A stretch of 64,000 bases of DNA from the NCBI RefSeq assembly GCF_003688855.1, contig NZ_REFW01000001.1:1054001-1118000 (forward strand). Direction: 5' to 3'. Source of the DNA: Tessaracoccus antarcticus (lineage in GTDB: Bacteria > Actinomycetota > Actinomycetes > Propionibacteriales > Propionibacteriaceae). Positions 1-64,000 of the stretch are shown here, piece by piece (the stretch's first letter is position 1; each line of letters opens with the position of its first letter). The notes under the pieces were generated by a model. The model ran no database searches and was not told the origin of the DNA. It saw only the letters and a list, made by a program, of their open reading frames with translations. The position numbers were made by a program, and so were the translations under genes.

Positions 1-1690
1 CGGCCAGGTCGATGTCGTGGGTGGAGGGCTGGATGCCGTGCAGCATGCCGCTGCCGTCGGGATCCCACCTTCCCGCGATGTAGTCCATCAGGAGGTGCAG
101 ACGGGGCCAGTAGCGCTCCAGCCATGGCAGCCCGGCGCCCTTGCGGACTTCGCGAAACAACTTCAGCACCGTGCTGAGCATCCCGTCCAGCGCGGGTTCG
201 CCGGGGCCGCCGATGTCCCGATCCCACAGCTGGGGCAGGTGGGTGGGGGAGAGCACCCGGTGGGGGATGAATCCCTGTGGCGCCTGCATGATGTCCAGCT
301 CGCATTCGCGCATGTCCCGCTCGATCTCCGGGAAGAGATCCGCGACGCCCTGGGCGTAGGCGAACACGTGGGTGCAGTTGAGGGGGCAGGACCCACCGAC
401 GTTCCCGGACCACATGGGGGTGGAGGCTCCCTGCACGCCCTCGAAGCCGAAGAAGTGGCCGTCAGCGGTGCGGAAAAAACTGGGACTGCGGATGATCGAG
501 GCCTGCGCGGCCATGTGTTCCAGCGCCTCGTCGTCCAGTGAACTCTCACCCAGTGCCGAGGTCCACTCCCGCGAGATCCGCTCCAGGTCCTCCCATTCGT
601 GCTGGACGCGTGCCGCCACCGCGACGGCGTCGGCGTACTGCGTGGTGTAGTGGTTCCCCAGGAGGAACCGCGTGGCCCCCCATTCGGGGCGGATGCCACC
701 GAACTGCGTGAAGTTGACGTGACGATTCGGGAAATGCCAGGCCAGGGCGAAGCGTACGGTGACCGTTTCACCCGCCTCCACGAAGAACTGGGCCGCCAGG
801 CCGCCGTTCCAGGTGCTTCCCGTGGGGCTGGCCGCTGGTGTGGTGAACGTGCCCGACGGCTGCGGGTCGGCCATGTCCCTCGGCATGTGGTCCCAGTCGT
901 TCGGCCCGAACGGCTGGCGGGACCGGAGGAAGCTGAGGAACTGCTCCGTGCTGGAGAATTGGGGGAGCGCCGTGGTCAGGGGCGCATCAGCCGTCAGCAC
1001 CATTTGCCCCGCACCCGGATGGTCGACAGGCAGGGTGTGGTTCTCCATGATGAGGGACGTCCAGCCCTCGGAGCGGTCCACCCGGTTGGTGTTGCCCCCG
1101 TAGCCCGGATGCCGAATGCCGTCCGGGGGAAGGATCCCGTCGCCCCCGACGGCGTTCTGCAGTGCACCTCCGAGCCACCCGTTCACCGGCACCACACCCG
1201 TGTTGGTGATGGTGAAGGTGAACATGGCCACCGGAATCGAGCTGCGGTCAAGATCCAGCGGGGCCATGGGCGTGAACGCCTCCAGGCTGATGCGTACCGG
1301 CAGGGATTCGTCCTCGTAGTCCACCGTGGCGAACGGGTAGGTGCCGGAGAACGTCGTGGCGGTGACCCCCTCCGCGTGGGACAGGAGGTCCCTCTGCCAG
1401 TGCGGGACGTGGTCGTCGTTGACCAGCGGTGTCTGCGTTCCGGATACAGGTCCCGGCGGTGCCTGGAGCACACGCACCTCGTTGAACGGGGGTTCCCACT
1501 GCGAGATGCGCACGGCGAAGAACGATCCGGGCAGTTCGCCCAGGTGGTTGCCGGTGTTGTGCAGTTGCCACTGGCGCAGGGACCCGTCGGCGCACAGCGA
1601 GACGTTGCCCGTGCCGATGCCGCCGAGCGGCATGGCGATGTGTCGTGCGTCCTCGTGAGGTGTCCGTCGGGTGCTGCGGGTGGGTGGCAT
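1..1690 (-). CDS. GH116-family glycoside hydrolase, candidate exo-beta-D-arabinofuranosidase (3' end outside window)
   Basis: The reverse strand reads from ATG at 1690 to the window edge without a stop, giving about 563 residues of a longer protein. AGGAG lies 8 nt before the ATG. The N-terminal stretch, with IAMPLGGIGTGN near residue 20 and the DGSLRQWQLHNTGNH segment, is typical of the GBA2-type N-terminal domain of GH116. The following part enters the alpha-helical catalytic domain (segments WDRDIGGPG and GIQPSTHDID). No signal peptide is visible, so it should act in the cytoplasm. GH116 contains beta-glucosidases, but also the exo-beta-D-arabinofuranosidase of Microbacterium arabinogalactanolyticum. 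The divergent GH172 and nearby GH183 genes favour D-arabinan oligosaccharides as substrate. That is an inference from context. The catalytic acid/base region is probably beyond the edge and was not seen. Confidence 0.85.
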   Translation of the reverse strand, partial: MPPTRSTRRTPHEDARHIAMPLGGIGTGNVSLCADGSLRQWQLHNTGNHLGELPGSFFAVRISQWEPPFNEVRVLQAPPGPVSGTQTPLVNDDHVPHWQRDLLSHAEGVTATTFSGTYPFATVDYEDESLPVRISLEAFTPMAPLDLDRSSIPVAMFTFTITNTGVVPVNGWLGGALQNAVGGDGILPPDGIRHPGYGGNTNRVDRSEGWTSLIMENHTLPVDHPGAGQMVLTADAPLTTALPQFSSTEQFLSFLRSRQPFGPNDWDHMPRDMADPQPSGTFTTPAASPTGSTWNGGLAAQFFVEAGETVTVRFALAWHFPNRHVNFTQFGGIRPEWGATRFLLGNHYTTQYADAVAVAARVQHEWEDLERISREWTSALGESSLDDEALEHMAAQASIIRSPSFFRTADGHFFGFEGVQGASTPMWSGNVGGSCPLNCTHVFAYAQGVADLFPEIERDMRECELDIMQAPQGFIPHRVLSPTHLPQLWDRDIGGPGEPALDGMLSTVLKLFREVRKGAGLPWLERYWPRLHLLMDYIAGRWDPDGSGMLHGIQPSTHDIDLA

Positions 1691-1763
1691 GGCGGAGCTC
1701 CTGTGTCGTCGGGGATGGGGGCAACGGTCTCGATCCAGCGCCCCGTCCTGGTTGACGAGTGCA

Positions 1764-1809
1764 GAAAACGATTTCACACGACGGTATGCGCGGCGAAGGG
1801 GTGTGTCAA
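1764..1809 (-). promoter_or_regulatory. Promoter with LacI-type operator for the GH116 gene
   Basis: On the reverse strand TTGACA (1809-1804), a 17-nt spacer and TACCGT (1786-1781, TANNNT type) form a promoter directed at the GH116 start. GAAAACGATTTC (1764-1775), with GAAA/TTTC arms and a CG centre as in LacI-family operators, lies 5 nt after the -10 and would cover the start site. The layout mirrors the promoter facing the other way at 1956-1999. Confidence 0.7.
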
Positions 1810-1955
1810 GGGTCAGATGGGTGACGAAACGCCGCCCCAAGAGTGCGGTGGGGCTGGAGTCGCACGTCAGGATCCTTTGATATCTGACCGTTTGCGCTCG
1901 TTGTCGCCCGCGAGGGGGCAGGGCGACCTCGCTATCGCCACGGAAAAACCGACCG

Positions 1956-1999
1956 TTGACAGCCCAGCGGCGTTGACCTACATTTGAGAAAACGATTAC
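1956..1999 (+). promoter_or_regulatory. Promoter with LacI-type operator for the GH172-ABC transporter genes
   Basis: TTGACA (1956-1961), a 17-nt spacer and TACATT (1979-1984) form a near-consensus sigma-70 promoter. GAAAACGATTAC (1988-1999) follows 3 nt after the -10 and differs at one position from the operator at 1764-1775. A repressor bound here would block initiation. The LacI gene at 6783 is the obvious candidate regulator. Confidence 0.75.
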
Positions 2000-2047
2000 T
2001 TGAGGTTTCTCAGCGACAGTGGTGTCGCAGATATGAGGAGTAGATCC

Positions 2048-3127
2048 ATGACACGGTACGGCGACTACGGTTCCAGCCTCCGCGACCTTCCACGGTTGCG
2101 GTCCACCCGACGACGACGTGTGTCGTCCTACGACGTCACGGGCGGCAACGAGGATCGCGTGACCCTGCAGCCGGGGGACACGGCGGAACTGGCCGACATC
2201 CGGGGAGCCGGAAGCGTCAACCACATCTGGATGACGGTTGCCCCCATGCTGCCGCCCGGTCCTGACACGCCGGACAACGATTTCATGCGCAAGCTCGTGC
2301 TGCGCGCCTACTGGGACGGGAACGAGCACCCGAGCGTCCTCGTGCCGCTGGGGGACTTCTTCGGCGTGGGGCATGGGCGGACCACGAACTTCGCGTCGCT
2401 GCCCCTGCAGATGAGCCCGCAGGACGGCAAGTCGCTCAACTCGTTCTTCCACATGCCGTTTGCGGACGGGGCGCGCTTCGAGATCACCAACGAGTGCGAG
2501 GACCTGGTGTTGTGGTTCTACTACTACATCGACTACGAGGCCTTCGACGAGCTCGAGGACGGCATCGGTCGCTTCCACGCCTCATGGCACAGGGAGAACC
2601 CCTGCGGCGGGGAGGAGCAGGGGGACAGGAGCAACGGTGAGTTCCTCTTCGGCGGGAACAACACCACCGGCGACGGCAACTACACGATTCTCGACACCCG
2701 CGGACGGGGGCACTACGTGGGGTGCACGTTCAACGTCACGAACCTGCGTCACACGGAAGCCTGGAACTGGTACGGGGAGGGGGACGACATGATCTTTGTC
2801 GATGGCGAGTCCTGGCCCCCGAACATTCACGGCACCGGTACGGAGGACTACTTCAACACCGCGTGGTGCCCGTCAGAGGCGTACCAGTCCAACTATCACG
2901 GCATCACCATTCCGGGTGGTCCCAACTGGTCGGGACAGATCTCCATGTACCGGTTCCACATCGAGGACCCCGTCACGTTCCAGGAGTCGGTGCGCGTGAC
3001 CATCGAGCACGGACACAACAACGCACGCAGCGACGAGATCTCGTCGGTGGCCTACTGGTACCTCGACAGGATCGACGAGACGCTCACGCTTCCGCCGGCC
3101 GCCCAACGCGTTCCACGGTTGGGCTGA
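2048..3127 (+). CDS. GH172 (DUF2961) glycoside hydrolase, candidate exo-alpha-D-arabinofuranosidase
   Basis: A 359-residue protein that matches DUF2961/GH172 over its whole length: SSYDVTGGN near the start, AELADIRGAGSVNHIW, then FGVGHGRT, GEGDDM (about residue 243) and HGTGTEDYF (about residue 264). The last two carry glutamates that fit the conserved acidic pair of the family. ATG at 2048 is preferred because GAGGAG sits 7 nt upstream; reading may also be opened further upstream without an equally placed ribosome site. There is no signal peptide, so the enzyme is cytoplasmic. Characterised GH172 enzymes are fructofuranosidases, difructose-anhydride enzymes and exo-alpha-D-arabinofuranosidases. 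The neighbouring GH183 and GH116 genes support the last. It begins an operon with the ABC importer and is transcribed from the operator-bearing promoter at 1956. Confidence 0.85.
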   Translation: MTRYGDYGSSLRDLPRLRSTRRRRVSSYDVTGGNEDRVTLQPGDTAELADIRGAGSVNHIWMTVAPMLPPGPDTPDNDFMRKLVLRAYWDGNEHPSVLVPLGDFFGVGHGRTTNFASLPLQMSPQDGKSLNSFFHMPFADGARFEITNECEDLVLWFYYYIDYEAFDELEDGIGRFHASWHRENPCGGEEQGDRSNGEFLFGGNNTTGDGNYTILDTRGRGHYVGCTFNVTNLRHTEAWNWYGEGDDMIFVDGESWPPNIHGTGTEDYFNTAWCPSEAYQSNYHGITIPGGPNWSGQISMYRFHIEDPVTFQESVRVTIEHGHNNARSDEISSVAYWYLDRIDETLTLPPAAQRVPRLG

Positions 3128-3241
3128 CCGCTGCACCCGGCCCCGGCGTGCAGTCCGGGGCACCACCTGACCATGGGGACATGGGTCAGGGACACATTGA
3201 CACCCGCACAGCCGCGGGTCGACCTCAGGGAGATCACGATC

Positions 3242-4627
3242 ATGCAACCCACCATCACTCGACGACACCTGCTGGGGACCAGCCTCGGTCTCGCCGCGGC
3301 CAGCGTTCTGACGGCCTGCGGCTCCGGGACACCCGGGGAGCCCGCCCCCACCGGTTCAGCTCCGGCTTCGGATGGAGCCACCGAGGCGGCAGCCGCGGTC
3401 ACCATCCAGTTCTGGCACCGCACGTTCACCCCCGTGGAGAACGACTGGTACACGGGCATCATCAAGCAGTTCAACGAAGCGCAAACCGCTGTGAAGGTGG
3501 TGGGCACCGAGGTCCCGGCGGACGCGTGGGACCAGAAGATGAAGGCCGCCCAGGCCGCGGGCAAGGCGCCTGACGTCTACACGCACCCCGGGTCCATCCA
3601 GGACGCCGTCACAGCCGGGCAGCTCCACGAGCTCGACTCTGTCGTCCCGGCCGAGGCCCTCGCCGAAATCATCGACGCTGCCAAGCCCGTGTCCGAGAAG
3701 GACGGGAAGTACTACGCCTACCCGCTGCTGCTGGAGCCCCAGGGTGTTTTGTTCTGGAACAAGGACATGATGGAGGCTGCCGGTCTGGACCCCGAGAAGG
3801 GGCCCAAGACCTGGGACGAGTTGTTCGGGATGTGCGAGAAGATCAAGCCGACCCTCCAGAAGGGGCAGTACTGCATCTCCCCGGCCCAGGACGCCGTCAC
3901 GTTCGCCTGGTCGAGCGTCGGTCAGCAGTACAACTTTGCCGGCCACACCGCGTTGAAGGATGACTGGACCGGGGCGGCAGTGGAGGATCCGGGCTACGAG
4001 GCACTCATCGCCGTCTACAAGAAGCTGTGGGACAACGACTACATGCCCAAGCAGCCGTTGGCGGCCTACGTCGAGGGCAAGGACTTCGGCGAGAAGAAGG
4101 TGGCCTTCAAGATCTCCGGTTCCTGGATGCTGTCCGAGATCGGCTCCGACTACCCGGACCTGCTCATGAAGACCGGCATCGGGGCCCTCCCCAACTCGCC
4201 GGATGCCGGGGATCGCACTGCCACGACGCTCGGCAACTTCAAGTGGGTGATCGACGCCAAGGCCAAGGACCCGCAGGCCGCCGGTGACTTCCTCTCCTGG
4301 GCCATCGCGGGCGACCCTGCCCTCCTCGTGCCGTTCTTCGTCACGACGCAGTTCACCAAGGTGCCGGTGCGCGACTCCGTGCAGAAGGCCGTGGCGAGCG
4401 ACGAGAAGGCAGCCAAGGCCCCGTGGGTGAAGGTGATCACCGACGAGATCGCACCCACTGCCATCCCCGAGCCCAGCTACCCCTGGGACGTCTCCGTCGC
4501 GGTGGGTACCGCCATCGAGGCCGGCATGAAGGGGGCCTCGCCCATTCCTGCGGCGCTGGCCACGGCAACGAAGTCGATCCAGACCGTGGTCGACAGGGAA
4601 GGCCTCGCCGCCAAAGCCCCCAAGTGA
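3242..4627 (+). CDS. ABC transporter substrate-binding lipoprotein, CUT1 class
   Basis: A 461-residue extracellular solute-binding protein. The N-terminus combines a twin-arginine motif (TRRHLLG) with a lipobox (LTAC), so it is probably exported by Tat and lipid-anchored. The rest has the character of family-1 sugar-binding proteins (FWHRTFTP, then TYYAYPLLLEPQGVLFWNKDM-type hinge and ligand segments, and a C-terminal helix rich in alanine). ATG 3242 is chosen because it gives the lipoprotein signal and has AGGGAG 9 nt upstream. It lies between GH172 and two permeases, so it likely captures oligosaccharides released outside the cell by the GH183 enzyme. No ATPase gene is present. CUT1 importers in actinobacteria often share a MsiK-type ATPase encoded elsewhere. 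Confidence 0.9.
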   Translation: MQPTITRRHLLGTSLGLAAASVLTACGSGTPGEPAPTGSAPASDGATEAAAAVTIQFWHRTFTPVENDWYTGIIKQFNEAQTAVKVVGTEVPADAWDQKMKAAQAAGKAPDVYTHPGSIQDAVTAGQLHELDSVVPAEALAEIIDAAKPVSEKDGKYYAYPLLLEPQGVLFWNKDMMEAAGLDPEKGPKTWDELFGMCEKIKPTLQKGQYCISPAQDAVTFAWSSVGQQYNFAGHTALKDDWTGAAVEDPGYEALIAVYKKLWDNDYMPKQPLAAYVEGKDFGEKKVAFKISGSWMLSEIGSDYPDLLMKTGIGALPNSPDAGDRTATTLGNFKWVIDAKAKDPQAAGDFLSWAIAGDPALLVPFFVTTQFTKVPVRDSVQKAVASDEKAAKAPWVKVITDEIAPTAIPEPSYPWDVSVAVGTAIEAGMKGASPIPAALATATKSIQTVVDREGLAAKAPK

Positions 4628-4695
4628 CGGGGGGTGAACCGCCTGCCATGACCCGCCCCGCGTGAGGCAACGACCCATCCTGAAAGGAGGCCCCT

Positions 4696-5631
4696 GTGAC
4701 CAGCAGCACTGCAGAACGCTCGCCCAGCCGTCGGGCCGGCCGTCAACGACACGACACATTCCGCTACCGGGACGGGAAGGTGGCGTACCTGCTCATCCTT
4801 CCCGTGATGATCCTGCTCGGCATCTTCGTGCTCTGGCCTGCGGTCTACGCGGGGTACCTGTCCTTCCAGAACTGGAGCTTCTACAAGGATCCGGAGTTCG
4901 TGGGATGGAAGAACTTCACCGACGTGCTGAAGGATCCCCTCTTCTACGCCACCATCCGTCGTGGATTCATGTTCGTCCTCATGACGGTGCCCGTCATGCT
5001 GGTGCTGGCCTTCCTGTTCTCGAGCCTCGTGGTGAGCGTGTCTGGCCGGTTCGCGGGCGTGCTGAAGGTCAGCATCTACATCCCGACCATCATCTCCACC
5101 GTCATCACCTCCATCGTGTTCGTGCTGATCTACGACTACTCCGGCGGCCTGTTGAACTGGGTGCTGGCGTACTTCTCCATCGACCCGGTCGCGTGGATCG
5201 GTGACCCTGCCTGGGCGTTGCTGGCCATTGCCGTGCCCGCCATCTGGTTGGGCATGGGGCTGACGTCGTTGATCATGGTGGCCGCCATGGTGGACATACC
5301 GCAGGAGTTCTACGAGGCGGCGGCCATGGAGGGGGCGAACTGGTGGCAGAAGACCCTCTACATCACGCTCCCGCAGATGAAGAACATCATTTTGTACCTG
5401 CTGATCACCGGGTTCGTGGCGGCCATCCAGCAGTACGAACTGCCGCTGGTCATGACGGGCGGTGGCCCCCTGGACTCGACGACACTGCCAAACCTGTTCA
5501 TCTTCAACCACTTCCGCAACGACGTGAACGTCGGCTACTCCATTGCCGCGGCGCTGCTGCTCTTCGTGGTCCTCGGAACGGTGTCGGCCGTGGTGTTCCG
5601 CATCCTGAACTCCGAGAAGCTGGTGGACTGA
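4696..5631 (+). CDS. ABC transporter permease, MalF/UgpA type (CUT1)
   Basis: A 311-residue membrane protein with six expected transmembrane segments and the EAA loop near residues 205-225 (EFYEAAAMEGANWWQ), which docks to the ATPase. GTG 4696 has an excellent ribosome site, AAAGGAGG, 5 nt upstream. It follows the binding-protein gene by 68 nt and is followed 1 nt after its stop by the second permease, so the three genes form one transcription unit with GH172. Substrate specificity cannot be read from the sequence. D-arabinan-derived oligosaccharides are inferred from the flanking hydrolases. Confidence 0.9.
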   Translation: MTSSTAERSPSRRAGRQRHDTFRYRDGKVAYLLILPVMILLGIFVLWPAVYAGYLSFQNWSFYKDPEFVGWKNFTDVLKDPLFYATIRRGFMFVLMTVPVMLVLAFLFSSLVVSVSGRFAGVLKVSIYIPTIISTVITSIVFVLIYDYSGGLLNWVLAYFSIDPVAWIGDPAWALLAIAVPAIWLGMGLTSLIMVAAMVDIPQEFYEAAAMEGANWWQKTLYITLPQMKNIILYLLITGFVAAIQQYELPLVMTGGGPLDSTTLPNLFIFNHFRNDVNVGYSIAAALLLFVVLGTVSAVVFRILNSEKLVD

Positions 5632-5632
5632 G

Positions 5633-6493
5633 ATGAGAACTGCCGTCGTGCCTGCGCGCAAACACCACCACACCCCGGCCTGGTGGGTGGGGTCGGTCCT
5701 CAAAGTGCTCGTGGGGCTGGTGTTCCTCGTCGCCGCGCTCTTCCCCCTGGCCTGGATGGTGATTGCCGGATTCAAGTCGAAAACCGAGGTGATCGCCACA
5801 CCGTTCCAGTTCTTCCCGGAAGTCTGGAAGGTCGAGAACTACACCCAGATCCTGAGCGACCCCAGTTTCCTTCTCACCATGGGGTGGACGTCGCTGGGTG
5901 CCCTGCTGTTCACGGTGCTCGGGCTGACGGTGAACTCGTTGGCTGCCTACGCCTTCGCCCGCCTGGAGTTCCGGTTCAAGCGCACGCTGTGGGTCATCCT
6001 CATCGGCACCATGTTCATTCCTGGCATGACCATCCTGCTGACCAGCTTCATCGTCGTGACGAGGCTGCAGATGCTCGACACCCTGGCCGTGCTCGTGGTG
6101 CCGGGGGCAGCCAGCGCAGGGGTCGTGTTCTTCATCCGGCAGTTCTACCTGAACATCCCCTCCAGCCTTGAGGAGGCAGCCATGCTGGATGGCTGCGGCC
6201 GGTTCAGCATCTTCATCCGGCTGTTCCTTCCCTTGTCGAAGCCCCCGTTCGTCGTGATGGGGATCACCTCGTTCCTGGCGTACTGGAACTCCTACGTGTG
6301 GCCCATCCTGACCATCACCTCGCCCGAGAAGTTCGTCCTGCAGCAGTACCTGGCCACGTTCAGGTCAGAGCGCAGCACCGAACTCGGCCTCCTCATGGCG
6401 GGCTCCACCCTGGCCGCGGCGCCCGTTGTGATCCTCTTCCTCATCTTCCAGCGCCAGATCATCGGCAACATCAAGATGGCCGGTCTGAAGTGA
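5633..6493 (+). CDS. ABC transporter permease, MalG type (CUT1)
   Basis: A 286-residue inner-membrane permease with the family pattern: a first helix at about residues 20-45, the MGWTSLGALLFTVLG helix, and an EAA loop near residue 185 (SSLEEAAMLDGCGRFSIF). It pairs with the preceding MalF-type permease to form the importer channel. The start ATG is 1 nt past the stop of the upstream gene, which indicates translational coupling. The operon appears to end here: 289 nt with no convincing gene separates it from the LacI gene, and no clear hairpin was seen in that gap. Confidence 0.9.
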   Translation: MRTAVVPARKHHHTPAWWVGSVLKVLVGLVFLVAALFPLAWMVIAGFKSKTEVIATPFQFFPEVWKVENYTQILSDPSFLLTMGWTSLGALLFTVLGLTVNSLAAYAFARLEFRFKRTLWVILIGTMFIPGMTILLTSFIVVTRLQMLDTLAVLVVPGAASAGVVFFIRQFYLNIPSSLEEAAMLDGCGRFSIFIRLFLPLSKPPFVVMGITSFLAYWNSYVWPILTITSPEKFVLQQYLATFRSERSTELGLLMAGSTLAAAPVVILFLIFQRQIIGNIKMAGLK

Positions 6494-6782
6494 GAGGACA
6501 GCCAGGCGGACTCGTGGAAGCGAAGCGGTACTGTGATCCGGGGTTGGTCCGGCGTCACGACATTGCCGGGATCGCGACTCGCCAGCGCCACTGGGACCCA
6601 GACCAGTCCCGGCGCCCCAAGGAGTGCGGTGCACCCCAGCCTGCAGGGCAGCGCGCAGTGGGGGACGTCGGATTGTTGTCGGAGAATTCTGCACAGGGAT
6701 GGGGCGAGATGATCGTGAGTGTGGGTGTCACCAAGATGCACTGCGTGGCCGCGATTGCCGGAAACCCTCGGAGGGCTTTGCC

Positions 6783-7808
6783 GTGAGCGACGACCTCAGA
6801 CCCCGTCGCGAGGCGACCATCACCGACGTCGCCCGAGCCTCTCGGGTGTCACCCGCCACGGTCTCTCGGGTACTGAACGGGAATCCCCGCGTGGCGCCTG
6901 AACTCGTCAAACGTGTGGAGGCTGCCGCGCTGGAGGCCAACTACCGGCCCAACTTCGCGGGCCGGGCGTTGCGTCGGCAGAAGTCCGACCTCTTCGCCGC
7001 CATCATCCCCGACGTGCGGAACCCGTTCTTCGTGCGCCTCATGGAGGCTTTTGAGAAGGTCGCCAACGCGGAGGGGTTCTCCGTGGTCCTGTGCAACTCC
7101 CATGAGGACGCCGCATCGGAGAAGGCGGCCATCGACACCGTCATCGCGCACCGCGTCTCCGGCGTTCTCATCGCGGCCGCCGTTCCGCGTGCCTCACAGA
7201 TGCGGCCCTTCGAGCGTGCGGGGATCCCCGTGATCACCGTCGACCGTCAGATCGACGGGTTCGCGGGCGACTGCGTCTCGGTCGACAACATCATGATTGG
7301 TCGGCTCGCCGCGGAGCATCTCGTCGCGCAGGGACGCACGAGGCCGCTGGTGCTGAACCACACCATTGACCTCTCGCCGATGCGGGACCGGGAACTCGGG
7401 TTCCGGACATCAATGGCGGCACTCGGTCACCCCGTTCCCGACGAGCGCGTCCACCGTCTGCTGTTCGACGACGGACGGCCCCAGGCGGCGGCCCGCCTGC
7501 TTCACGAGGCCTCGGCGCACTTCGACTCCGTGTTCGCCACCACGAACACGCTCACGGGGGAGGCGTTCTTCGCATTGCGGGGCCAGGGGCGTCTCATCGG
7601 CCCGGAGGTGGGGCTCGTGGGTGTGGATGACGACCGCTGGAACGTGATGGTGGAACCCCAGGTCACCGTGGTGGACCAACCATCCGCACAGCTGGGTGCC
7701 TGGGCCGGTCAGCTGCTGGCCACTCGGGCCCGCGGCACCGACATGGAGAATGCCCGCATCATTTTGGACCCCGTGCTGCGCGCCCGGGCCAGTTCTGTTC
7801 GTACCTGA
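6783..7808 (+). CDS. LacI-family transcriptional regulator, likely repressor of the D-arabinan locus
   Basis: A 341-residue regulator. Residues about 11-60 form the LacI helix-turn-helix and hinge (ITDVARASRVSPATVSRVLN, then NYRPNFAGRALRRQ), followed by a periplasmic-binding-protein-like sensor domain (AAIIPDVRNPFF onward). GTG 6783 is chosen because it begins right before the DNA-binding domain and has GGAGGG about 8 nt upstream; the open frame extends further upstream without family similarity. The gene lies between the importer operon and the secreted GH183 gene. Three matching GAAA-NCGN-TTNC sites lie nearby, at the two divergent promoters and inside the GH183 coding start. The inducer is presumably a D-arabinose oligosaccharide, which is an inference. 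Confidence 0.9.
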   Translation: MSDDLRPRREATITDVARASRVSPATVSRVLNGNPRVAPELVKRVEAAALEANYRPNFAGRALRRQKSDLFAAIIPDVRNPFFVRLMEAFEKVANAEGFSVVLCNSHEDAASEKAAIDTVIAHRVSGVLIAAAVPRASQMRPFERAGIPVITVDRQIDGFAGDCVSVDNIMIGRLAAEHLVAQGRTRPLVLNHTIDLSPMRDRELGFRTSMAALGHPVPDERVHRLLFDDGRPQAAARLLHEASAHFDSVFATTNTLTGEAFFALRGQGRLIGPEVGLVGVDDDRWNVMVEPQVTVVDQPSAQLGAWAGQLLATRARGTDMENARIILDPVLRARASSVRT

Positions 7809-7826
7809 GCGCACCGCCCACCGCAA

Positions 7827-7848
7827 CGGGCGCCAATGGAGGCGCCCG
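7827..7848 (+). terminator. Hairpin after the LacI gene
   Basis: CGGGCGCC and GGCGCCCG form a perfect 8-bp stem around a 6-nt loop, 19 nt after the LacI stop. There is no T-run, as is common for actinobacterial terminators. Confidence 0.5.
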
Positions 7849-7884
7849 CGACCCCCACATTGATGGACCGATTGGAGACCGAAC

Positions 7885-9987
7885 ATGTTCACCCTTGTTA
7901 GAAATCGATTTCTCATCCTTGCCGCCGGCGTCGCGCTGGCCATCCCCGTTCTCGGGGCGCCCCACGCGCAGGCCGACGACTCCGACGCACCGATCTCGCC
8001 GGCCATCCTGGTGGACGAGGTGACGGGCGCCGACGCGACCACCGACACCACCACTCCCTGGGATGTGGGCGCCACAGACCTGGGCGTCATCTGGGACGAC
8101 GGGGACGACAACGTCCTGGTGGCGTTCGGGGACACGTTCTCCACCCCGGGGGGCGACGGTGCCGGGGTCGGGAACTGGCGCTCCAACGTGTTGTTCCGCT
8201 CCTCTGATCACAGCCTTGCCGACGGCATGACCTTCGACTGGGCGCTCTCGGATGACTCAGGGGTGGCCAAGGAGATCGTCGGCTCGAAGAAGATCCCCGG
8301 CGATGAGCACACCACCATCCCCACGGGCGGCATCGCCGTCGATGGCCGGCAGTACATGGCCTACATGTCCGTGAAGGAGTGGGGGCTCCCCGGTCAGTGG
8401 AGGACCAACTTCAGCCAGCTCGCCTATTCCGACGACGCGGGCGCCACCTGGTCCATCGACGGGGCGCCGCGCTGGGACAACAACGCCGATGGCACGGACC
8501 CGTTCCAGATGGTGGCCTACGTCCACCACGGCGACTTCGTCTACATGTTTGGTACACCCAACGGGCGGGTGGGGGCCGCCTCGCTGGCACGGGTCCCGGC
8601 CACGCAGATGCTCGACAAGGCTGCCTACCGTTACTGGAACGGCGCCGACTGGTCCGCGGACTACGCCACCTCAGCCCAGATCCTGCCGCCGGCCGTGGCG
8701 GAGTTGTCCGTCCACTTCGACGAGGCATCCGGGCTGTGGCAGCTCATCACCCTGAACGGGAACGCGGACCTGGTGCTGCGGGTGGCCAGCGCGCCGGAGG
8801 GCCCATGGTGCGACGAACAGCTCCTGGCCTCCCAGGCCGAGTACCCCGGCCTGTACGGCGGATACATCCACCCGTGGTCAGCTGACGGGCAGGTGTACTT
8901 CCTCATGTCGGTCTGGAACCAGTACAACGTCGCACTCATGAAGGTGACCCTGGACGACGAGGGCATGATCATCCGCCCCAACCTTCTGGTGGATCCCTCG
9001 TTCGAACGCAGCGCCCTGTTGGACGTGCCCGGCGGCTGGCGTGCCACCGGGACGGGCGGGATCGACACCAATCAGGAGTGGGCCAAGGTGGGGCGTCGGC
9101 AGTTCTGGGTGCGTGGCAACCAGGGTGAACAGCTGATGGCGCAGCAGGTCAGCGTCACGCCCAACACGCAGTACCAGTTGACCGGCTGGCTCAAGACGGG
9201 TGACACCGTGGGTGGCGGTGCAGGCGAGGGCCGCATCGGTGCGCGGGGCGTCGGGCCGGGTGCCACCGTCGTGGAGCAGGAGACCTTCGCTGACCTGGAC
9301 GGTTGGCACAAGTTCTCCGTGACGTTCGACAGCGGGTCTCTCACCAAGGTTGAGGTCTACGCCGGGTCCACCATGACGGGCGACCGCTGGGTGCAGGGCG
9401 ACAACTTCTCTCTCCAGGCGCTCAGCGATCCGGGTCCGGAGCCCACCCAGTCCCCGACCCCAAGTCCCAGCCAGTCCGCGTCGCCTCGGCCGACCCAGCA
9501 ACCGTCGACATCTCCGACGGCGTCCCCGCAGCCGTCCGTCTCCCAGAGCACGCCGGGCAGCATGGCCCAGATCCCCTACGAGGTGCCCGGCATCCATCAC
9601 GTCAACGGCCGCTGGTGGTACACCACCTGCGAGCCCTACTCGCAGACGATGCGGTGCCGCACCGAGATCTGGGGCACGCAGGTGCACTACCGCGGACCGG
9701 GCAACTACGTGGCGGTCACCGGCTGGCAGTTCAACAATTTGACCTACCTGCCCTTCATGCCGCGCTCCGCATGGGCCGGCAACCCGTTGGGGGTCACCGG
9801 TGAGTTCACGTCGCAGGGACGCCAGTGGCGGACCGAGTGCGACACCCCAGCCACGGGTCGCAACGGCTGCCGCTCCTCCATCTGGATGAACGACATCGCC
9901 CAGCAGGTGACCAGGCCTGACGGCTCCACGGGCTACGAACTCTCGAAGGGGTGGGTCTTCAACAACATCGTCCGATTCGGGCGCTGA
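7885..9987 (+). CDS. Secreted GH183 (DUF4185) protein, candidate endo-D-arabinanase, with C-terminal four-Cys domain
   Basis: A 700-residue secreted protein in four parts. A signal peptide covers residues 1-30 (LILAAGVALAIPVLG, cleavage near AQA). A DUF4185 domain spans about 38-360, with the family segments GATDLGVIWDDG, VAFGDTFSTP, WRSNVLFRSSDHSL, TIPTGGIAV and YMSVKEWG. A carbohydrate-binding-like beta domain follows at about 365-510 (LLVDPSFERS onward). After a Pro/Ser/Thr linker, residues 563-700 form the four-cysteine domain shared with four other proteins in the window. DUF4185 is now GH183, whose characterised members are endo-D-arabinanases acting on mycobacterial arabinan. TTGGAG lies 7 nt before ATG 7885. 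This would be the extracellular enzyme that generates oligosaccharides for the upstream importer. Confidence 0.88.
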   Translation: MFTLVRNRFLILAAGVALAIPVLGAPHAQADDSDAPISPAILVDEVTGADATTDTTTPWDVGATDLGVIWDDGDDNVLVAFGDTFSTPGGDGAGVGNWRSNVLFRSSDHSLADGMTFDWALSDDSGVAKEIVGSKKIPGDEHTTIPTGGIAVDGRQYMAYMSVKEWGLPGQWRTNFSQLAYSDDAGATWSIDGAPRWDNNADGTDPFQMVAYVHHGDFVYMFGTPNGRVGAASLARVPATQMLDKAAYRYWNGADWSADYATSAQILPPAVAELSVHFDEASGLWQLITLNGNADLVLRVASAPEGPWCDEQLLASQAEYPGLYGGYIHPWSADGQVYFLMSVWNQYNVALMKVTLDDEGMIIRPNLLVDPSFERSALLDVPGGWRATGTGGIDTNQEWAKVGRRQFWVRGNQGEQLMAQQVSVTPNTQYQLTGWLKTGDTVGGGAGEGRIGARGVGPGATVVEQETFADLDGWHKFSVTFDSGSLTKVEVYAGSTMTGDRWVQGDNFSLQALSDPGPEPTQSPTPSPSQSASPRPTQQPSTSPTASPQPSVSQSTPGSMAQIPYEVPGIHHVNGRWWYTTCEPYSQTMRCRTEIWGTQVHYRGPGNYVAVTGWQFNNLTYLPFMPRSAWAGNPLGVTGEFTSQGRQWRTECDTPATGRNGCRSSIWMNDIAQQVTRPDGSTGYELSKGWVFNNIVRFGR
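7900..7913. promoter_or_regulatory. Palindromic LacI-type operator inside the GH183 gene start
   Basis: AGAAATCGATTTCT is a perfect 14-bp palindrome at codons 6-10 of the GH183 gene. Its core GAAATCGATTTC fits the same pattern as the operators at 1764 and 1988. Repression here would be by roadblock or by blocking the promoter from downstream. No convincing -10/-35 pair was found just upstream. Confidence 0.65.
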
Positions 9988-9995
9988 CACGCGAG

Positions 9996-10027
9996 AAAGG
10001 GTGGCCGACTGACGTCGGTCACCCTTT
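9996..10027 (+). terminator. Rho-independent-like terminator after the GH183 gene
   Basis: AAAGGGTGGCCGAC and GTCGGTCACCCTTT form a 14-bp stem with one G-T pair and a 4-nt loop, starting 9 nt after the GH183 stop and followed by TTCC. Confidence 0.8.
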
Positions 10028-10208
10028 TCCGTGCCTCGCGCAAGCTCTGCGTCACGTGTGGGCGTGTGGCAAATGGTGGCAACCTTGTGACGAGCAATTT
10101 CTCCTCGATAGCTTGTGCACACCGAAGGTCAAGGCCGACCCGGTTGCGGCGTTTCCACGCCGGCCGTCGCGGACTGTGTTGTCAACAGACGCGCGAAGGC
10201 ACAGAACC

Positions 10209-12224
10209 ATGTCGTTATCCACCGACAGATTGGACAATGAAATGCCACCCTCAAGACGTGACCGCAGAGTGCGCGGTGCACTGGCTGTAACGGCTGCCAC
10301 AGCCATGATGGGGACGCTCTGGGCCGTACCGGCCTCAGCGGATGACCCGGTTGATCCCATCCTGGAATCACTCAGCATGATCCCGGAGGTGCAGGGTCCC
10401 ATTGCTGAGGACGACACCACCCACATGTTCTCCAGCATGAAGCGGGCAATGGTGCCCTTTGACGTGGCGGATTATGGCTACGTGGAGGAGGAGTACTTCA
10501 TCTCGGGCACCAGCAATGTCTACGACGAGATCGACGGTTCACTCGCCGTCGTGACAAAGGATGTTCCCTACGTGAACCGCATCATCGTGCGACGCCCCGC
10601 CAAGGCGGCGGACTCGTCCGGGGTGATCGATGTCGAATTGACCAACGCGTCCAACGGCTACGCGGGTGAGGACATGTGGCGGCGGCTGTGGCAGCACCAC
10701 ATGGCCAACGGCGACACCTACATCGGCGTCGTCTCGAAGCCGAACCAGATCGTCGGACTGAAAACCTATGATCCCGTGCGTTACGCCCCGGTTGCCTGGG
10801 ACGAGGAGGGGCAGGCGTGGGACATCATCGCCCAGATGGGTGCCCTTCTGAAGAGTGAGGACGCGGGTCTCGTCCTCGGTGGCCAGCAGCCCAGGACCAT
10901 CCTGTTGACGGGCCAGTCCCAGTCCGGTGGCTACATCGCCACCTACACCAACAAGATCGCCGGATTGGCGGAGGAGGCGAATGGCCAGTCGGTCTACGAC
11001 GGCTACCTCAACGTCGCTGGTCTCACCGGGCGCTCACTGCGGACCGGGGGCCAGGCCACCCCGGCTGCTGATCCGGTGCTCTCGGTTCCCAACATCCTCG
11101 TCGACTCCGAACTCATCCTGGACAGGAGAGGCCCCCGGAACCTTCCGCCGAAGCAGCGTGTCTGGGCGGTACCCGGTACCCCTCACACCGACCTGCTGTC
11201 GCCGGTGATCCCGTCCGACGAGGAGATCCTCAAGAGCGGCCGGACGCCGGATGCAAACGTTCACAAGCCTGAGTTCCTTGCCAAGATCAGTTACTACCCT
11301 CTGGAGCCCACCATCTTTGCGGCGACTGACGCGCTGGTGAAGTGGCATCAGGAAGGCATTCCGGCTGCACCGTCGCTGTGGGAAACAACCACCGCCACCG
11401 GAGCGCTCCTGCGGGACGACGCCGGCAACGCCCTGGGAGGGGTTCGCTACGGTCTCATCGACCACCCCCTCGGCCAGTACCTGGGCATTGAAGGTACGGG
11501 ATTCACCGCGCACGGCATCATGCACCTGATGTCGCTGGATGAGTTCCTCACCGCCTACAAGACCCGCGCACAATACCTGGCGTTGATGGCCGAGGTGGAT
11601 GCGCGGCAGATCCGTGCCGGCTACCTGACCCCTGAAGGGGAGGACTACTTCATCGATGTGGCCAACTACATGATGGATCGCATCGGTGTTGCCAAGACAC
11701 CCACGCCGACCACCCCGCCGGTGACCACCCCGCCGGTGACCACCCCGCCGGTGACCACCCCGCCGGTGACCACCCCGCCGGTCACGACCCCGCCGCCCAC
11801 CCCGTCGTACCCGGGATCGATCTACACCACACCCGGCTACCACGACTACAACGGGCGCCACTGGTTCACGTCCTGCGAGCCCTACTCCGTCACCCAGCGC
11901 TGCCGCACCCTCATCCAGGCCACCACGGTGACCCAGGTGAACGGGCAATTCGTCAGCAAGAAGGGCTGGGCGTTCAACAACTTGACGTACCTGCCCTCGA
12001 AGAAATCGGCCTGGGCAGGAAACCCGCTGGGCCGGCCCGGCTCCTGGACCGCCGCTGACGGCCGTCAGTGGAGGACGGAGTGCAATACGCCCGCCACCGG
12101 CGGCAACGGGTGTCGTTCCTACGCCACGGCGAAAGTGATCGGCAACGTCGCCACACCCGGCCAGCCTGTTCGCTTGGGCTGGATCACCAAGGAGATCTTC
12201 AACAACATCGTCCTGTTCTCCTGA
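10209..12224 (+). CDS. Secreted alpha/beta hydrolase (Abhydrolase_10-like) with C-terminal four-Cys domain
   Basis: A 671-residue protein with a signal peptide (ALAVTAATAMMGTLWAVPASA), a hydrolase domain at about residues 45-495, a TPPV-repeat linker encoded by five 15-bp repeats, and the four-Cys domain at about 538-671. The nucleophile elbow is GQSQSGG (about residue 238). The late segments ALVKWHQEGIPAAPS and GNALGGVRYGLIDHP resemble the alpha/beta hydrolase domain family PF20091. Catalytic Asp and His were not assigned. ATG 10209 is preferred; ATG 10242 is an alternative that would still leave a signal peptide, and neither has a strong ribosome site. Substrate is unknown. Its place beside a D-arabinan locus, sharing a domain with the GH183 enzyme, makes an esterase acting on acylated arabinan an attractive but untested idea. 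Confidence 0.75.
   Translation: MSLSTDRLDNEMPPSRRDRRVRGALAVTAATAMMGTLWAVPASADDPVDPILESLSMIPEVQGPIAEDDTTHMFSSMKRAMVPFDVADYGYVEEEYFISGTSNVYDEIDGSLAVVTKDVPYVNRIIVRRPAKAADSSGVIDVELTNASNGYAGEDMWRRLWQHHMANGDTYIGVVSKPNQIVGLKTYDPVRYAPVAWDEEGQAWDIIAQMGALLKSEDAGLVLGGQQPRTILLTGQSQSGGYIATYTNKIAGLAEEANGQSVYDGYLNVAGLTGRSLRTGGQATPAADPVLSVPNILVDSELILDRRGPRNLPPKQRVWAVPGTPHTDLLSPVIPSDEEILKSGRTPDANVHKPEFLAKISYYPLEPTIFAATDALVKWHQEGIPAAPSLWETTTATGALLRDDAGNALGGVRYGLIDHPLGQYLGIEGTGFTAHGIMHLMSLDEFLTAYKTRAQYLALMAEVDARQIRAGYLTPEGEDYFIDVANYMMDRIGVAKTPTPTTPPVTTPPVTTPPVTTPPVTTPPVTTPPPTPSYPGSIYTTPGYHDYNGRHWFTSCEPYSVTQRCRTLIQATTVTQVNGQFVSKKGWAFNNLTYLPSKKSAWAGNPLGRPGSWTAADGRQWRTECNTPATGGNGCRSYATAKVIGNVATPGQPVRLGWITKEIFNNIVLFS
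11709..11783 (+). repeat. Five tandem 15-bp repeats encoding a TTPPV linker
   Basis: The unit ACCACCCCGCCGGTG occurs five times head to tail, the last ending in GTC. It encodes the Thr/Pro linker between the hydrolase and the four-Cys domain. Near-identical units suggest recent slippage expansion, so linker length may vary between strains. Confidence 0.9.
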
Positions 12225-12241
12225 CACACCGCTGAAACACC

Positions 12242-12285
12242 AATCGTGCCGGGCCCCGGATTCATTTCCGAGGCCCGGCACGATT
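12242..12285. terminator. Bidirectional hairpin terminator
   Basis: AATCGTGCCGGGCC and GGCCCGGCACGATT form a perfect 14-bp stem, extended by four inner pairs after one mismatch. It starts 18 nt after the alpha/beta hydrolase stop and lies between convergent genes. Confidence 0.75.
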
Positions 12286-12294
12286 GCGTCACAC

Positions 12295-12335
12295 CGGTGG
12301 TCGAGTAGTCGAGGAGCGCGTTGCTCTGAGTCGCC
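12295..12335. repeat. Partial copy of an actinobacterial GTGGTCGAGTAG-type interspersed repeat
   Basis: GGTGGTCGAGTAGTCGAGGAGC matches, in the opposite orientation, the core of the interspersed repeats at 35982, 36090 and 38620. It is decayed on its right side. Confidence 0.5.
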
Positions 12336-12413
12336 GGGCGACGAAGGAACTCCAGCCTGTCACGCGGAGAAGTGACGTGACCAGACCGCTGTCGCCTGCA
12401 GGACGTCTTGACA

Positions 12414-12455
12414 CACTGGTTTGCCGCTCGTCACTCGACGAGCGGCAAACCAGTG
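12414..12455 (-). terminator. Terminator hairpin of the LCP operon
   Basis: CACTGGTTTGCCGCTCGTC and its exact reverse complement form a 19-bp stem with a 4-nt loop, 6 nt beyond the stop of the LCP gene. Confidence 0.8.
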
Positions 12456-12461
12456 AGGTGG

Positions 12462-13499
12462 TCAGCCGTTGGCCGCGTAGTACTCGGCCATGGTGTCGGT
12501 GCGCAGGGCAGTGGCCAGTTCGTCAAGCTTCTTGCCGTCCACCTTCACGTAGGACTGCTTGTCCGCGCTTGTCCCGAAGCCAGCGGTCGGGGCCATGAGC
12601 GACTTGATGTCGTCGCCTCCGTTGATCCTCATGCCCAGACCAAGGTTGATGATCGTGTTGTTGTCCAGCCCGGTGTCGACCGTGAAGTTGGGCCCCAGCG
12701 TGGTGACGGCGTCGCGGAACATCCCCGGGTTCGTCAGCACGCCACGCGAGGTGAGCTTGCTGACGATGGCCTTGAGGACGTCGCGCTGGCGCTCAGCACG
12801 GTCGAAGTCGCCGTTGGGGAGGTTCTTGCGCTCCCGCACGAAACGCAGAGCGGACTCCCCGGTCAACTCCACCGGTCCCTTCGGGAAGTCGAAGCCGTCG
12901 CTGGAGGACACGTGGCGGTTGACGACGGTCACGCCACCCAGTGCGTCGATGACGCTCATGAAGCCCTCGAAGTTGATGATGGCCGTGTGGTCGATGGGGA
13001 TGTCGAGCAACTGCTCGACCGTCTCCACCGTCAGCGCAGGGCCGCCCCACGAGTATGCGGCATTGATCTTGGCGTTGCCGCGTCCGGGGATGTCCACCCA
13101 GTAGTCGCGCGGGAGGGAGATCAGGTAGGCCTGCTTCCGGTCCCCGGGGATGTGCATGACCATGAGCACGTCGGAGCGACCCCGCTCGTCAGGGTTGCGT
13201 GCGTCCGTGCCCATGAGAACGAAGTTCAGGGGCGGGTTGGACTCGCCCTCCTTCGTCGGCACCGGCTGCGGACGGTTCTCGGTGGACGTGGGCATCAGGG
13301 TGGGCTCGCGGTCGATCGAGTCGAGAGCGTCCTTGGCCGCCTTGCCGTAGTAGCCGGCGAAAGCAGCAGCCACCAGCAGCGCCACACCCAGGACACCGAC
13401 GATGCTGAGCAGCAGCCAGCGTTCACGAAGACGCTTCTTACGGCGCTTGCCCTTGGCGGGCTGCTCATCTTCGCCGCGGAAGAAGGTGTCGTCGGTCAT
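12462..13499 (-). CDS. LytR-CpsA-Psr (LCP) family envelope glycopolymer ligase
   Basis: A 345-residue protein with a basic cytoplasmic tail, one transmembrane helix at about residues 29-50 (LLLSIVGVLGVALLVAAAFA) and an extracellular LCP domain. The family motifs are present: VLMGTDARNPDERGRSD, ISLPRDYWVDIPG, KINAAYSWGG and ALRFVRERKNLPNGDFDRAERQ. Conserved arginines and aspartates for binding the polyprenyl pyrophosphate are visible. LCP proteins move polyprenyl-linked glycopolymers to peptidoglycan or galactan. Its gene overlaps the RmlC-RmlD-phosphatase gene by 4 nt, and it lies head-to-head with the capsule cluster, which fits a role in attaching that polysaccharide to the wall. Confidence 0.92.
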   Translation of the reverse strand: MTDDTFFRGEDEQPAKGKRRKKRLRERWLLLSIVGVLGVALLVAAAFAGYYGKAAKDALDSIDREPTLMPTSTENRPQPVPTKEGESNPPLNFVLMGTDARNPDERGRSDVLMVMHIPGDRKQAYLISLPRDYWVDIPGRGNAKINAAYSWGGPALTVETVEQLLDIPIDHTAIINFEGFMSVIDALGGVTVVNRHVSSSDGFDFPKGPVELTGESALRFVRERKNLPNGDFDRAERQRDVLKAIVSKLTSRGVLTNPGMFRDAVTTLGPNFTVDTGLDNNTIINLGLGMRINGGDDIKSLMAPTAGFGTSADKQSYVKVDGKKLDELATALRTDTMAEYYAANG

Positions 13500-15487
13500 G
13501 CGTGCTCCATTCGATCAAACAAGGTGGTGCATCCCCCCAGGATGGCGTTGAGGTGTCCGTCGATGGTCCCGGCGCACGTGGCGGCCACTTCCGGACCCCG
13601 GCGGTACGGGTCGGCCACCTCGTCGGAGGGGTCGGCGCTCCTGTGCCTCCACAGGTGGGAGGTGAGGTTGTCCAACGTCACTGATTCCGGCAGCCGGGCC
13701 ATCTCCCGTGCGACGTGCCCCAGGAGGAACACCTTGCGCCCGAGTGTTGGCCACTCGTCGAGGATATAGCGACGGTGCTCGACGCCCATGGCCAGGATCA
13801 GATCGGCGTCACCCACCATCTGCCGCGTCAGCTGCCGAGCGCGATGGGCGGAGGTGTCGCCTCGGTTCCCGACCTGTGCGGCCATGGGTGGGTCAATGCC
13901 CTGCCCCACGAGCGCATGAGTGCCTGCGGAGGAGAAGTCGATGCCAGTGATCCCCGTGCCACGCGCCACCACGTCGGCGTAGGCGGAGCGGCAGATGTTG
14001 GCGGTGCACACGAACAGCACCCGGTACGGCTCACGAACGGTCTGCTTCGCGACGGCCTCAACGGCCTGTGGGTTCGGGGCGACGGGGCGTTGCCGCTCCG
14101 GCGCGCTGCTGGGGCTGCGCGGCGCCCCCACACCGGGCATCCGGTCGCCCAGTTGGAGCCAGGAGTTGCCGGGTCGGAAACCCGTTGCCCTGATGCGGTC
14201 AAGAACCAGGGCACTGCCGCTGGATGGTGCCTGGTCCGGGGCGGCGGCGTTCTGCACGTCGTCGGGGTTGCGGCCGCACAGTTCGAAGACGCGGCGCCCG
14301 ATGTCCGCCCAGGACACCACGGGGCCGTCGCCGGTCAGGTTGTAGGTGCCTGACGCGGCCCCCGCATTCAGCAGGTGGAGGATGCCGGCGGCCAGGACTG
14401 ACGCAAACGTGAGGCGTCCGTGCTGGGCGTTGTCCATCTCGGCGGCTCGGCCGTGGCGAGCGGCGGACACCAGCTCGTCGATGGCGTGGTCCTGCCTGCC
14501 CATCACCCACCCGGTGCGGATGACGAGGTGTCGTGGAACGGTCGCGGCCACCACCTCTGCGACGGCAAGCCCTTGGGTGCGGGTGTCGAGAAGGCTGAGG
14601 GAGTCGTCTTCCGTGTGGGTGGGGGAGTCGCGCTCGAACACGCAATCGGTGGAGACGTGGACGTAGCGCATGCGGTGCCGGCGGGCGATGTCAGCAAGAT
14701 CGCGCGCGTGGGCGGCCGTGGTGGTCCATGCCTCACGGTCGCGGGAGGTTCGCGGGGTGCCGTTACCGGTCTCACCCTGTGCGTTGATGAGGGTGTCGTA
14801 GGCGGAGAGGTCAACGGGGGACTCTGCTCGCGAAGCGTGAGTCATCGCTGCCCCGCTGACGCCGTCGGCTCCCGGTAGTTCCGCCAGGAGTGAGCGTCCC
14901 AGAGGGGTGTCCGTGCCGGCCACGAGGATGCGGCGGTGCTGCATGGGTGTCGCGTCCGCCAAGGCTGGCAGATGCACGTCAGCACGGCCCAGATCGGCCT
15001 GCTCGCGGGGAATGGGCCACGTGATGCCCAGTGCGGGGTCGAACATATTCACGGTGGAGAACCGGGCACGGGCTTCGGGCGTCCAGTGGTGGTTGAGGAG
15101 GTAGCTGAAGGTGGTGTGGTCCTCCAGTACCTGGTGCGCATTGGCGACGCCGCGCGGCACGAAGACGGCTGTGCCCGGGTCCAGATCGCAGGTCACCACT
15201 TTGCCGAAGGTCTCACCGACGCGGAGGTCCACCCAGGCACCCATGGCTTTGCCCGAGACCACGGTGATGAGGCGATCCCACGGTTCGGCGTGGAAGCCGC
15301 GGGTGATTCCGCGGCTGTCGTTGTGGGTGAGGTTGTGCTGGACCGGTCGGAAGTCGGGCAGCCCGAGCGCGGCCATCTTCTCGCGGTGCCAGTCCTCCTT
15401 GAACCAGCCCACGTCGTTGTGCTGGACGTGGAGCCTCAGGATGAGGAGGCCGGGGATGTCGGTGGTGTCCAGCTTCAGCGGGTGCAA
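13496..15487 (-). CDS. Three-domain fusion: RmlC-type epimerase, RmlD-type reductase (degenerate), low-molecular-weight tyrosine phosphatase
   Basis: A 663-residue protein. Residues about 1-185 match dTDP-4-dehydrorhamnose 3,5-epimerase, with TRGFHAEPWDR carrying the catalytic His and VFVPRGVANAHQ. Residues about 187-455 match dTDP-4-dehydrorhamnose reductase (VAGTDTPLGRSLL, VHVSTDCVFERD, GTYNLTGDGPVVSW), but the stretch where YxxxK should stand reads TRTQGLAVAE, lacking both Tyr and Lys by eye alignment. Residues about 490-655 are a low-molecular-weight phosphotyrosine phosphatase with P-loop CTANICRS and the late acid loop DEVADPYRRG. RmlC-RmlD fusions are common in actinobacteria. The appended phosphatase is unusual and would be the Wzb-type partner of the tyrosine kinase encoded divergently at 16487. 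It is followed by the LCP gene with a 4-nt overlap. Confidence 0.88.
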   Translation of the reverse strand: MHPLKLDTTDIPGLLILRLHVQHNDVGWFKEDWHREKMAALGLPDFRPVQHNLTHNDSRGITRGFHAEPWDRLITVVSGKAMGAWVDLRVGETFGKVVTCDLDPGTAVFVPRGVANAHQVLEDHTTFSYLLNHHWTPEARARFSTVNMFDPALGITWPIPREQADLGRADVHLPALADATPMQHRRILVAGTDTPLGRSLLAELPGADGVSGAAMTHASRAESPVDLSAYDTLINAQGETGNGTPRTSRDREAWTTTAAHARDLADIARRHRMRYVHVSTDCVFERDSPTHTEDDSLSLLDTRTQGLAVAEVVAATVPRHLVIRTGWVMGRQDHAIDELVSAARHGRAAEMDNAQHGRLTFASVLAAGILHLLNAGAASGTYNLTGDGPVVSWADIGRRVFELCGRNPDDVQNAAAPDQAPSSGSALVLDRIRATGFRPGNSWLQLGDRMPGVGAPRSPSSAPERQRPVAPNPQAVEAVAKQTVREPYRVLFVCTANICRSAYADVVARGTGITGIDFSSAGTHALVGQGIDPPMAAQVGNRGDTSAHRARQLTRQMVGDADLILAMGVEHRRYILDEWPTLGRKVFLLGHVAREMARLPESVTLDNLTSHLWRHRSADPSDEVADPYRRGPEVAATCAGTIDGHLNAILGGCTTLFDRMEHA

Positions 15488-15523
15488 GAACTCAGCCTCT
15501 CCGGTGGCAGTGTGGGGTCCCCA

Positions 15524-16282
15524 TCAGGACAGTTCCTTGATGACGGTAGCGGCGATCTCCGCCTGAGCGGCAGCGGAGAGGTATTCGCCGTCGCCCACAC
15601 CCGGTTGGCCGACATCGATGAACGTGCCGTCCACGGCTTCCACGGCGGTGCGGATGGTGCGCTTGTGCATGGTGAGCCAGTACGCGGCCTCGTCCTCGGA
15701 CGTGACGGGGGAGATGGCGATGATCTCGGCGTCGGGAAGGGCCTCGCGCAATGCGGCGTAGTACTCCCGCGCGGCATCACTGAGGTCTCTGTCGCCGTCG
15801 GCTGCCCCGCCGAAAGTCACAACAACGTCGGGGGTAGCCGCGACGATTGCGGGAATGGTCCCCTCGAAGTTTGCGCAGACCGCAATCTCGCATGATGCAG
15901 GCTTCTTGAGATAGCCGCGACCCGGTGTCGACAGGTTCGTCACGGGCGCCCAACCGAGTTCACTTTGCACGGAAGTGAGCCATATCCCGGGCGTGTCGCT
16001 GGCTGAATGGGTGTCACCCAACACCACAACGGCGCTAAGACGTGTTGATTCCGAATCAACAGAAGTTGATTTCGGTGTTACCACTGGTTGACTGTTCCCG
16101 TCTGGCGGAACCATTTCCGTCGGTTGTCCACTCGTGACGCTCGGCGCAATCTCAGGCGGGGTGGCCTCCATCGGTGAGGCGCGATTCTGCGTGAGCGCAG
16201 CCACGCTCAGACATGCTGCCACTAGGGCAAACACGGTCAAGCCAACAGTGCTGAGGAGGTTCCTCTGGCTGCGTGAGCGCAT
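15524..16282 (-). CDS. Membrane-anchored SGNH/GDSL-like protein, catalytic residues apparently lost
   Basis: A 252-residue protein with an N-terminal membrane anchor or signal (LLSTVGLTVFALVAACLSVAAL), a Pro/Thr/Ser-rich spacer to about residue 70, and a globular domain. The pattern resembles extracellular SGNH hydrolases seen in acyltransferase and capsule loci: block I VVVLGDTHS, block II STPGRGY, block III VTFGGAADGD, block V GQPGVGDGEYLS. However, block I has Thr where Ser is expected, block III lacks the Asn, and block V lacks the His. It may be a non-catalytic relative. ATG 16282 has AAAGG 6 nt upstream; the open frame extends further without support. It lies 36 nt upstream of the fusion gene in the same operon. 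Confidence 0.6.
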   Translation of the reverse strand: MRSRSQRNLLSTVGLTVFALVAACLSVAALTQNRASPMEATPPEIAPSVTSGQPTEMVPPDGNSQPVVTPKSTSVDSESTRLSAVVVLGDTHSASDTPGIWLTSVQSELGWAPVTNLSTPGRGYLKKPASCEIAVCANFEGTIPAIVAATPDVVVTFGGAADGDRDLSDAAREYYAALREALPDAEIIAISPVTSEDEAAYWLTMHKRTIRTAVEAVDGTFIDVGQPGVGDGEYLSAAAQAEIAATVIKELS

Positions 16283-16486
16283 GGATGACCTTTCGTGGTA
16301 GCGGCGGACAACGGGGGCTGGCCTGGCCACTCGGTTGCCAGAACCAGTGCGTCGTATCAGGTTCAACTGATTTAGGTGAGTAGCGGGGCCTAGCTTAGAG
16401 TGTTGGATGTTGGAGACGCCGCATGATGCTTTATTGTGCCGGGAACTCCACACAACCAACGATTCCCCCGATCGACAAGGTTCTCA

Positions 16487-17935
16487 ATGGAGTTGCAGCA
16501 ATACCTGCTCATCGTGCGTCGTTACTGGCGGAGCGCGATTGCGACTTTGCTTCTTTGTGTGGTTATAGCCGCCGCTGTCACGCTGACGCAGAAACCCACG
16601 TATACGGCGTCTGCCGCACTCTTCCTCGCGGTGGAAAGCGGTGACACTGCCGGCGACCTGGCACAAGGGGCCACGTACGCCGAACGGCAGGTCAAGTCCT
16701 TCGTCAGTGTGGCCACCACTGCCGTGGTGCTGCAGCCGGTGATCGACGAGTTGAAGCTGGACATGACGTCCACGCAGCTGGGAAAGAAGTTGACCGTCAC
16801 GTCGCCCACCGCGACGACGCTCATCGACGTGACATCCACCGACGGGGACCCGGCCCAAGCTGCACTGCTTGCCAACACGGTTGCCGACAGCCTGCAGAAG
16901 GCCGTCGAAAAGCTATCGCCGGCCGGTGTCAATGGAGCGAAACTGGTGACCGCCACCGCCATCGATCCCGCCCTTGCACCCACGCAACCCACCGCTCCGC
17001 GGCCCACCGTAAACCTGGCCCTGGGCCTGGTCCTCGGAATGCTGCTCGGCGTCGGTCAGGCCGTGCTGCGCAGCGTGCTCGACACGCGGGTCCGCACCGT
17101 TGATGACCTCGAGAACCTCACGGAAGCGCCCCTGCTCGGTGCGATCGGCCACGTCGATGCGCCCAGTGACCGCGCCCTGGAGACTGAAGGCCAACACTGG
17201 TCGAACGCCGAGGCATACCGCCGCCTCCGCACGAACGTTGGCTTCGTCGGACTCGGTGGCGAGCGGCGTCCCTCCATGGTTGTCACCTCATCGGTGGGGG
17301 CGGAGGGTAAGACGGAGACCGTCGTCAACCTCGCCCGCGTCCTCGCGCAGGCCGGCGAATCGGTGCTACTGATCGACGCTGATCTTCGCAGGCCGCAGGT
17401 AGCCAACCGTATGCGGTTGGACAGCGAGTTTGGCCTCTCCGAGGTGCTCTCCGGCAAGGGGTCGCTGCAGGACATGGTGATTGATGTTGTGCCCGGTTCC
17501 CTGGCCGTGCTCCCGGCTGGCACAGTGCCGCCCAACCCGTCGGAACTCCTGGGGTCCGAAGCGATGGCGCACCTCCTGGCAACGGTGGAGCGCCAGTATG
17601 ACCACGTGCTGTTCGACGCGCCCCCGCTGCTTCCCGTGACTGACGCCGTCGTGCTTGCCGGCCAGACGGCGGGAGCCATCATGGTGGCGCGCTCTGGCAA
17701 GGTGAAGCGCCCTGAGTTCGAGGCCGCCGTCGGACTGCTCGAATCCGGATCAGTCACCCTCCTCGGAGTGGTCCTCAACGATGCCCCAGCCAACGGCTCC
17801 GGAAGCTACGGCGGCTACTACGCCGAGTACACCTCGGTGCCGGCATCCGATTCGGTGAAGGCCAAGCGAGAGCCAGTGCGAGCGAGGAAGCGTACCAACA
17901 AGGTTGCCGAGCCTGTCCTGGAGCACCAGTCATGA
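16487..17935 (+). CDS. Polysaccharide co-polymerase fused to bacterial tyrosine kinase (Wzz/BY-kinase)
   Basis: A 482-residue protein. The N-terminal Wzz part has two membrane helices (about residues 14-36 and 170-192) flanking an extracytoplasmic loop. The cytoplasmic kinase follows from about residue 255, with a Walker A region SSVGAEGKTETVV, Walker A-prime VLLIDADLRRPQ and Walker B HVLFDAPPLLPVTDA. The C-terminal end has a tyrosine cluster (GSYGGYYAEY), the usual autophosphorylation site. It controls chain length and export of the capsule made by the genes downstream. The start ATG 16487 has AAGG 6 nt upstream. Its stop overlaps the next gene by 4 nt. The phosphatase domain encoded divergently is its likely counter-enzyme. 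Confidence 0.92.
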   Translation: MELQQYLLIVRRYWRSAIATLLLCVVIAAAVTLTQKPTYTASAALFLAVESGDTAGDLAQGATYAERQVKSFVSVATTAVVLQPVIDELKLDMTSTQLGKKLTVTSPTATTLIDVTSTDGDPAQAALLANTVADSLQKAVEKLSPAGVNGAKLVTATAIDPALAPTQPTAPRPTVNLALGLVLGMLLGVGQAVLRSVLDTRVRTVDDLENLTEAPLLGAIGHVDAPSDRALETEGQHWSNAEAYRRLRTNVGFVGLGGERRPSMVVTSSVGAEGKTETVVNLARVLAQAGESVLLIDADLRRPQVANRMRLDSEFGLSEVLSGKGSLQDMVIDVVPGSLAVLPAGTVPPNPSELLGSEAMAHLLATVERQYDHVLFDAPPLLPVTDAVVLAGQTAGAIMVARSGKVKRPEFEAAVGLLESGSVTLLGVVLNDAPANGSGSYGGYYAEYTSVPASDSVKAKREPVRARKRTNKVAEPVLEHQS

Positions 17936-19848
17936 CGCCCCTGTTGAGCGGCCAGTCGCGGCGGAAGCCTCCGCTCATGCTTCTGGAACGCACGGACGTT
18001 CACCTGACGCTGAGCTTCATCGACGCGCTCTGCTGGTTCGTCGCGGCGTTTGCCTTGATTGCTTTCCGCTACGACTTCGAGCTCAACGCAGTCCAATGGT
18101 CGAGTGTCCTCGTGTACAGCATCTTCGCCGCTAGCGCGCAGATGCTGTTGGGATGGCTCGCCGGTGTCTACCGGGGCTCCAACCGGATCGGGAGCTTCAT
18201 CGAAGCGTCCACCATGGCAACAGTCACCTTGGCCGTGGGGTTCATCGTTGGGCTTGTCTTCATGATCGGCGTGCCTGACTATCCCAATGGCGTCGCGTTC
18301 CTCGCCCCCTTCCTGGCACTGATTCTCATGGGGGCAGCTAGGTTCGTGGCCCGCGCAGTCGCCATCCAGATCTTCCAGCGGTACAAGGCTGCTGGCAAAG
18401 CTGAGCGCATCCTGCTCTACGGGGCTGGCAATGCCGGACGTATGGTGGGCAACCTGTTCTTCTCGGATCCCGACAGCAAGTTCCAGGTTGTCGGCCTCAT
18501 TGACGATGATCCGCGCAAGCGCCACCGTCGCTTCGAGTTCGGTCGCGTCGTCGGCCAGCGCAAGGACATGATTGCAAAGGCCAGGGCCCTCGGCGTCCAG
18601 AGCGTGCTCGTCGCGATCCCCACGGCCTCAGCCGATTTCCTCAAGCAACTCTCCTCCGACTTGGATGCGGCCGGCATGAAGATGCTGGTTCTTCCTCCGC
18701 TGCGCGAGTGGAGTGGTGGTCAGCTCAAGCTGGGTGACATCCACGAGTTCGACGTCACCGACCTTCTAGGCCGTGACCCCATCAAGACGGACCTCACCTC
18801 GATCGCCGACTACGTGCGTGGCAAGGTGGTGCTGATCACTGGAGCCGGGGGCTCCATCGGTTCTGAGATCGCCCGGCAGGTGCACCAGTTTGGCCCCAAA
18901 GAACTCGTCTGCCTCGACAGGGACGAATCAGCGCTCCACTCGGTGCAGTTGTCGATATATGGACAAGGCCTCTTGGACACACCTGACATGGTCCTGTGTG
19001 ACATCCGGGACAAACCCGCCCTGCAGAAAATCTTCGAGGCGCACCGTCCGCATGTGGTCTTTCACGCGGCGGCACTCAAGCATCTCCCTCTCCTGGAGCA
19101 ATACCCGGACGAGGGCTGGAAGACCAACGTGCTCGGCACCCTGGACGTCCTCGAATGCGCAGCGGAGTTCGGTGTTGAGACGTTCGTCAACATTTCGACG
19201 GATAAGGCAGCCGATCCCACCAGCGTTCTGGGCAAGACCAAGCGCCGCGCGGAGGAATTGACCGCCTGGTTTGCGGAGAACCACGACGGCAACTACCTTT
19301 CGGTCCGCTTCGGCAACGTGCTGGGGTCCCGCGGCTCGGTGCTCCACACATTTGCCCAGCAGATTGAACGGGGCGGCCCTATCACCGTGGTGCATCCGGA
19401 CGTCACCCGCTTCTTTATGACGATCCCAGAAGCCTGTCAGTTGGTCATTCAGGCCGGCGCGGTCGGACAGGGTGGGCAAGTGCTTGTCCTCAACATGGGA
19501 GAGCCGGTACGCATCCTCGATATGGCTAAAAGGCTCATTCGGGACTCTGGCAAGGACATCGGGGTGCGTATCACCGGACTCCGAGAGGGCGAGAAACTTC
19601 ACGAGGTTTTGTTCAGCGGTGCCGAGCAGTCTTCACCCAGTATTCACCCCCTGATCTCAGCCGTGAGGGTAGCGCCGAGAAGTCCGGTGCAGCTCGTCGC
19701 CCCCTGGGTTGATAACGAGGACCGCCCGGAACCACACTCAGTCACCAAGCGACCCGTTCAGAATGACCAGACAGGCTGGTCTCCGGCCCACGAAAAGGAA
19801 CTGAACGGCGCATCAGTTGGTGCGGCGATTCCTGATGGTTCGAAATGA
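17932..19848 (+). CDS. CapD/FlaA1-like nucleoside-diphosphate-sugar epimerase/dehydratase, membrane-bound
   Basis: A 638-residue protein. Four predicted transmembrane helices occupy about residues 20-140, followed by a CoA-binding-like domain (ILLYGAGNAGRMVG near 165) and an SDR domain with VLITGAGGSIGSEIARQ (about residue 301), FHAAALKHLPLLE and STDKAADPTSVLGKTKR. This layout is that of UDP-GlcNAc 4,6-dehydratases such as WbpM and PglF, which open the route to 2,4-diamino or 6-deoxy-amino sugars. The classical Met/Lys pair is replaced by Leu/Lys by eye alignment. It overlaps the upstream kinase gene by 4 nt and belongs to the same operon. No aminotransferase or acetyltransferase was found in the window to continue the pathway. 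Confidence 0.88.
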   Translation: MTPLLSGQSRRKPPLMLLERTDVHLTLSFIDALCWFVAAFALIAFRYDFELNAVQWSSVLVYSIFAASAQMLLGWLAGVYRGSNRIGSFIEASTMATVTLAVGFIVGLVFMIGVPDYPNGVAFLAPFLALILMGAARFVARAVAIQIFQRYKAAGKAERILLYGAGNAGRMVGNLFFSDPDSKFQVVGLIDDDPRKRHRRFEFGRVVGQRKDMIAKARALGVQSVLVAIPTASADFLKQLSSDLDAAGMKMLVLPPLREWSGGQLKLGDIHEFDVTDLLGRDPIKTDLTSIADYVRGKVVLITGAGGSIGSEIARQVHQFGPKELVCLDRDESALHSVQLSIYGQGLLDTPDMVLCDIRDKPALQKIFEAHRPHVVFHAAALKHLPLLEQYPDEGWKTNVLGTLDVLECAAEFGVETFVNISTDKAADPTSVLGKTKRRAEELTAWFAENHDGNYLSVRFGNVLGSRGSVLHTFAQQIERGGPITVVHPDVTRFFMTIPEACQLVIQAGAVGQGGQVLVLNMGEPVRILDMAKRLIRDSGKDIGVRITGLREGEKLHEVLFSGAEQSSPSIHPLISAVRVAPRSPVQLVAPWVDNEDRPEPHSVTKRPVQNDQTGWSPAHEKELNGASVGAAIPDGSK

Positions 19849-20149
19849 ACGCACTCTCATTTGCACCAGTTGCACCGGCCAACGTGATGTCACTCGTGTC
19901 CCCGACATTCATTCGCCCCTTCGTCCTAAAGTTCAAGGGCCCTTCGCCCGTTTCGTCTCACCGCTCGTCCACTGAATCGCCCCGGGATCATGTCGTTATG
20001 GGGCGGTGTGTTCGGGTCGGAGTTTTCGGGTCACGAACTCCTGTGAAACGAACCCCAAAAGGAAGAGTGTCCCCTTCCGTAATTCGGAAAGGTAGCGGCT
20101 GTGATGTGACCGGAACGGTCAGAGGATTGGTCGTTCAAGGGAAGCGCTC
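19849..20149 (+). other. Gap between dehydratase and initiating transferase genes
   Basis: About 300 nt, less GC-rich than the DNA on its left. A 103-codon open frame spans it but has no recognisable domain, is basic and serine-rich, and has no ribosome site. I see no terminator or clear promoter. It marks where base composition drops. Confidence 0.4.
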
Positions 20150-21178
20150 GTGCTAACCGCAGGTGCGTGGGTGGCAGTCTTCATCACTTCGGTAATCGCG
20201 GGATTGGTCCCCCGTTTACTTCGGCCCATCCTGCTCCGTATTGGAGCGGTTGATATTCCTAACCACCGCTCGTCGCATGCTCGTCCGACGATTCGTGGCG
20301 GTGGGGTAGCTCAGTTGGCCGCGCTTGCGCTGGGAGGCGCGGTCGGATCGGCTTCCATGGGTGAAAGAGACGGAGTCGCATTCGTCCTTTTGATCGTAAC
20401 GGCCAGCTGCCTTGTTGGCGTAGTTGGACTCGTGGAGGATGTTCGAGGGCTGCGCGTTTCGGTCCGCCTCGCTCTTCAATTGCTTCTCGGGGTTGGGGTG
20501 GGACTCGTCCTCGTCCCAACCGCAGGTTCCCATTGGATCATCGTTCCCCTTTCTGCGCTCGGCTTCGCCGCTTACGTGAACTTCGCGAACTTCATGGATG
20601 GCATCAACGGCATTTCGAGCCTTCATGGTTTGACCGCAGGGCTGGCCTTCTCAGCCATGGGAGGAATCCTCGGCTACTCGTGGCTCATGCTTGCGGGTCT
20701 TTTGGTTGCTGTCGCTTTCTTCGTCTTCCTGCCCTGGAATATCCGTCCGCCGGGAATGTTCCTTGGCGACGTTGGCAGTTATCTGCTCGGTGGAAGCTTG
20801 TCAGCTATCGCTATCGTGGCGATAGCGGTCGGAGTGCACCCCGTCGCTGCTTTTTCGCCATTATGCATTTACCTAGCAGACACGCTGGCCACCCTAGTTC
20901 GCCGAGCGCTAAAAGGTGAGTCGCTGCATCACGCCCACCGGACGCACTTTTATCAACGATTAAGTGGTGCGGGGCTGTCCCATTTGGCAGTGGCTGCTGT
21001 AGTCTCGTTTCTCACGGCACTCACGGGCGGCATCGGATTACTTTTGGTTGGGGGCGCCCTAAGTCCGTACGCGTCGTCAGCACTCCTTATTGCCGTCATA
21101 GCCGTGTATCTTTTCCTTCCCGGCCTGCGGCAGGGGTCCGGTCAGCGCACTGGGAGGGTGAATGTCTCGGCAAAATGA
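20150..21178 (+). CDS. WecA/MraY-type polyprenyl-phosphate sugar-1-phosphate transferase
   Basis: A 342-residue protein with about ten membrane helices. Family motifs are DIPNHRSSHARPTIRGGG (residues about 36-53), GLVEDVRGLRV, FANFMDGINGIS and FLGDVGSYLLGG; the aspartates of the last three bind Mg2+ and the nucleotide sugar. These proteins transfer HexNAc-1-phosphate from a UDP-sugar to undecaprenyl phosphate and so start the repeat unit of the surface polysaccharide. The GTG start has AAGGGA about 8 nt upstream. The stop overlaps the following glycosyltransferase start by 17 nt. From here to about 31 kb codon usage is visibly more AT-tolerant than in the flanks. Confidence 0.9.
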   Translation: MLTAGAWVAVFITSVIAGLVPRLLRPILLRIGAVDIPNHRSSHARPTIRGGGVAQLAALALGGAVGSASMGERDGVAFVLLIVTASCLVGVVGLVEDVRGLRVSVRLALQLLLGVGVGLVLVPTAGSHWIIVPLSALGFAAYVNFANFMDGINGISSLHGLTAGLAFSAMGGILGYSWLMLAGLLVAVAFFVFLPWNIRPPGMFLGDVGSYLLGGSLSAIAIVAIAVGVHPVAAFSPLCIYLADTLATLVRRALKGESLHHAHRTHFYQRLSGAGLSHLAVAAVVSFLTALTGGIGLLLVGGALSPYASSALLIAVIAVYLFLPGLRQGSGQRTGRVNVSAK

Positions 21179-22430
21179 CGAAGAATTGCACAAGAAGACA
21201 CGACTAACTTCGCGACGCGGGCATGTTGCGCCGCGGCTAGTCTATGGCGTCGGTGTTGGCGTCAGTGCCTTCGCGCTGATGCGGGGTCAATTGGGATGGT
21301 TCTCGGCGGCCGGATGGGATGTGACGCTGGCCTGTACCCCGGACGACGAAGCGCTCTTGACCGTAGACCGCGAACACATCGCTTTTCACGGGATTCCGAC
21401 GGAACGGAATATATCGCCGGCCGCAGATGTCCGTGCGCTCTACGGGTGGCTCCGTCTGCTGCGAAGGCTGCGCCCAGATGCAGTCAACGTCGGAACCCCG
21501 AAAGCCGGTCTACTCGCCGGGCTCGCTGCATGGATCACTCGTGTCCCGAAACGGATCTATGTCGTTCGCGGTTTACGCCTTGAAGGCACCAAGGGACTAT
21601 TTTTGAAAGTCCTTTGGGTGATGGAATGGATCTCGGCTGCGGTCGCGACTGATGTCGTGGTCGTGAGCCGCTCACTCGCACATGAACTTTTGGATCGCAA
21701 GCTGGTCACCCCGAGAAAGGCCTGGCTAATCGGCAGGGGTAGCAGCAACGGCGTCGACGCCAGCAGGATTGCCTCACGAGCCGCTGAAGTCGATCGCTCC
21801 GGGCTCCGCCGGGAGATTGGGTTCAGCGAGGAGACCCTTGTTGTCGGGTTTGTGGGCCGCGTATCGAAAGACAAGGGTGTTGGCACACTAATTCAAGCAT
21901 TTGCATCCGGTCGGCTTTTGCCAAACATTGAGCTGCTCCTTATTGGCGCAGTTGAGGATCCAGCTTTGGCAGCCTCAACAGAGACCTTGGGTGATCGTGT
22001 CAAGGTCCTTCCGTGGACGAGTGACCTCTGGGGCACGCTGCCCGTTCTTGACGTTCTTTGTCTACCAACGCGGAGGGAGGGGTTCCCGAATGTCGTCCTG
22101 GAAGCTGCTTCTGCGGGAATCCCTACTGTCACGACCCGAGCCACAGGCGCCATTGACTCAATCGTTGACGGAGAGACCGGGATCCTGGTGGACGTCGATG
22201 ACTCTGAAGGGTTGGTCGTGACGCTGAACATGCTTGCGGACGACGCTTCGCTGGTGCAGCGCTTAGGTAAGGCCGCTCGTGAGCGAGCTGTGAACGATTT
22301 CCAGCCGGAGACGATCTGGCGAGGACTCGCTGACATCCTGTCTGACCGCTACGAGGCAGAGGGGCTCACCCGTCTCGACAGGCTAGGAGAGCTAGAAAAT
22401 GACGAGAAAAAATCGGAAAGAAGACACTGA
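21162..22430 (+). CDS. Glycosyltransferase, GT4-like (GT-B fold)
   Basis: A 422-residue cytoplasmic glycosyltransferase. The N-terminal half holds the acceptor domain (FALMRGQLGWFSAAGWDVTL, VGTPKAGLLAGLAAW). The C-terminal half has the donor-binding signature VVGFVGRVSKDKGVGTLIQAF and the EX7E-like region PTRREGFPNVVLEAASAG, with glutamates spaced as in GT4. It is the best candidate for adding the second sugar of the repeat. The ATG lies within the end of the upstream transferase gene. Donor and acceptor cannot be told from the sequence. The first about 25 residues are poorly conserved-looking and the true start could be slightly later. Confidence 0.85.
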   Translation: MSRQNDEELHKKTRLTSRRGHVAPRLVYGVGVGVSAFALMRGQLGWFSAAGWDVTLACTPDDEALLTVDREHIAFHGIPTERNISPAADVRALYGWLRLLRRLRPDAVNVGTPKAGLLAGLAAWITRVPKRIYVVRGLRLEGTKGLFLKVLWVMEWISAAVATDVVVVSRSLAHELLDRKLVTPRKAWLIGRGSSNGVDASRIASRAAEVDRSGLRREIGFSEETLVVGFVGRVSKDKGVGTLIQAFASGRLLPNIELLLIGAVEDPALAASTETLGDRVKVLPWTSDLWGTLPVLDVLCLPTRREGFPNVVLEAASAGIPTVTTRATGAIDSIVDGETGILVDVDDSEGLVVTLNMLADDASLVQRLGKAARERAVNDFQPETIWRGLADILSDRYEAEGLTRLDRLGELENDEKKSERRH

Positions 22431-22544
22431 TGCTGCTCGTTGCTCATACCGGCACCGGGGGGATCCCCATCTAGCTATGTGTAGTTCGGTGGGAAAATCC
22501 TTTGCGCCGAACGCCGACATCAGACGACCCAAAGAAAGTTTGAA

Positions 22545-23492
22545 GTGAACGTACTTATTACCGGCGGCGCCGGCTTTATCGGATCAAATCTCGCCAGATT
22601 CCTCTTGCAGCAAGGAGTCGATGAGGTCCGGATCCTTGATGATCTAAGCACCGGCTCGTCCGAGAATCTAAATAATCTGAAGGTCAACTTCACTGAAGGG
22701 TCAATACTGAACTTCGATTCGTTGAAAGACGTGACTGAGGGTGTTGATTCGGTAGTGCACTTGGCTGCTATCCCCAGCGTTCCGAGATCTATCGTCAATC
22801 CACGTGCTTCCCATGAGGCCAACACCACGGGCACTCTCAACGTGCTCGAAGCTGCTCGCGAGGTCGGGGTTGGTCATGTAATTGTCGCGTCCTCCAGTTC
22901 GGTGTACGGATCGAATCCAAAAATGCCGAAGAGTGAGTTTGACTGGACTCGTCCTATGAGTCCCTATGCCGTGAGTAAGCAGGCCACCGAAGGTTATGCG
23001 CTGGCCTACCAGTATTCTTATGGACTGAAGGCCCTCGCGTTTAGGTTTTTCAACGTCTACGGTCCGGGCCAAGCTGCCAACCACGCCTACGCAGCGGTCA
23101 TTCCAAAGTTCCTTGACGCAGCGATGAACGGTCGGCCGGCGCAGGTGCAGGGGGACGGGGAGCAGTCTCGCGACTTCACTTATGTGGAAACGGTGTGTGC
23201 AGTTATTCACCAAGCTGTTCTCAACCAGACTTCCAGCCCCGATCCTGTGAACTTGGCTTATGGAACCAACACCACCTTGCTTGCGCTTCTGGACGACATC
23301 GAGGCGGAGTTGGGGTTCAGAGTCTCTCGTGAGCACACGGTCCCACGCGCTGGCGACGTGCGCGCCTCTCAAGCCGACAACAGACGCGTAAGGGAACTGT
23401 TTCCGTCTGTCGAACCACTCGGCCTGAAGGATGGTCTTGCCATGACCGTCGAGTGGTTCCGTAGCGTCGCGGAGAAGGCGCAGCAGGCATGA
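22545..23492 (+). CDS. NAD-dependent nucleotide-sugar epimerase (TviC/GalE-like SDR)
   Basis: A 315-residue extended SDR: NAD motif [15 protein letters not shown] at residues 6-20, [11 protein letters not shown], catalytic Ser and YxxxK in [10 protein letters not shown] and [12 protein letters not shown], and [19 protein letters not shown] in the sugar-binding half. These segments resemble UDP-N-acetylhexosamine 4-epimerases such as TviC and WbpP. The GTG start at 22545 gives the NAD motif at the usual place. The next gene, a 6-dehydrogenase, overlaps by 4 nt. Together the pair would make UDP-GalNAcA from UDP-GlcNAc, as in Vi antigen synthesis. The exact sugar is inferred. Confidence 0.88.
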
Positions 23493-24763
23493 GACTTGAA
23501 GACGTGAGGATCGCGGTCATTGGGCTTGGATACGTTGGTCTGCCGCTGGCTGTAGAATTCGGTAAAATGTCGTCGGTCATCGGCTTCGATATCGACTCGA
23601 AGCGTGTCGATGCGTTGCGATCGGGACACGACCACACCCTGGAAGTCGAAGATGACGACCTTGCCCGCGCGGATCTCACTGTCACTGTGGACGAGTCCCG
23701 CCTGGACGAGGCCAACGTGTACATCGTCACCACACCGACACCGATCGACAAGCATAAGCGACCAGATCTCGGTCCGGTCCTGTCTGCGTCAGAGACTATC
23801 GGCCGGCACCTCGCTATAGGCGACGTCGTTATCTACGAATCGACTGTATATCCGGGTGCGACGGAGGAGGAATGTGTGCCCGTTTTGGAACGGGTCAGCG
23901 GACTCGAGTTCAATAGGCACTTCTTCGTGGGCTACAGCCCGGAGAGGATCAATCCGGGCGACAAGGAGCACCGCGTTCACAACATCGTGAAGGTCACCTC
24001 TGGTTCCACCCCGGCGACTGCAGACCTTGTCGACGATCTCTATCGTGCCATCGTCACGGTCGGCACGCACAGGGCGCCGTCAATCAAGGTGGCCGAGGCG
24101 GCTAAGGTGATCGAGAACACACAGCGCGACGTGAATATCGCCCTAATGAACGAACTGGCGATCTTGTTTAATAAGTTGGAGATCGAGACCGAGGACGTGC
24201 TTCTTGCCGCTGGTTCGAAGTGGAACTTCCTTCCATTCCGCCCTGGCCTGGTGGGCGGACACTGCATTAGCGTCGATCCCTACTACCTGACGCACAAGGC
24301 ACAAGCAGTCGGCTACCACCCGGAGATCATCTTGGCAGGACGACGACTCAACGACTCGATGGGCGCCTATGTGGCAGCACAACTCGTCAAGCGAATGACG
24401 AAAAATAGTATCCCCGTGCGCGGGGCACGCGTCCTTGTGCTTGGTTTGACGTTCAAGGAGAACACCCCCGACCTTCGGAACTCACGTGTGATCGACATCA
24501 TCCGTGAACTTCAGGAATACGACGTGGTCGTCGACGTGCATGACCCATGGGCTAGCCCAACGGAGGCTCATGCGGAATACGATGTGCTGCTCGTGGAAAA
24601 TCCTGCCGAAGACGCATACGATGCAATCGTCGTCGCGGTGAACCATCGGGAATATCAAAAGATGGGACCTAAGGCAATCCGTCAATTTGGAGTTCGCGGA
24701 AGCCACGTGCTCTATGACCTGAAGAATGCGTTTGATTCAAGCGATTCTGACATGAGACTCTGA
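23489..24763 (+). CDS. Nucleotide-sugar 6-dehydrogenase (TviB/WbpA-type)
   Basis: A 424-residue UDP-glucose/GDP-mannose dehydrogenase family member. The Rossmann motif [16 protein letters not shown] lies at residues 10-25, the central helix contains the [17 protein letters not shown] segment, and the catalytic cysteine is in [12 protein letters not shown] (about residue 258). The NPGDKEH and [12 protein letters not shown] segments favour the UDP-N-acetylhexosamine subgroup (TviB/WbpA/WbpO) over UDP-glucose. It oxidises C6 to a uronic acid using NAD twice. It is translationally coupled to the preceding epimerase, so the polysaccharide is expected to contain an N-acetylhexosaminuronic acid. Confidence 0.92.
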
Positions 24764-25221
24764 GGTGGTACCGACGCCCCGAAAAGGCTGTGATCACTTA
24801 GCTAAAGTCCGTGAACGCCTGACGGTTGCGCTCTCGAGGCAGCAGAGGATCGTTGGACGTCACGGTCGTGCATACTCTGCGCGTCGCGGTTGGCATCCAG
24901 AATTTAACGCATGGGCGCGCCGTCGTAGACCTGAGTACCCTCTTGGAAAACGGGTCAGTTTGTTACGGATGGCCACGGAGAGCGCTGATGAACATGTCGA
25001 AGCTGCATCAATAAGCGTGAAAATGTGTAGGATCCCGAGCGAAAGGGGCGCAAAATGCTGCGCTGCCGAGAGTTCCGTGTCAGTACGCCGATGACGAAGC
25101 GGCGACTGCAGGAACGCGGAGAGCGTCACTGGTTAAAACTTTCTCAAACGCCGCCGTTGACTTTGGCCGGAGCCAGCGTCCCCATCGAACAGAATCTAAA
25201 GCGAAGCGGATCTTTCACGTC
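24764..25221 (+). other. 458-nt gap with no assignable gene
   Basis: Open frames of 109 and 62 codons cross this stretch but show no family features and no ribosome site. They may be decayed coding DNA. No clear promoter or hairpin was found. The DNA is of lower GC than the flanking housekeeping regions. Confidence 0.4.
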
Positions 25222-26676
25222 ATGAACTCTCGATGTGCGGATAAGGTGGGGAGTAGATCTCCTTACGGTGTCCTATTATTGCAACTCTGGCTCACCTGGT
25301 TCATATTTGTTTTGATTCTGGGAATTCTTTGGGTGCCAGCACAGAGGTCGACTTGGGTCGAGGGTGTAGCGGTGGTTGTCCATGCCATGGTCGCGATCTA
25401 CATCCTTGCGCGACATCGCATTCGCAGTGTGGCGCTACTGTTGGTGGTCTCCTTGGTTATCCGGGTAGGCCTTGTGTTCTGGGATTTAAACCTGTCCCAT
25501 ATCGTCAGTTTGCCGAATAGCGGTCTGGACAGCGAAATGTTCTTCAATTACGCACGGGCGGTGGCGCAAGACCCTTCTCTCCTGAGCGTTGATATTCGCG
25601 GAGGAGCGTTCTCTAAACTTTTCGGCACCCTTTTCTGGGTCACTGGCCCGCTCCGGATATTCGGGCAATATACCAACGTGCTTTTCGGTATGAGTCTCGT
25701 GCTCGTTGTCGGTCTGATCACGGATTTGCTGCCGTTGGATCGGGAACAGACGGTCAAGGTGATGGCGGTAGTGGCCCTCCTCCCCAACTCGCTCATCTTG
25801 TCCTCCATCTTTTTGAGGGAAAGCGTGGTGGGGTTCCTCGTTGCCAGTTCAGCCTACTTTTTCGCCAGATGGTTTCAGAGTGGGCGAGGGACGTTCTTGA
25901 TATGGACGGCCGTTATGGTCCTCGTAGGGGCAACGTTTCATGCTGCGGTGATCGCAGTTGGCATCGGATACGTGTGTGTGTCGATCGTTTATCAGCCAAC
26001 CCGCAGATGTTTTGGGGTCAGTCTGCAAGGCCTGGCCTATTTGGCCATCGCGGCGGCCATGGTCCTAGCTGTCGTGGCCAAGAATCCTGACGTATTTCTA
26101 GGGAAGTTTGATGGTTATGGTTCGGAGGAGATTCTCTTCGGTGATGTGAACAGGCGGAGCGGCGGCTCGCAGTATCTGAGCGGATTGACCATCTCCTCCT
26201 ATCCGGAGCTTTTGCTATTTGGGCCCTTAAGGGCAGTTTATTTCCTTGGCGCCCCAATGCCATGGGATATAAGGGGTTTGGTGGATGCTGCAACTTTCCT
26301 GAGTGACTCGGTCCTCTATCTAGGAGCCCCCTTTCTCTTCCTCCGCAGGAGGAAGCTACTGGGCCGAAATGAACGGCTACTGGGGTACGCTTTAATGATC
26401 TCAATAGTGATTTCTAGTATTGTTTTTGGTGCAGGCGTCAGCAATGCAGGCACGGCCGCAAGACATAGATTCAAGCTCGCGGGGCTGTTCTTCGCCTTGA
26501 TTGCGCTTTCGAAAACCTCGAACAGCGATCCTGCCGCTCCGAGTCTGAAGCAAGTCAGCAGCAGTCTCCGGAAGCCGGCCCCGCTTTCGAGAAGCACCGC
26601 GACTCTTCGCATTTCGGAGCGTGGAGTTGCCGTTCAATCGCTGGAAGTGACAAGTCTTAGAAAGAGCAGACGGTAA
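25222..26676 (+). CDS. wzy: Multi-spanning membrane protein, probable polysaccharide polymerase (Wzy-like)
   Basis: A 484-residue hydrophobic protein with about ten to twelve predicted helices, beginning VLLLQLWLTWFIFVLILG, and a Ser/Arg-rich cytoplasmic tail of about 70 residues. A longer extracytoplasmic loop lies around SGLDSEMFFNYARAVAQ. No family signature is certain, because Wzy proteins are very divergent. The assignment rests on topology, position between a dehydrogenase and a glycosyltransferase, and on this being the only orphan polytopic protein in a cluster that otherwise has Wzx, Wzz and an initiating transferase. ATG 25222 is the first in frame; no strong ribosome site is visible. 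The stop overlaps the next start by 1 nt. Confidence 0.6.
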   Translation: MNSRCADKVGSRSPYGVLLLQLWLTWFIFVLILGILWVPAQRSTWVEGVAVVVHAMVAIYILARHRIRSVALLLVVSLVIRVGLVFWDLNLSHIVSLPNSGLDSEMFFNYARAVAQDPSLLSVDIRGGAFSKLFGTLFWVTGPLRIFGQYTNVLFGMSLVLVVGLITDLLPLDREQTVKVMAVVALLPNSLILSSIFLRESVVGFLVASSAYFFARWFQSGRGTFLIWTAVMVLVGATFHAAVIAVGIGYVCVSIVYQPTRRCFGVSLQGLAYLAIAAAMVLAVVAKNPDVFLGKFDGYGSEEILFGDVNRRSGGSQYLSGLTISSYPELLLFGPLRAVYFLGAPMPWDIRGLVDAATFLSDSVLYLGAPFLFLRRRKLLGRNERLLGYALMISIVISSIVFGAGVSNAGTAARHRFKLAGLFFALIALSKTSNSDPAAPSLKQVSSSLRKPAPLSRSTATLRISERGVAVQSLEVTSLRKSRR

Positions 26677-27797
26677 TGGTAGAGAAAGTGCGCGTGCTCC
26701 AAGTGATGGCGAGCCTAGACCGTGGCGGGGCGGAGGCCGTCGTGATGGATTGGCTTCGGCATGTCGACCCAAACAGGATCGCATTCGACTTCATTGTGAA
26801 CGACGGCGATGGACGTGGCGCGCACGAAGATGAGGTGGTTGCGCTCGGCGGGCGCGTGGTAAGGGCTCCAAGATTCAAAGGCTGGAATGTAATTGGCTAC
26901 GCGCTCTGGTGGTGGCGATGTTTCAAGGATCATCCTGAGTGGGACATCATTCACGCTCACCACACGGTGCCTGGGTTTGTTTACATTCCCATAGCCCGGA
27001 CACTGGGACGCAAAGTTATCGCACACAGCCACACCGCTGGCAGAGAACCAAGTCTCTCCGGCCTGATCAGGACGGCACTAAGATTGCCCCTGCGCTATTC
27101 AGCCGATCTTCTGTTGGGGTGCTCCCAAGCCGCGGCAACGTGGATGTTCGGTAACAAAGAAGTGCGGATCATTCGAAATGGAATCGGGCTGGACCGTTTT
27201 GCAGATGCCCGAAGCGCTCGTCAATCAACTAGGGCGATTCTGGGATTGCAAGAATCGATGGTGGTTGGCCACGTGGGTCGCTTCGCGACGCCGAAGAACC
27301 ACGAGCGCATTTTGCGAATTTTCGCGCGGATTTCAGCGCAAGAACCGTCAGCCCGTCTAGTGCTTGTTGGAGATGGAGAGCTTCGTGACGTAATTGAAAA
27401 GCGGGTCAACGAGTTGGGATTGGGAGACACTGTGCACCTGCTTGGTGTTCGCAAAGACGTTCCGGAACTGATTGCTGCTATGGATGTTTTACTGTTCCCT
27501 TCCCTTTACGAAGGGTTACCCGTCGCGGTCATTGAAGCGCAGGTGTCAAGTTTGCCCTGCGTTGTCGCTGACACTGTCACAAGCGAAGTTGCAGTCACGG
27601 AGGGGGTGACATTTATGAGACTTGCCGACACAGATGAAGAATGGGCTGACGCGGTGATGACTGCCTGGGTGTGCGGAAGCGAACGCCGTTCGAGGGTGGA
27701 TGAGTTGAGGGCCGCAGGATACGATTCAGTGGAGAGCGCGAATAGCATCCAGGAACTGTACCTTCGCCTCTCGTCGTCGTTGGGAAGGCGCGTATAG
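26676..27797 (+). CDS. GT4-family glycosyltransferase (EpsF-like)
   Basis: A 373-residue GT-B glycosyltransferase. The N-terminus VLQVMASLDRGGAEAVVMDWL has the glycine-rich acceptor-side loop of GT4 enzymes. Further on are HAHHTVPGFVYIPIARTLG, the donor-domain opening VVGHVGRFATPKNHERILR, VLVGDGELRD and the EX7E region FPSLYEGLPVAVIEAQ. The ATG overlaps the stop of the preceding membrane protein gene by 1 nt. It presumably adds one sugar of the repeat unit. Closest general resemblance is to EpsF-type enzymes of exopolysaccharide operons. The linkage is unknown. The following 287 nt contains no convincing gene. Confidence 0.88.
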   Translation: MVEKVRVLQVMASLDRGGAEAVVMDWLRHVDPNRIAFDFIVNDGDGRGAHEDEVVALGGRVVRAPRFKGWNVIGYALWWWRCFKDHPEWDIIHAHHTVPGFVYIPIARTLGRKVIAHSHTAGREPSLSGLIRTALRLPLRYSADLLLGCSQAAATWMFGNKEVRIIRNGIGLDRFADARSARQSTRAILGLQESMVVGHVGRFATPKNHERILRIFARISAQEPSARLVLVGDGELRDVIEKRVNELGLGDTVHLLGVRKDVPELIAAMDVLLFPSLYEGLPVAVIEAQVSSLPCVVADTVTSEVAVTEGVTFMRLADTDEEWADAVMTAWVCGSERRSRVDELRAAGYDSVESANSIQELYLRLSSSLGRRV

Positions 27798-28084
27798 CGA
27801 TTGGATGATAGGTGCTTTCTCTGATTTGTTGTTCGCATCTGTTTTCCTGGACTTTCGGGCAGAGCCTATTCGGCTCAGCTTTCGAGATTCAAACGTTCGG
27901 ACCGCATTGGTGGCGCAAGTTGTGAAGCGTGTCAACTTTGGTGTATTTGGACTAACGCGTTGCGACCCTCTCGACCGTTCCAATTGTGAGGAGTATGGGT
28001 CTATTTGATTCTAACGCTTAGTATTTCGAGTAGGGTTTTAGTAAAAACCATTTCAACCATGAGTTACAACAGAAAGATCCACAC

Positions 28085-29068
28085 GTGAAGAAAATAGTGC
28101 TTTTTGATCCTTCGTATGGGACACTCAACTTGGGTGACAACATCATAAATGACGCGCTAATGACCGAGCTTGCTCCGATTCTGCGAGGAAACTTTCTTGC
28201 GCGGTTCTCAACACACTCTCCCGTTCTTCATGGGCATCAAATGCTCCTTTCCAACGGTATGCGCGACTTTTGCCTTAAGGCGAATTTGAAGTTCCTGGGG
28301 GGGACCAATTTGATCAAGTCTACCCTGATCAGTAAAAAGCCAGGATGGAATATAAACCCAGTATCCGCTCCGTTGTATCGGGGCGCTGTTACGGTGGGTT
28401 GTGGTGTGGGTGGTTCTGGTCCAATAAGGGACCCCTACACTAAGTGGATATACCGGAGCGTCCTGTCGCCTAGCATTGTGCACTCCACGCGCGACCAACG
28501 GACTGCTGAGGTCCTTCAGGCTCTTGGGGTTCGAGCAGTCAACACTGGGTGCCCGACAACGTGGACTCTCACGGCAGAGCATTGCGCAAAGATTCCGCTT
28601 GCTCGTGCCCCGCGGGTGGTATTCACCGTGACCGATTATGCGCAGAATCGTGATCATGATCTCGCGATCTTGGATGCTTTGCGCGATATGTATGAAGAAA
28701 CGTTTGTGTGGATTCAAGGGTCCCGCGATTTTCAGTATCTGTCGGAACTCGACGTCCTTGATCGAGTCACGTTGATAGAGCCCAGCCTCAGTGCATATCG
28801 GGACTTCCTGGCGATGGAGGACGTCGACTACGTGGGGACCCGCTTGCATGCGGGGATTTTTGCAATGAGGCATGGACGCAGAGCGATCATCGTCGCTGTT
28901 GACCATCGCGCGCTAGACATGCAGGAGACCCACAACCTCAACGTGGTCCCTCGTGGAGACGTATCTGAGCTGCGGAGAATGGTGGAACAGGACGTGGTGA
29001 CTGATGTCAGAATTAATCGGGTGGCAATAGATGATTGGATGAAGCAATTTGTGAGTGTTGATGCTTAG
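28085..29068 (+). CDS. Polysaccharide pyruvyl transferase family protein
   Basis: A 327-residue protein with the family opening IVLFDPSYGTLNLGDNIINDAL (NxGD near residue 17), a middle segment TRDQRTAEVLQALGVRAVNTGCPTTW, and the late GTRLHAGIFAMRHGRRAIIV motif (about residue 257) typical of PF04230. Characterised members add ketal-linked pyruvate to surface sugars or act as WcaK-type transferases. The GTG start at 28085 is used because the motif begins within ten residues; the ribosome site is weak. It sits in the AT-richer part of the cluster. Pyruvylation of the capsule is inferred. Some members of this family have other functions. Confidence 0.8.
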   Translation: MKKIVLFDPSYGTLNLGDNIINDALMTELAPILRGNFLARFSTHSPVLHGHQMLLSNGMRDFCLKANLKFLGGTNLIKSTLISKKPGWNINPVSAPLYRGAVTVGCGVGGSGPIRDPYTKWIYRSVLSPSIVHSTRDQRTAEVLQALGVRAVNTGCPTTWTLTAEHCAKIPLARAPRVVFTVTDYAQNRDHDLAILDALRDMYEETFVWIQGSRDFQYLSELDVLDRVTLIEPSLSAYRDFLAMEDVDYVGTRLHAGIFAMRHGRRAIIVAVDHRALDMQETHNLNVVPRGDVSELRRMVEQDVVTDVRINRVAIDDWMKQFVSVDA

Positions 29069-29301
29069 TGGATGGCGTTGATGTGATGATTTGGGATATC
29101 TTCCCGTGACGTGCACCGTTCATAGGTTCTTTGATGTGGGTTCTGCACCTGTGAAATCTGGCCCTCCATGGTTGTGGCCTTCCGGTCGGCATGGCCAGTG
29201 GACGTCCACCTGCCGCCCCTGGATTAGGGCGGCGGGGGACTGTAAGAGGTTCGTCAGACTCAGCTCAATTGTATTGCTCGAATCAGCCGAGGAGTTGGTG
29301 A

Positions 29302-30729
29302 TTGCGGATGCCGCACCGCCAGTCGTTTAAATCTAATGTCCTTCACGCGATCATCTCCAATTTTTCGGTGGCTGTAGTGTCGGCGATGGCGACTTTGGTT
29401 ATTCCCAAGCTGGTGGGTGTTGAACAATACGGGTATTGGCAACTGTTTGTCTTCTATTCCTCATACGTGCTGCTGATCCAGTTCGGCGTGAGTGGGGGAG
29501 CTAACCTGCGTTACGCAGGGTTGGAGCGGTCGGAGATCGCGGCTCGGGCAGTGGGGTTACAGGCCCTGTTTCTGGTCGCGTTTGCAGCCTTGGTTTCTGT
29601 TTTGTTTCTTTGGTTGGCTCCTTCGCTGGCTTCCAGTCCAGAACGTGTTGGCGTGATTCGTTTGACGGCGCTGGTTGGTTTAGCAATCAATGTGCGCCAC
29701 TTTGTCTTGATGCAAATGCAGTCGGCTTCTGACTTCAAGGCCTACAGTCGTGTTGCCATCGGGGACAGGGTCCTGTTCGCCAGCGTCTTGACTGCGCTAC
29801 TTTTGCTAGGTGTGAGAGATTTCGTATGGTTTGCTTGGGTTGAGATTTTTGCTAAGGTATTGTCGCTCTTGGTTGCGGTAATTCTGACGCGGGATATCTT
29901 ATCCGTTGATTTTCGGGAATGGAAGTTGGCTTTCCGGGAGTTGTTGAAGAATGTGTACGTCGGGTCCAAGTTGAGTCTGGCAAGTACTTCAAACATGCTT
30001 ATTCTTGGGGTGTCTCGCTTCTTGATTGATCGAGTCTTTGGGGTTGCTGTATTCGGCGCCATCTCGCTGACATTGAATGTCACTACTCTTTTCATGGTCT
30101 TCGTTAATGCGGTGGGTCTTGTTCTGTTTCCTGCCCTGCGGCGCCTCGGGGCGGACCGCTTGCCGGGGCTCTATGGAGCTATTCGTATCCCCTTATCATC
30201 TTCACTCCTTGTAGTCTTAGCGTTTTCGTTCCCTATTGCCCATTTAATCAATTTGTGGCTCCCGCAGTTTGAGATTGGTACTCAGTACATCCCGCTTCTG
30301 TTGCCTATCATTGTTTTTGAGTCGCGGATGGGCCTCTTGGTGAATCAGTATCTCAAGACGTTGAGGCGGGAAAACCTTCTACTGGGGGTTAACCTCGCAG
30401 CTCTTGCGGTCAGCGTTTGTTTGAGCTTTGTCACTGTTTATCTATTGGAGGATTTGCATCTGGCTGTTGTGTCAATTGTTGTTGTACTTGGTTTGCGAGC
30501 TATTGTGGCCGAGGTCGCACTTGTAAGAATTCTGGGCATTTCCTTGCCGTCAGTCATGTGGGTGGAGATCGGACTGGTGGGGTGCGCCATCCTGATGCAC
30601 TCCACGCTCGATGGGGTGGTCGCAACCGGAGCGTTTGTTGTTCTCTTACTCGGCTATTTCGCCTTTTTCCGTAGGCCTATAGTTGCTAACTCGATGGAAC
30701 TGTTTCGAGTTCTGCGCCGGACAAAGTGA
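29302..30729 (+). CDS. wzx: Polysaccharide flippase (Wzx-like, MOP superfamily)
   Basis: A 475-residue polytopic membrane protein with about twelve to fourteen helices. The opening NVLHAIISNFSVAVVSAMAT and the VGVEQYGYWQLFVFYSSYVL segment are typical of Wzx/MOP exporters, which flip undecaprenyl-linked repeat units. TTG 29302 has GAGGAG 7 nt upstream and is better placed than ATG 29308, two codons later. It is the last gene of the polysaccharide cluster. Insertion-sequence remains begin within 40 nt of its stop, so the original 3' end of the cluster may have been lost. Confidence 0.82.
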   Translation: MRMPHRQSFKSNVLHAIISNFSVAVVSAMATLVIPKLVGVEQYGYWQLFVFYSSYVLLIQFGVSGGANLRYAGLERSEIAARAVGLQALFLVAFAALVSVLFLWLAPSLASSPERVGVIRLTALVGLAINVRHFVLMQMQSASDFKAYSRVAIGDRVLFASVLTALLLLGVRDFVWFAWVEIFAKVLSLLVAVILTRDILSVDFREWKLAFRELLKNVYVGSKLSLASTSNMLILGVSRFLIDRVFGVAVFGAISLTLNVTTLFMVFVNAVGLVLFPALRRLGADRLPGLYGAIRIPLSSSLLVVLAFSFPIAHLINLWLPQFEIGTQYIPLLLPIIVFESRMGLLVNQYLKTLRRENLLLGVNLAALAVSVCLSFVTVYLLEDLHLAVVSIVVVLGLRAIVAEVALVRILGISLPSVMWVEIGLVGCAILMHSTLDGVVATGAFVVLLLGYFAFFRRPIVANSMELFRVLRRTK

Positions 30730-30749
30730 GGTGGACACATGGGTGTTGT

Positions 30750-31271
30750 GTGGTCGGGGATCCGAATCTGTGTGAAGCTGTGCGGCTGGCCAACGAACAC
30801 CAGAGCGAGTACCCATCATTGGCCGCCGCGGCAGCGGCGGTGGCCAAGCAACTCGGCTTCGGGAAGGAAACCGTGTGTCGCTGCGTGATCCAGGACCAAC
30901 TCGATGCCGGGACCCGCGACGGTGCCACCACCCAGGAGAGCGAAGAGATCAACAGTTGAAGACGGAGAACCGACGGTTCAGGGAAGACGTGGCATTTTTG
31001 AATGCCGCAGCGTCTTTCTTCGTGGGGGAACTTGACCCCCGCTACCGCTGATGATGAGCTTCATCGACGCCATGAAAGGCGAAGGCCATGCGGTCGAGTC
31101 GATCTGTAGGGTCCTTCGTGAGCAGGCTGCTAGATCGCCGCGAGGACGTACCAGTCTTGGAAGAGCATCCGCCAACCGGTGACGGCGCGCACCATCTCCG
31201 ACGCCCACGTCACCAACAAAGTCCGCAACCTGGCTTGGAACGTCGACCACCACGGCCAGCGAAAGTTGACC
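30750..31271 (+). pseudogene. IS3-family transposase remnants (orfA and start of orfB)
   Basis: The frame ending at 30959 contains an OrfA-type helix-turn-helix region (VAKQLGFGKETVCRCV, then DAGTRDGATTQESEEI). A one-base shift there moves the typical leucine-zipper tail (LKTENRRFREDVAFLNAAASF) into another frame, ending near 31050. OrfB begins right after with MMSFIDAMKGEGHAVESICRVL, but is frameshifted again near 31130 and cut at about 31271 by the ISL3 element. The N-terminus of OrfA is also missing. It is therefore a dead element, probably used as a target by later insertions. Confidence 0.75.
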
Positions 31272-32700
31272 GGCTCTTCATAAAAGAGAGTGGAGCAGGG
31301 GCCTGAATCCTCCGCTGTCGAGGAGTGACCGGGCGGTGTAGTGGGTCAGGTTCCGGAAGCCGAGGGCGGTGCCTCGGAGGTGTTCGAGGCGGCCGTTGAT
31401 GGCCTCAGTAGGTCCATTGCTGGTGCCCGGATGGTCGAAGTAGGCCAGCACATCCACCCGTCTTCGGTTGAGAGTCCTGCCCAGCGTCGCTAACTCCGGC
31501 AACGCTGCGGGAACCCCGGTCTTGAGTGAGTCGATGATCCGGGTCAGTTGCTGCTTACCGAGACCGCGGTCCTTACTCCGGTAGGCCGTGATGATGCTCT
31601 GGTAGACGCTCCACGTGACCTCGACCACGGCATGCGCGTCGGTGGCGAACACGGCTTCGAGTCGGTTCTTCTGCTTGTCCCGTAGCATCTCGTAGCCGCA
31701 ACGCAGGGTGGCGCGGATGCCGTAGAGCGGGTCTCCGGAGCGGCCGCGATGACCCATGGTGAGTTGCTGGATCCGCTGCCGTGTGTCGTCGAGGCGCTGC
31801 CCCGCGAGGGCGACAACGTGGAAGGGGTCCATCACTTCGACCGCGTCGGGTAGTTCTTCGACGGAGGCGGACTTGAATCCGGTGAACCCGTCCATGGCGA
31901 CCTGTTCGATGCCGTCGCGAAAGTCCTTGTCGCGGGCGGCCAGCCAGTCCTTGAATACCTTTTTCGACCTGCCTGGCATCATGTCGAGTAGGCGGGCTGG
32001 GCCGGTCTTGTTCCGTACTGGGGTGAGGTCGATGATCACGGTGACGTAGCGGTCCTTTCCGGTGACGTGTTGCCAGGCGTGCTCGTCGACGCCGATGACC
32101 TTGACACCGTCGAGGCGGGTGGGGTCGTTGATCAGCAAGTGTTGGCCGGCGGCCAAGACAGCGGTGTTGGCGGTATTCCAGGCCACGCCGAGTCCGGCGG
32201 CGATCCGCGAGATCGACATCCGGTCGATGACAAGGGACTTCAACGCCCACACCACAGCCTGCCGGGTCAGCTTCGAGCGGGCCTCAGCCGCGGCCCGGGT
32301 GTCTTGTCGCCACACACGCGAGCAGGACGGACAGCGGTAGCGCCGCACCTGAACCTCCAAGATGGTGGGCCACCACCCGTTGGGGACATGGGCCAACCGT
32401 CTGATCACGGTGTCGTGAAGGACGCCGACGTCGTCGCAGCCCGGGCAACAATTTCCCGGCGACAAGACGACACAGGTTAAGACAGAGTGACTCGGCAGGA
32501 CCTCTTGAGCAACGACGGTCAGATCGAGACGATCGAGGCGGCAGAACTGATCAAGGCAGGGTGGGGTAGCGTTTCGCACAAGGGCCCTCGGGTTGGCGAT
32601 TGGGACGTAAGACATCTCCATCTTCCCAACCCCTGGGCCCCCTCACATACCCGCCTCAACTCACAGCGTCGTGCTCTCCCCGCCGCCATTACGAGGAGCC
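31272..32700. mobile_element. ISL3-family insertion sequence
   Basis: The ends carry an imperfect inverted repeat: GGCTCTTCATAA at 31272 and, on the other strand, GGCTCCTCGTAA ending at 32700. The transposase gene fills the interior. The 8 bp outside each end do not match, so no target duplication is left; the element may have undergone flanking deletion or recombination. It separates IS3 remains on the left from IS30 remains on the right. Confidence 0.75.
31278..32621 (-). CDS. ISL3-family transposase
   Basis: A 447-residue transposase, full length for the family. The N-terminal zinc-binding region has paired cysteines (CCPGCDDV and YRCPSCSRVWRQDT). A helix-turn-helix follows (ISRIAAGLGVAWNTANTAV), then the DDE-type core with GVDEHAWQHVTGKDRYVTV, MDGFTGFKSASVEELPDAVEVMDPFHV and a late glutamate in SNGPTEAINGRLEHLRG. 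No internal stop or frameshift is seen, so the element could be active. The start is ATG at 32621 or the second ATG six bases later. A decayed second copy of its C-terminal part lies near 33520-33665. Confidence 0.92.
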   Translation of the reverse strand: MEMSYVPIANPRALVRNATPPCLDQFCRLDRLDLTVVAQEVLPSHSVLTCVVLSPGNCCPGCDDVGVLHDTVIRRLAHVPNGWWPTILEVQVRRYRCPSCSRVWRQDTRAAAEARSKLTRQAVVWALKSLVIDRMSISRIAAGLGVAWNTANTAVLAAGQHLLINDPTRLDGVKVIGVDEHAWQHVTGKDRYVTVIIDLTPVRNKTGPARLLDMMPGRSKKVFKDWLAARDKDFRDGIEQVAMDGFTGFKSASVEELPDAVEVMDPFHVVALAGQRLDDTRQRIQQLTMGHRGRSGDPLYGIRATLRCGYEMLRDKQKNRLEAVFATDAHAVVEVTWSVYQSIITAYRSKDRGLGKQQLTRIIDSLKTGVPAALPELATLGRTLNRRRVDVLAYFDHPGTSNGPTEAINGRLEHLRGTALGFRNLTHYTARSLLDSGGFRPLLHSLL

Positions 32701-32929
32701 AGGAAGCATAGATCCCCTTCAGATATAGGGCTCGTATCGGTGTTTGTTGCGCCGCCACGACCATGGCACCGGAAGCAGCGACATACTCCCGAAGCAGATC
32801 TGTCCGCGTGGCGCATCCACCCGGGCCATCATCTCGCCGCACTCATCTCCCGGGCGGCAGGGCGACAAATTAAGCCATACCCGCTGCCCGAGGGTGACCG
32901 GAAAGGCTACGCCAAACACCGATCCGGCC

Positions 32930-33402
32930 TCACCAAACAGCTTAAGGAGGACGACTTGATCACGGGTGGAGCGAACCGTTCCGCGATCGGGACGCTGGTG
33001 GAACGCACCAGCGGGTACACGGTACTCGTACGTTTGCCCCAGCATCACACCGCAGCCGCCACCGGTGGGGCAGTCACCGAGGCGATGGCCGCCGTCCCCT
33101 CCCGCCTGCGCCGAACACTCACATGGGATCAGGGCAAGGAGATGGCCAACCATGATCAGATCACGGCGGCAACAGGGCTGGCGATGTACTTCTGCGGTCC
33201 GCACTCACCGTGGCAGCGTGGTACGAAAGAGAACGGCAACGGCCTCGTTTCGCAGTACTTTCCGAAAAGCACAGATCTACGTCGACACTCGGCCCCTGAC
33301 CTCGCTGCCGTCCAAAATCATCTCAACAACCGCCCTCGCAAGTCGCTCTCGTGGACATCACCGGCCACGCAGTTCACTGTGCTTAAGTCAGCAGACAGAT
33401 AA
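32930..33402 (+). pseudogene. IS30-family transposase, 5'-truncated
   Basis: The C-terminal part of an IS30-type DDE transposase is recognisable: AIGTLVERTSGYTVLVRLP, AAVPSRLRRTLTWDQGKEM, FCGPHSPWQRGTKENGNGLV, LNNRPRKSLSW. The helix-turn-helix domains and the HWEGD motif that should precede are missing or degraded (the spot reads LKEDDLITGG). The open frame extends left to about 32671, but that part has no IS30 similarity. The truncated protein would lack DNA-binding function. Confidence 0.75.
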
Positions 33403-33517
33403 GCAACTGTTGCGTCGTTCCCATGAATCCGCCCCATCACCACCGCTCCAACCGGGGCCACTTCAGGCTCACACTCATCGCTCAGCCAAAATGGCAGCGT
33501 CGGCATTTGATCGCCCG

Positions 33518-33665
33518 AAGGGAATCATTGCTAGCGCCCGGATGGGCGAAGTAGGCCAGCAGGTGCTAGCGGTGACGCTTGAGGGTGCCACCCAAGATCC
33601 TCAGGTTTTTCAACCCATCACGCAGGCCTGGACTTGAGGGTGTTGGTAAGGCCGATCATGGTCTC
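33518..33665 (-). pseudogene. Scar of a second ISL3 transposase
   Basis: Nucleotides from about 33518 follow, with scattered differences, the segment of the intact ISL3 transposase gene beginning near 31410 (shared runs such as CGAAGTAGGCCAGCA). It encodes a degraded version of the VDVLAYFDHPGTSNGPTE region. The match fades toward 33665. The remaining 33403-33517 and 33666-33721 show nothing assignable. Confidence 0.6.
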
Positions 33666-33721
33666 CTTCACAATCAAACACGCTTGAATTTGCTCCGCCC
33701 CGGTCAACCTGCTGGTACAGG

Positions 33722-33757
33722 AACTGCGGCGCGCCCCATCAGGGACGCGCCGCAGTT
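33722..33757 (-). terminator. Terminator of the L,D-transpeptidase gene
   Basis: AACTGCGGCGCG and CGCGCCGCAGTT form a perfect 12-bp stem with a 12-nt loop, 20 nt beyond the stop of the reverse-strand gene. Confidence 0.75.
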
Positions 33758-33777
33758 TGCGTTGGTTCAGCTGTGAA

Positions 33778-34764
33778 TCAGTTGTAGACGACCACGCGGT
33801 CGTTGACGCGGATGGAATTGAAGATGGCTTCCAGCGCGTTGTAATCGCGGACGTTCACGCAACCGTGGGACGAGCCGTTGTAGCCGCGGCGGTTGAAGTC
33901 CGAGGAGTAGTGCACAGCCTGGCCGCCCGAGAAGAACATGGCGAACGGCATGGCCGAGCCGTACAGGCTCGAGACGTGGTTGCGGGACTTGCGGAACAGG
34001 GTCCAGTTGCCGTTACGGGTGGGCGTCAGCTCGGAGCCGAACCGCACCGACACGACGTCCTGGATCTTGCCGTCGATCATGTAGGCCATCTTGCGCTGGT
34101 TCTTCGAGATGCAGAGCACCCGTCCGGTGTTGCAGCGAGAGTCCGTGCGGAACGAGGTTGTGTTCACGGGCGGTGCCGTGGGCTTCGGCGGCACGAACGC
34201 CGTCTCGACGGGCATGTTCGGCACGGCCGGGGCGGCCGGCAGGATGGTCTTCTGCGCGGGAACGGACGCGGTGCTGAACTGAACGATGTTGTTCAGGATC
34301 CAGCTGCTCTTCCGGAAGAACTTGCCGCCCTCGTTCACCACGTCGGAGACGAAGGCGTAGGAGCGGCAACCGCCCTGGCCGGTGGCCGGGGTGTTGCACT
34401 CGGTCTTCCACTTGCGACCATCCGGGGCATACCAGGCGTCGCTGCTGGTGGCCAGCGGGTTACCGGCCCACTGTCCCTCGTCGGAGGGCAGGTAGGTCAG
34501 GTTGTTGAAGACCCAGCCGTTGTGGTTGTAGTAGTTGCCAGCGTACTTGACCACCTTGGTGGCAAAGATCTCCGTGCGGCAACGCACCACGTTGGTGGAG
34601 TACATGTCACACGAGGTGCGCCAGTAGCGTCCGTTGACGAAGTGATCGCCGGGCTGGTTGTAGAGCGTCGGCTCCAGTGCCTTTGCTTCCTGCGGCAACG
34701 CAGCGAGGCCGAGGGTGGCACCCAGGATGACGGCCATGAATACGTGCAGTGCGCGCTTGAGCAT
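33778..34764 (-). CDS. Secreted L,D-transpeptidase (YkuD) with N-terminal four-Cys domain
   Basis: A 328-residue exported protein. The signal peptide is residues 1-29 (HVFMAVILGATLGLAALPQEAKA). Residues about 31-164 form the four-cysteine domain shared with four other proteins here (NGRYWRTSC, GWVFNNLTYLP, WKTECNTPATG). A Pro-rich spacer precedes the YkuD catalytic domain at about 200-328, with the active-site cysteine in SSHGCVNVRD (about residue 303). YkuD enzymes make 3-3 peptidoglycan cross-links or attach proteins to the wall. ATG 34764 is chosen because it opens the signal peptide and has GAAAGG 8 nt upstream. The RlpA-type gene upstream is similar in its first half and was probably formed by duplication of the shared module. 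Confidence 0.88.
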   Translation of the reverse strand: MLKRALHVFMAVILGATLGLAALPQEAKALEPTLYNQPGDHFVNGRYWRTSCDMYSTNVVRCRTEIFATKVVKYAGNYYNHNGWVFNNLTYLPSDEGQWAGNPLATSSDAWYAPDGRKWKTECNTPATGQGGCRSYAFVSDVVNEGGKFFRKSSWILNNIVQFSTASVPAQKTILPAAPAVPNMPVETAFVPPKPTAPPVNTTSFRTDSRCNTGRVLCISKNQRKMAYMIDGKIQDVVSVRFGSELTPTRNGNWTLFRKSRNHVSSLYGSAMPFAMFFSGGQAVHYSSDFNRRGYNGSSHGCVNVRDYNALEAIFNSIRVNDRVVVYN

Positions 34765-34906
34765 GCAGGAGCCTTTCTGATATTGGGATGAAATGACGAT
34801 AACATCGGCGCGAATTTGATCCAAGACGGCCGCATGGGGGACAAAAGAATTGACCCCGCCGGCTTACGCCGACGGGGCCACACCTCACGGGGGGGATGAG
34901 GCGGAT

Positions 34907-35782
34907 CTAGGAGACGACCTGGTAGCTGACCTTGATGTGGCCGGCGGAGATTCCGCCGATGGCCGACATGGCAGCTTTGGAGAGGTCGAGGCAGCGGCCC
35001 GAAACGTAGGGGCCACGGTCGTTGATGCGCACCACGACGGACTTGCCGTTGGCGGGGTTGGTGACCTTCACCCGGGTGCCGAACTTCAGCGTCTTGTGGG
35101 CGGCCGTCAAGTCGTTGGTGTTGAACCGCTCACCGTTGGCGGTCATCTGGCCCTCCCAGTAGTACGACGCGCTGCACGTGCCGCCGGCGCCGCCCGCTGC
35201 TGCAGCGACCGGAGTCTTGAAGGCCTTCTCCACGGGCACGTTCGCCACGGCGGGGGCCTTCGGGGGGATCGTCGTCTGGGCGGGGGTCCCCTTGGAGGAG
35301 AACTGGACCATGTTGTTGAACAGCCATGCGCTCTGCGACACGAACTTGCCGCCCGTGTTCACCACGTTCCGGGAAAGGACATAGGAACGGCAGCCGTTCT
35401 TGCCGGTGGCGGCGGTGTTGCATTCCGTCTTCCAACGGTGGCCGTCTGCGGCGGTCCACTGCTTGTTCGTCGCCAGCGGGTTGTTCTTCCACGCGGCCTT
35501 GCCGGAGGGCAGGTAGGTCATGTTGTTGAAGACCCAGCCGTTGTGGTTGTAGAAGCGTCCGTTGCTCTTGACCACCTTGGTGGCCCAGATGTTCGTGCTG
35601 CACCGCACCACCGTGGAGGAGTACATCTCACACGAGGTCTTCCAGTACCGGCCGTTGACCAGGTGGTCGCCCGGCTGGTTGTAGACCGTGTAGGTCAGTG
35701 CACTCGCACTCTGGGTGGAGACGACGCCGAACACGGCACCCATCAGAACCACGAGCATGATGTGCAAAGAGCGCTTCAGCAT
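34907..35782 (-). CDS. Secreted RlpA-like double-psi beta-barrel protein with N-terminal four-Cys domain
   Basis: A 291-residue exported protein. Signal peptide residues 1-28, the four-Cys domain at about 30-164 ([41 protein letters not shown]), a short Pro/Ala spacer, then an RlpA-type double-psi beta-barrel at about 203-291 ([47 protein letters not shown]). The Asp of NDRGP and the earlier Tyr/Thr segment are those of lytic-transglycosylase RlpA relatives, so a muralytic role is plausible. Activity varies within the family. GAGG lies 5 nt before ATG 35782. It is followed at 34764 by the L,D-transpeptidase gene on the same strand; each seems to have its own transcription signals. Confidence 0.85.
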
Positions 35783-35981
35783 CCCAACCTCTTTCAGTAA
35801 CGTTACGAACGAATAGGAACGTAACACGAAGTTCCTGTGAAATCCAAAGAATTCGTTCAGCTTGGGTTGAGGGTTGGCGTGGAGCTCACAGTCTGTTTGA
35901 GCGCTCAGGTGGTGGTTGGGGGGTGGCGGATTCTTGGGGTTGTTCTCAACCTAGCCTCAGGTTGTTGTGGGGGCGGCACGT

Positions 35982-36025
35982 CGATACGCCGCTGCTCGTT
36001 CCTCGCGGCGGCTACTCAGGGAGCG
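35982..36025. repeat. Interspersed repeat, copy 1
   Basis: The core CGCCGCTGCTCGTTCCTCGC followed by GGCGGCTACTCAGG can fold on itself (CGCCGC with GCGGCG). It resembles the GTCGAGTAG/GATACGCC elements scattered through actinobacterial genomes. Copies lie at 36090 and 38620. The surrounding 35838-36142 contains no gene. Confidence 0.7.
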
Positions 36026-36089
36026 GGAAAGTGGGGGTGCGCGGGGCAGCGGGGAATGGTCGGCGCTCGGGACGCTGGTTGGAGGCGAT

Positions 36090-36133
36090 CGATATGCCGC
36101 TGCTCGTTCCTCGCGGCGGCCACTCAGGCAGCG
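36090..36133. repeat. Interspersed repeat, copy 2
   Basis: This copy differs from copy 1 at only three positions over 44 bp and lies 64 nt downstream in the same orientation, just beyond the 3' end of the serine hydrolase gene, whose last codons it overlaps. Confidence 0.7.
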
Positions 36134-36142
36134 AGGTTTGCA

Positions 36143-37555
36143 CTACTCGGGCAGCGGCGAGGTGTCGCTGTCCGCGACGACGAAGGAGGGCACTGCCAGT
36201 GATGTCAGGTCCGGACGCCACAGCGGAACCGTGTGCCACGCGGCGGTGAGCTCTCCCGCGACGGAGCGAACCACCAGGCGGTGGGGTGAGGACGGCACCA
36301 CCAGATGGATCTCCACACCGTCGTCGACAGTGGCTCCTCGTGCGGCCAGGACGAGGCGACCACTGTCTGTTCGCCCCGGTTGCTGGTGGTAGTCATCCAG
36401 TGCGACGTCACACACCTGGTGCAGCCACTTCCCCTCGGGAACGTCAATGGTGAGGGGGCCAAGGGTGAGGTCCCAGCCCCCGGGACGTGCAGCCAACCGC
36501 CAGGGGCGCGGCGCGGGGTCGCCCGCTGGTGCGTTGGCGTCCACCTCGATCGATTCGCGCCAGGAGTCGAGGCCGTCCAGCCGGGCAGACAGTTCCACCT
36601 CGGCAGCGGGGTTGCGGTGGAGGGCAACGTCGGACACTGACTCGACGAGCCGCCACCACACGTCGAGCGTCGCCTGCGTGTTCGTGGTGGCACCGAGATA
36701 GGCGATGGCCATGTCCAGTTCCGGGATGACCAGGCAGAACTGGCCGTAGGCGCCATCGGCACGGAAACCGTGCTGGCTCATCCATACCTGGCGGCCGTAA
36801 CCGCATGCCCAGTCCGGAGCCTCCTGGTTCTGCTGAGAATTGTCGACCATCGGGAGGGCGAGCGCGTCCACCCAGTCGGCGGGGATTGCCTGCTCGCCGT
36901 CGAAGCTCCCGCGCGCCGTGAGGGCAACGCCCAGGCGTGTGAGGTCATCGAGGGTGATGTGGAGCCCGGAGTATCCCTGGTCCAGGGGTCCCTGCGGCGT
37001 CCACCACCGATCGGGGATGCCGAGGGGGTCGAGGATCCGGGGGCGCAGGTAGTCCGTGAGACGTTGCCCGGTGATCGCGGTGACGAGGTGGGACAGGACG
37101 TAGCTCGAGGGGGAGCTGTACGCGAAGTGGGTGCCCGGCTGGTGGATGGGGGGCGTGGACAGCACTGTCGCGGTCTCGTACGGGGGCCCCATCTGCGCCA
37201 ACTGCTCGTCGGTGTGTCCCGTGGACATCGACAGGAGATGGCCGACGGTGATGCCGGCCGGGTTGGGAATGTCCAGGTGGGTATCGACGGTGTCGGTGAC
37301 GGCGAGGCGCCCCTCAGCGACAAGATGACCGATCGCCACGGAGGTGAAGGTTTTCGACACCGAGTACACCTGGCCTGCCTGCTCGGCGGTCCACGGTGCC
37401 CAGCTGCCGGAAGCCAGGACGCGGCCGTGGCGCACGATGGCGAACCCGTGGGGGTCGAGCCCCTGGTCCTCGAGCGCGGTCAGGGCGCGCAGGATCAACA
37501 GGGAGTCCAGGCCGTGGGCTTCCGGGGACGCATGGTGCAGGTGGCCGCGCATCAT
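36143..37555 (-). CDS. Serine hydrolase, beta-lactamase (class C)/EstB family
   Basis: A 470-residue protein with a beta-lactamase-type domain over residues about 10-350 and a beta-rich C-terminal part. The nucleophile motif is SVSK at about 65-68 (VYSVSKTFTS). A tyrosine motif (FAYSSPSS) stands where YxN is expected. No signal peptide is present, so it is cytoplasmic, unlike true beta-lactamases. Its start overlaps the stop of the LacI regulator gene by 4 nt, so it is coupled to the regulator of the xylan locus. A role in removing acetyl or other esters from imported xylo-oligosaccharides would fit but is inferred. The start could be either of two adjacent ATG codons. Confidence 0.8.
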   Translation of the reverse strand: MMRGHLHHASPEAHGLDSLLILRALTALEDQGLDPHGFAIVRHGRVLASGSWAPWTAEQAGQVYSVSKTFTSVAIGHLVAEGRLAVTDTVDTHLDIPNPAGITVGHLLSMSTGHTDEQLAQMGPPYETATVLSTPPIHQPGTHFAYSSPSSYVLSHLVTAITGQRLTDYLRPRILDPLGIPDRWWTPQGPLDQGYSGLHITLDDLTRLGVALTARGSFDGEQAIPADWVDALALPMVDNSQQNQEAPDWACGYGRQVWMSQHGFRADGAYGQFCLVIPELDMAIAYLGATTNTQATLDVWWRLVESVSDVALHRNPAAEVELSARLDGLDSWRESIEVDANAPAGDPAPRPWRLAARPGGWDLTLGPLTIDVPEGKWLHQVCDVALDDYHQQPGRTDSGRLVLAARGATVDDGVEIHLVVPSSPHRLVVRSVAGELTAAWHTVPLWRPDLTSLAVPSFVVADSDTSPLPE

Positions 37556-38556
37556 GGCGAGGTCGGCATGGTCGACTCGCGGATCACGAGTTCAGTGGCG
37601 AGGTCCATACGCATGGATACAAGCTCCTTACCTTCAGCGAGTGAGAGAACCATTCTGGTGGCCAGGGCGCCCATTTCGCGCAGCGGCTGGCGCACCGTCG
37701 TCAGCGGGGGACTGAGCCACGCAGTCATGGGTAGATCGTCGTAGCCCACGATGGACAGGTCCTGGGGGAGGCGCATGCCAGCCTCGTGGGCGGCTCGCTG
37801 CACTCCGAGCGCCTGGTGGTCCGAGCCGGCGAAGATGGCGGTGGGCGGGTCCTCCAGGGCGAGCAGTGCGGTCGCGTGCTGGTACCCGCCCTCAGCGGTG
37901 AAGTCGCCCCAACGGATGAGTGCCGGGTCGGGCGTGATGCCCGCCTCGTCGTGAGCGGAGCGGTACCCATCCACCCGCGCACGGCTGCACAGGACGTGCG
38001 GTGCGCCCGAGATGACGCCGATGCGGCGGTGCCCCAGTTCGAGGAGGTGACGGGTGGCGGCCAGCCCGCCGTCCCAGTTGGTGGAGCCCACGGTCGGCAC
38101 CCCCACCGGTGGTTGGCCCTCGGTGTCGACGACGACGAACGGGATGGAGCGGGCCAGAAGCTGCTCCCGCTGCTCGTCCTCCAGCGTGGAGAGGGCAAGG
38201 ATGACTCCCACGGGCCGCCGTGACATCACGCCGTCGAGCCAACGCTGCGGCGGTCTGTGGGCGCCGCGCAGCTCCGAGACCACGACGCTCAGACGGCGGG
38301 CGGAGGCTGCCTCCTCGACGCCCAGCATGATCTCGTGGGCCCACATGTTGTCCATGGAGCGGAACACGAGGTCCAGGAGGCCCGACTTTCGAGCAGTGGG
38401 GGAGACGGATCGGCGGTAATTGTGGCGCTTCAGGGCTTCGTCCACGCGTGCTCGGGTACCTGGCGCGACGTCGCTGCGGCCATTGAGCACCTTGGAGACG
38501 GTGGGGACGGAGACCCCAAGCGACGCGGCGATCTCCGCAATTGTTGTGCGAGACAT
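37552..38556 (-). CDS. LacI-family regulator of the xylan locus
   Basis: A 334-residue regulator with the DNA-binding headpiece at residues 5-55 (TIAEIAASLGVSVPTVSKVL, NYRRSVSP) and a sugar-sensing domain after it (MLGVEEAASARR, VGVILALSTLEDEQR, GLAATRHLLELGHRRIGVISG). AAGGAG lies 6 nt before the ATG. It resembles the actinobacterial XylR/BxlR group. A CGCAACTTTCG site lies just upstream of its ribosome site, and CGAAAGTTTCG lies before the divergent GH10 gene. These match the CGAAA-S-TTTCG operators known for xylan regulators in Streptomyces. It likely represses itself and the secreted xylanase until xylo-oligosaccharides appear. Confidence 0.9.
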   Translation of the reverse strand: MSRTTIAEIAASLGVSVPTVSKVLNGRSDVAPGTRARVDEALKRHNYRRSVSPTARKSGLLDLVFRSMDNMWAHEIMLGVEEAASARRLSVVVSELRGAHRPPQRWLDGVMSRRPVGVILALSTLEDEQREQLLARSIPFVVVDTEGQPPVGVPTVGSTNWDGGLAATRHLLELGHRRIGVISGAPHVLCSRARVDGYRSAHDEAGITPDPALIRWGDFTAEGGYQHATALLALEDPPTAIFAGSDHQALGVQRAAHEAGMRLPQDLSIVGYDDLPMTAWLSPPLTTVRQPLREMGALATRMVLSLAEGKELVSMRMDLATELVIRESTMPTSP

Positions 38557-38567
38557 CGGTTCTCCTT

Positions 38568-38578
38568 CGCAACTTTCG
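38568..38578. promoter_or_regulatory. Operator before the xylan LacI gene
   Basis: CGCAACTTTCG differs by one base from the palindrome CGAAACTTTCG. It lies 12 nt before the LacI start codon, directly upstream of the ribosome site, which suggests autoregulation. Confidence 0.6.
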
Positions 38579-38619
38579 AGAAGTCTACCGCGTGTGATGG
38601 GCTGTGCTGGGACGCCCTT

Positions 38620-38658
38620 TGATCCGCCGCACTCGTTCCTCGTGGCGGCTACTCAGGA
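38620..38658. repeat. Interspersed repeat, copy 3
   Basis: A diverged copy (CCGCCGCACTCGTTCCTCGT, then GGCGGCTACTCAGG) of the repeats at 35982 and 36090. Paired changes on the two arms keep CCGCC opposite GGCGG. Confidence 0.6.
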
Positions 38659-38700
38659 CACATGTGGGGGCATCCGGGGGCGGCTGCTCATGATGCAGAT

Positions 38701-38713
38701 GGGGGGGGGGGGG
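38701..38713. other. Run of thirteen G residues
   Basis: An uninterrupted G13 tract in the non-coding DNA between the divergent LacI and GH10 genes, within a generally G-rich stretch. It is about 110 nt upstream of the GH10 promoter. Length may vary in the population or may be a sequencing artefact. Confidence 0.7.
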
Positions 38714-38821
38714 ATCCGGGGCGGCATCTTACGACACAGAGGGGGGCGTGGGGGCAGGCGCGGCCCTCGGTGGGGCGGGTCACCCTTTTGGCTGGGACCG
38801 AAACTAATTGAGTGAAAACCC

Positions 38822-38889
38822 TTGACCTTGGGGCCCAGGGCCGCGTAGCTTACCGACCTAAGGTATCGACGCCGATACCGAAAGTTTCG
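38822..38889 (+). promoter_or_regulatory. Promoter and operators of the secreted xylanase gene
   Basis: TTGACC (38822-38827), an 18-nt spacer and TAGCTT (38846-38851) form a promoter. Downstream lie a 7-4-7 inverted repeat (GGTATCG/CGATACC, 38862-38879) and the palindrome CGAAAGTTTCG (38879-38889), the expected binding site of a XylR/BxlR-type LacI repressor. The two palindromes share one base, so they may bind different proteins or two dimers. Confidence 0.7.
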
Positions 38890-38915
38890 ACACCTCACGA
38901 GGAAGTGGGAAAGAC

Positions 38916-41138
38916 ATGTCTGCTGGAACCACTCTGGGCGACGAGAACAGGCCGCCCAGGCACCGCTCAATCGGCCAGTCCCGAGCCGGTCGTTGGCTGG
39001 CTGTCGGGGTAGGAGTCACGCTTGCTGCCACGGGGCTCGTCGCGCCAGCCCAGAGCGCCGCCGATGAAGGTGCGTTCGACGTGGAGATCAACGCGACGGG
39101 GAAGGGGACCTTCTCCGGAGCGGGCACCTACAGCGCCGGCGACACGGTGACCCTCACTGCGAATCCGTCCAGCACCAACGTCTGGGGCGGTTGGACCTCC
39201 CCGGAGTTGGGTTGGATCGGAGCGCGCACCACGTCGTTCACGATGCCCGAGGGCGACGTCGCCCTCGACACCACCTTCCGGCCGCAGATCGCCCCCCTCA
39301 AGGATGTCTACGCCGACTACTTCACGGTGGGCAACATCTACTCCGGCCCACAGTCGTACGCGGAGGGCTCGCCGAACTCGAACACGATCGCCCGTCACTT
39401 CAACGTCATGACCGCCGAGAACATCATGAAGCCGGTCGAACTGCTGCCCAACAACAACATCGACCCGGTGACCGGCGAGTTCACCTTCAACTTTGGCCCG
39501 GCCGACGCCTTCGTTGACCAGACCATCGAGCGGGGCATGGGCGTGCACGGACACGTCCTCGTGTGGCACGGCCAGTCGCCGGACCGCATCAACAGCGGCA
39601 CAACCGGCGGGACCCGTGCGCTGGCCAAGGCCAACATGGAACGCTACATCGAGACGGTTCTCACGCACTTCAAGGACCGCACCGTCTCTTGGGACGTTGT
39701 CAATGAGGCATTCGTCGATGGGCTCGCGGAGTTCGACCCCGCCACCCAGGACTGGCGTGACTTCCTGCGCGGCGGCCCCAACGGTGGCGCCTCCAACTGG
39801 TACAAGGCCTACGCCAACGGCGCCGACGCTGCGGCCGGCGAGACCGCGGGTGACTTCCTCTACGACGCGTTCGTGTTCGCCCGGAAGTACGGACCCGAAG
39901 TCAAGCTCGAGTACAACGACTTCAACGTCTTCCAGTCCGAGGGCAAGGCCAAGGCGATCATCGCCATGGCCACGGAGCTCAATGAGCGGTATGCGGACGA
40001 GTTCCCGGCCGACCCGCGCCAGCTCGTCGAAACCATCGGCATGCAGTCGCACACCTACATCAACCAGACGCCGGCTTTCGCGTGCTCTGACCACACCGAA
40101 CTCGCCGACCTCGTGGACGACGATGCCGCCGATTGGAAGCCCGGCGCCTGTTCCGATGCGGCGTCGGTCGAGCGGTCCATCCAGCTCATCATCGAGGCCG
40201 GAATGGACGCAGACGTGAGCGAGCTTGATCTCCAGGTCTGGGAGGCCTACAACGGCCAGCCGGAAGGTGACAGCGCGGCCAACTACCGTGACCTGACCGA
40301 CCCATCGGTCAAGGACCGGATCTCCAAGGACGGCTTCACCTACTGGGTGGGCAAGATTACCAACCGTGCTGAGCTGGAGGCGATCCAGGCGCAGCGGTTC
40401 GCCGAGTACTTCGCGGTCTACAAGAAGTACGCGGACCACATTGACGGTGTCACGTTCTGGGGGTTGAACGATCAGCTCAGCTGGCGCTCCACCCACAATC
40501 CCCTGATCTTCAACAGCGACTGGTCAGAGAAGCTGGGGGCTGTGGCAGTTGCCGACCCGGAGGCGTGGCTCAGCAAGAACGACCCAGGCACGAATCCGAG
40601 CCCGAGTCCCAGCCCGAGCGTGAGCCCGAGCCCGAGCCCGAGCGCAAGCCCGAGTTCTCCGGCGACCCAACCTTCGGTGAAGCCGACGGTGACGGTGACC
40701 GTCACGGCACCCCCGAGCCAGGGCGACCTGTACACCACGCCGGGGTTCCACCGGGTCAATGGGCGGGACTGGTTCACCACGTGTGAGCCCTACTCGCAGA
40801 CGGTGCGGTGCACCACGAAGATCTGGGCCACCACGACCACCCGGTCCGCCTCCGGAAGCTACGTCAACACCAACGGCTGGGTGTTCAACAACCTCACCTA
40901 CCTGCCGATGATGACCCGCAAGGCGTGGGGGGCAAACCCGCTGGCCAACACCGGCGAGTTCATGAGCAACGGTCGGAGCTGGCGCACGGAGTGCGACACC
41001 GCCGCGACGGGTCGCAACGGTTGCCGGAGCTTCATCTGGATCAAGAACGTGGTGACACCCACCGCGCTTCCAGGCGGCGGTTACAGCTACAAGCTCGTCG
41101 ACACCTGGGTGTTCAACAACCTGGTCAGGTTCCGTTGA
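38916..41138 (+). CDS. Secreted GH10 endo-1,4-beta-xylanase with C-terminal four-Cys domain
   Basis: A 740-residue secreted enzyme. A long signal peptide ends near residue 50 (LAATGLVAPAQSAA). Residues about 52-125 are a bacterial beta-repeat of the InlB/Flg_new kind (GTYSAGDTVTLTANPSS, WGGWTSPE, SFTMPEGDV). The GH10 barrel spans about 130-550, with acid/base Glu in WDVVNEAF (about residue 266) and nucleophile in DVSELDLQVW (about residue 436). A Pro/Ser linker (SPSPSPS) leads to the four-Cys domain at about 604-740. ATG 38916 has GGAAGTGGGA upstream. It is divergent from the LacI gene and is controlled by the CGAAAGTTTCG operator. It would start xylan breakdown outside the cell. Confidence 0.93.
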   Translation: MSAGTTLGDENRPPRHRSIGQSRAGRWLAVGVGVTLAATGLVAPAQSAADEGAFDVEINATGKGTFSGAGTYSAGDTVTLTANPSSTNVWGGWTSPELGWIGARTTSFTMPEGDVALDTTFRPQIAPLKDVYADYFTVGNIYSGPQSYAEGSPNSNTIARHFNVMTAENIMKPVELLPNNNIDPVTGEFTFNFGPADAFVDQTIERGMGVHGHVLVWHGQSPDRINSGTTGGTRALAKANMERYIETVLTHFKDRTVSWDVVNEAFVDGLAEFDPATQDWRDFLRGGPNGGASNWYKAYANGADAAAGETAGDFLYDAFVFARKYGPEVKLEYNDFNVFQSEGKAKAIIAMATELNERYADEFPADPRQLVETIGMQSHTYINQTPAFACSDHTELADLVDDDAADWKPGACSDAASVERSIQLIIEAGMDADVSELDLQVWEAYNGQPEGDSAANYRDLTDPSVKDRISKDGFTYWVGKITNRAELEAIQAQRFAEYFAVYKKYADHIDGVTFWGLNDQLSWRSTHNPLIFNSDWSEKLGAVAVADPEAWLSKNDPGTNPSPSPSPSVSPSPSPSASPSSPATQPSVKPTVTVTVTAPPSQGDLYTTPGFHRVNGRDWFTTCEPYSQTVRCTTKIWATTTTRSASGSYVNTNGWVFNNLTYLPMMTRKAWGANPLANTGEFMSNGRSWRTECDTAATGRNGCRSFIWIKNVVTPTALPGGGYSYKLVDTWVFNNLVRFR

Positions 41139-41188
41139 TCACGACGCCGCCAGTGCACTCAGATGTGATGGCCTGAGGCCAGGGGGGA

Positions 41189-41213
41189 GGGGTGGGTGCA
41201 TGGCACCCACCCC
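41189..41213 (+). terminator. Terminator after the secreted xylanase gene
   Basis: GGGGTGGGTGC and GCACCCACCCC form a perfect 11-bp stem with a 3-nt loop, 50 nt after the stop. Confidence 0.7.
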
Positions 41214-41240
41214 GTTCCCACGCTCACCGCGTCCGGCCAG

Positions 41241-41430
41241 TCAGGAGCGGGGCGGGCAGGTGGTGGAGCGAAGGACCAACGATGTGGGGAGCATGACATG
41301 GGTCTCGGTGTCACTCTGGCCCTCAATGAGCTGGATGAGGAGGCGCAACGCCTCGGAGCCCATCTGCTGGATGGGCTGGTTGATGGTAGTCAGCGGGGGA
41401 GTGGCGAGCGCGGACTCCGGCACGTTGTCG
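41241..41430 (-). pseudogene. 3' fragment of a second LacI-family regulator gene
   Basis: The reverse strand encodes only the last about 63 residues of a LacI protein (DNVPESALATPPLTTINQP, then a helix QMGSEALRLLIQLIEG and the closing LPTSLVLRSTTCPPRS). The DNA-binding and most of the sensor domain are absent. Reading frame continuity stops at about 41430, where the sequence changes abruptly to permease coding on the other strand. It is the left side of a deletion junction. Confidence 0.8.
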
Positions 41431-41929
41431 AACCAAGATCGGCCTGCCGGGCTGGGCGGTCGACTGGCTGTCGGATCCGAAGATCGCGATCTGGTCGCTG
41501 CTCCTGATCATCTCCTGGAAGTACATCGGCTTCGCCGTCATCCTCTTCCTCGCGGGGCTCCAGAGCATCCCCGAGGAACTGTTCGAGGCCGCCGCCATCG
41601 ACGGCGCCTCCTACTGGAGGACGCAGCGACACATCACGGTACCCCTGCTCGGCCCCACGGTCCGGATCTGGGCGTTCCTGTCCATCATCGGATCCCTGCA
41701 GCTCTTCGACCTCGTCTACATCATCTGGGGCCAGTACGTCTCCGCCACTGCCGGCACCTCGACGATGGCCACCTACATGGTCACCTACGGGCGCAACGCC
41801 GGCGAGTTCGGATACGGCAACGCCGTGGCCGTCGTGCTGTTCCTCATCTCGCTCGTCATCGCCCTGATCTACCAGCGCTACGTGCTCCGGCGCGACACCG
41901 AGGGCGCCCTCACAGGAAAGGGGAAGTGA
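41431..41929 (+). pseudogene. 3' fragment of a MalF-type ABC permease gene
   Basis: From about 41432 the forward strand encodes the C-terminal about 165 residues of a CUT1 permease: KIGLPGWAVDWLSDPKIAIW, WKYIGFAVILFLAGLQSIP, the EAA loop EELFEAAAIDGASYWR, GTSTMATYMVTYGRNAG and the closing YQRYVLRRDTEGAL. The first four helices and the start are missing. The stop overlaps the ATG of the MalG gene, as in an intact operon. It is the right side of the deletion that joined it to the LacI fragment. The truncated protein is unlikely to form a working channel. Confidence 0.85.
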
Positions 41930-42819
41930 TGTCCGCACTCGCCGTTGCTCCGCCGCCCACCAGCCGCCCCGTCGCCACGAAGCGGCGTTCCAAGGGGTCG
42001 CAGATCGGGAGGGGTGGACCGCTGACCTACATCGTCGCCCTCGTGCTGGTCTCCATTTGCATCGTCCCCGTGGCCTACATCGTCCTGGGAGGATTCAGGA
42101 CCAACTCCCAGATCACCACGGACCCCTCCGGTTTCCCCTCACCCTGGAAAATCGTCAACTACATCGACGTCATGACCACGTCGCTGTTCTGGCGGCAGAT
42201 GGGCAACTCCGCCATCGTGGCCATCTTCACCACCATCGGTGTCGTTGTCCTGGGAGTCATGGCAAGTTTCGTCCTGGCGCGCTACGACTTCAAGGCGCGG
42301 GGTGTGCTGTACGCGCTCTTTGCGGCCGGTCTCATGTTTCCCATGACGGTGGCCATCACCCCGCTCTACATCATGATCCGCAGCCTCGGACTGATCAACA
42401 GCCTCGGCGGCATCATCCTGCCGCAGATCGCGTTCTCCCTGCCCACGACGATCATCATCCTCGTGCCGTTCCTGCGGGCCATCCCGAAGGAACTGGAGGA
42501 GGCGGCGGCCATCGACGGGGCAAGCAGGCTGGGCTTCTTCGTCCGTCTGGTCGTGCCGCTGTCCCTCCCCGGTGTCATCACCACCGGCATCCTCGCGTTC
42601 ATCGCCAGCTGGAACAGCTACATGCTGCCGCTGTTCATCCTCAACGACGAGATGTCCTACACGCTGCCGCTCGGCGTGCAGTCCTTCGCGTCGCAGTACT
42701 CCGTCGACACCGCCCGCGTGCTGGCCTTCGCGTCCCTGTCGATGATCCCGGCCCTGATCTTCTTCAGCCTGTTCGAGCGCCGCATCGTCGGCGGACTGAC
42801 CGGCGCGGTGAAGGGGTGA
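41929..42819 (+). CDS. ABC transporter permease, MalG type (xylo-oligosaccharide importer remnant)
   Basis: A 296-residue permease with a Ser/Arg-rich cytoplasmic head, six expected helices and an EAA loop near residue 195 (PKELEEAAAIDGASRLGFF). ATG 41929 overlaps the stop of the truncated MalF gene and has AGGAAAGGGG just upstream. The reading frame extends further upstream but that part is the shadow of the MalF gene. It is intact, but its partner permease is truncated and the binding-protein gene is missing, so the importer is probably non-functional unless replaced from elsewhere. The downstream glycosidases indicate that the original substrate was xylo-oligosaccharides. Confidence 0.88.
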   Translation: MSALAVAPPPTSRPVATKRRSKGSQIGRGGPLTYIVALVLVSICIVPVAYIVLGGFRTNSQITTDPSGFPSPWKIVNYIDVMTTSLFWRQMGNSAIVAIFTTIGVVVLGVMASFVLARYDFKARGVLYALFAAGLMFPMTVAITPLYIMIRSLGLINSLGGIILPQIAFSLPTTIIILVPFLRAIPKELEEAAAIDGASRLGFFVRLVVPLSLPGVITTGILAFIASWNSYMLPLFILNDEMSYTLPLGVQSFASQYSVDTARVLAFASLSMIPALIFFSLFERRIVGGLTGAVKG

Positions 42820-42929
42820 TGTGCGGCAGCCCCCATCTGCCGTGATATCCCGGCCACGCATGGGGTGACCCCGGCCCCTCGTACCGACCCCCGTCCTCTC
42901 TGTTCGTGCTCGTCCAAGGAGTAGTTGCT

Positions 42930-45446
42930 GTGTCTCATGTGCCACTGACGTCGAACGCCCCGCGGTTCGTCCCCGCCCCGCCGACCACCGACGGGCCAGT
43001 GCCCGCCCAACCGGTGGCCACCCCGCCAGCCATCCCTGCTATGCCCACCTGCTCAAGCCTTGTGCGGGAACTGCACGCCAGGATGACGTTGGAGGAGAAG
43101 CTGGCGCAGCTCGTGGGGTACTGGCTGGACCAGGGCGGCTCCGTCGTCGCCCCCATGCAGGGGGAGATGGCCGCAGGCAAGGGCAACCCCGACGCCCTCG
43201 CCGAGACCACCTGTCACGGCATCGGGCACTACACCCGGGTCTACGGCACGAGGCCGGTGGAGCCGCTGGAGCGGGCCGCCTGGTTGTGGGGCGAGCAGCG
43301 CCGCCTCAAGCGTGAAACCCGGCTGGGCATCCCGGCACTGGTGCACGAGGAGTGCTTGACGGGACTGGCGGCGTGGCAGGCCGCGACGTTTCCGACGCCG
43401 CTGGCCTGGGGGGCATCCTTCAACCCGGTACTGGTCAGGGAGGCGGGGCAGCTCATCGGTGAGTCGATGCGCACCCTGGGTATTCACCAGGGGCTGGCGC
43501 CGGTTCTGGACGTCATCCGCGACCCACGGTGGGGCCGCGTGGACGAGTGCATCTCCGAGGACCCCTACGTCGTGGGGACCATTGGCACCGCCTTCGTGCA
43601 GGGATTGCAGAGCACCGGGGTGCATGCCACCGCCAAGCACTTCCTGGGGTACTCGGCGTCGCAGGCGGGTCGCAACCACGGGCCCGTCCACGCGGGGCCC
43701 AGGGAAATCGCGGACGTGTTCCTGCCACCCTTCGAGATGGCCATCCGCGACGGCGGCATCCGCTCGGTCATGAACTCCTACTCGGAGATCGACGGGGCAC
43801 CGGTCGCCTCCAGCCCGGAATACCTCACGGGGATGCTCCGCGACACACTCGGCTTCGACGGCGTGGTGGTGGCCGACTACTTCTCCGTGGCCTTCCTGGC
43901 CGTCATGCACGGCGTCGCCCGTGACCTCGGCGAAGCTGGACAGCTTGCACTGATGGCCGGCATCGACGTGGAACTGCCCACGGGGGATGCCTACCTCGAG
44001 CCCCTCGCCGGGCAGGTCCGTGCCGGACTGCTGGACGAGGGCTACGTGGATCGTGCCGTCCTCCGGGTGTTGGCGCAGAAGGAGGAGCTGGGGCTCCTGG
44101 AGGCCGACGTCTACGAGGACGAGCCGCCCACCCATGTCGACCTCGACTCCCCGCAGCACCGCGAGGTTGCGCGGCGGCTGGCGGAGGAATCTGTGATCCT
44201 GCTGTCCAACGACGGCACGCTCCCGCTCGATGTCAGTTCCAATGCGTCGTTGAGGGTTGCCGTCCTCGGGCCCAACGCTGACAGCGCGCAGGCGCTGCAG
44301 GGCTGTTACTCCTTCGCCAATCACGTCCTGGCCAGTCATCCCGACCTGCCGATGGGCTTCGAGATCGCCACCGTCCTGGAGGCGTGTACAAGCGCACTCA
44401 GGCCCGGGGACGAGCCCGGCCCAGACATCGTCCACCTCCAGGGGTGTGAGGTCGAGGGCGAGGACACCTCCGGGTTCGCCGAGGCCGCCGCAGCAGCGTC
44501 GTCCTCGGATGTCGCCATCGTCGTGGTGGGGGACCGGGCAGGTCTCTTCGGCCGCGGCACCGTCGGTGAGGGCAACGACGTCGACACCCTGGAGCTCCCG
44601 GGCGTGCAGCGACAGTTCGTCGAGGCCATGGTGGCCACGGGCACCCCCGTGGTGCTGATCCTGCTCACCGGACGCCCGTACGCCATCGACTGGGCCCTCG
44701 ACGGGCCCGGAGCCCGTCCGGCTGCCGTGCTGCAGGCGTTCTTCCCGGGGGAGGGGGGAGCCCTGGCGATCGCCGACATCGTGACCGGCCGGGTCAACCC
44801 CTCTGGTCGACTGCCGGTGTCGCTGCCCCGCTCTGGTGGGGCGCAGCCCTACAGCTACCTGCGCCCGCTGCTGGGTGGTCCCTCCGACGTCACCGTCGCC
44901 GACTCCACCCCGTTGCGGCCCTTCGGGTTCGGGTTGTCCTACACCACCTTCAGCTACTCCTCGCTGGAGACCAGCGACGCAACACCCTCCGACGGTGTCA
45001 TCCGGGCCACGGTCACGGTGACGAACACGGGCCAGGTGGCCGGCGCCGACGTGGTGCAGCTCTACGGCCACGACGTTCATGCGTCACTGACGCGCCCGAC
45101 GGTACAACTCATCGGGTACGCACGCGTGTTCCTCGAGCCGGGCGAGTCCGGCACCGTGTCCTTCGGCGTGCCCACCGCGCGGTTCGCGTTCACCAATCGC
45201 CGCATGGTCAAGGTGGTGGAACCAGGTGAGGTGGATCTTTGGGTGGCCTCGCATTCAGCCACCGCCACGCAGTCGGGCGACCTCAGGGAGACCACTGGCG
45301 GCGGTATCACCAGCACGCGCCCCGGCAAGGGCCACGTCGTTGCCGGGACAGCAACCGAGCGGGTACGGACCGTCATCACCGGCGACGTGCACCAGGTGAC
45401 GTCAGCCGACCAGCGGATCGTGTCCGTCGAGGTGGACCTGACATGA
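42930..45446 (+). CDS. GH3 beta-xylosidase/beta-glucosidase, cytoplasmic
   Basis: An 838-residue GH3 enzyme. The N-terminal barrel has TLEEKLAQLVGYW, RLGIPALVHEECLTG, ATFPTPLAWGASFNP, KHFLGYSASQAGRNHGP and the nucleophile Asp in GFDGVVVADYFS (about residue 313). The second domain and a fibronectin-III-like C-terminal domain follow (TNTGQVAGADVVQLY). The HEECLTG and KHF/NHGP pattern is that of GH3 beta-xylosidases of actinobacteria. No signal peptide is evident. GTG 42930 has AAGGAG 8 nt upstream. It is coupled by a 4-nt overlap to the GH43 gene. It would release xylose from short imported oligosaccharides. Confidence 0.9.
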   Translation: MSHVPLTSNAPRFVPAPPTTDGPVPAQPVATPPAIPAMPTCSSLVRELHARMTLEEKLAQLVGYWLDQGGSVVAPMQGEMAAGKGNPDALAETTCHGIGHYTRVYGTRPVEPLERAAWLWGEQRRLKRETRLGIPALVHEECLTGLAAWQAATFPTPLAWGASFNPVLVREAGQLIGESMRTLGIHQGLAPVLDVIRDPRWGRVDECISEDPYVVGTIGTAFVQGLQSTGVHATAKHFLGYSASQAGRNHGPVHAGPREIADVFLPPFEMAIRDGGIRSVMNSYSEIDGAPVASSPEYLTGMLRDTLGFDGVVVADYFSVAFLAVMHGVARDLGEAGQLALMAGIDVELPTGDAYLEPLAGQVRAGLLDEGYVDRAVLRVLAQKEELGLLEADVYEDEPPTHVDLDSPQHREVARRLAEESVILLSNDGTLPLDVSSNASLRVAVLGPNADSAQALQGCYSFANHVLASHPDLPMGFEIATVLEACTSALRPGDEPGPDIVHLQGCEVEGEDTSGFAEAAAAASSSDVAIVVVGDRAGLFGRGTVGEGNDVDTLELPGVQRQFVEAMVATGTPVVLILLTGRPYAIDWALDGPGARPAAVLQAFFPGEGGALAIADIVTGRVNPSGRLPVSLPRSGGAQPYSYLRPLLGGPSDVTVADSTPLRPFGFGLSYTTFSYSSLETSDATPSDGVIRATVTVTNTGQVAGADVVQLYGHDVHASLTRPTVQLIGYARVFLEPGESGTVSFGVPTARFAFTNRRMVKVVEPGEVDLWVASHSATATQSGDLRETTGGGITSTRPGKGHVVAGTATERVRTVITGDVHQVTSADQRIVSVEVDLT

Positions 45447-46993
45447 CAACCGTGACCAACCCCATCCTGCCCGGCTGTTACCCCGACCCCTCCATCTGCC
45501 GGGTGGGGGACGACTACTACCTGGTGACGTCCACGTTCGAGTACTTCCCCGGACTCCCGATCCACCACAGCCGCGACCTCGTCTCGTGGACCCAGATCGG
45601 CTCCGCCATCGACCGGGAGGGACAACTCGACATGGCAGGGGTCCCGTCCTCGGGCGGGCTGTACGCCCCCACCCTGCGTCACCACAACGGTGTGTTCTGG
45701 ATTGCGTGCACCATGGTCGATTCTTCTGACCGCTCACGGGGAGGCAACTTCCTCCTGACGGCCACCGACCCGGCGGGTCCGTGGTCGGACCCCATCTGGC
45801 TGGAGGGTGGCGGGATCGACCCGTCACTCTTCTTCGACGACGACGGCAGGATGTGGGTGCACGGCACGAGGCTTGTCCTCGATCCGCCATGGCATGACCA
45901 GACGGAGGTCTGGGTGCGCGAACTCGACCCCCAGACCATGTCGTTCGTGGGTGACGAACACATCCTGTGGAACGGTGCCCTGCTCGGGGCGGTGTGGGCT
46001 GAGGCGCCGCACTTGTACAAGATCGGCGACTTCTACTACCTGCTCACGGCTGAAGGGGGCACCGACCTTCACCACGCGGTCTCCGTCGCCCGCTCCGAGC
46101 ACGTCACCGGCCCCTACGTGGGCAACCGCGCCAACCCGGTGCTGACACACAGAAACCTGGGACGCACCGCCGACATCGTCGGCGTCGGTCACGCTGACCT
46201 GGTGGAGGCCGTTGACGGATCGTGGTGGGCAGTACTGCTCGCGATGCGACCCTACGGCGGGTACCACTACAACCTTGGCCGCGAAACGTTCCTCGTCCCC
46301 GTCGAGTGGGAGGACGGTTGGCCCATCTTCGCGCCCGGTGTCGGGCAGGTGTCCCCAACGCTGGAGGTGCCCGGTTCCGCAGCCGTGCAGCTGGCCCCCC
46401 AGGCGGGCCCGGTGGGCCCGGACGACCCGCGGTGGACGTCGCTGCGCGGACCCGTGACGGCCTTCGCGACACCTCAGGGCGACGGATGGCGCCTGGCGTT
46501 GCAGCCAGTCACCCTCGCCCAGCGGCTGACCCCGACATTCCTCGGCGTGCGCCAGCAGCACGTCGACGTCGACGTCACCGCCACGATCCGCCCGCGGACG
46601 CGGCTCCCGCATGAGCATGTGGGCCTTGTGCTCCGCCAGTCCGAGGGCGATCACGCAACCGTGTACGTCGCGCCCGGTCCGGACGGGGGCATGGTGGTCC
46701 GGGCCGCGCATCGCAGAAGTGGTGACGAGACGGTACTGGCCGAGACGCCGCTCGAACTTTCTTCCGATGGCACCGTGACGCTGATGGTCCGGGCCCGCGG
46801 GCAGGAGTACAGCCTGGCGGTGGAGACGCCCTCGGGCACGGAAACACTCGCGGTGGTGGACGGGCGGGAACTCGACCCGGTCACGGTGGGAGGATTTCTG
46901 GGTCTGTGGATGGGGGTCTACGCCACCAGCAACGGGCAACCCAGCGACGCCACAGCCGACGTCGTCACCTTCGACTACCGACCCGGGGCGTGA
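45443..46993 (+). CDS. GH43 beta-xylosidase/arabinofuranosidase, cytoplasmic
   Basis: A 516-residue enzyme opening NPILPGCYPDPSICRVGDDY, where the Asp of YPDPS is the catalytic base of GH43. The general acid Glu is in WAEAPHLYKIGDFYYLL (about residue 188), with the pKa-modulating Asp region GGIDPSLFFDDDGRMW between. The C-terminal about 200 residues form the beta-sandwich domain found in GH43 subfamily 11 beta-xylosidases such as SXA. It has no signal peptide. ATG 45443 overlaps the stop of the GH3 gene, and its own stop overlaps the next gene, so translation is coupled. The longer open frame upstream is not supported. Confidence 0.92.
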   Translation: MTTVTNPILPGCYPDPSICRVGDDYYLVTSTFEYFPGLPIHHSRDLVSWTQIGSAIDREGQLDMAGVPSSGGLYAPTLRHHNGVFWIACTMVDSSDRSRGGNFLLTATDPAGPWSDPIWLEGGGIDPSLFFDDDGRMWVHGTRLVLDPPWHDQTEVWVRELDPQTMSFVGDEHILWNGALLGAVWAEAPHLYKIGDFYYLLTAEGGTDLHHAVSVARSEHVTGPYVGNRANPVLTHRNLGRTADIVGVGHADLVEAVDGSWWAVLLAMRPYGGYHYNLGRETFLVPVEWEDGWPIFAPGVGQVSPTLEVPGSAAVQLAPQAGPVGPDDPRWTSLRGPVTAFATPQGDGWRLALQPVTLAQRLTPTFLGVRQQHVDVDVTATIRPRTRLPHEHVGLVLRQSEGDHATVYVAPGPDGGMVVRAAHRRSGDETVLAETPLELSSDGTVTLMVRARGQEYSLAVETPSGTETLAVVDGRELDPVTVGGFLGLWMGVYATSNGQPSDATADVVTFDYRPGA

Positions 46994-48072
46994 TGCGCGT
47001 GACACATCCAATGAGGTTCGCGGTGGTGGGCACCGGCTGGCGGTCCGACTTCCACCTCCGCATGGCACGGGAGGCTCCCGACCGGTTGGAGGCCGTCGCC
47101 GTGGTGGCGCACTCCGACGCGGGGGCGGAGCGGTCGCGGTCGTGGGGGATTCCCGTCGTCCGCACCATCGGTGAGGCACTGGCATGTTCCCCCGATTTCG
47201 TCATCGCCTCGGTGACGTGGGACGCGATGCCGCAGGTGGTCACCGAACTGGTGGACGCGGGAGCACACGTCCTGGCGGAAACGCCGCCGGCGCCCACCGT
47301 GGACGGACTCCGGGCACTGTGGGCGAAGGTGGGCGGGAGCGGTCGCGTGCAGGTGGCCGAGCAGTACATGCGCATGCCCGGGCATGCCGCACGGCTGGCC
47401 GTCGTGCGCAGTGGGGTCATCGGGGCACCCACGGCGGTGCAGATCTCCTCCACGCACCTCTACCACGCCACCTCGATGATGAGGACCTTCCTGGACGTGG
47501 GGCCGGGGGAGGTACGTGTGAATGCGCGGTCGTTCGTCGCTTCGCAGATGGACCCGTTGACACCCGACGGATGGGTGGAGAACCCCGCACCGCGTCCCCT
47601 GACGACCACGATCGCCACCCTCGACTTCGGCGGCGGGCGGATGGGGTTGTACGACTTCACCGACAACCAGTGGTGGAACCCGCTGCTGGCGCGACGCCTC
47701 GTGGTGCGGGGGGAGCGGGGCGAGATCGTGGACGACACCGTCACCCACCTCACAACCGAAGGTGTGATCGTGTCCCCCATCTCCTACCGGCGCACCGGCA
47801 TCGACATGAACCTGGAGGGCAACGACCTGGTGTCGGCGTCCTTCGAAGGCCGCATGGTCTACCGGAATCCGTGGGTGGGGACACGACTGTCCGAGGACGA
47901 CATCGCGGTCGCATCGCTCCTGGAGGAGGTGGGGCTGTGGACCCGGTCCGAGGGGCCGGCGCCATATCCGCTGGCCGACGCCTGTCAGGACCATCTGCTC
48001 GGACTCGCCATCGAGGAGTCCGCCCGCAGCGGCGCCGATGTGCGCGTCGCCAGGGAACCGTGGGCCTCGTGA
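46993..48072 (+). CDS. Gfo/Idh/MocA-family NAD(P)-dependent oxidoreductase
   Basis: A 359-residue oxidoreductase. The N-terminal Rossmann domain starts RFAVVGTGWRSDFHLRMA at residues 7-24. The usual EKP motif that follows the sixth strand reads AETPPAPT. The substrate domain begins at about residue 130 (VAEQYMRMPGHAARLAVVRSG, STHLYHATSMM). Members act on free or linked sugars and sugar alcohols. In a xylan operon it may handle xylose, a uronic acid or a methylated side-chain sugar, but the substrate cannot be deduced. The change of the EKP lysine is notable, since that lysine is often catalytic. ATG 46993 overlaps the GH43 stop. Confidence 0.85.
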   Translation: MRVTHPMRFAVVGTGWRSDFHLRMAREAPDRLEAVAVVAHSDAGAERSRSWGIPVVRTIGEALACSPDFVIASVTWDAMPQVVTELVDAGAHVLAETPPAPTVDGLRALWAKVGGSGRVQVAEQYMRMPGHAARLAVVRSGVIGAPTAVQISSTHLYHATSMMRTFLDVGPGEVRVNARSFVASQMDPLTPDGWVENPAPRPLTTTIATLDFGGGRMGLYDFTDNQWWNPLLARRLVVRGERGEIVDDTVTHLTTEGVIVSPISYRRTGIDMNLEGNDLVSASFEGRMVYRNPWVGTRLSEDDIAVASLLEEVGLWTRSEGPAPYPLADACQDHLLGLAIEESARSGADVRVAREPWAS

Positions 48073-48105
48073 CCCCCGGACCGTACGCCTCGGAGGATTG
48101 CGTCC

Positions 48106-49368
48106 ATGCCTGACATCAGCCACCGGTTCTCCGAGGCCCGCGTTGCCCTCGTCGACACTGCCGGAGAGCCGCTGCGCAATGCAGCCGTCACCGTGCAGCA
48201 GACGCGTCAGGCGTTCGGCTTCGGCAACATCGGGTTCGACTTCGTCGACTGGCTGGGCGGACCACCACCGGCGGGGGCCCCGTCGGCCTGGGAGACCCCG
48301 CACGAGTCCGCCAGCCGTGCGGAGGCGCTGGCAGCCGACTACCTGAACCTGTTCAACACGGTCACGCTGCCGTTCTACTGGCGCGGCTTCGAACCGGTGC
48401 GCGGTCACACGGACACCGCCCGTCTGCGCCGCACCGCGGAATGGTTCACCGACCGTGGCGTGACCGTCAAGGGGCATCCCCTCGTGTGGCACACGCTGGC
48501 GCCCCCATGGCTCCTCGACGTGGCCGAGGACGAGGTGGAGGCGGTGATCCGTGGACGCATCAGGCGTGAGGTGACGGAATTCGCCGGGGTCATTGACCTG
48601 TGGGACGCCATCAACGAGGTGGTCATCCTTCCCGTGTTCACGGCGGAGGACAACGCCGTCACCCGCCTCGCCCAGCGCAAGGGCCGAGTCAAGATGGTGG
48701 CCATGGCATTCGAGGAGGCCCACGCTGCGAACCCTCGTGCCCGTCTCGTCCTCAACGACTTCGACCTGTCCGCGGACTACGAACATCTCATCGAGGAGTG
48801 CCTCGACGCCGGCATCCAGATCGATGCGGTGGGGCTGCAGACGCACATGCACCAGGGGTACCGCGGCGAGGAGCAGGTGTGGCAGTTGCTCGAACGGTTC
48901 TCGCGGTTCGGGCTTCCCCTCCAGTTGACCGAGACGACGCTGGTGTCGGGGGACCTGATGCCGCCGGAGATCGTCGACCTCAACGACCACGTCGTCGACT
49001 CGTGGCCCTCGACGCCGGAGGGGGAGGCGCGCCAGGCCGACGAGATCGTGCGGCACTACCGCACCGTCGTGTCCCACCCAGCCGTCGAGTCGCTCACATA
49101 CTGGGGGATCACCGACCGTGGGGCGTGGCTGGGCGCTCCCTGCGGGCTCGTCCGCGTCGACGGCACGCGCAAGCCGGCCTATGACGCCCTCCACGAGCTG
49201 CTGCGGGGGGAGTGGTGGTACCCCGAGACCCATCTGGAGACCGACGGCGCGGGCGCCGTCACCATTCATGGCTTCGCCGGCAGCTACCGGATTTCCACTG
49301 CAGGAGGTTCGATCGAGACCGAGCTTCCACCCGGACAGGCAGCAGTTCAGGTGGTCCTTCCCTGCTGA
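48106..49368 (+). CDS. GH10 xylanase without signal peptide (intracellular)
   Basis: A 420-residue GH10 protein. The barrel motifs are present: VKGHPLVWHTLAPPWL, the acid/base Glu in WDAINEVV (about residue 168), LVLNDFDLS, GLQTHMHQGY and the nucleophile in LQLTETTL (about residue 275), ending WGITDRGAWLGAPCGLV. A small beta domain follows (about 365-420). No signal peptide is present, so unlike the GH10 at 38916 it works inside the cell, presumably on imported xylo-oligosaccharides or decorated short chains. It is the last gene of the operon, 33 nt after the oxidoreductase gene. About 90 nt later the SRP RNA promoter begins. Confidence 0.9.
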   Translation: MPDISHRFSEARVALVDTAGEPLRNAAVTVQQTRQAFGFGNIGFDFVDWLGGPPPAGAPSAWETPHESASRAEALAADYLNLFNTVTLPFYWRGFEPVRGHTDTARLRRTAEWFTDRGVTVKGHPLVWHTLAPPWLLDVAEDEVEAVIRGRIRREVTEFAGVIDLWDAINEVVILPVFTAEDNAVTRLAQRKGRVKMVAMAFEEAHAANPRARLVLNDFDLSADYEHLIEECLDAGIQIDAVGLQTHMHQGYRGEEQVWQLLERFSRFGLPLQLTETTLVSGDLMPPEIVDLNDHVVDSWPSTPEGEARQADEIVRHYRTVVSHPAVESLTYWGITDRGAWLGAPCGLVRVDGTRKPAYDALHELLRGEWWYPETHLETDGAGAVTIHGFAGSYRISTAGGSIETELPPGQAAVQVVLPC

Positions 49369-49459
49369 GAATGCTCGACCTGTCTCTGCGACGAATGGCC
49401 GAGAAGTGCCTGTGCCAAACGGTCCTCGGGGTTCGGGTGGCCATTTCCGACGGATCCGG

Positions 49460-49465
49460 TAGGCT
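49460..49465 (+). promoter_or_regulatory. -10 element of the SRP RNA gene
   Basis: TAGGCT (TANNNT type) ends 7 nt before the first base of the SRP RNA stem. No good -35 hexamer was found. Confidence 0.5.
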
Positions 49466-49472
49466 TGTCTTT

Positions 49473-49560
49473 GGTTCCTCGCGCGGCAGTAACTCGCCCA
49501 ACTCCCCCAGGGTCGGAAGGCAGCAAGGGTAAGTGAGCTCTTCTGGGTGCGCGAGGGGCC
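49473..49560 (+). ncRNA. ffs: Small signal recognition particle RNA (4.5S type)
   Basis: The conserved apical loop region GGGTCGGAAGGCAGCAAGGG is present. The outer ends GGTTCCTCGCGC and GCGCGAGGGGCC pair to close the hairpin. A run of six T follows directly (49561-49566), giving a terminator. The position just upstream of dnaX is the common bacterial arrangement. The RNA binds Ffh for co-translational protein targeting. Confidence 0.92.
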
Positions 49561-49617
49561 TTTTTTCATGCCCTGACGCAGGACCCGGGCCGGGCACGAC
49601 ATGTCCGTGCGCTGGCA

Positions 49618-49623
49618 TAGGCT
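49618..49623 (+). promoter_or_regulatory. -10 element giving a leaderless dnaX transcript
   Basis: TAGGCT lies exactly 7 nt before GTG 49631, the typical spacing for leaderless actinobacterial mRNAs. No ribosome site precedes either this GTG or the upstream ATG at 49601, which supports GTG 49631 as the real start. Confidence 0.6.
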
Positions 49624-49630
49624 GTCCAGC

Positions 49631-52078
49631 GTGGACCAGGACCTTGAGGACGAGTACGGCCCCATCGGCGAGCCGGGGGACACCCTGAGCGGCGACGCAC
49701 CGCCCCCGGACGACATCTTCCAGGACGGCCCGGGCCTGTTCGGCGACGAGGGCATCGACGACGTTGCGCCCGATGACGTAGTGGAACAGGATGGCCCAGG
49801 CCTGTTCGACGATCCCGCCGAGGAACCTCTCGACGACCCGGAGGACTCCTCTGCAGAGTCGTCGTGGCTGCCCGCGTCGGCCGTTGGTGCGGTCTTGAAC
49901 TCGCGCCGCACCACCCCTGAGGCGCCGGCCGCACCGCTGGCGCTGTACCGCCGCTACCGGCCCGACACGTTCCAGGAGCTCATCGGTCAGGACCACGTCA
50001 CCGTGCCGCTGCAACGCGCACTGGACAACAACAAGGTCAACCACGCCTACCTGTTCTCCGGTCCCCGTGGCTGCGGCAAGACCACCTCGGCCCGCATCCT
50101 GGCACGCTGCCTGAACTGCGAGATGGGCCCCACGTCCACACCGTGCGGGGTGTGCCAGTCCTGCACCGACCTCGCCCGCGGCGGCCCCGGAAGCATCGAT
50201 GTCATCGAGATCGACGCCGCCTCCCACGGTGGTGTGGATGATGCCCGCGACCTGCGGGAGCGTGCCTTCTTCGCCCCCGTGGCCAGCCGGTACAAGATCT
50301 ACATCGTCGACGAGGCCCACATGGTGACCACGGCGGGCTTCAACGCACTGCTCAAGTTGGTGGAGGAGCCGCCACCGCACGCCAAGTTCGTGTTCGCCAC
50401 CACCGAGCCCGAGAAGGTCATCGGCACCATCCGTTCCCGCACCCACCACTACCCGTTCCGGCTGGTGCCGCCGCGCATCCTCACCGAGTACCTGTCCCAG
50501 ATCTGCGACACCGAGGGCGTCCACGTGGACGCCGCTGCCCTGCCGCTGGTGGTCCGGGCCGGCGGCGGGTCCGTGCGTGACTCCCTCTCGGTGCTGGACC
50601 AGCTGCTCGGCGGGGCGGGGGAGGAGGGAGTCGGCCACGAACAGGCTGCTGCACTGCTCGGCTACACCCCTGACGCCTTGCTTGACGAGATCATGGACGC
50701 CTTCGCCGCCGGCGACGGTGCGGGTGTGTTCCGCACCATCGACAAGGTCATCGAGGTGGGCCAGGACCCGCGCCGGTTCGCCGAGGACCTGCTGCGCCGT
50801 CTCCGCGACCTCGTGATCCTGGCCGCCGTCCCCGACGCCGCCACCAACGGCATGCTCGAGGTCTCCACCGACCAGGCCCAGCGCCTCGCCACCCAGGTGG
50901 CGGGCATGGGCAACGGGGAACTGACCCGCGCCGCCGAGGTGATCGCCACGGGTCTCACGGACATGCGCGGCACCACCGCACCCCGCCTGCACCTGGAGCT
51001 GATGTGCGCCCGCGTGCTGCTCCCGGGTGCCGACGCCGACGAGCGCGGCCTCAACGCCCGCATGGATCGTCTTGAGCGGCGCGTCGGGATGATCGGCTCC
51101 GGGGAGGCACCCGTGGCGAACTGGGACGACGTCGAGGGCCACCGGCCCCCGGAGAAGGCTCTCGCCCGGCCAGCCCCGCAGCCGCAGCAGGCTCCCGCCC
51201 CGCAGCCCCGCCAGGCACCGGCCCAGCAGGTGCCCGCTGAACAGCCCCCGGCCGAGCGGCAGGCACCCGCTCCGCAGGCACCGGCCCCGCAGCCGGCGAG
51301 GGAGGAGCGCCCCCAGGCTGCGGCACCTGCTGAACCGACGCAGCGTCCCGCCCAGCAGGCCCCCTCCCGGGAAACTGCCGCCCAGCCGGCACCAGCCCAG
51401 CAGCCGTCCGCCCCGTCGTCCCCCTCGAGGCCAGCCCCGGCGCAGGGCCCTGCCAAGCAGCCTCTGCGGCAGCGCCCGGCCGGCGCTCCGGCCGCCGGCA
51501 GCGCCCAGGCCCCCGCGCAGCAGGAAGCGCCTGCGGCTGCCAGGCCACGCGCCGAGTCGCAGGTGGCACTCACCACCTCTGAGCTGCGGAGGGTGTGGCC
51601 CAACGTGCTGGAGGAGGTCAAGGGCAGACGTCGGTTCACCTACATGCTGCTGTCCCAGAACGCGCAGGTGATCGAGGTCTCCGGTGGTCAACTGGTGCTC
51701 GGCTTCGCCAGCGCCGGCGCCAAGGAGAACTTCTCCGCGAGCGGCAACCAGGACGTGCTGGCCGACTCCCTCATCGAGGTGATCGGTGTGGAACTGCGGA
51801 TCCAGGCCGTGGAGACGAAGTCGGGCGAGCAGGCCGCCGCGGCGCAGCCCACCCCCGCGCAGTCCGCCCCGCCGCCGGGCCCGCCGCCCGCCACACGGCA
51901 GATGGCCGACGCCGTCGCCAGTGCCGCATCGGCCTCCGAGAAGGAGCCCCAGCGGGCGGAGGCTGACATTGCCTCCGACGATGTCGAGCTGGTCAACGCC
52001 GACGAGGCGGCCGCCGCACTGCTGGCGGCGACCTTCGACGCGCAGGTCATTGACGTGGAGGACAAAAACGCCCCCTGA
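49631..52078 (+). CDS. dnaX: DNA polymerase III subunits gamma/tau
   Basis: An 815-residue clamp-loader ATPase. The AAA+ domain begins at about residue 100 (ALYRRYRPDTFQELIGQDHV), with Walker A GPRGCGKTTS, zinc-ribbon cysteines (CLNCEMGP, CGVCQSC), Walker B region YIVDEAHMV and sensor RSRTHHYPFRL. A long Pro/Gln/Ala-rich tau linker (about residues 520-645) is followed by a C-terminal polymerase-binding-like domain. Unusually, the first about 95 residues are an acidic extension in which QDGPGLF occurs twice, about 26 residues apart. Normal bacterial DnaX starts at the YRRYRP motif. Start GTG 49631 is chosen because of the leaderless -10 element; ATG 49601 would add ten residues. Confidence 0.93.
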   Translation: MDQDLEDEYGPIGEPGDTLSGDAPPPDDIFQDGPGLFGDEGIDDVAPDDVVEQDGPGLFDDPAEEPLDDPEDSSAESSWLPASAVGAVLNSRRTTPEAPAAPLALYRRYRPDTFQELIGQDHVTVPLQRALDNNKVNHAYLFSGPRGCGKTTSARILARCLNCEMGPTSTPCGVCQSCTDLARGGPGSIDVIEIDAASHGGVDDARDLRERAFFAPVASRYKIYIVDEAHMVTTAGFNALLKLVEEPPPHAKFVFATTEPEKVIGTIRSRTHHYPFRLVPPRILTEYLSQICDTEGVHVDAAALPLVVRAGGGSVRDSLSVLDQLLGGAGEEGVGHEQAAALLGYTPDALLDEIMDAFAAGDGAGVFRTIDKVIEVGQDPRRFAEDLLRRLRDLVILAAVPDAATNGMLEVSTDQAQRLATQVAGMGNGELTRAAEVIATGLTDMRGTTAPRLHLELMCARVLLPGADADERGLNARMDRLERRVGMIGSGEAPVANWDDVEGHRPPEKALARPAPQPQQAPAPQPRQAPAQQVPAEQPPAERQAPAPQAPAPQPAREERPQAAAPAEPTQRPAQQAPSRETAAQPAPAQQPSAPSSPSRPAPAQGPAKQPLRQRPAGAPAAGSAQAPAQQEAPAAARPRAESQVALTTSELRRVWPNVLEEVKGRRRFTYMLLSQNAQVIEVSGGQLVLGFASAGAKENFSASGNQDVLADSLIEVIGVELRIQAVETKSGEQAAAAQPTPAQSAPPPGPPPATRQMADAVASAASASEKEPQRAEADIASDDVELVNADEAAAALLAATFDAQVIDVEDKNAP

Positions 52079-52101
52079 CCCGCAGGTGAGTGAGCTGTCC
52101 C

Positions 52102-52830
52102 TCAGAGGTCGATGATGCCCTTGGCCACTGTGGTGAGTGACCCGGTCAGCGCGAGCCCGACCATGAGCGCGCGGGCGAGGGTCGCAGGGATGTAGCGTGC
52201 CACGCGACCGCCCAGCAGTACGCCCATGAGCAGCGCTCCCAGGGTGAGCGCCCACGTTGCCGCGGGCAGGTCCGGGGGCCCTCCCTTGGCAGTGAGCGAG
52301 GCGGCGGTGATGATCGCGAAGCACAGCTGTGCAGTGCCGACGAAGGATCGGTGCTTCCACCGCGTCGAGAGTGCGTAGAGGGTGATGGCCGGACCCCCGG
52401 CGCCGGCCGTGACACTCATGAACCCGGACAGGGCGCCGGCCGCAACCGCACCGGTGGTGCCGTGAAACACCCGCAGGCGCTCACTGAGGAGCATTCCGAG
52501 GAGAGCCGAGAACGTCATGCTGCCAACGACGATGGCCAAAGGGGCACTTGGTACGTTCAGCGCCACCCAGGCGCCCGGGATGATGGCGAGCAGGGCGGGA
52601 GGTGCAAGAAGCGCCAGTTTCCGCAGCTCCACCTGGCGCCAGACCTGGGTCAGCACGATGAGACTGGTGGTCAGCCCCAGAGTGTTCGTCAGAAGGATTC
52701 CCAGAAACGGACCCATGATGAGTACGAGTAGAGGCGCACTGACGAGGCCGAAGCCCATCCCGCTCACCCGCTGCGTAGCTGCCCCGGTGAGTACCACCAT
52801 GGCCACGAGGACCATCTCAAGTACTCCCAT
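52102..52830 (-). CDS. TauE/SafE-family membrane transporter
   Basis: A 242-residue protein with about seven to eight helices and two glycine/proline-rich repeats characteristic of the sulfite exporter TauE/SafE family (GAATQRVSGMGFGLVSAPLL near the start, and GALSGFMSVTAGAGGPAIT in the middle). Members export small anions such as sulfite or sulfoacetate, but specificity is unknown here. The longer open frame upstream is the shadow of ybaB; ATG 52830 places the first repeat correctly. The gene is inserted, on the opposite strand, between dnaX and ybaB, which are usually adjacent. Confidence 0.82.
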   Translation of the reverse strand: MGVLEMVLVAMVVLTGAATQRVSGMGFGLVSAPLLVLIMGPFLGILLTNTLGLTTSLIVLTQVWRQVELRKLALLAPPALLAIIPGAWVALNVPSAPLAIVVGSMTFSALLGMLLSERLRVFHGTTGAVAAGALSGFMSVTAGAGGPAITLYALSTRWKHRSFVGTAQLCFAIITAASLTAKGGPPDLPAATWALTLGALLMGVLLGGRVARYIPATLARALMVGLALTGSLTTVAKGIIDL

Positions 52831-52957
52831 GGGAGCCCAGACTACGTTCTGACCGTTCCCGCCCGGCAGACGGGTGCCACGTCGAAGAGACGGGGACGCA
52901 TGCCTCGCCAATGGCGCATATGCTGGCCGCAGCGCCAATGAACGGAGACGGAAAACT

Positions 52958-53275
52958 ATGTTTGAAGGCATGGACATGAACGCCCTGCTGGCCCAGGCAC
53001 AGCAGATGCAGGCCGACGTGATGAAGGCGCAGGAGGACCAGGCGAACCGCAAGTTCGAGGGCACCTCCGGTGGCGGACTCGTCACGGCCACGGTCTCCGG
53101 TCTGGGTGACCTGCTGCACCTGGAGATCAGCCCGGAAGCCTGGGACCCCGAGGACCCCGAAACCCTCGCCGCACTCGTGATCGCCGCCTTCCGTGCCGCC
53201 AAGGAAGAAGCGGACGGCGCAGCCCAGGCCAGCATGCCGCAGATGCCGACGCTGCCCGAGGGCTTCGGGTTCTGA
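52958..53275 (+). CDS. YbaB/EbfC nucleoid-associated protein
   Basis: A 105-residue protein with the family pattern: N-terminal helix [21 protein letters not shown], the conserved strand pair [28 protein letters not shown], and a C-terminal helix [18 protein letters not shown] with an acidic/aromatic tail ending GFGF. It forms a dimer that binds DNA. GGAGA lies about 9 nt before ATG 52958. It precedes recR by 7 nt, the standard ybaB-recR arrangement. Confidence 0.92.
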
Positions 53276-53282
53276 GGGTTCG

Positions 53283-53897
53283 GTGTACGAAGGACCGATT
53301 CAAGACCTCATCGACGAGCTGAGCAGGCTGCCCGGTGTGGGCCCGCGCAGTGCGCAGCGCATCGCGTTCTACCTGCTGGACGCGGCCGAGGAGGACGTGT
53401 TCAGCCTCGCCGACACCCTGCGGCGGGTGAAGATGTCCGCCAAGTTCTGCGAAGTCTGCTTCAACGTGACGCAGGAGACCCGGTGCCGTGTGTGCCGCGA
53501 TCCCCGTCGCGACCGCTCCATGGTGTGCGTGGTGGAGGAGTCCAAGGACGTCATCGCCGTGGAGCGCACCAACGAGTTCCGTGGCCTCTATCACGTGCTG
53601 GGTGGTTCCATCTCGCCCATCGACGGGCGCGGCCCCGGCGATCTCCACACCCGTGAACTCTTCCAGCGGCTCGCCGACGGGGAGGTCACCGAGGTGATCA
53701 TCGCCACCGACCCCGATACCCAGGGCGAGGCCACCGCCGCATACCTGAGCCGGATGCTGCGCGACTTCGGCGTCAAGGTCACCCGCCCCGCCAGCGGCCT
53801 GCCGGTGGGTGGTGACCTGGAGTACGCAGACCAGATCACGCTCGGCCGCGCGTTCGAGGGGCGACGCTCCATGTTCGCCGCAACGCCGACGCCCTGA
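53283..53897 (+). CDS. recR: Recombination mediator protein RecR
   Basis: A 204-residue protein. Residues 1-50 hold the helix-hairpin-helix ([20 protein letters not shown]), 55-75 the zinc finger ([16 protein letters not shown]), and 80-175 the Toprim domain ([30 protein letters not shown]). The C-terminus [16 protein letters not shown] is the Walker-B-like family end. RecR works with RecO in loading RecA at gaps. GTG 53283 is chosen because it gives the standard length, with GAGGG 5 nt upstream; the open frame extends into ybaB without similarity. Confidence 0.95.
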
Positions 53898-54268
53898 CCG
53901 CCACCTGATGGGACCGCCCACTCCACCTCTGTGCTGGTCGGCAGCGGGTCTCCCGGTGTGGTCGGTTCCGCAGGCTCGACGCAGGGCCTACGCGCCCTCG
54001 ACGGTCATGTAGCGGCTGGTGTTGTGCCAGTTGCGTCCGGCTGGTTGGACGATCTTGCACCAGCTGCACCAGCTGCTCCAGCCTCACCGGGGTTGAGGCG
54101 CGCGGCGGGGGATCGTCCCGGAGATGAACACCCCAGGCTTGCCCCTGTGCCGTGTAGGACTGGGCCTCTGCACTATCTGAATGTAACGATGTGGTAACGA
54201 TGCTGGGTCCTGGACGATAAATGGTTGTGTGTTCTATTTTTGTCAGTGGTGGTGGGAACAATAGGGGT
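53898..54268 (+). other. Gap between recR and the HNH gene
   Basis: About 370 nt without a supported gene. A short reverse-strand frame ending near 53995 reads WCKIVQPAGRNWHNTSRYMTVE, which may be a relic of a protein C-terminus, but I could not assign it. No convincing terminator for recR was seen. Confidence 0.35.
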
Positions 54269-55636
54269 ATGGACGAAACCACCGACGGGGGCTTGGGGCA
54301 GCTGGCTGCTGTTCTGGATGTCGTCGTCGCGATGGCGTCGGCCACGTCCGGAGATGCCTCCGGGTTGCTTGCGGTGGTGGCGGGGGTCGACGGTCTGTGT
54401 GACCGGCTCGCGGCCGTGCGGATGGGTTTGCTGCACGACGCGGAGATGGTGCGCGAGCCGGGGCTGAGTGTGGCAGAGCGGCTGCACGCAACCAATCGGG
54501 TCTCCCGTGCCTCGTCGCGGTCCGATGTGCGGCTGGCCAAGGATCTCGCAGACAGGTTCCCGGTCGTGGCCCGGGCGTGGCGTGACGGCACCCTCTCGGG
54601 GCAGCAGGCGCGGGGGATAGTTGCCGGGTTGAAGCACTTGCCACTGGCGTTGTCGCCGTCGCAGCTGGAGACGTGTCAGTCCGAGGTGGTGGCGTTTGCC
54701 GACCGGCTGGACCCGGATGAGCTGAGAGTACTGGCGCAGCGGATGGCGGAAGTCGTCGACCCGGACCACGCTGAGGCGCTGGAGGCGGACCGTGTGGAGC
54801 GAGACGCACGGATCGCGTTCCAGCGGAGGTCGATGGTCGTCTACCCGGACCATCACGGCTCGATGCTGATCCGCGGACAGGTGCCGATTGCCGACGGTCA
54901 GTTGTTCCTCGCGCAGTTGGAAGCGCTGATGCCGTCCGCCGCGTCGTACCAGTTGGCCGGTGAAGTGCCGGAGCGGTCGGCGCGACGCGCGGACGCGTTC
55001 GTTCGGTGGTGTGGCATCACCGCCTCCTCCGGACAGCTTCCAGCTGTGGGTGGCGACCGGCCGCAGGTTCTGTTGAGTCTCACACTGGAGACGTTGATGA
55101 AGGGTCTGGGGGCGGGCGCCCTGCTGGCTTCCGGGGAACCCATCTCCGCGGGTGAGGCCCGACGGCTGTGCTGCGACGCCCAGGTCATCCCGGCAGTGCT
55201 GGGTGGGCCCTCCGAAGTACTGGACGTGGGTCGGAGCCACAGGTTCTTCACCAAAGCGATCCGGGCGGCTCTCGTGTTGCGGGACCTGGGGTGTGCTTTC
55301 CCGGGATGTGATGCCCCACCGGCAGCATGCGATGCGCACCACCACACACCGTGGTGGGCGGGAGGCACCACCTGCGTGGCGAATGGGGTCCTCCTCTGCG
55401 CCTACCACCACCGCCTCGTGGAGCCGGATCCGGACAGATCAGCGGAAGTCCAGTGGCAGATCCTCCTCGACCCGGAAACCGGGCTGCCGTGGTTCACCCC
55501 GCCCCGGCAGATCGACCCGGCGCGTGTTCCCCGGCTCCATCACCGATTTCTGCTCAGGGGGACAAGTCCGCCCACACACCTCGAGGGACGGGCGACTCCT
55601 CCGTCCCTGCAGCCGTCGCCCCACTGGCACAGCTGA
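54269..55636 (+). CDS. DUF222/13E12-repeat protein with HNH nuclease domain
   Basis: A 455-residue protein of the DUF222-HNH type that is multicopy in actinobacteria. The helical DUF222 region covers about residues 20-290 (LAAVRMGLLHDAEMV, VRLAKDLADRFPVVARAW, LSGQQARGIVAGL). The HNH domain lies near 345-385: CAFPGCDAPPAACDAHHHTPW, then GGTTCVANGVLLCAYHHRLV, with metal-binding cysteines and the HHH and HH residues intact. ATG 54269 is preferred over the upstream frame opening because family similarity starts after it, although its ribosome site is weak. The family is linked to mobile DNA and is often near insertions. Its physiological role is unknown. A relic of the four-Cys domain lies 70 nt downstream. 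Confidence 0.88.
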   Translation: MDETTDGGLGQLAAVLDVVVAMASATSGDASGLLAVVAGVDGLCDRLAAVRMGLLHDAEMVREPGLSVAERLHATNRVSRASSRSDVRLAKDLADRFPVVARAWRDGTLSGQQARGIVAGLKHLPLALSPSQLETCQSEVVAFADRLDPDELRVLAQRMAEVVDPDHAEALEADRVERDARIAFQRRSMVVYPDHHGSMLIRGQVPIADGQLFLAQLEALMPSAASYQLAGEVPERSARRADAFVRWCGITASSGQLPAVGGDRPQVLLSLTLETLMKGLGAGALLASGEPISAGEARRLCCDAQVIPAVLGGPSEVLDVGRSHRFFTKAIRAALVLRDLGCAFPGCDAPPAACDAHHHTPWWAGGTTCVANGVLLCAYHHRLVEPDPDRSAEVQWQILLDPETGLPWFTPPRQIDPARVPRLHHRFLLRGTSPPTHLEGRATPPSLQPSPHWHS

Positions 55637-55708
55637 CTGGCTGGGCGCGCTCTCGGGCTGAGCGGGATCAGAAGCGTCTCTTCTGGTCAGCCGCATCTGG
55701 TGTCCAAC

Positions 55709-55771
55709 CGCCGGAAGTGGAAGACGGAGTGCGAGACTGCCCAGTCGGGCAGGAACGGTTGCCGCAGCTAC
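55709..55771 (+). pseudogene. Relic of the four-Cys domain
   Basis: The forward frame reads RRKWKTECETAQSGRNGCRSY, which closely matches the DGRKWKTEC...ATG..GCRS core of the four-Cys domains elsewhere in the window. The rest of the domain and any host gene are gone: the frame continues as unrelated sequence to 55990. The surrounding 55637-55986 has no other recognisable content. Confidence 0.65.
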
Positions 55772-55986
55772 ATTCGCCAGGATCCTCGTTGGGGGGCCGG
55801 GCGAGCTGCCGTCCTGACGCGTTGCACCAGCAACGTCGCTCCCGGATGCGGTGCATTTCAGGGACTGGGGTGCCATGCAGGTTCGTTCCGTGGTCCGATG
55901 GAATGCTTGGCGCGGCATGGCAAAATTACTGGAAGTGCTGGGACCTTGAACCCTGGTGCCTTTGACGCGACCAAGGGAGGCCGCCC

Positions 55987-56463
55987 GTGACCCGCACTGC
56001 CCGCAAGCCGATTTCCCCGATGGGGTTGGCCAAGCGGCTTGCTGCAGAAATCGGCGGGTACGTCCTGCTGATTGTGGGGGTGGCTGCACTGTTCCTGCCC
56101 GGCCCGGGGCTGCTGCTCATCGCAGCCGGACTGGCACTGCTCTCCACCCAGTACAGCTGGGCCGACAAGCTGCTCCACCCCCTCAAGGCCCGCGCCTACC
56201 ACCTCGCCGCCGAGGGGGTGCAGACGTGGCCCCGGATCGTGATGAGCACCATGGGGGCACTGATGATCGTGACGGTCGGGATCCTGTGGGGGATGGACTT
56301 CCGCGCCCCGGGGTGGTGGCCCATTGATGCGAAGTGGTGGCTGTTCGGCGGCTGGGTCACGGGCGTGACCATGATGGCGTCCGGAGGCTTCGCGCTCGGC
56401 CTGATCGTGTACAGCTTCGTGCGGTTCCGCGGTCACCACGACCACGTCACCACGCGAGCGTAG
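55987..56463 (+). CDS. PGPGW-family (TIGR02611-like) membrane protein
   Basis: A 158-residue protein with four predicted helices. The first hydrophobic block has the hallmark LFLPGPGLLLIAAGLALLS (about residues 36-54). A basic amphipathic stretch and a second helical pair follow (MSTMGALMIVTVGILWG, GGWVTGVTMMASGGFALG). The GTG start has GGGAGG 7 nt upstream. The function of the family is unknown. It ends 3 nt from the 3' end of the convergent serpin gene, so the two mRNAs overlap. Confidence 0.8.
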   Translation: MTRTARKPISPMGLAKRLAAEIGGYVLLIVGVAALFLPGPGLLLIAAGLALLSTQYSWADKLLHPLKARAYHLAAEGVQTWPRIVMSTMGALMIVTVGILWGMDFRAPGWWPIDAKWWLFGGWVTGVTMMASGGFALGLIVYSFVRFRGHHDHVTTRA

Positions 56464-56466
56464 AAC

Positions 56467-57729
56467 TCAGGGCGTCTCGTCGCCCGGGTCGTTGACGATG
56501 GACATGAACAGCGGCCAGCCCGTGCGGGTGTCGAGGACGCGCATGAGGAAGGGACGATCGGCGACGAACTTCACGGCTTCCGGGGCCTGCACCGCGGACT
56601 CTCCGACGGCGGCCTCCGTGAGCGCCGCCCCCACCGTGCCCTTGGCGGTGACGGTCAGCACCACCTGCTGGGCGAACTGCAGCGTCTCACCGCCGTCGAA
56701 GATCCCGTCCATGCGCGACAGGTCCACCCCCATGTCAGCCAGAGGTTTCAGCAGGTTCCACGTTGCCTTGGTGTCGCTGGGGGGCATGGTCACATCCACG
56801 GGCCGTTGCTTCGCCCCACTCAGGGCGGCGCTGCTGGCGTGAACGGTGGTGAACTCCAACTCGGCGGGGTGGACTCCGCGTTCGGGGAGGATGACATCCA
56901 TGGCGAGGTTGTCGTCGTAGGGAAGCCGGATGGCCTCCCAGCCGGCGTCAGTGGCGTACGAAATCTGGAAGCTGTCGAAGAGGGCATCCAGCTGGGTGGT
57001 GGCGCCCTCACCGGTGGTGAAGCTCAGGGGTCTGTCGTCCTGCGCGAACTCCTGCCTCCAGCGGGCAGCAAACAGCACGGCGTCCTGGGTGATGAGACGG
57101 ACGTCGGGCGTGATCTCGATCTTGGACTCCTCGATGAGCCCTGCCGTGTTCTTCCTGGCCCAGGCATCCAGGTCCGGTTTCGCCTCCTCGGCGGGAAGTC
57201 GAACGGCGCTGGTGCCGTAGTAGCTGGCCAGTCGGTCCAGGAACGGCTGTTTGATTGCGGCCTCGTCGAGTATCACCACACGGTTGGCCTGGTGCACCAC
57301 GGGGCTCTCGGGTGGGTCGTCGGCATCCACCGACGTCGGCAGGTCCTCGTACTGTTCCAGCGACTGGCGCAGGGCGCCGATGGCGGCGGAGCGTTCGTCG
57401 CCGCTGAGGCCGAACGCCTCGTCCAGGCTCGTGAGGCTGCCGGCGCTGGCACCCTCGGCGAGCATCGCGAGCGTCACGGCCAGGGAACTGGGGGAGATGG
57501 CCCTGTTGAGCGTCCGAACATCCTCGTCGGCCACCATCAGCTGCCACGCTATGCGGGAGCTCGCGGTGGCGGCGTCGGCCACGTGGGGCGTGCCGTCCAA
57601 GGGGAGGGTGAGCAGGTCGGTGGCCCCATGCAGATCCTCCGCGTTGGGCGACGATCCGGAACAGCCTCCCAGCGCCAGTGCGAGCCCGGCCAGGCCCGCT
57701 CCCTGCAGTGCGTGGCGACGTGTGAGCAT
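56467..57729 (-). CDS. Serpin-family lipoprotein
   Basis: A 420-residue protein with a twin-arginine/lipobox signal (TRRHALQGAGL, LGGC) followed by a serpin fold: NRAISPSSLAVTLAMLAEGA (helix B region), QANRVVILDEAAIKQPFLDRL, LITQDAVLFAARWRQEF, and the hinge TAKGTVGAALTEAAVG before ADRPFLMRVLDTRTG. The GTVGAA hinge fits inhibitory serpins that insert their reactive loop, with P12 Gly instead of Ala. By alignment the scissile region is rich in small residues (about VGESAV), suggesting a serine protease with elastase- or subtilisin-like preference; this is an inference. ATG 57729 has GGGAG 6 nt upstream. A paralogue lies at 62255. Confidence 0.9.
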   Translation of the reverse strand: MLTRRHALQGAGLAGLALALGGCSGSSPNAEDLHGATDLLTLPLDGTPHVADAATASSRIAWQLMVADEDVRTLNRAISPSSLAVTLAMLAEGASAGSLTSLDEAFGLSGDERSAAIGALRQSLEQYEDLPTSVDADDPPESPVVHQANRVVILDEAAIKQPFLDRLASYYGTSAVRLPAEEAKPDLDAWARKNTAGLIEESKIEITPDVRLITQDAVLFAARWRQEFAQDDRPLSFTTGEGATTQLDALFDSFQISYATDAGWEAIRLPYDDNLAMDVILPERGVHPAELEFTTVHASSAALSGAKQRPVDVTMPPSDTKATWNLLKPLADMGVDLSRMDGIFDGGETLQFAQQVVLTVTAKGTVGAALTEAAVGESAVQAPEAVKFVADRPFLMRVLDTRTGWPLFMSIVNDPGDETP

Positions 57730-57951
57730 CGTGAACTCCCCTCGTCAGAAGCGCTTGTGCCCATCACATCACCGACCGTCAAGGAAAGCGCCGGGTGGGT
57801 GATCACGAATCAACAACGATTGCTCTAACGATCCCAAGGGGTGACGTTATGATCACTACATTCACGGTCGCTGTGCCCCGAGGACGTGGTGCGGGGGCCG
57901 ACCTGAGTGGTGGCCGATGCCCGACTGACGAATTCATCAGTGGGCCACGGC

Positions 57952-58014
57952 CGTCGACGAGAGAGAGCCCAACGATGCGCGTTCGATCCCGAATTCTTGC
58001 CGCAGCCTGCGCTG
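57952..58014 (+). repeat. 63-bp direct repeat, copy 1 (start of first LPSTGD protein gene)
   Basis: A 63-bp segment covering the 23 nt before the start codon and the first 40 nt of coding is identical to 58979-59041, which has the same position in the following gene. Confidence 0.85.
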
Positions 58015-58892
58015 CGATCCTGTTGGTGGCCGCCCTGGCCCCCACTGCGAGGGCCGAGGACTGGCCCATGGTGTATTGCCCCACACCCCCGGAAGTCTCG
58101 GCCACCGCTGGTCTCGACCTCTCCCTCTTCGCATACGGGGAAAAGTCGTGTTCCTACGTGGGGGACGGCAACGCAGGGGTGGGGTTCAGCTTCGACGTGG
58201 GTTCGACAGAGGATTTCATGCGCCTGCGCACGTCGACGGAGGACGAAGGCTTCACCGTTGAGGACGTCCCGACGTTGGGGGCAGGGGCTTTCAGCTGGGT
58301 GGACGGCGCTTACGTGAACCTGCGGTGGACCGACGGCGAGTCTGTCAGTCGGATCTACTCCCTTTCGGTCCGGTTGGCGGTTGACAATGTCGCTGTCAGC
58401 CTGGCCAAACTGTTCACCGCCGCCATGGGTATCGCACCCCCGAATGTCCCCGCCAAGGCCTTCACGCTCACGTGCCCGACGGCCAAGCAGGTCACGCGGG
58501 TACTGGGCCGGACGGCCACGTTGGCCCCCATGGAATATTATCCGTGTGCGTTCACGAGCGGCGACGGTGTGGTTGCTTTCTTCATCGCGCCGCGGTACGG
58601 CTCGATCGTCGAGTTCCGCGAAGCCCAAATACGCGAATACCAGGTCGGTGGTGCGCCACTCATGGGCCAATTCCGGTATTTCACTGGCCTCACCGCCGGG
58701 GCCTTCGAATTCTCGGATCTCACGCCGCCTCTCCTCAGTTGGCAGCTTGAAGAGGGGGTCGTGGCTCAGTTGACTTCCCCCGGGGAGGAAGATGTCCTGC
58801 GACGTCTCGCTCTGATGTTTGCCGCCGTCCAGCACGGCGACGACTCACCGACGACGCCGGGAAAGCCGGGCCTGCCGTCGACGGGTGATTGA
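57975..58892 (+). CDS. Secreted protein of unknown function ending in LPSTGD, copy 1
   Basis: A 305-residue protein with a signal peptide at residues 1-29 (ILAAACAAILLVAALAPTARA). The mature part seems to have two related halves, each starting with a cysteine-containing strand (MVYCPTPPEV, then FTLTCPTAKQVTRVLG), each with a second Cys about 35 residues later (KSCSYVG; YYPCAFTSG). This suggests an internally duplicated, disulfide-bonded fold. The C-terminus is GKPGLPSTGD, with nothing after it. I do not recognise the family. GAGAGAGAGCC lies before the ATG as a loose ribosome site. The following gene is a paralogue produced by tandem duplication. Confidence 0.75.
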   Translation: MRVRSRILAAACAAILLVAALAPTARAEDWPMVYCPTPPEVSATAGLDLSLFAYGEKSCSYVGDGNAGVGFSFDVGSTEDFMRLRTSTEDEGFTVEDVPTLGAGAFSWVDGAYVNLRWTDGESVSRIYSLSVRLAVDNVAVSLAKLFTAAMGIAPPNVPAKAFTLTCPTAKQVTRVLGRTATLAPMEYYPCAFTSGDGVVAFFIAPRYGSIVEFREAQIREYQVGGAPLMGQFRYFTGLTAGAFEFSDLTPPLLSWQLEEGVVAQLTSPGEEDVLRRLALMFAAVQHGDDSPTTPGKPGLPSTGD

Positions 58893-58978
58893 CGTTCACG
58901 CTGAATCTCCTTGTCGGGGGGTTATGATCACCGCAATCACGGTCGCTGCCCACGTGTGACTCCTCAGTGGGGCGGTGG

Positions 58979-59041
58979 CGTCGACGAGAGAGAGCCCAAC
59001 GATGCGCGTTCGATCCCGAATTCTTGCCGCAGCCTGCGCTG
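58979..59041 (+). repeat. 63-bp direct repeat, copy 2
   Basis: Identical to 57952-58014. About 55 nt before each copy a partly conserved segment (TTATGATCAC, then ATTCACGGTCGCTG or ATCACGGTCGCTG) is also shared, with TATGAT as a possible -10 in both. Confidence 0.85.
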
Positions 59042-59907
59042 TAATGCTGGCTGCGACCGCCCTGACAACCACGGCCGCGGCCGAGGAACCGGGCCCGGAG
59101 CCCACGATGGTGTACTGCCCATCCGAGCCTGACATGGAGGCAATTCTGGGGTACACCTTCTACCAAGTCGGCTTCTCGGCCAACGGCTGCAGCTATGTCA
59201 AGATCGATGGAGAGGGCGTTCGGTTCTCGTTCGACGAGTTTGGCTACATCTTGGGCAACCTCAGGGAATCCGCGGAAAGCGCCGGAAAGCCTGTCGTGGA
59301 CGTGCCCGAGTTGGGCGCCGGGGCCTTCAGCTATGCCGATGGCAGCGTGATCCTGTACTGGAACGACGGCAAGCCCGACGGGCGACTCTTCAACCTGTCC
59401 GTGCCGTTGGCACAACCGGAACTCTCCCTCAGTCTGGCGAAACTGTTCATTGCTGCCATCGCCGAACCACCTGCACCGACAGTCCCGGCCAAAGCCTTCA
59501 CCCTCACCTGTCCCACTGCGAAGCAGGTGTCGAAGGTTGTTGGCCGGCCGGTCGTGCTTGACCCCGAGGGCCAGGCTAGGTGCGCGTTCAAGGACGGCGA
59601 CAAGTGGATTTCCTTCTCCACCGTGAAGGGTTACGGCTCCATCTTTGACTACCGCGACCGGGTGAAGCGCGATGTCTCCAGGGAACCACCCATGAACACC
59701 GCCTTCATGTACTTTGCTGGTCTCACCCCCGGGGCCTTCGCCACGGCGGACTTGAGCCCCATCAACCTTCGCTGGCAGCTTGAGGAAGGCGTCATCGCCC
59801 AGATGGTCGCACTCGAGAACGACAGCGTCCTGATACGTCTCGCGGGCCTGTTGAAGAGTGTCCAGGGTGGGCCCGGCAAACCCGGTCTGCCGTCCACCGG
59901 TGATTGA
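59002..59907 (+). CDS. Secreted protein of unknown function ending in LPSTGD, copy 2
   Basis: A 301-residue paralogue of the preceding protein. The first 13 residues are encoded by identical DNA. The signal peptide ends near AAA/EEP. The same four cysteine positions are kept (MVYCPSEP, NGCSYVKI, FTLTCPTAKQ, ARCAFKDG), as are AKAFTLTCPTAKQV and the terminal GKPGLPSTGD. Between these landmarks the two proteins differ a lot, so they have diverged since duplication or are under diversifying pressure. There is no hydrophobic helix after LPSTG, so a sortase would have no usual membrane-held substrate. The function is unknown. Confidence 0.75.
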   Translation: MRVRSRILAAACAVMLAATALTTTAAAEEPGPEPTMVYCPSEPDMEAILGYTFYQVGFSANGCSYVKIDGEGVRFSFDEFGYILGNLRESAESAGKPVVDVPELGAGAFSYADGSVILYWNDGKPDGRLFNLSVPLAQPELSLSLAKLFIAAIAEPPAPTVPAKAFTLTCPTAKQVSKVVGRPVVLDPEGQARCAFKDGDKWISFSTVKGYGSIFDYRDRVKRDVSREPPMNTAFMYFAGLTPGAFATADLSPINLRWQLEEGVIAQMVALENDSVLIRLAGLLKSVQGGPGKPGLPSTGD

Positions 59908-59937
59908 AGGCCGCGCCTGACCGGGTAGCGCGTAATA

Positions 59938-59957
59938 TTGCCACGTATTATTGGCAA
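59938..59957. promoter_or_regulatory. Inverted repeat before the small membrane protein gene
   Basis: TTGCCA and TGGCAA are separated by 8 nt in an AT-rich patch, 60 nt upstream of the small gene at 60019. It could be an operator or part of a hairpin following the LPSTGD gene. Confidence 0.4.
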
Positions 59958-60018
59958 CCACGGTTGCCGGACCATGATGCTGTGGCGCGGTGGCTGTTCA
60001 GAGTGATGGGGGATCGCC

Positions 60019-60213
60019 ATGAGGGAACAAGTCAGAGGCGGACTGATTGCGGGACTGATTTCTGCGGTCATCTGGATGATGATCACCGTGCTGGTCGGCA
60101 TGGACAAAGCCGCCATCGTCGGCGGAGGGCTGCTCTTCCTGGTGGGGACGATGCTGATCACCATGGCAGTTTCGGGAATCATCTCCCGCGGCATGACGTC
60201 CAGGGCCGCCTAG
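60019..60213 (+). CDS. Small two-helix membrane protein
   Basis: A 64-residue protein with two hydrophobic segments (GGLIAGLISAVIWMMITVLVG and IVGGGLLFLVGTMLITMAVSG) separated by a short polar turn, a charged N-terminus (MREQVR) and a basic tail. GGGGGAT lies 6 nt before the ATG. I do not recognise a named family. The length, ribosome site and clean two-helix topology support a real gene. Its stop codon overlaps the reverse-strand remnant described next. Confidence 0.7.
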   Translation: MREQVRGGLIAGLISAVIWMMITVLVGMDKAAIVGGGLLFLVGTMLITMAVSGIISRGMTSRAA

Positions 60214-60482
60214 CCGAGCGCCACCGCGTCGGCAAGGAAGCCTGTGGCCCCGGGGCCGGAAAGTTTGTCGGGGCCGACGGCGCGACCCGACACCGCAAGC
60301 AGCAGCGAGATGGCCTCACCGTGCACTTCGGGTCCCGTGCCGTGCTCAAACTCCGTGTCGGAGGCAACGAGATGCCAACCTCGCGCCATTTCCTTGCCGC
60401 CTCCCATGTTCCTGCTGGTGGCAACCTGGTACGCCAGCGCCTCGGCGACCAGGACGGGCGGGTAGGTCCGGCTGAATCCTAG
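60210..60482 (-). pseudogene. C-terminal remnant of a maleylpyruvate-isomerase-like mycothiol-dependent protein
   Basis: The reverse strand encodes about 90 residues resembling the C-terminal domain of this family (WHLVASDTEFEHGTGPEV, GEAISLLLAVSGRAV, LSGPGATGFLADA). An in-frame stop near 60499 and lack of the N-terminal four-helix DinB-like domain show that most of the gene is missing. A start at ATG 60407 would give only 65 residues. Confidence 0.6.
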
Positions 60483-60506
60483 GGGTCGCCGGATGTGCTA
60501 ATCGTG

Positions 60507-60520
60507 GGGGCTTCGGCCCC
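60507..60520 (-). terminator. Small hairpin after the TfoX-N gene
   Basis: GGGGC and GCCCC form a short stem capped by TTCG, 6 nt beyond the stop of the reverse-strand gene. There is no T-run. Confidence 0.45.
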
Positions 60521-60525
60521 AAATG

Positions 60526-60867
60526 TCAGCGATCGGTGATCGTGGCGTTGTAGGCCAGTGCCTCGTCCATCCAGAACTGCAGGGCCTCCTCCGTGGCCAC
60601 TGCTTCCGGGGCGACCGACACCCAACTGGGACCCATCGAGCGGCCGGCGCCCATCTCCGCCTGCTTGGCCCCGTCGACGGCGAGGAGGTCGTCGCCGTTC
60701 TCGGGGTTGGTGCGCACCAGCAGGGCGCCGTCCTTCATCACGCCCAGCAGGAGCTTCTCGTCCACCATGAAGCACTGGCCGCCGAACATGCGGACCTCCC
60801 GCACAGTGCGCCCGGTGTGGAGTGCGTCGCGGATGCGCTCGACGACGTCGCTGTTGCCCATGGTCAT
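60526..60867 (-). CDS. TfoX N-terminal domain protein
   Basis: A 113-residue protein matching the TfoX/Sxy N-terminal domain: VVERIRDALHTGRTVREVRMFGG at residues about 7-29, QCFMVDEKLLLGVMKDGALLVR, and a C-terminal ALQFWMDEALAYNAT. It lacks the C-terminal helix-hairpin-helix domain of full TfoX, as is usual for free-standing members; their role is not established. ATG 60867 has AGGAG 5 nt upstream and is preferred over the ATG 30 nt earlier. Confidence 0.85.
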   Translation of the reverse strand: MTMGNSDVVERIRDALHTGRTVREVRMFGGQCFMVDEKLLLGVMKDGALLVRTNPENGDDLLAVDGAKQAEMGAGRSMGPSWVSVAPEAVATEEALQFWMDEALAYNATITDR

Positions 60868-60937
60868 GGTGACTCCTGCGCTGGTGGGTGCATCCACCGT
60901 AGTCCAGGCGGATATTCAGGGACAAGGGTGTCGGGTG

Positions 60938-61570
60938 TCAGACCGTCTCCCGACCGTCCTCGATTCCGACGACGCCGCTGCGGAACGCCGTGGGGCGCAG
61001 GACGAGGTGCGTGACGCCGGCCTCGGTGCTGCGGGAGTCCACCACCTCGAAGCCGACGGGGGGAGCCTGTTCCCGGAACAGCCTCTTGCCCGGTCCCACG
61101 CACACGGGAAAGACCAGTAGGCGGTACTCGTCGACGAGGCCCGCCTCGTGCAGGGTGGCCGCGAGTTGCGCGCTGCCGTGGACCTGCAGCTCGCCCTCGC
61201 CCAGTTCCTCCTTCAGCGCCCGGACACTTTCGACGACGTCCCCGGTGAGCACGGTTGTGTTCTGCCAGCCCGGGTCGGTGAGTGAGTGGGACACGACGTA
61301 CTTCTGGCGGTCGTTGAGTGCCGTGGCGGTCGCGTTCTCAGGGTCGGTGACCAGCGGCCAGAAGGCGCTCATGAGGTCGTAGGTGGTGCGCCCCAGCAGG
61401 ACGGCGTCGCCGGCGGCGAACCACTGATCGACCACCTGGCCGAAGCCCTCGTCCACGTAGGGGACGAGCCAGCCGCCTTGGGTGAACCCGCCGGTGGGGT
61501 CCTCCTCGGCGCCTCCGGGACCCTGCATGACGCCGTCGAGGGTGACGAACGTGTTGACGGTGAGCTTCAT
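60938..61570 (-). CDS. Dihydrofolate-reductase-like (RibD C-terminal) protein
   Basis: A 210-residue protein of the RibD-C/DHFR-fold family: MKLTVNTFVTLDGVMQGPGG at the start, AVLLGRTTYDLMSAFWP (about residues 57-73), KYVVSHSL, ELQVHGSAQLAATL and VFPVCVGPGKRLF. These are NADPH-dependent reductases of unknown substrate, common near GyrI-like and glyoxalase-like proteins in actinobacteria. The first Met starts directly in the core strand, as usual. A ribosome site AGGAGATCC lies upstream. Confidence 0.88.
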   Translation of the reverse strand: MKLTVNTFVTLDGVMQGPGGAEEDPTGGFTQGGWLVPYVDEGFGQVVDQWFAAGDAVLLGRTTYDLMSAFWPLVTDPENATATALNDRQKYVVSHSLTDPGWQNTTVLTGDVVESVRALKEELGEGELQVHGSAQLAATLHEAGLVDEYRLLVFPVCVGPGKRLFREQAPPVGFEVVDSRSTEAGVTHLVLRPTAFRSGVVGIEDGRETV

Positions 61571-61630
61571 GTGTCGGATCTCCTGTGGGTCGTTGGCCGG
61601 GGCGGTCCGGCACGCTAGCGGGGAGCGTTG

Positions 61631-62248
61631 TCAGCTGGCGTCGGTCACCGGTTGACGGAGTACCGTTCGCAGCTTGTCGGGCGCGATGCGACGCGGATCG
61701 GAGAGGTAGATCTCGTGGTGGCGGCCGTTGAAGGTGAGGCCATGCGCGGGGAGGTACTCCTCGTGGAGTCGCCTGAGTGTGGGGGCCTCATCGTCGTAGG
61801 AGCCGACGTGCAGCACCTGGACGCTCCTGCCCTCGGCGTACGGGGCGAAGCGCACGCGATGCAGGCCGGGGAGTGCCTTCTTCCCGGTCACGGACGTGGC
61901 CTCATCCACCATCTCTGAGGTGATCCAGTCAGGTTGGGAGATCATCATGGTCCAGTCCCAGGCGGACTTGTTCCGGGCCGCGAAGTCGTGGGGGTCTTCT
62001 GCACTCCACAGCCCCTCGAGTGGCCCGACGGTGTGCACGCGGCCGAGGTCCCTCTTCGCGAGCGCCCGGATGCCGTAGGAGAGGGGGTAGAGCGCCTCGA
62101 CCGCCTCGGTGTAGGCGGGGGAGGTGTTCGGGTCGCCGTGCCCATCCACCTGCAGGAACTGCAGTTCGGGCACCTCGACGACGTGCCAGTCGACCGGCTT
62201 GGGGGCGTACAGGGACGGGTGGTCCTTCTTGATGTCGTAGGTGTCCAT
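61631..62248 (-). CDS. GyrI-like small-molecule-binding domain protein
   Basis: A 205-residue stand-alone GyrI-like protein: VVEVPELQFLQVDGHGDPN (residues about 23-41), YTEAVEALYPLSYGIRAL, WDWTMMISQPDWIT and the closing GRHHEIYLSDPRRIAPDKLRTVLRQP. This is the subgroup in which the domain has no attached DNA-binding region; such proteins bind hydrophobic or cationic small molecules or hydrolyse cyclopropanoid toxins in some cases. The serpin gene ends 6 nt upstream of its start, so the two are probably co-transcribed. Confidence 0.85.
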   Translation of the reverse strand: MDTYDIKKDHPSLYAPKPVDWHVVEVPELQFLQVDGHGDPNTSPAYTEAVEALYPLSYGIRALAKRDLGRVHTVGPLEGLWSAEDPHDFAARNKSAWDWTMMISQPDWITSEMVDEATSVTGKKALPGLHRVRFAPYAEGRSVQVLHVGSYDDEAPTLRRLHEEYLPAHGLTFNGRHHEIYLSDPRRIAPDKLRTVLRQPVTDAS

Positions 62249-62254
62249 GGTGGC

Positions 62255-63511
62255 TCAGTCCGCCCGGATGGCCGGGTCGTTGACGATGGCCAGGAACAGC
62301 GGCCAGCCCGTGCGGACATCGAGGACTCGCATCACGAACGGCCGGTCGACGATGAGTTCGACGGGCTCCGCCTCCGGAGGCCGCGCCCCCGTCGGGATTC
62401 CTGTCTCCGTGATCGCAGCCCCCACCGTGCCGCTGGCGGTGACGGTGAGCCGGACCTGCTGCGCGACCTGCCCGACGTAGGCGCCCGGGAAGATCCCACC
62501 CATGTCGGAGAGGTCGATACCCACATCCCCCAGGGCCGCGAGGAGATCCCATGCAGCCTTGATGTCGCTGGGCGGCAAAACGAGGTCAACGGATCGTACG
62601 GTGGCCTCGGTGAGTGCTGCGATGCTGGCATCGACTTCCTCGAAGTCCAACTCGCCGGGGTGGGTGCCGTCGGCGGGGAGAACCACGTCCATGGCCAGGT
62701 TGTCGTCATAAGGGAGGCGGACGGCCTGCCATCCGTCGCCCGTGGCGTAGGGAATCGTGAAGGTGTCGGCCAGGGCGTCGATGTCGCTGCTGGCGCCGTC
62801 ACCCGTGCTGAAGGTCAGAGCGGCAGTGGTGTTCGTGAAGCGCTGGCGCCACGCGGCTGCGAACAGCAGGGCGTCCTGCGTGATGAGCCGCGACTCGGCG
62901 GAAACCGTGATGGCAGATTTCTCGACGAGCCCGGCCGTGTTCTTCTTCGCCCATGCATCGAGATCCGCCTGTGCAGCCTTCAGGGGGACGCGGGCGGCGG
63001 CGGTGTCGTAGTAGCTGGTCAGCCTGTCGAGGAAGTCCTGGCTCACCTGGGCGTCGTCGATGATCACGGCCCGGTTGGCCTGGTGAACCACGGGAGTCTC
63101 CGGTGGGTCATCGGCATCCACGGACTTCGGCAGGTCCTCATAGTCGGCCAGCGCCTGCCGCAGTGCCCCGATGGCGGCGGACAGGTCGTCGCCCGTGAGG
63201 CCGAACGCGTCGTCCAGGCTCTGCAGGCTGGTGCCCGCGGCACCCTCGGCGAGCATCGCCAGGGTCACGGCGAGGGAGCTGGGGGCAATCGCCGTGTTCT
63301 GGCTCCGGCCCACGGGGTCGGCTGTCATCAGCTGCCAGGCGATGCGGGCGCTAGCCGTGGCGGCGGCCCCGACGTGGGGTGTGCCCTCCAGTGGCAGCGC
63401 CAGAACGGCGGTGGTGCCACGCAGTTCCTCTGCAGAGCCGGAACACGCCCCCACAGTGAGGGCCAGTCCGGCCAGCCCTGTTCCGTACAGCAGGTGGCGA
63501 CGCGTGATCAT
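62255..63511 (-). CDS. Serpin-family lipoprotein, second copy
   Basis: A 418-residue paralogue of the serpin at 56467. Signal TRRHLLYGTGL with lipobox VGAC, then NTAIAPSSLAVTLAMLAEGA, QANRAVIIDDAQVSQDFLDRL, LITQDALLFAAAWRQRF, and hinge TASGTVGAAITETGIP. The body is closely similar to the first copy, but the reactive-loop region differs (TETGIPTGARPPEAE against TEAAVGESAVQAPEA), so they probably inhibit different proteases. The lipid anchor would place both on the outer face of the membrane. Bacterial serpins are uncommon. The downstream GyrI-like gene starts 6 nt after the stop. The two serpin genes are separated by about 4.5 kb of unrelated genes. Confidence 0.9.
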   Translation of the reverse strand: MITRRHLLYGTGLAGLALTVGACSGSAEELRGTTAVLALPLEGTPHVGAAATASARIAWQLMTADPVGRSQNTAIAPSSLAVTLAMLAEGAAGTSLQSLDDAFGLTGDDLSAAIGALRQALADYEDLPKSVDADDPPETPVVHQANRAVIIDDAQVSQDFLDRLTSYYDTAAARVPLKAAQADLDAWAKKNTAGLVEKSAITVSAESRLITQDALLFAAAWRQRFTNTTAALTFSTGDGASSDIDALADTFTIPYATGDGWQAVRLPYDDNLAMDVVLPADGTHPGELDFEEVDASIAALTEATVRSVDLVLPPSDIKAAWDLLAALGDVGIDLSDMGGIFPGAYVGQVAQQVRLTVTASGTVGAAITETGIPTGARPPEAEPVELIVDRPFVMRVLDVRTGWPLFLAIVNDPAIRAD

Positions 63512-63570
63512 CCGGTGGCCTTTCGTGAGAAGTCGCTACATCCCACCACACCTGCAGCCCGGACGGCGAC

Positions 63571-63605
63571 GACCCCGGCGCGCGTCCAGGACGCGGGCCG
63601 GGGTC
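63571..63605 (-). terminator. Terminator between the edge gene and the serpin gene
   Basis: GACCCCGGCGCGCGTC and GACGCGGGCCGGGGTC pair over 16 bp with one mismatch and a 3-nt loop, 20 nt beyond the stop of the reverse-strand edge gene. Confidence 0.75.
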
Positions 63606-63624
63606 GGCTCCATCTGTTGGCGCC

Positions 63625-64000
63625 TCAGCTGGGGGCGTACCAGGTGATCCGATCCGCCGAGCCCGAGGGGGCGTAGCGCAACGTGAAGCCGGTGGAGAGG
63701 TCGGGGTTCCCGTGGTGGGCGGAGATGTAGCCCGTGTTGCAGGTCCCGAGCGCCAGCCTCGTCTCCTTGTAGAGCGGCGTCCACAGGGTGCTGCTGGGCA
63801 CGGCGCTTGCCTCGAAGTACGCCAGGTCAGTGGCGCCGGCCTCCAGGTCGAGGACACCGAAGGACCACGGGTCCAGGCTCACCCGCACCTTGCCGTCGGA
63901 GCCGGCATCCGGGTGTGCGTGGGTGTAGCAAACCTTGACCATGGCCCCGAAGCCGGTGCCGTCCGGTTCGTAGACCGGGCTGCTGACGGTGACGTCAAAG
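63625..64000 (-). CDS. C-terminal part of an unidentified protein (5' end outside window)
   Basis: The reverse frame is open to the window edge and encodes at least 125 residues ending ADRITWYAPS. Recognisable segments are VKVCYTHAHPDAGSDGKVRV, LYKETRLALGTCNTGYISA and TGFTLRYAPSGSADRITW. Beta-rich composition, two cysteines and a final Tyr/Trp-rich strand suggest an exported protein, perhaps a domain that is covalently or surface-attached, but I do not recognise a family. Its own terminator follows, so it is a separate unit from the serpin gene. Confidence 0.65.
   Translation of the reverse strand, partial: FDVTVSSPVYEPDGTGFGAMVKVCYTHAHPDAGSDGKVRVSLDPWSFGVLDLEAGATDLAYFEASAVPSSTLWTPLYKETRLALGTCNTGYISAHHGNPDLSTGFTLRYAPSGSADRITWYAPS

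Follow-up and report, generated by a model that had tools for sequence, protein, structure and literature searches.

A predicted D-arabinan utilisation locus in Tessaracoccus with uncharacterised exo-enzyme branches

A gene cluster predicted to support D-arabinan utilisation

Within a 64,000-nucleotide stretch of the Tessaracoccus antarcticus genome (hereafter the window), we identified a gene cluster that very probably represents a D-arabinan utilisation locus of Tessaracoccus species. Based on sequence comparisons, the polymer would be cut by a GH183 enzyme, the products imported and then trimmed by GH116 and GH172 enzymes, and the whole controlled by a LacI-family regulator. Because this pathway type was published in 2023 for Microbacterium arabinogalactanolyticum (PMC10509167), the Tessaracoccus locus is a variant of it with uncharacterised exo-enzyme branches rather than a new pathway type.

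The locus comprises window positions 1-9987 and 896 bases further left. An earlier note on this DNA had read a GH116-GH172-importer-LacI-GH183 gene set, and Pfam searches of the locus genes bore this out, recovering GH116N/DUF608, DUF2961, SBP_bac_8, two BPD_transp_1, LacI and DUF4185 domains in that order. On the reverse strand, a putative cytoplasmic exo-beta-D-arabinofuranosidase of family GH116 (1..1690; PF12215/PF04685) continues beyond the left end of the window; the complete gene spans C1:1053105-1055690, with its stop 896 bases outside. The remaining genes lie on the forward strand. A putative cytoplasmic exo-alpha-D-arabinofuranosidase of the GH172 'Cys' type (DUF2961, 2048..3127; assigned from PF11175, PDB matches, tree and pocket residue) is followed by the solute-binding lipoprotein of a CUT1-type importer (3242..4627; PF13416/PF01547, start picked by eye) and importer permeases 1 and 2 (4696..5631 and 5633..6493; both PF00528) – with no ATPase of the importer's own at the locus. 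The LacI-family regulator (6783..7808; PF00356 and PF00532, start picked by eye) precedes a putative secreted GH183 (DUF4185) endo-D-arabinanase with CBM-like and C-terminal domains (7885..9987; assigned from PF13810, its EndoMA1 match and residues).

Reading the translations by eye rather than with a predictor, we observed a signal-peptide-like N-terminus in the GH183 and a lipobox-like one in the binding protein, and neither type of stretch in the GH116 or GH172. The right-hand neighbour, an Abhydrolase_10 gene (9951-12224), occurs in none of the 80 fetched GH183 loci that made up our locus survey (E 1e-6) and has no operator nearby, and was thus omitted from the locus.

Predicted activities of the three hydrolases

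The GH183 matches PF13810 with 361.9 bits and is 48% identical to EndoMA1 (E 3.6e-136). EndoMA1 catalysis involves an Asp nucleophile, an Asp acid/base and an essential Glu, which are D33, D51 and E243 (PMC10509167). In an alignment, the GH183 retains the equivalents of all three, together with five substrate contacts named in that work. Its C-terminal domain (9565..9984, forward strand) had no match to Pfam or the PDB in sequence searches and sits at the extreme C-terminus in 116 of 118 database copies. The genome holds 63 copies; in a wider set of genomes, 15 possess the domain and 24 are without it. Copy number and terminal position suggest that the domain is probably a surface-sorting domain or a wall-binding module.

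The GH116 does not resemble a beta-glucosidase, an assignment that the earlier note had named as incompatible with D-arabinan use. It scores 402.5 bits against ExoMA2 (34% identity) but at most 90.1 bits against beta-glucosidases and glucosylceramidases. Members of GH116 subfamily 4 have nucleophile E431 and acid/base D557, and H446 and R483 replace the Asp and His of beta-glucosidases (PMC10509167). Equivalents of E431, H446, R483 and D557 are retained in all 32 aligned GH116 rows, including the window's. While the key residues are thus those of ExoMA2, the GH116 falls in a separate clade, in a tree built without subfamilies 2 and 3 and with subfamily 1 represented by a piece of one enzyme.

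The GH172 matches PF11175 with 292.5 bits, and its closest PDB entries are BACUNI_00161 and DgGH172c. It retains in alignment both catalytic glutamates of alphaFFase1, which we take to be E270 and E291, positions consistent with the numbering of the PDB matches. Identity is 43% to DgGH172c, 41% to alphaFFase1 and 34% to ExoMA1. The tree places it outside the ExoMA1 clade, on the DgGH172c/alphaFFase1 side, where alphaFFase1 itself has a long branch and an unsure placement. Its pocket residue is a Cys, as in DgGH172c, and not the Asn253 of the ExoMA1 type. A GH172 grouping with fructan-type enzymes would, according to the earlier note, speak against the proposal, and the placement towards the fructofuranosidase alphaFFase1 does count in part against a D-arabinan role. 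Yet alpha-D-arabinofuranosidase activity is reported for both alphaFFase1 and DgGH172c, the latter being a demonstrated alpha-D-arabinofuranosidase active on arabinogalactan (PMC10115798). Judged from sequence, the GH172 is the weaker link in the D-arabinan reading.

A shared operator across D-arabinan loci

Matching operators had also been claimed, and we found three exact GAAAWCGATTWC sites on the forward strand of the window, at 1764, 1988 and 7901. By word match, one LacI-type operator, GAAAACGATTTC (1764..1775), lies in the intergenic region between the divergent genes, towards GH116. Another, GAAAACGATTAC (1988..1999), lies directly 3' of a promoter-like TTGACA-17-TACATT of the GH172 operon (1956..1984, forward strand); this element, which ends 3 bases 5' of the 1988 operator, is weak alone, with one found against 0.8 expected from shuffles. 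The palindromic GAAATCGATTTC (7901..7912) falls within the GH183 coding start, beginning 16 nt past the A of its ATG.

Allowing up to one mismatch, including an additional single-mismatch match at 2273 inside the GH172, the window contains 6 strand-hits, with two sites counted on both strands, versus 0.25 expected; none of 100 shuffles reached 6. The exact word occurs at four places in the 3.65-Mb genome – the three locus sites and one on contig 9, within a binding-protein coding sequence, which we took as chance and rejected as a regulon site. A reversed control pattern gave no match in the whole genome.

Of the 80 surveyed GH183 loci, 36 also carry GH172 or GH116 and 19 carry all seven parts. 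Exact GAAAWCGATTWC was present in 27 of these 36 loci versus 4 of the 44 GH183-only loci. A search of the open-access literature found no publication on a LacI regulator of D-arabinan loci, and this short DNA word may locate D-arabinan regulons without annotation.

The fate of D-arabinose

The earlier note described a complete proposed pathway, a description that does not hold for the locus itself: Pfam scans of the locus genes found neither a D-arabinose isomerase nor a kinase. Its suggestion to search leftward led to the nearest candidates, a fucose-isomerase (FucI) operon and kinase 22 kb left of the locus. The 20-kb stretch of this operon has no operator at up to one mismatch. FucI is present in 33 of 39 genus genomes, with or without a D-arabinan locus, and is missing from one genome (G038) that has the GH172/importer locus. 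Given this distribution and the absence of an operator, we do not hold the FucI operon to be a fixed part of the pathway; use of D-arabinose by this distant isomerase/kinase pair has, in our estimate, just under an even chance of being correct.

Proposed mechanism and alternatives

From the gene content, homology, residues and conserved operators observed here, we infer a substrate, localisation, inducer and mode of repression. The secreted GH183, perhaps held at the cell surface through its C-terminal domain, would release oligosaccharides from the alpha-D-arabinan in arabinogalactan or lipoarabinomannan of foreign origin. Their uptake would fall to the lipoprotein and both permeases, powered by an ATPase encoded elsewhere. 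In the cytoplasm, GH116 would remove terminal beta-D-Araf and GH172 alpha-D-Araf, with D-arabinose as the predicted end product. LacI bound at GAAAWCGATTWC may silence GH183 as well as the two divergent promoters, those of GH116 and GH172, until a D-arabinan product appears. The proposal of outside cleavage, import and inside trimming of D-arabinan is well supported by enzyme families, residues, relatives' neighbourhoods and the shared operator, while the GH172 and GH116 clades and the pathway's completeness did not turn out as first envisaged.

It is very unlikely that the uptake system and exo-enzymes are devoted chiefly to a different furanoside (for example alpha-D-fructofuranosides or difructose anhydrides), with GH183 as an accessory. 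The GH172 tree position and higher identity to alphaFFase1 than to ExoMA1 would fit such a role, as would the finding that 2 of 6 class genomes with a close GH172 show only a weak DUF4185 match. However, the pocket Cys resembles that of DgGH172c rather than the Gly that lets fructose into alphaFFase1, the GH116 retains Araf-specific residues, and the GH183 has the same operator and recurs alongside these genes. Surface retention of GH183 could also suit a weapon or lytic aid opening the Mycobacteriales wall, and in the epibiont M. amalyticus GH183 and GH172 are discussed as both feeding and wall-remodelling tools. We consider this highly improbable as the chief function, since the presence of an importer and a sugar-type LacI, and exo-enzymes that lack signal sequences, make up the layout of a nutrient locus.

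Remodelling or recycling of the cell's own arabinan has been proposed for mycobacterial GH183, and GH183 is frequent in arabinan-making Nocardia and Rhodococcus; the fetched loci from these genera, however, lack GH172 and GH116. A profile search of the T. antarcticus genome, with C. glutamicum as positive control, found no PF14896 arabinosyltransferase domain, and self-remodelling was therefore set aside as exceedingly improbable.

D-arabinan utilisation would thus extend to Tessaracoccus, with two exo-enzyme lineages swapped among such loci, and the 'Cys'-type GH172 and second GH116 clade are candidate tools against mycobacterial arabinogalactan and lipoarabinomannan. Only tentatively, and with somewhat more doubt than belief, we suggest that the locus belongs to a second, mix-and-match form of the pathway, in which the 'Cys'-type GH172 and the GH116 come from distinct, uncharacterised clades. 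Both forms would, in many Actinomycetota, answer to a single LacI code (GAAATCGATTTC) responsive to D-arabinan, and the endo-enzyme of this locus would be displayed on the cell by a new sorting domain found on dozens of secreted enzymes of Tessaracoccus and its kin.

Comparison with known systems

The Tessaracoccus locus has the combination of GH183, GH172, GH116 and importer found in the M. arabinogalactanolyticum-type PUL (PMC10509167). Shared features are an EndoMA1-type GH183 with a CBM-like domain, a binding-protein importer and cytoplasmic exo-enzymes. However, that PUL has four GH183 genes, an isomerase and a kinase, whereas the Tessaracoccus locus has one GH183 and neither of the others, and its exo-enzymes belong to other clades than ExoMA1 and ExoMA2. 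Dysgonomonas gadei PUL42 (PMC10115798) likewise pairs GH172 with GH183 for D-arabinan and includes DgGH172c with its Cys-type pocket, but is a Bacteroidota PUL that contains a fucose isomerase and has GH172 in three copies.

Uncharacterised loci with the same parts occur in Tessaracoccus rhinocerotis (L010), Tessaracoccus sp. OS52 (L056) and Ruania albidiflava (L011), whose GH172s are 83%, 87% and 72% identical to the window's and whose GH183s are 63%, 68% and 56% identical, respectively. The two Tessaracoccus loci differ in having a second GH183, a GH116 (about 48-53% identity) within the importer operon, and operators in one-mismatch versions only. The GH116 closest to the window's is that of Ruania albidiflava (68%), which also carries a second GH172, of the ExoMA1 type.

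GH183 and GH116 resemble characterized D-arabinan enzymes

The earlier note proposed a D-arabinan locus with matching operators, and domain profiles and pattern searches recovered its seven genes and the operators in the window (C1:1054001-1118000 of a 3.65-Mb Tessaracoccus genome). GH116 (start at 1690) is transcribed divergently from GH172, the binding protein, two permeases, LacI and GH183.

GH183, the only DUF4185 gene found in this genome, has as its sole matches among PDB sequences (phmmer) the two sequences of EndoMA1, a Microbacterium arabinogalactanolyticum GH183 (E 3.6e-136 and 1.4e-135; 48% identity across 480 columns). PMC10509167 reports D33 as the EndoMA1 nucleophile, D51 as its acid/base, E243 as essential, and W138, P141, R198, L292 and Y293 as contacts; all of them have retained equivalents in our alignment. 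In the CBM-like domain D365, R381, W468 and Q470 are retained and F379 is replaced by Trp. Phylogenetically, the protein clusters with GH183s of other Tessaracoccus and of Ruania.

Whole-protein scores speak against a grouping of GH116 with beta-glucosidases, part of the outcome that the earlier note said would refute its reading: 402.5 bits against the M. arabinogalactanolyticum GH116 ExoMA2 and at most 90.1 against beta-glucosidases and glucosylceramidases. Equivalents of E431, H446, R483 and D557 are retained in 32 of 32 alignment rows (two loci entered twice); PMC10509167 gives H446 and R483 as the key difference of ExoMA2 from the beta-glucosidase TxGH116. In the tree suggested as a check, the window protein occupies a clade separate from that of ExoMA2, paired with Ruania albidiflava (support 100, 68% identity) and near Nonomuraea and Catelliglobosispora (support 87), with other Tessaracoccus proteins forming a separate clade beside it. 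Within the genus, five genomes besides the window's match GH116 at E 1e-20, the longer matches being 45–55% identical.

GH172 is not of the ExoMA1 type

A GH172 tree of 64 rows splits, with support 100, into a clade containing ExoMA1 (the M. arabinogalactanolyticum GH172) and a side with alphaFFase1, DgGH172c of Dysgonomonas gadei, BACUNI_00161 and the window protein; alphaFFase1 sits on a long branch, making its exact position unsure. The window protein is thereby on the DgGH172c and alphaFFase1 side rather than with ExoMA1, which goes part of the way towards the outcome that the earlier note said would refute its reading. Identities over aligned stretches only are 44% to BACUNI_00161, 43% to DgGH172c, 41% to alphaFFase1 and 34% to ExoMA1. 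In all 48 rows examined, a pocket residue that is said in PMC10509167 to determine the choice of Fruf or Araf (alphaFFase1 Gly299, ExoMA1 Asn253) agrees with the tree split: 26 rows have Asn, 21 have Cys (including the window protein, DgGH172c and BACUNI_00161), and alphaFFase1 alone has Gly.

DgGH172c (PDB 8ah3, equated through its locus number with the enzyme of PMC10115798) is reported there to be active on pNP-alpha-D-Araf and arabinogalactan, and alphaFFase1 also acts on alpha-D-Araf (PMC10509167). Because both act on this sugar, we expect from sequence comparison that the window GH172 would release alpha-D-Araf, though not as an ExoMA1 type; it may also have some alpha-D-Fruf activity. 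Ruania, two Cohnella and Virgibacillus have loci that combine the two GH172 types, a hint that each type has its own task, perhaps a different linkage.

Since GH116 pairs with Ruania and GH172 groups with Tessaracoccus, these adjacent genes differ in history; either lineages exchanged such genes or alternative copies have been lost.

The gene set and its operator recur in other loci

We examined the best 80 of at least 560 GH183 loci with flanks no longer than 10 kb and a tblastn cut-off of E 1e-10, a count that starts from GH183. GH172 or GH116 accompanies GH183 in 36 of these 80 (GH172 in 33, GH116 in 26); all three hydrolases are present in 23, all seven parts in 19, and GH183 lacks both exo-enzymes in 44. 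For the reverse count, GH172 was sought in 296 evenly sampled genomes of the class, and six have it at 59% identity or more. In four of these (the window's, G221, G172 and G079) a strong GH183 is no more than 5 kb away, and the other two (G169 and G097) have only weak DUF4185 matches (E 5e-9 and 7e-7).

Four genomes of the same genus (G001, G019, G028 and G037) carry GH172, a second GH183, the importer, GH116 and LacI all in one direction; the second GH183 was either lost from the window locus or never there. The locus of another genome, G038, lacks GH116; distant from its GH172/importer locus, G038 has a window-type GH183 (L119:8299-9837, 60% identity) within a 1508-codon open frame. In G004 (L116, C1:1568001-1588000), matches to GH116, permease, binding protein, GH183 and GH172 are split over frames. 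Either this locus has decayed or the assembly is poor (listed genome completeness, 60%).

The candidate operator GAAAWCGATTWC, exact at 1764, 1988 and 7901, was derived from the window alone and then counted elsewhere. Among the best 80 of at least 560 loci, exact copies are present in 27 of the 36 with GH172 or GH116 (51 sites over 732 kb versus 0.10 expected) and in 4 of the 44 with GH183 only (4 sites over 838 kb versus 0.05 expected), where expectations from shuffled 2-mers are a rough control and the 36 loci are mutually related. Many exact sites lie shortly upstream of a GH183, GH116, GH172, binding-protein or LacI match; for several others, the nearest 600 bases contain none of these. 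The nine loci missing an exact site comprise five lower-G+C Bacillota, two Cohnella and two Tessaracoccus (T. rhinocerotis and Tessaracoccus sp. OS52). The last two have one-mismatch sites instead, and in each of them a site lies 16 nt past the alignment-inferred GH183 start, an offset as in the window. LacI proteins of exact-site loci range down to 33% identity with the window LacI, with recognition helices alike by eye. Use of the word by other LacI regulons was followed in the window's own genome, which has one further exact site, inside coding sequence.

Substrate source, uptake and fate of D-arabinose

The PF14896 arabinosyltransferase domain is absent from the genome (positive control, Corynebacterium glutamicum), which makes it likely that the substrate is a foreign polymer. 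The genes scanned at the locus yielded no ATPase; we assume that the importer would use a shared ATPase encoded elsewhere, as is usual for such importers in actinobacteria.

The earlier note suggested looking left of the window for D-arabinose catabolic genes. On that side, 22 kb from GH116, the stretch C1:1022.8-1031.0 kb encodes FucI, a kinase, a ribose-type importer and another LacI; FucI exceeds both NCBIfam cut-offs, and the rhamnulokinase/fuculokinase-like kinase falls below them. However, the 20-kb FucI stretch has no operator even when one mismatch is allowed, and FucI is found in 33 of 39 genus genomes whether or not the locus is present; in G038, a carrier of GH172, importer and GH183, it has no match. 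In D. gadei on D-arabinan, a fucose isomerase is reported as the most abundant carbohydrate-active enzyme made (PMC10115798). In two Paenibacillus loci, the C-terminal 35 and 45 residues of a FucI (63 and 67% identical) precede GH172 at the boundary of the locus; in L035 a ribulokinase separates the two. A link between the FucI operon and the D-arabinan locus is plausible only. Between the two (L002:11240-15384) are a class C sortase and signal peptidase I, perhaps a pilus or surface-protein cluster.

A recurrent C-terminal domain

Sequences matching the final 140 residues of GH183 are found at 63 sites across this genome. Copies of ~130–140 amino acids in the window lie at 9565-9984, 11823-12218, 34276-34662 and 35300-35683 (both minus strand), and 40731-41132. 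The domain occurs in 15 of 39 genus genomes (11–66 copies in 14, one copy in one) and in none of the other 24. Among 118 proteins examined of 394 database matches, it is at the protein end in 116, follows a Pro-, Thr- and Ser-rich linker, and accompanies a crudely signal-like N-terminus in 99. Carriers are glycosidases, phosphatases and proteases, with Tessaracoccus, Arachnia and Propionibacteriaceae names among the matches listed. It matched no Pfam family or PDB sequence and is apparently so far undescribed. Its many copies or none per genome and extreme C-terminal position make it look like a sorting domain of Tessaracoccus and its kin, with wall binding equally possible.

The right neighbour of the locus (9951-12224), an Abhydrolase_10 protein absent from the other loci among the best 80 of at least 560, ends in the same domain and is possibly a secreted esterase without relation to the locus. 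Over 18001-36000, G+C drops from ~0.65 to 0.52 and then climbs back, which suggests an acquired or surface-polymer region.

Comparison with the described pathway

A word search of the main text of PMC10509167, a paper whose figures show related clusters, finds no mention of Tessaracoccus, Ruania, LacI or operator. Because the pathway was described in 2023, the locus is ordinary in kind; it is new in its host, its exo-enzyme clades and its regulatory word.
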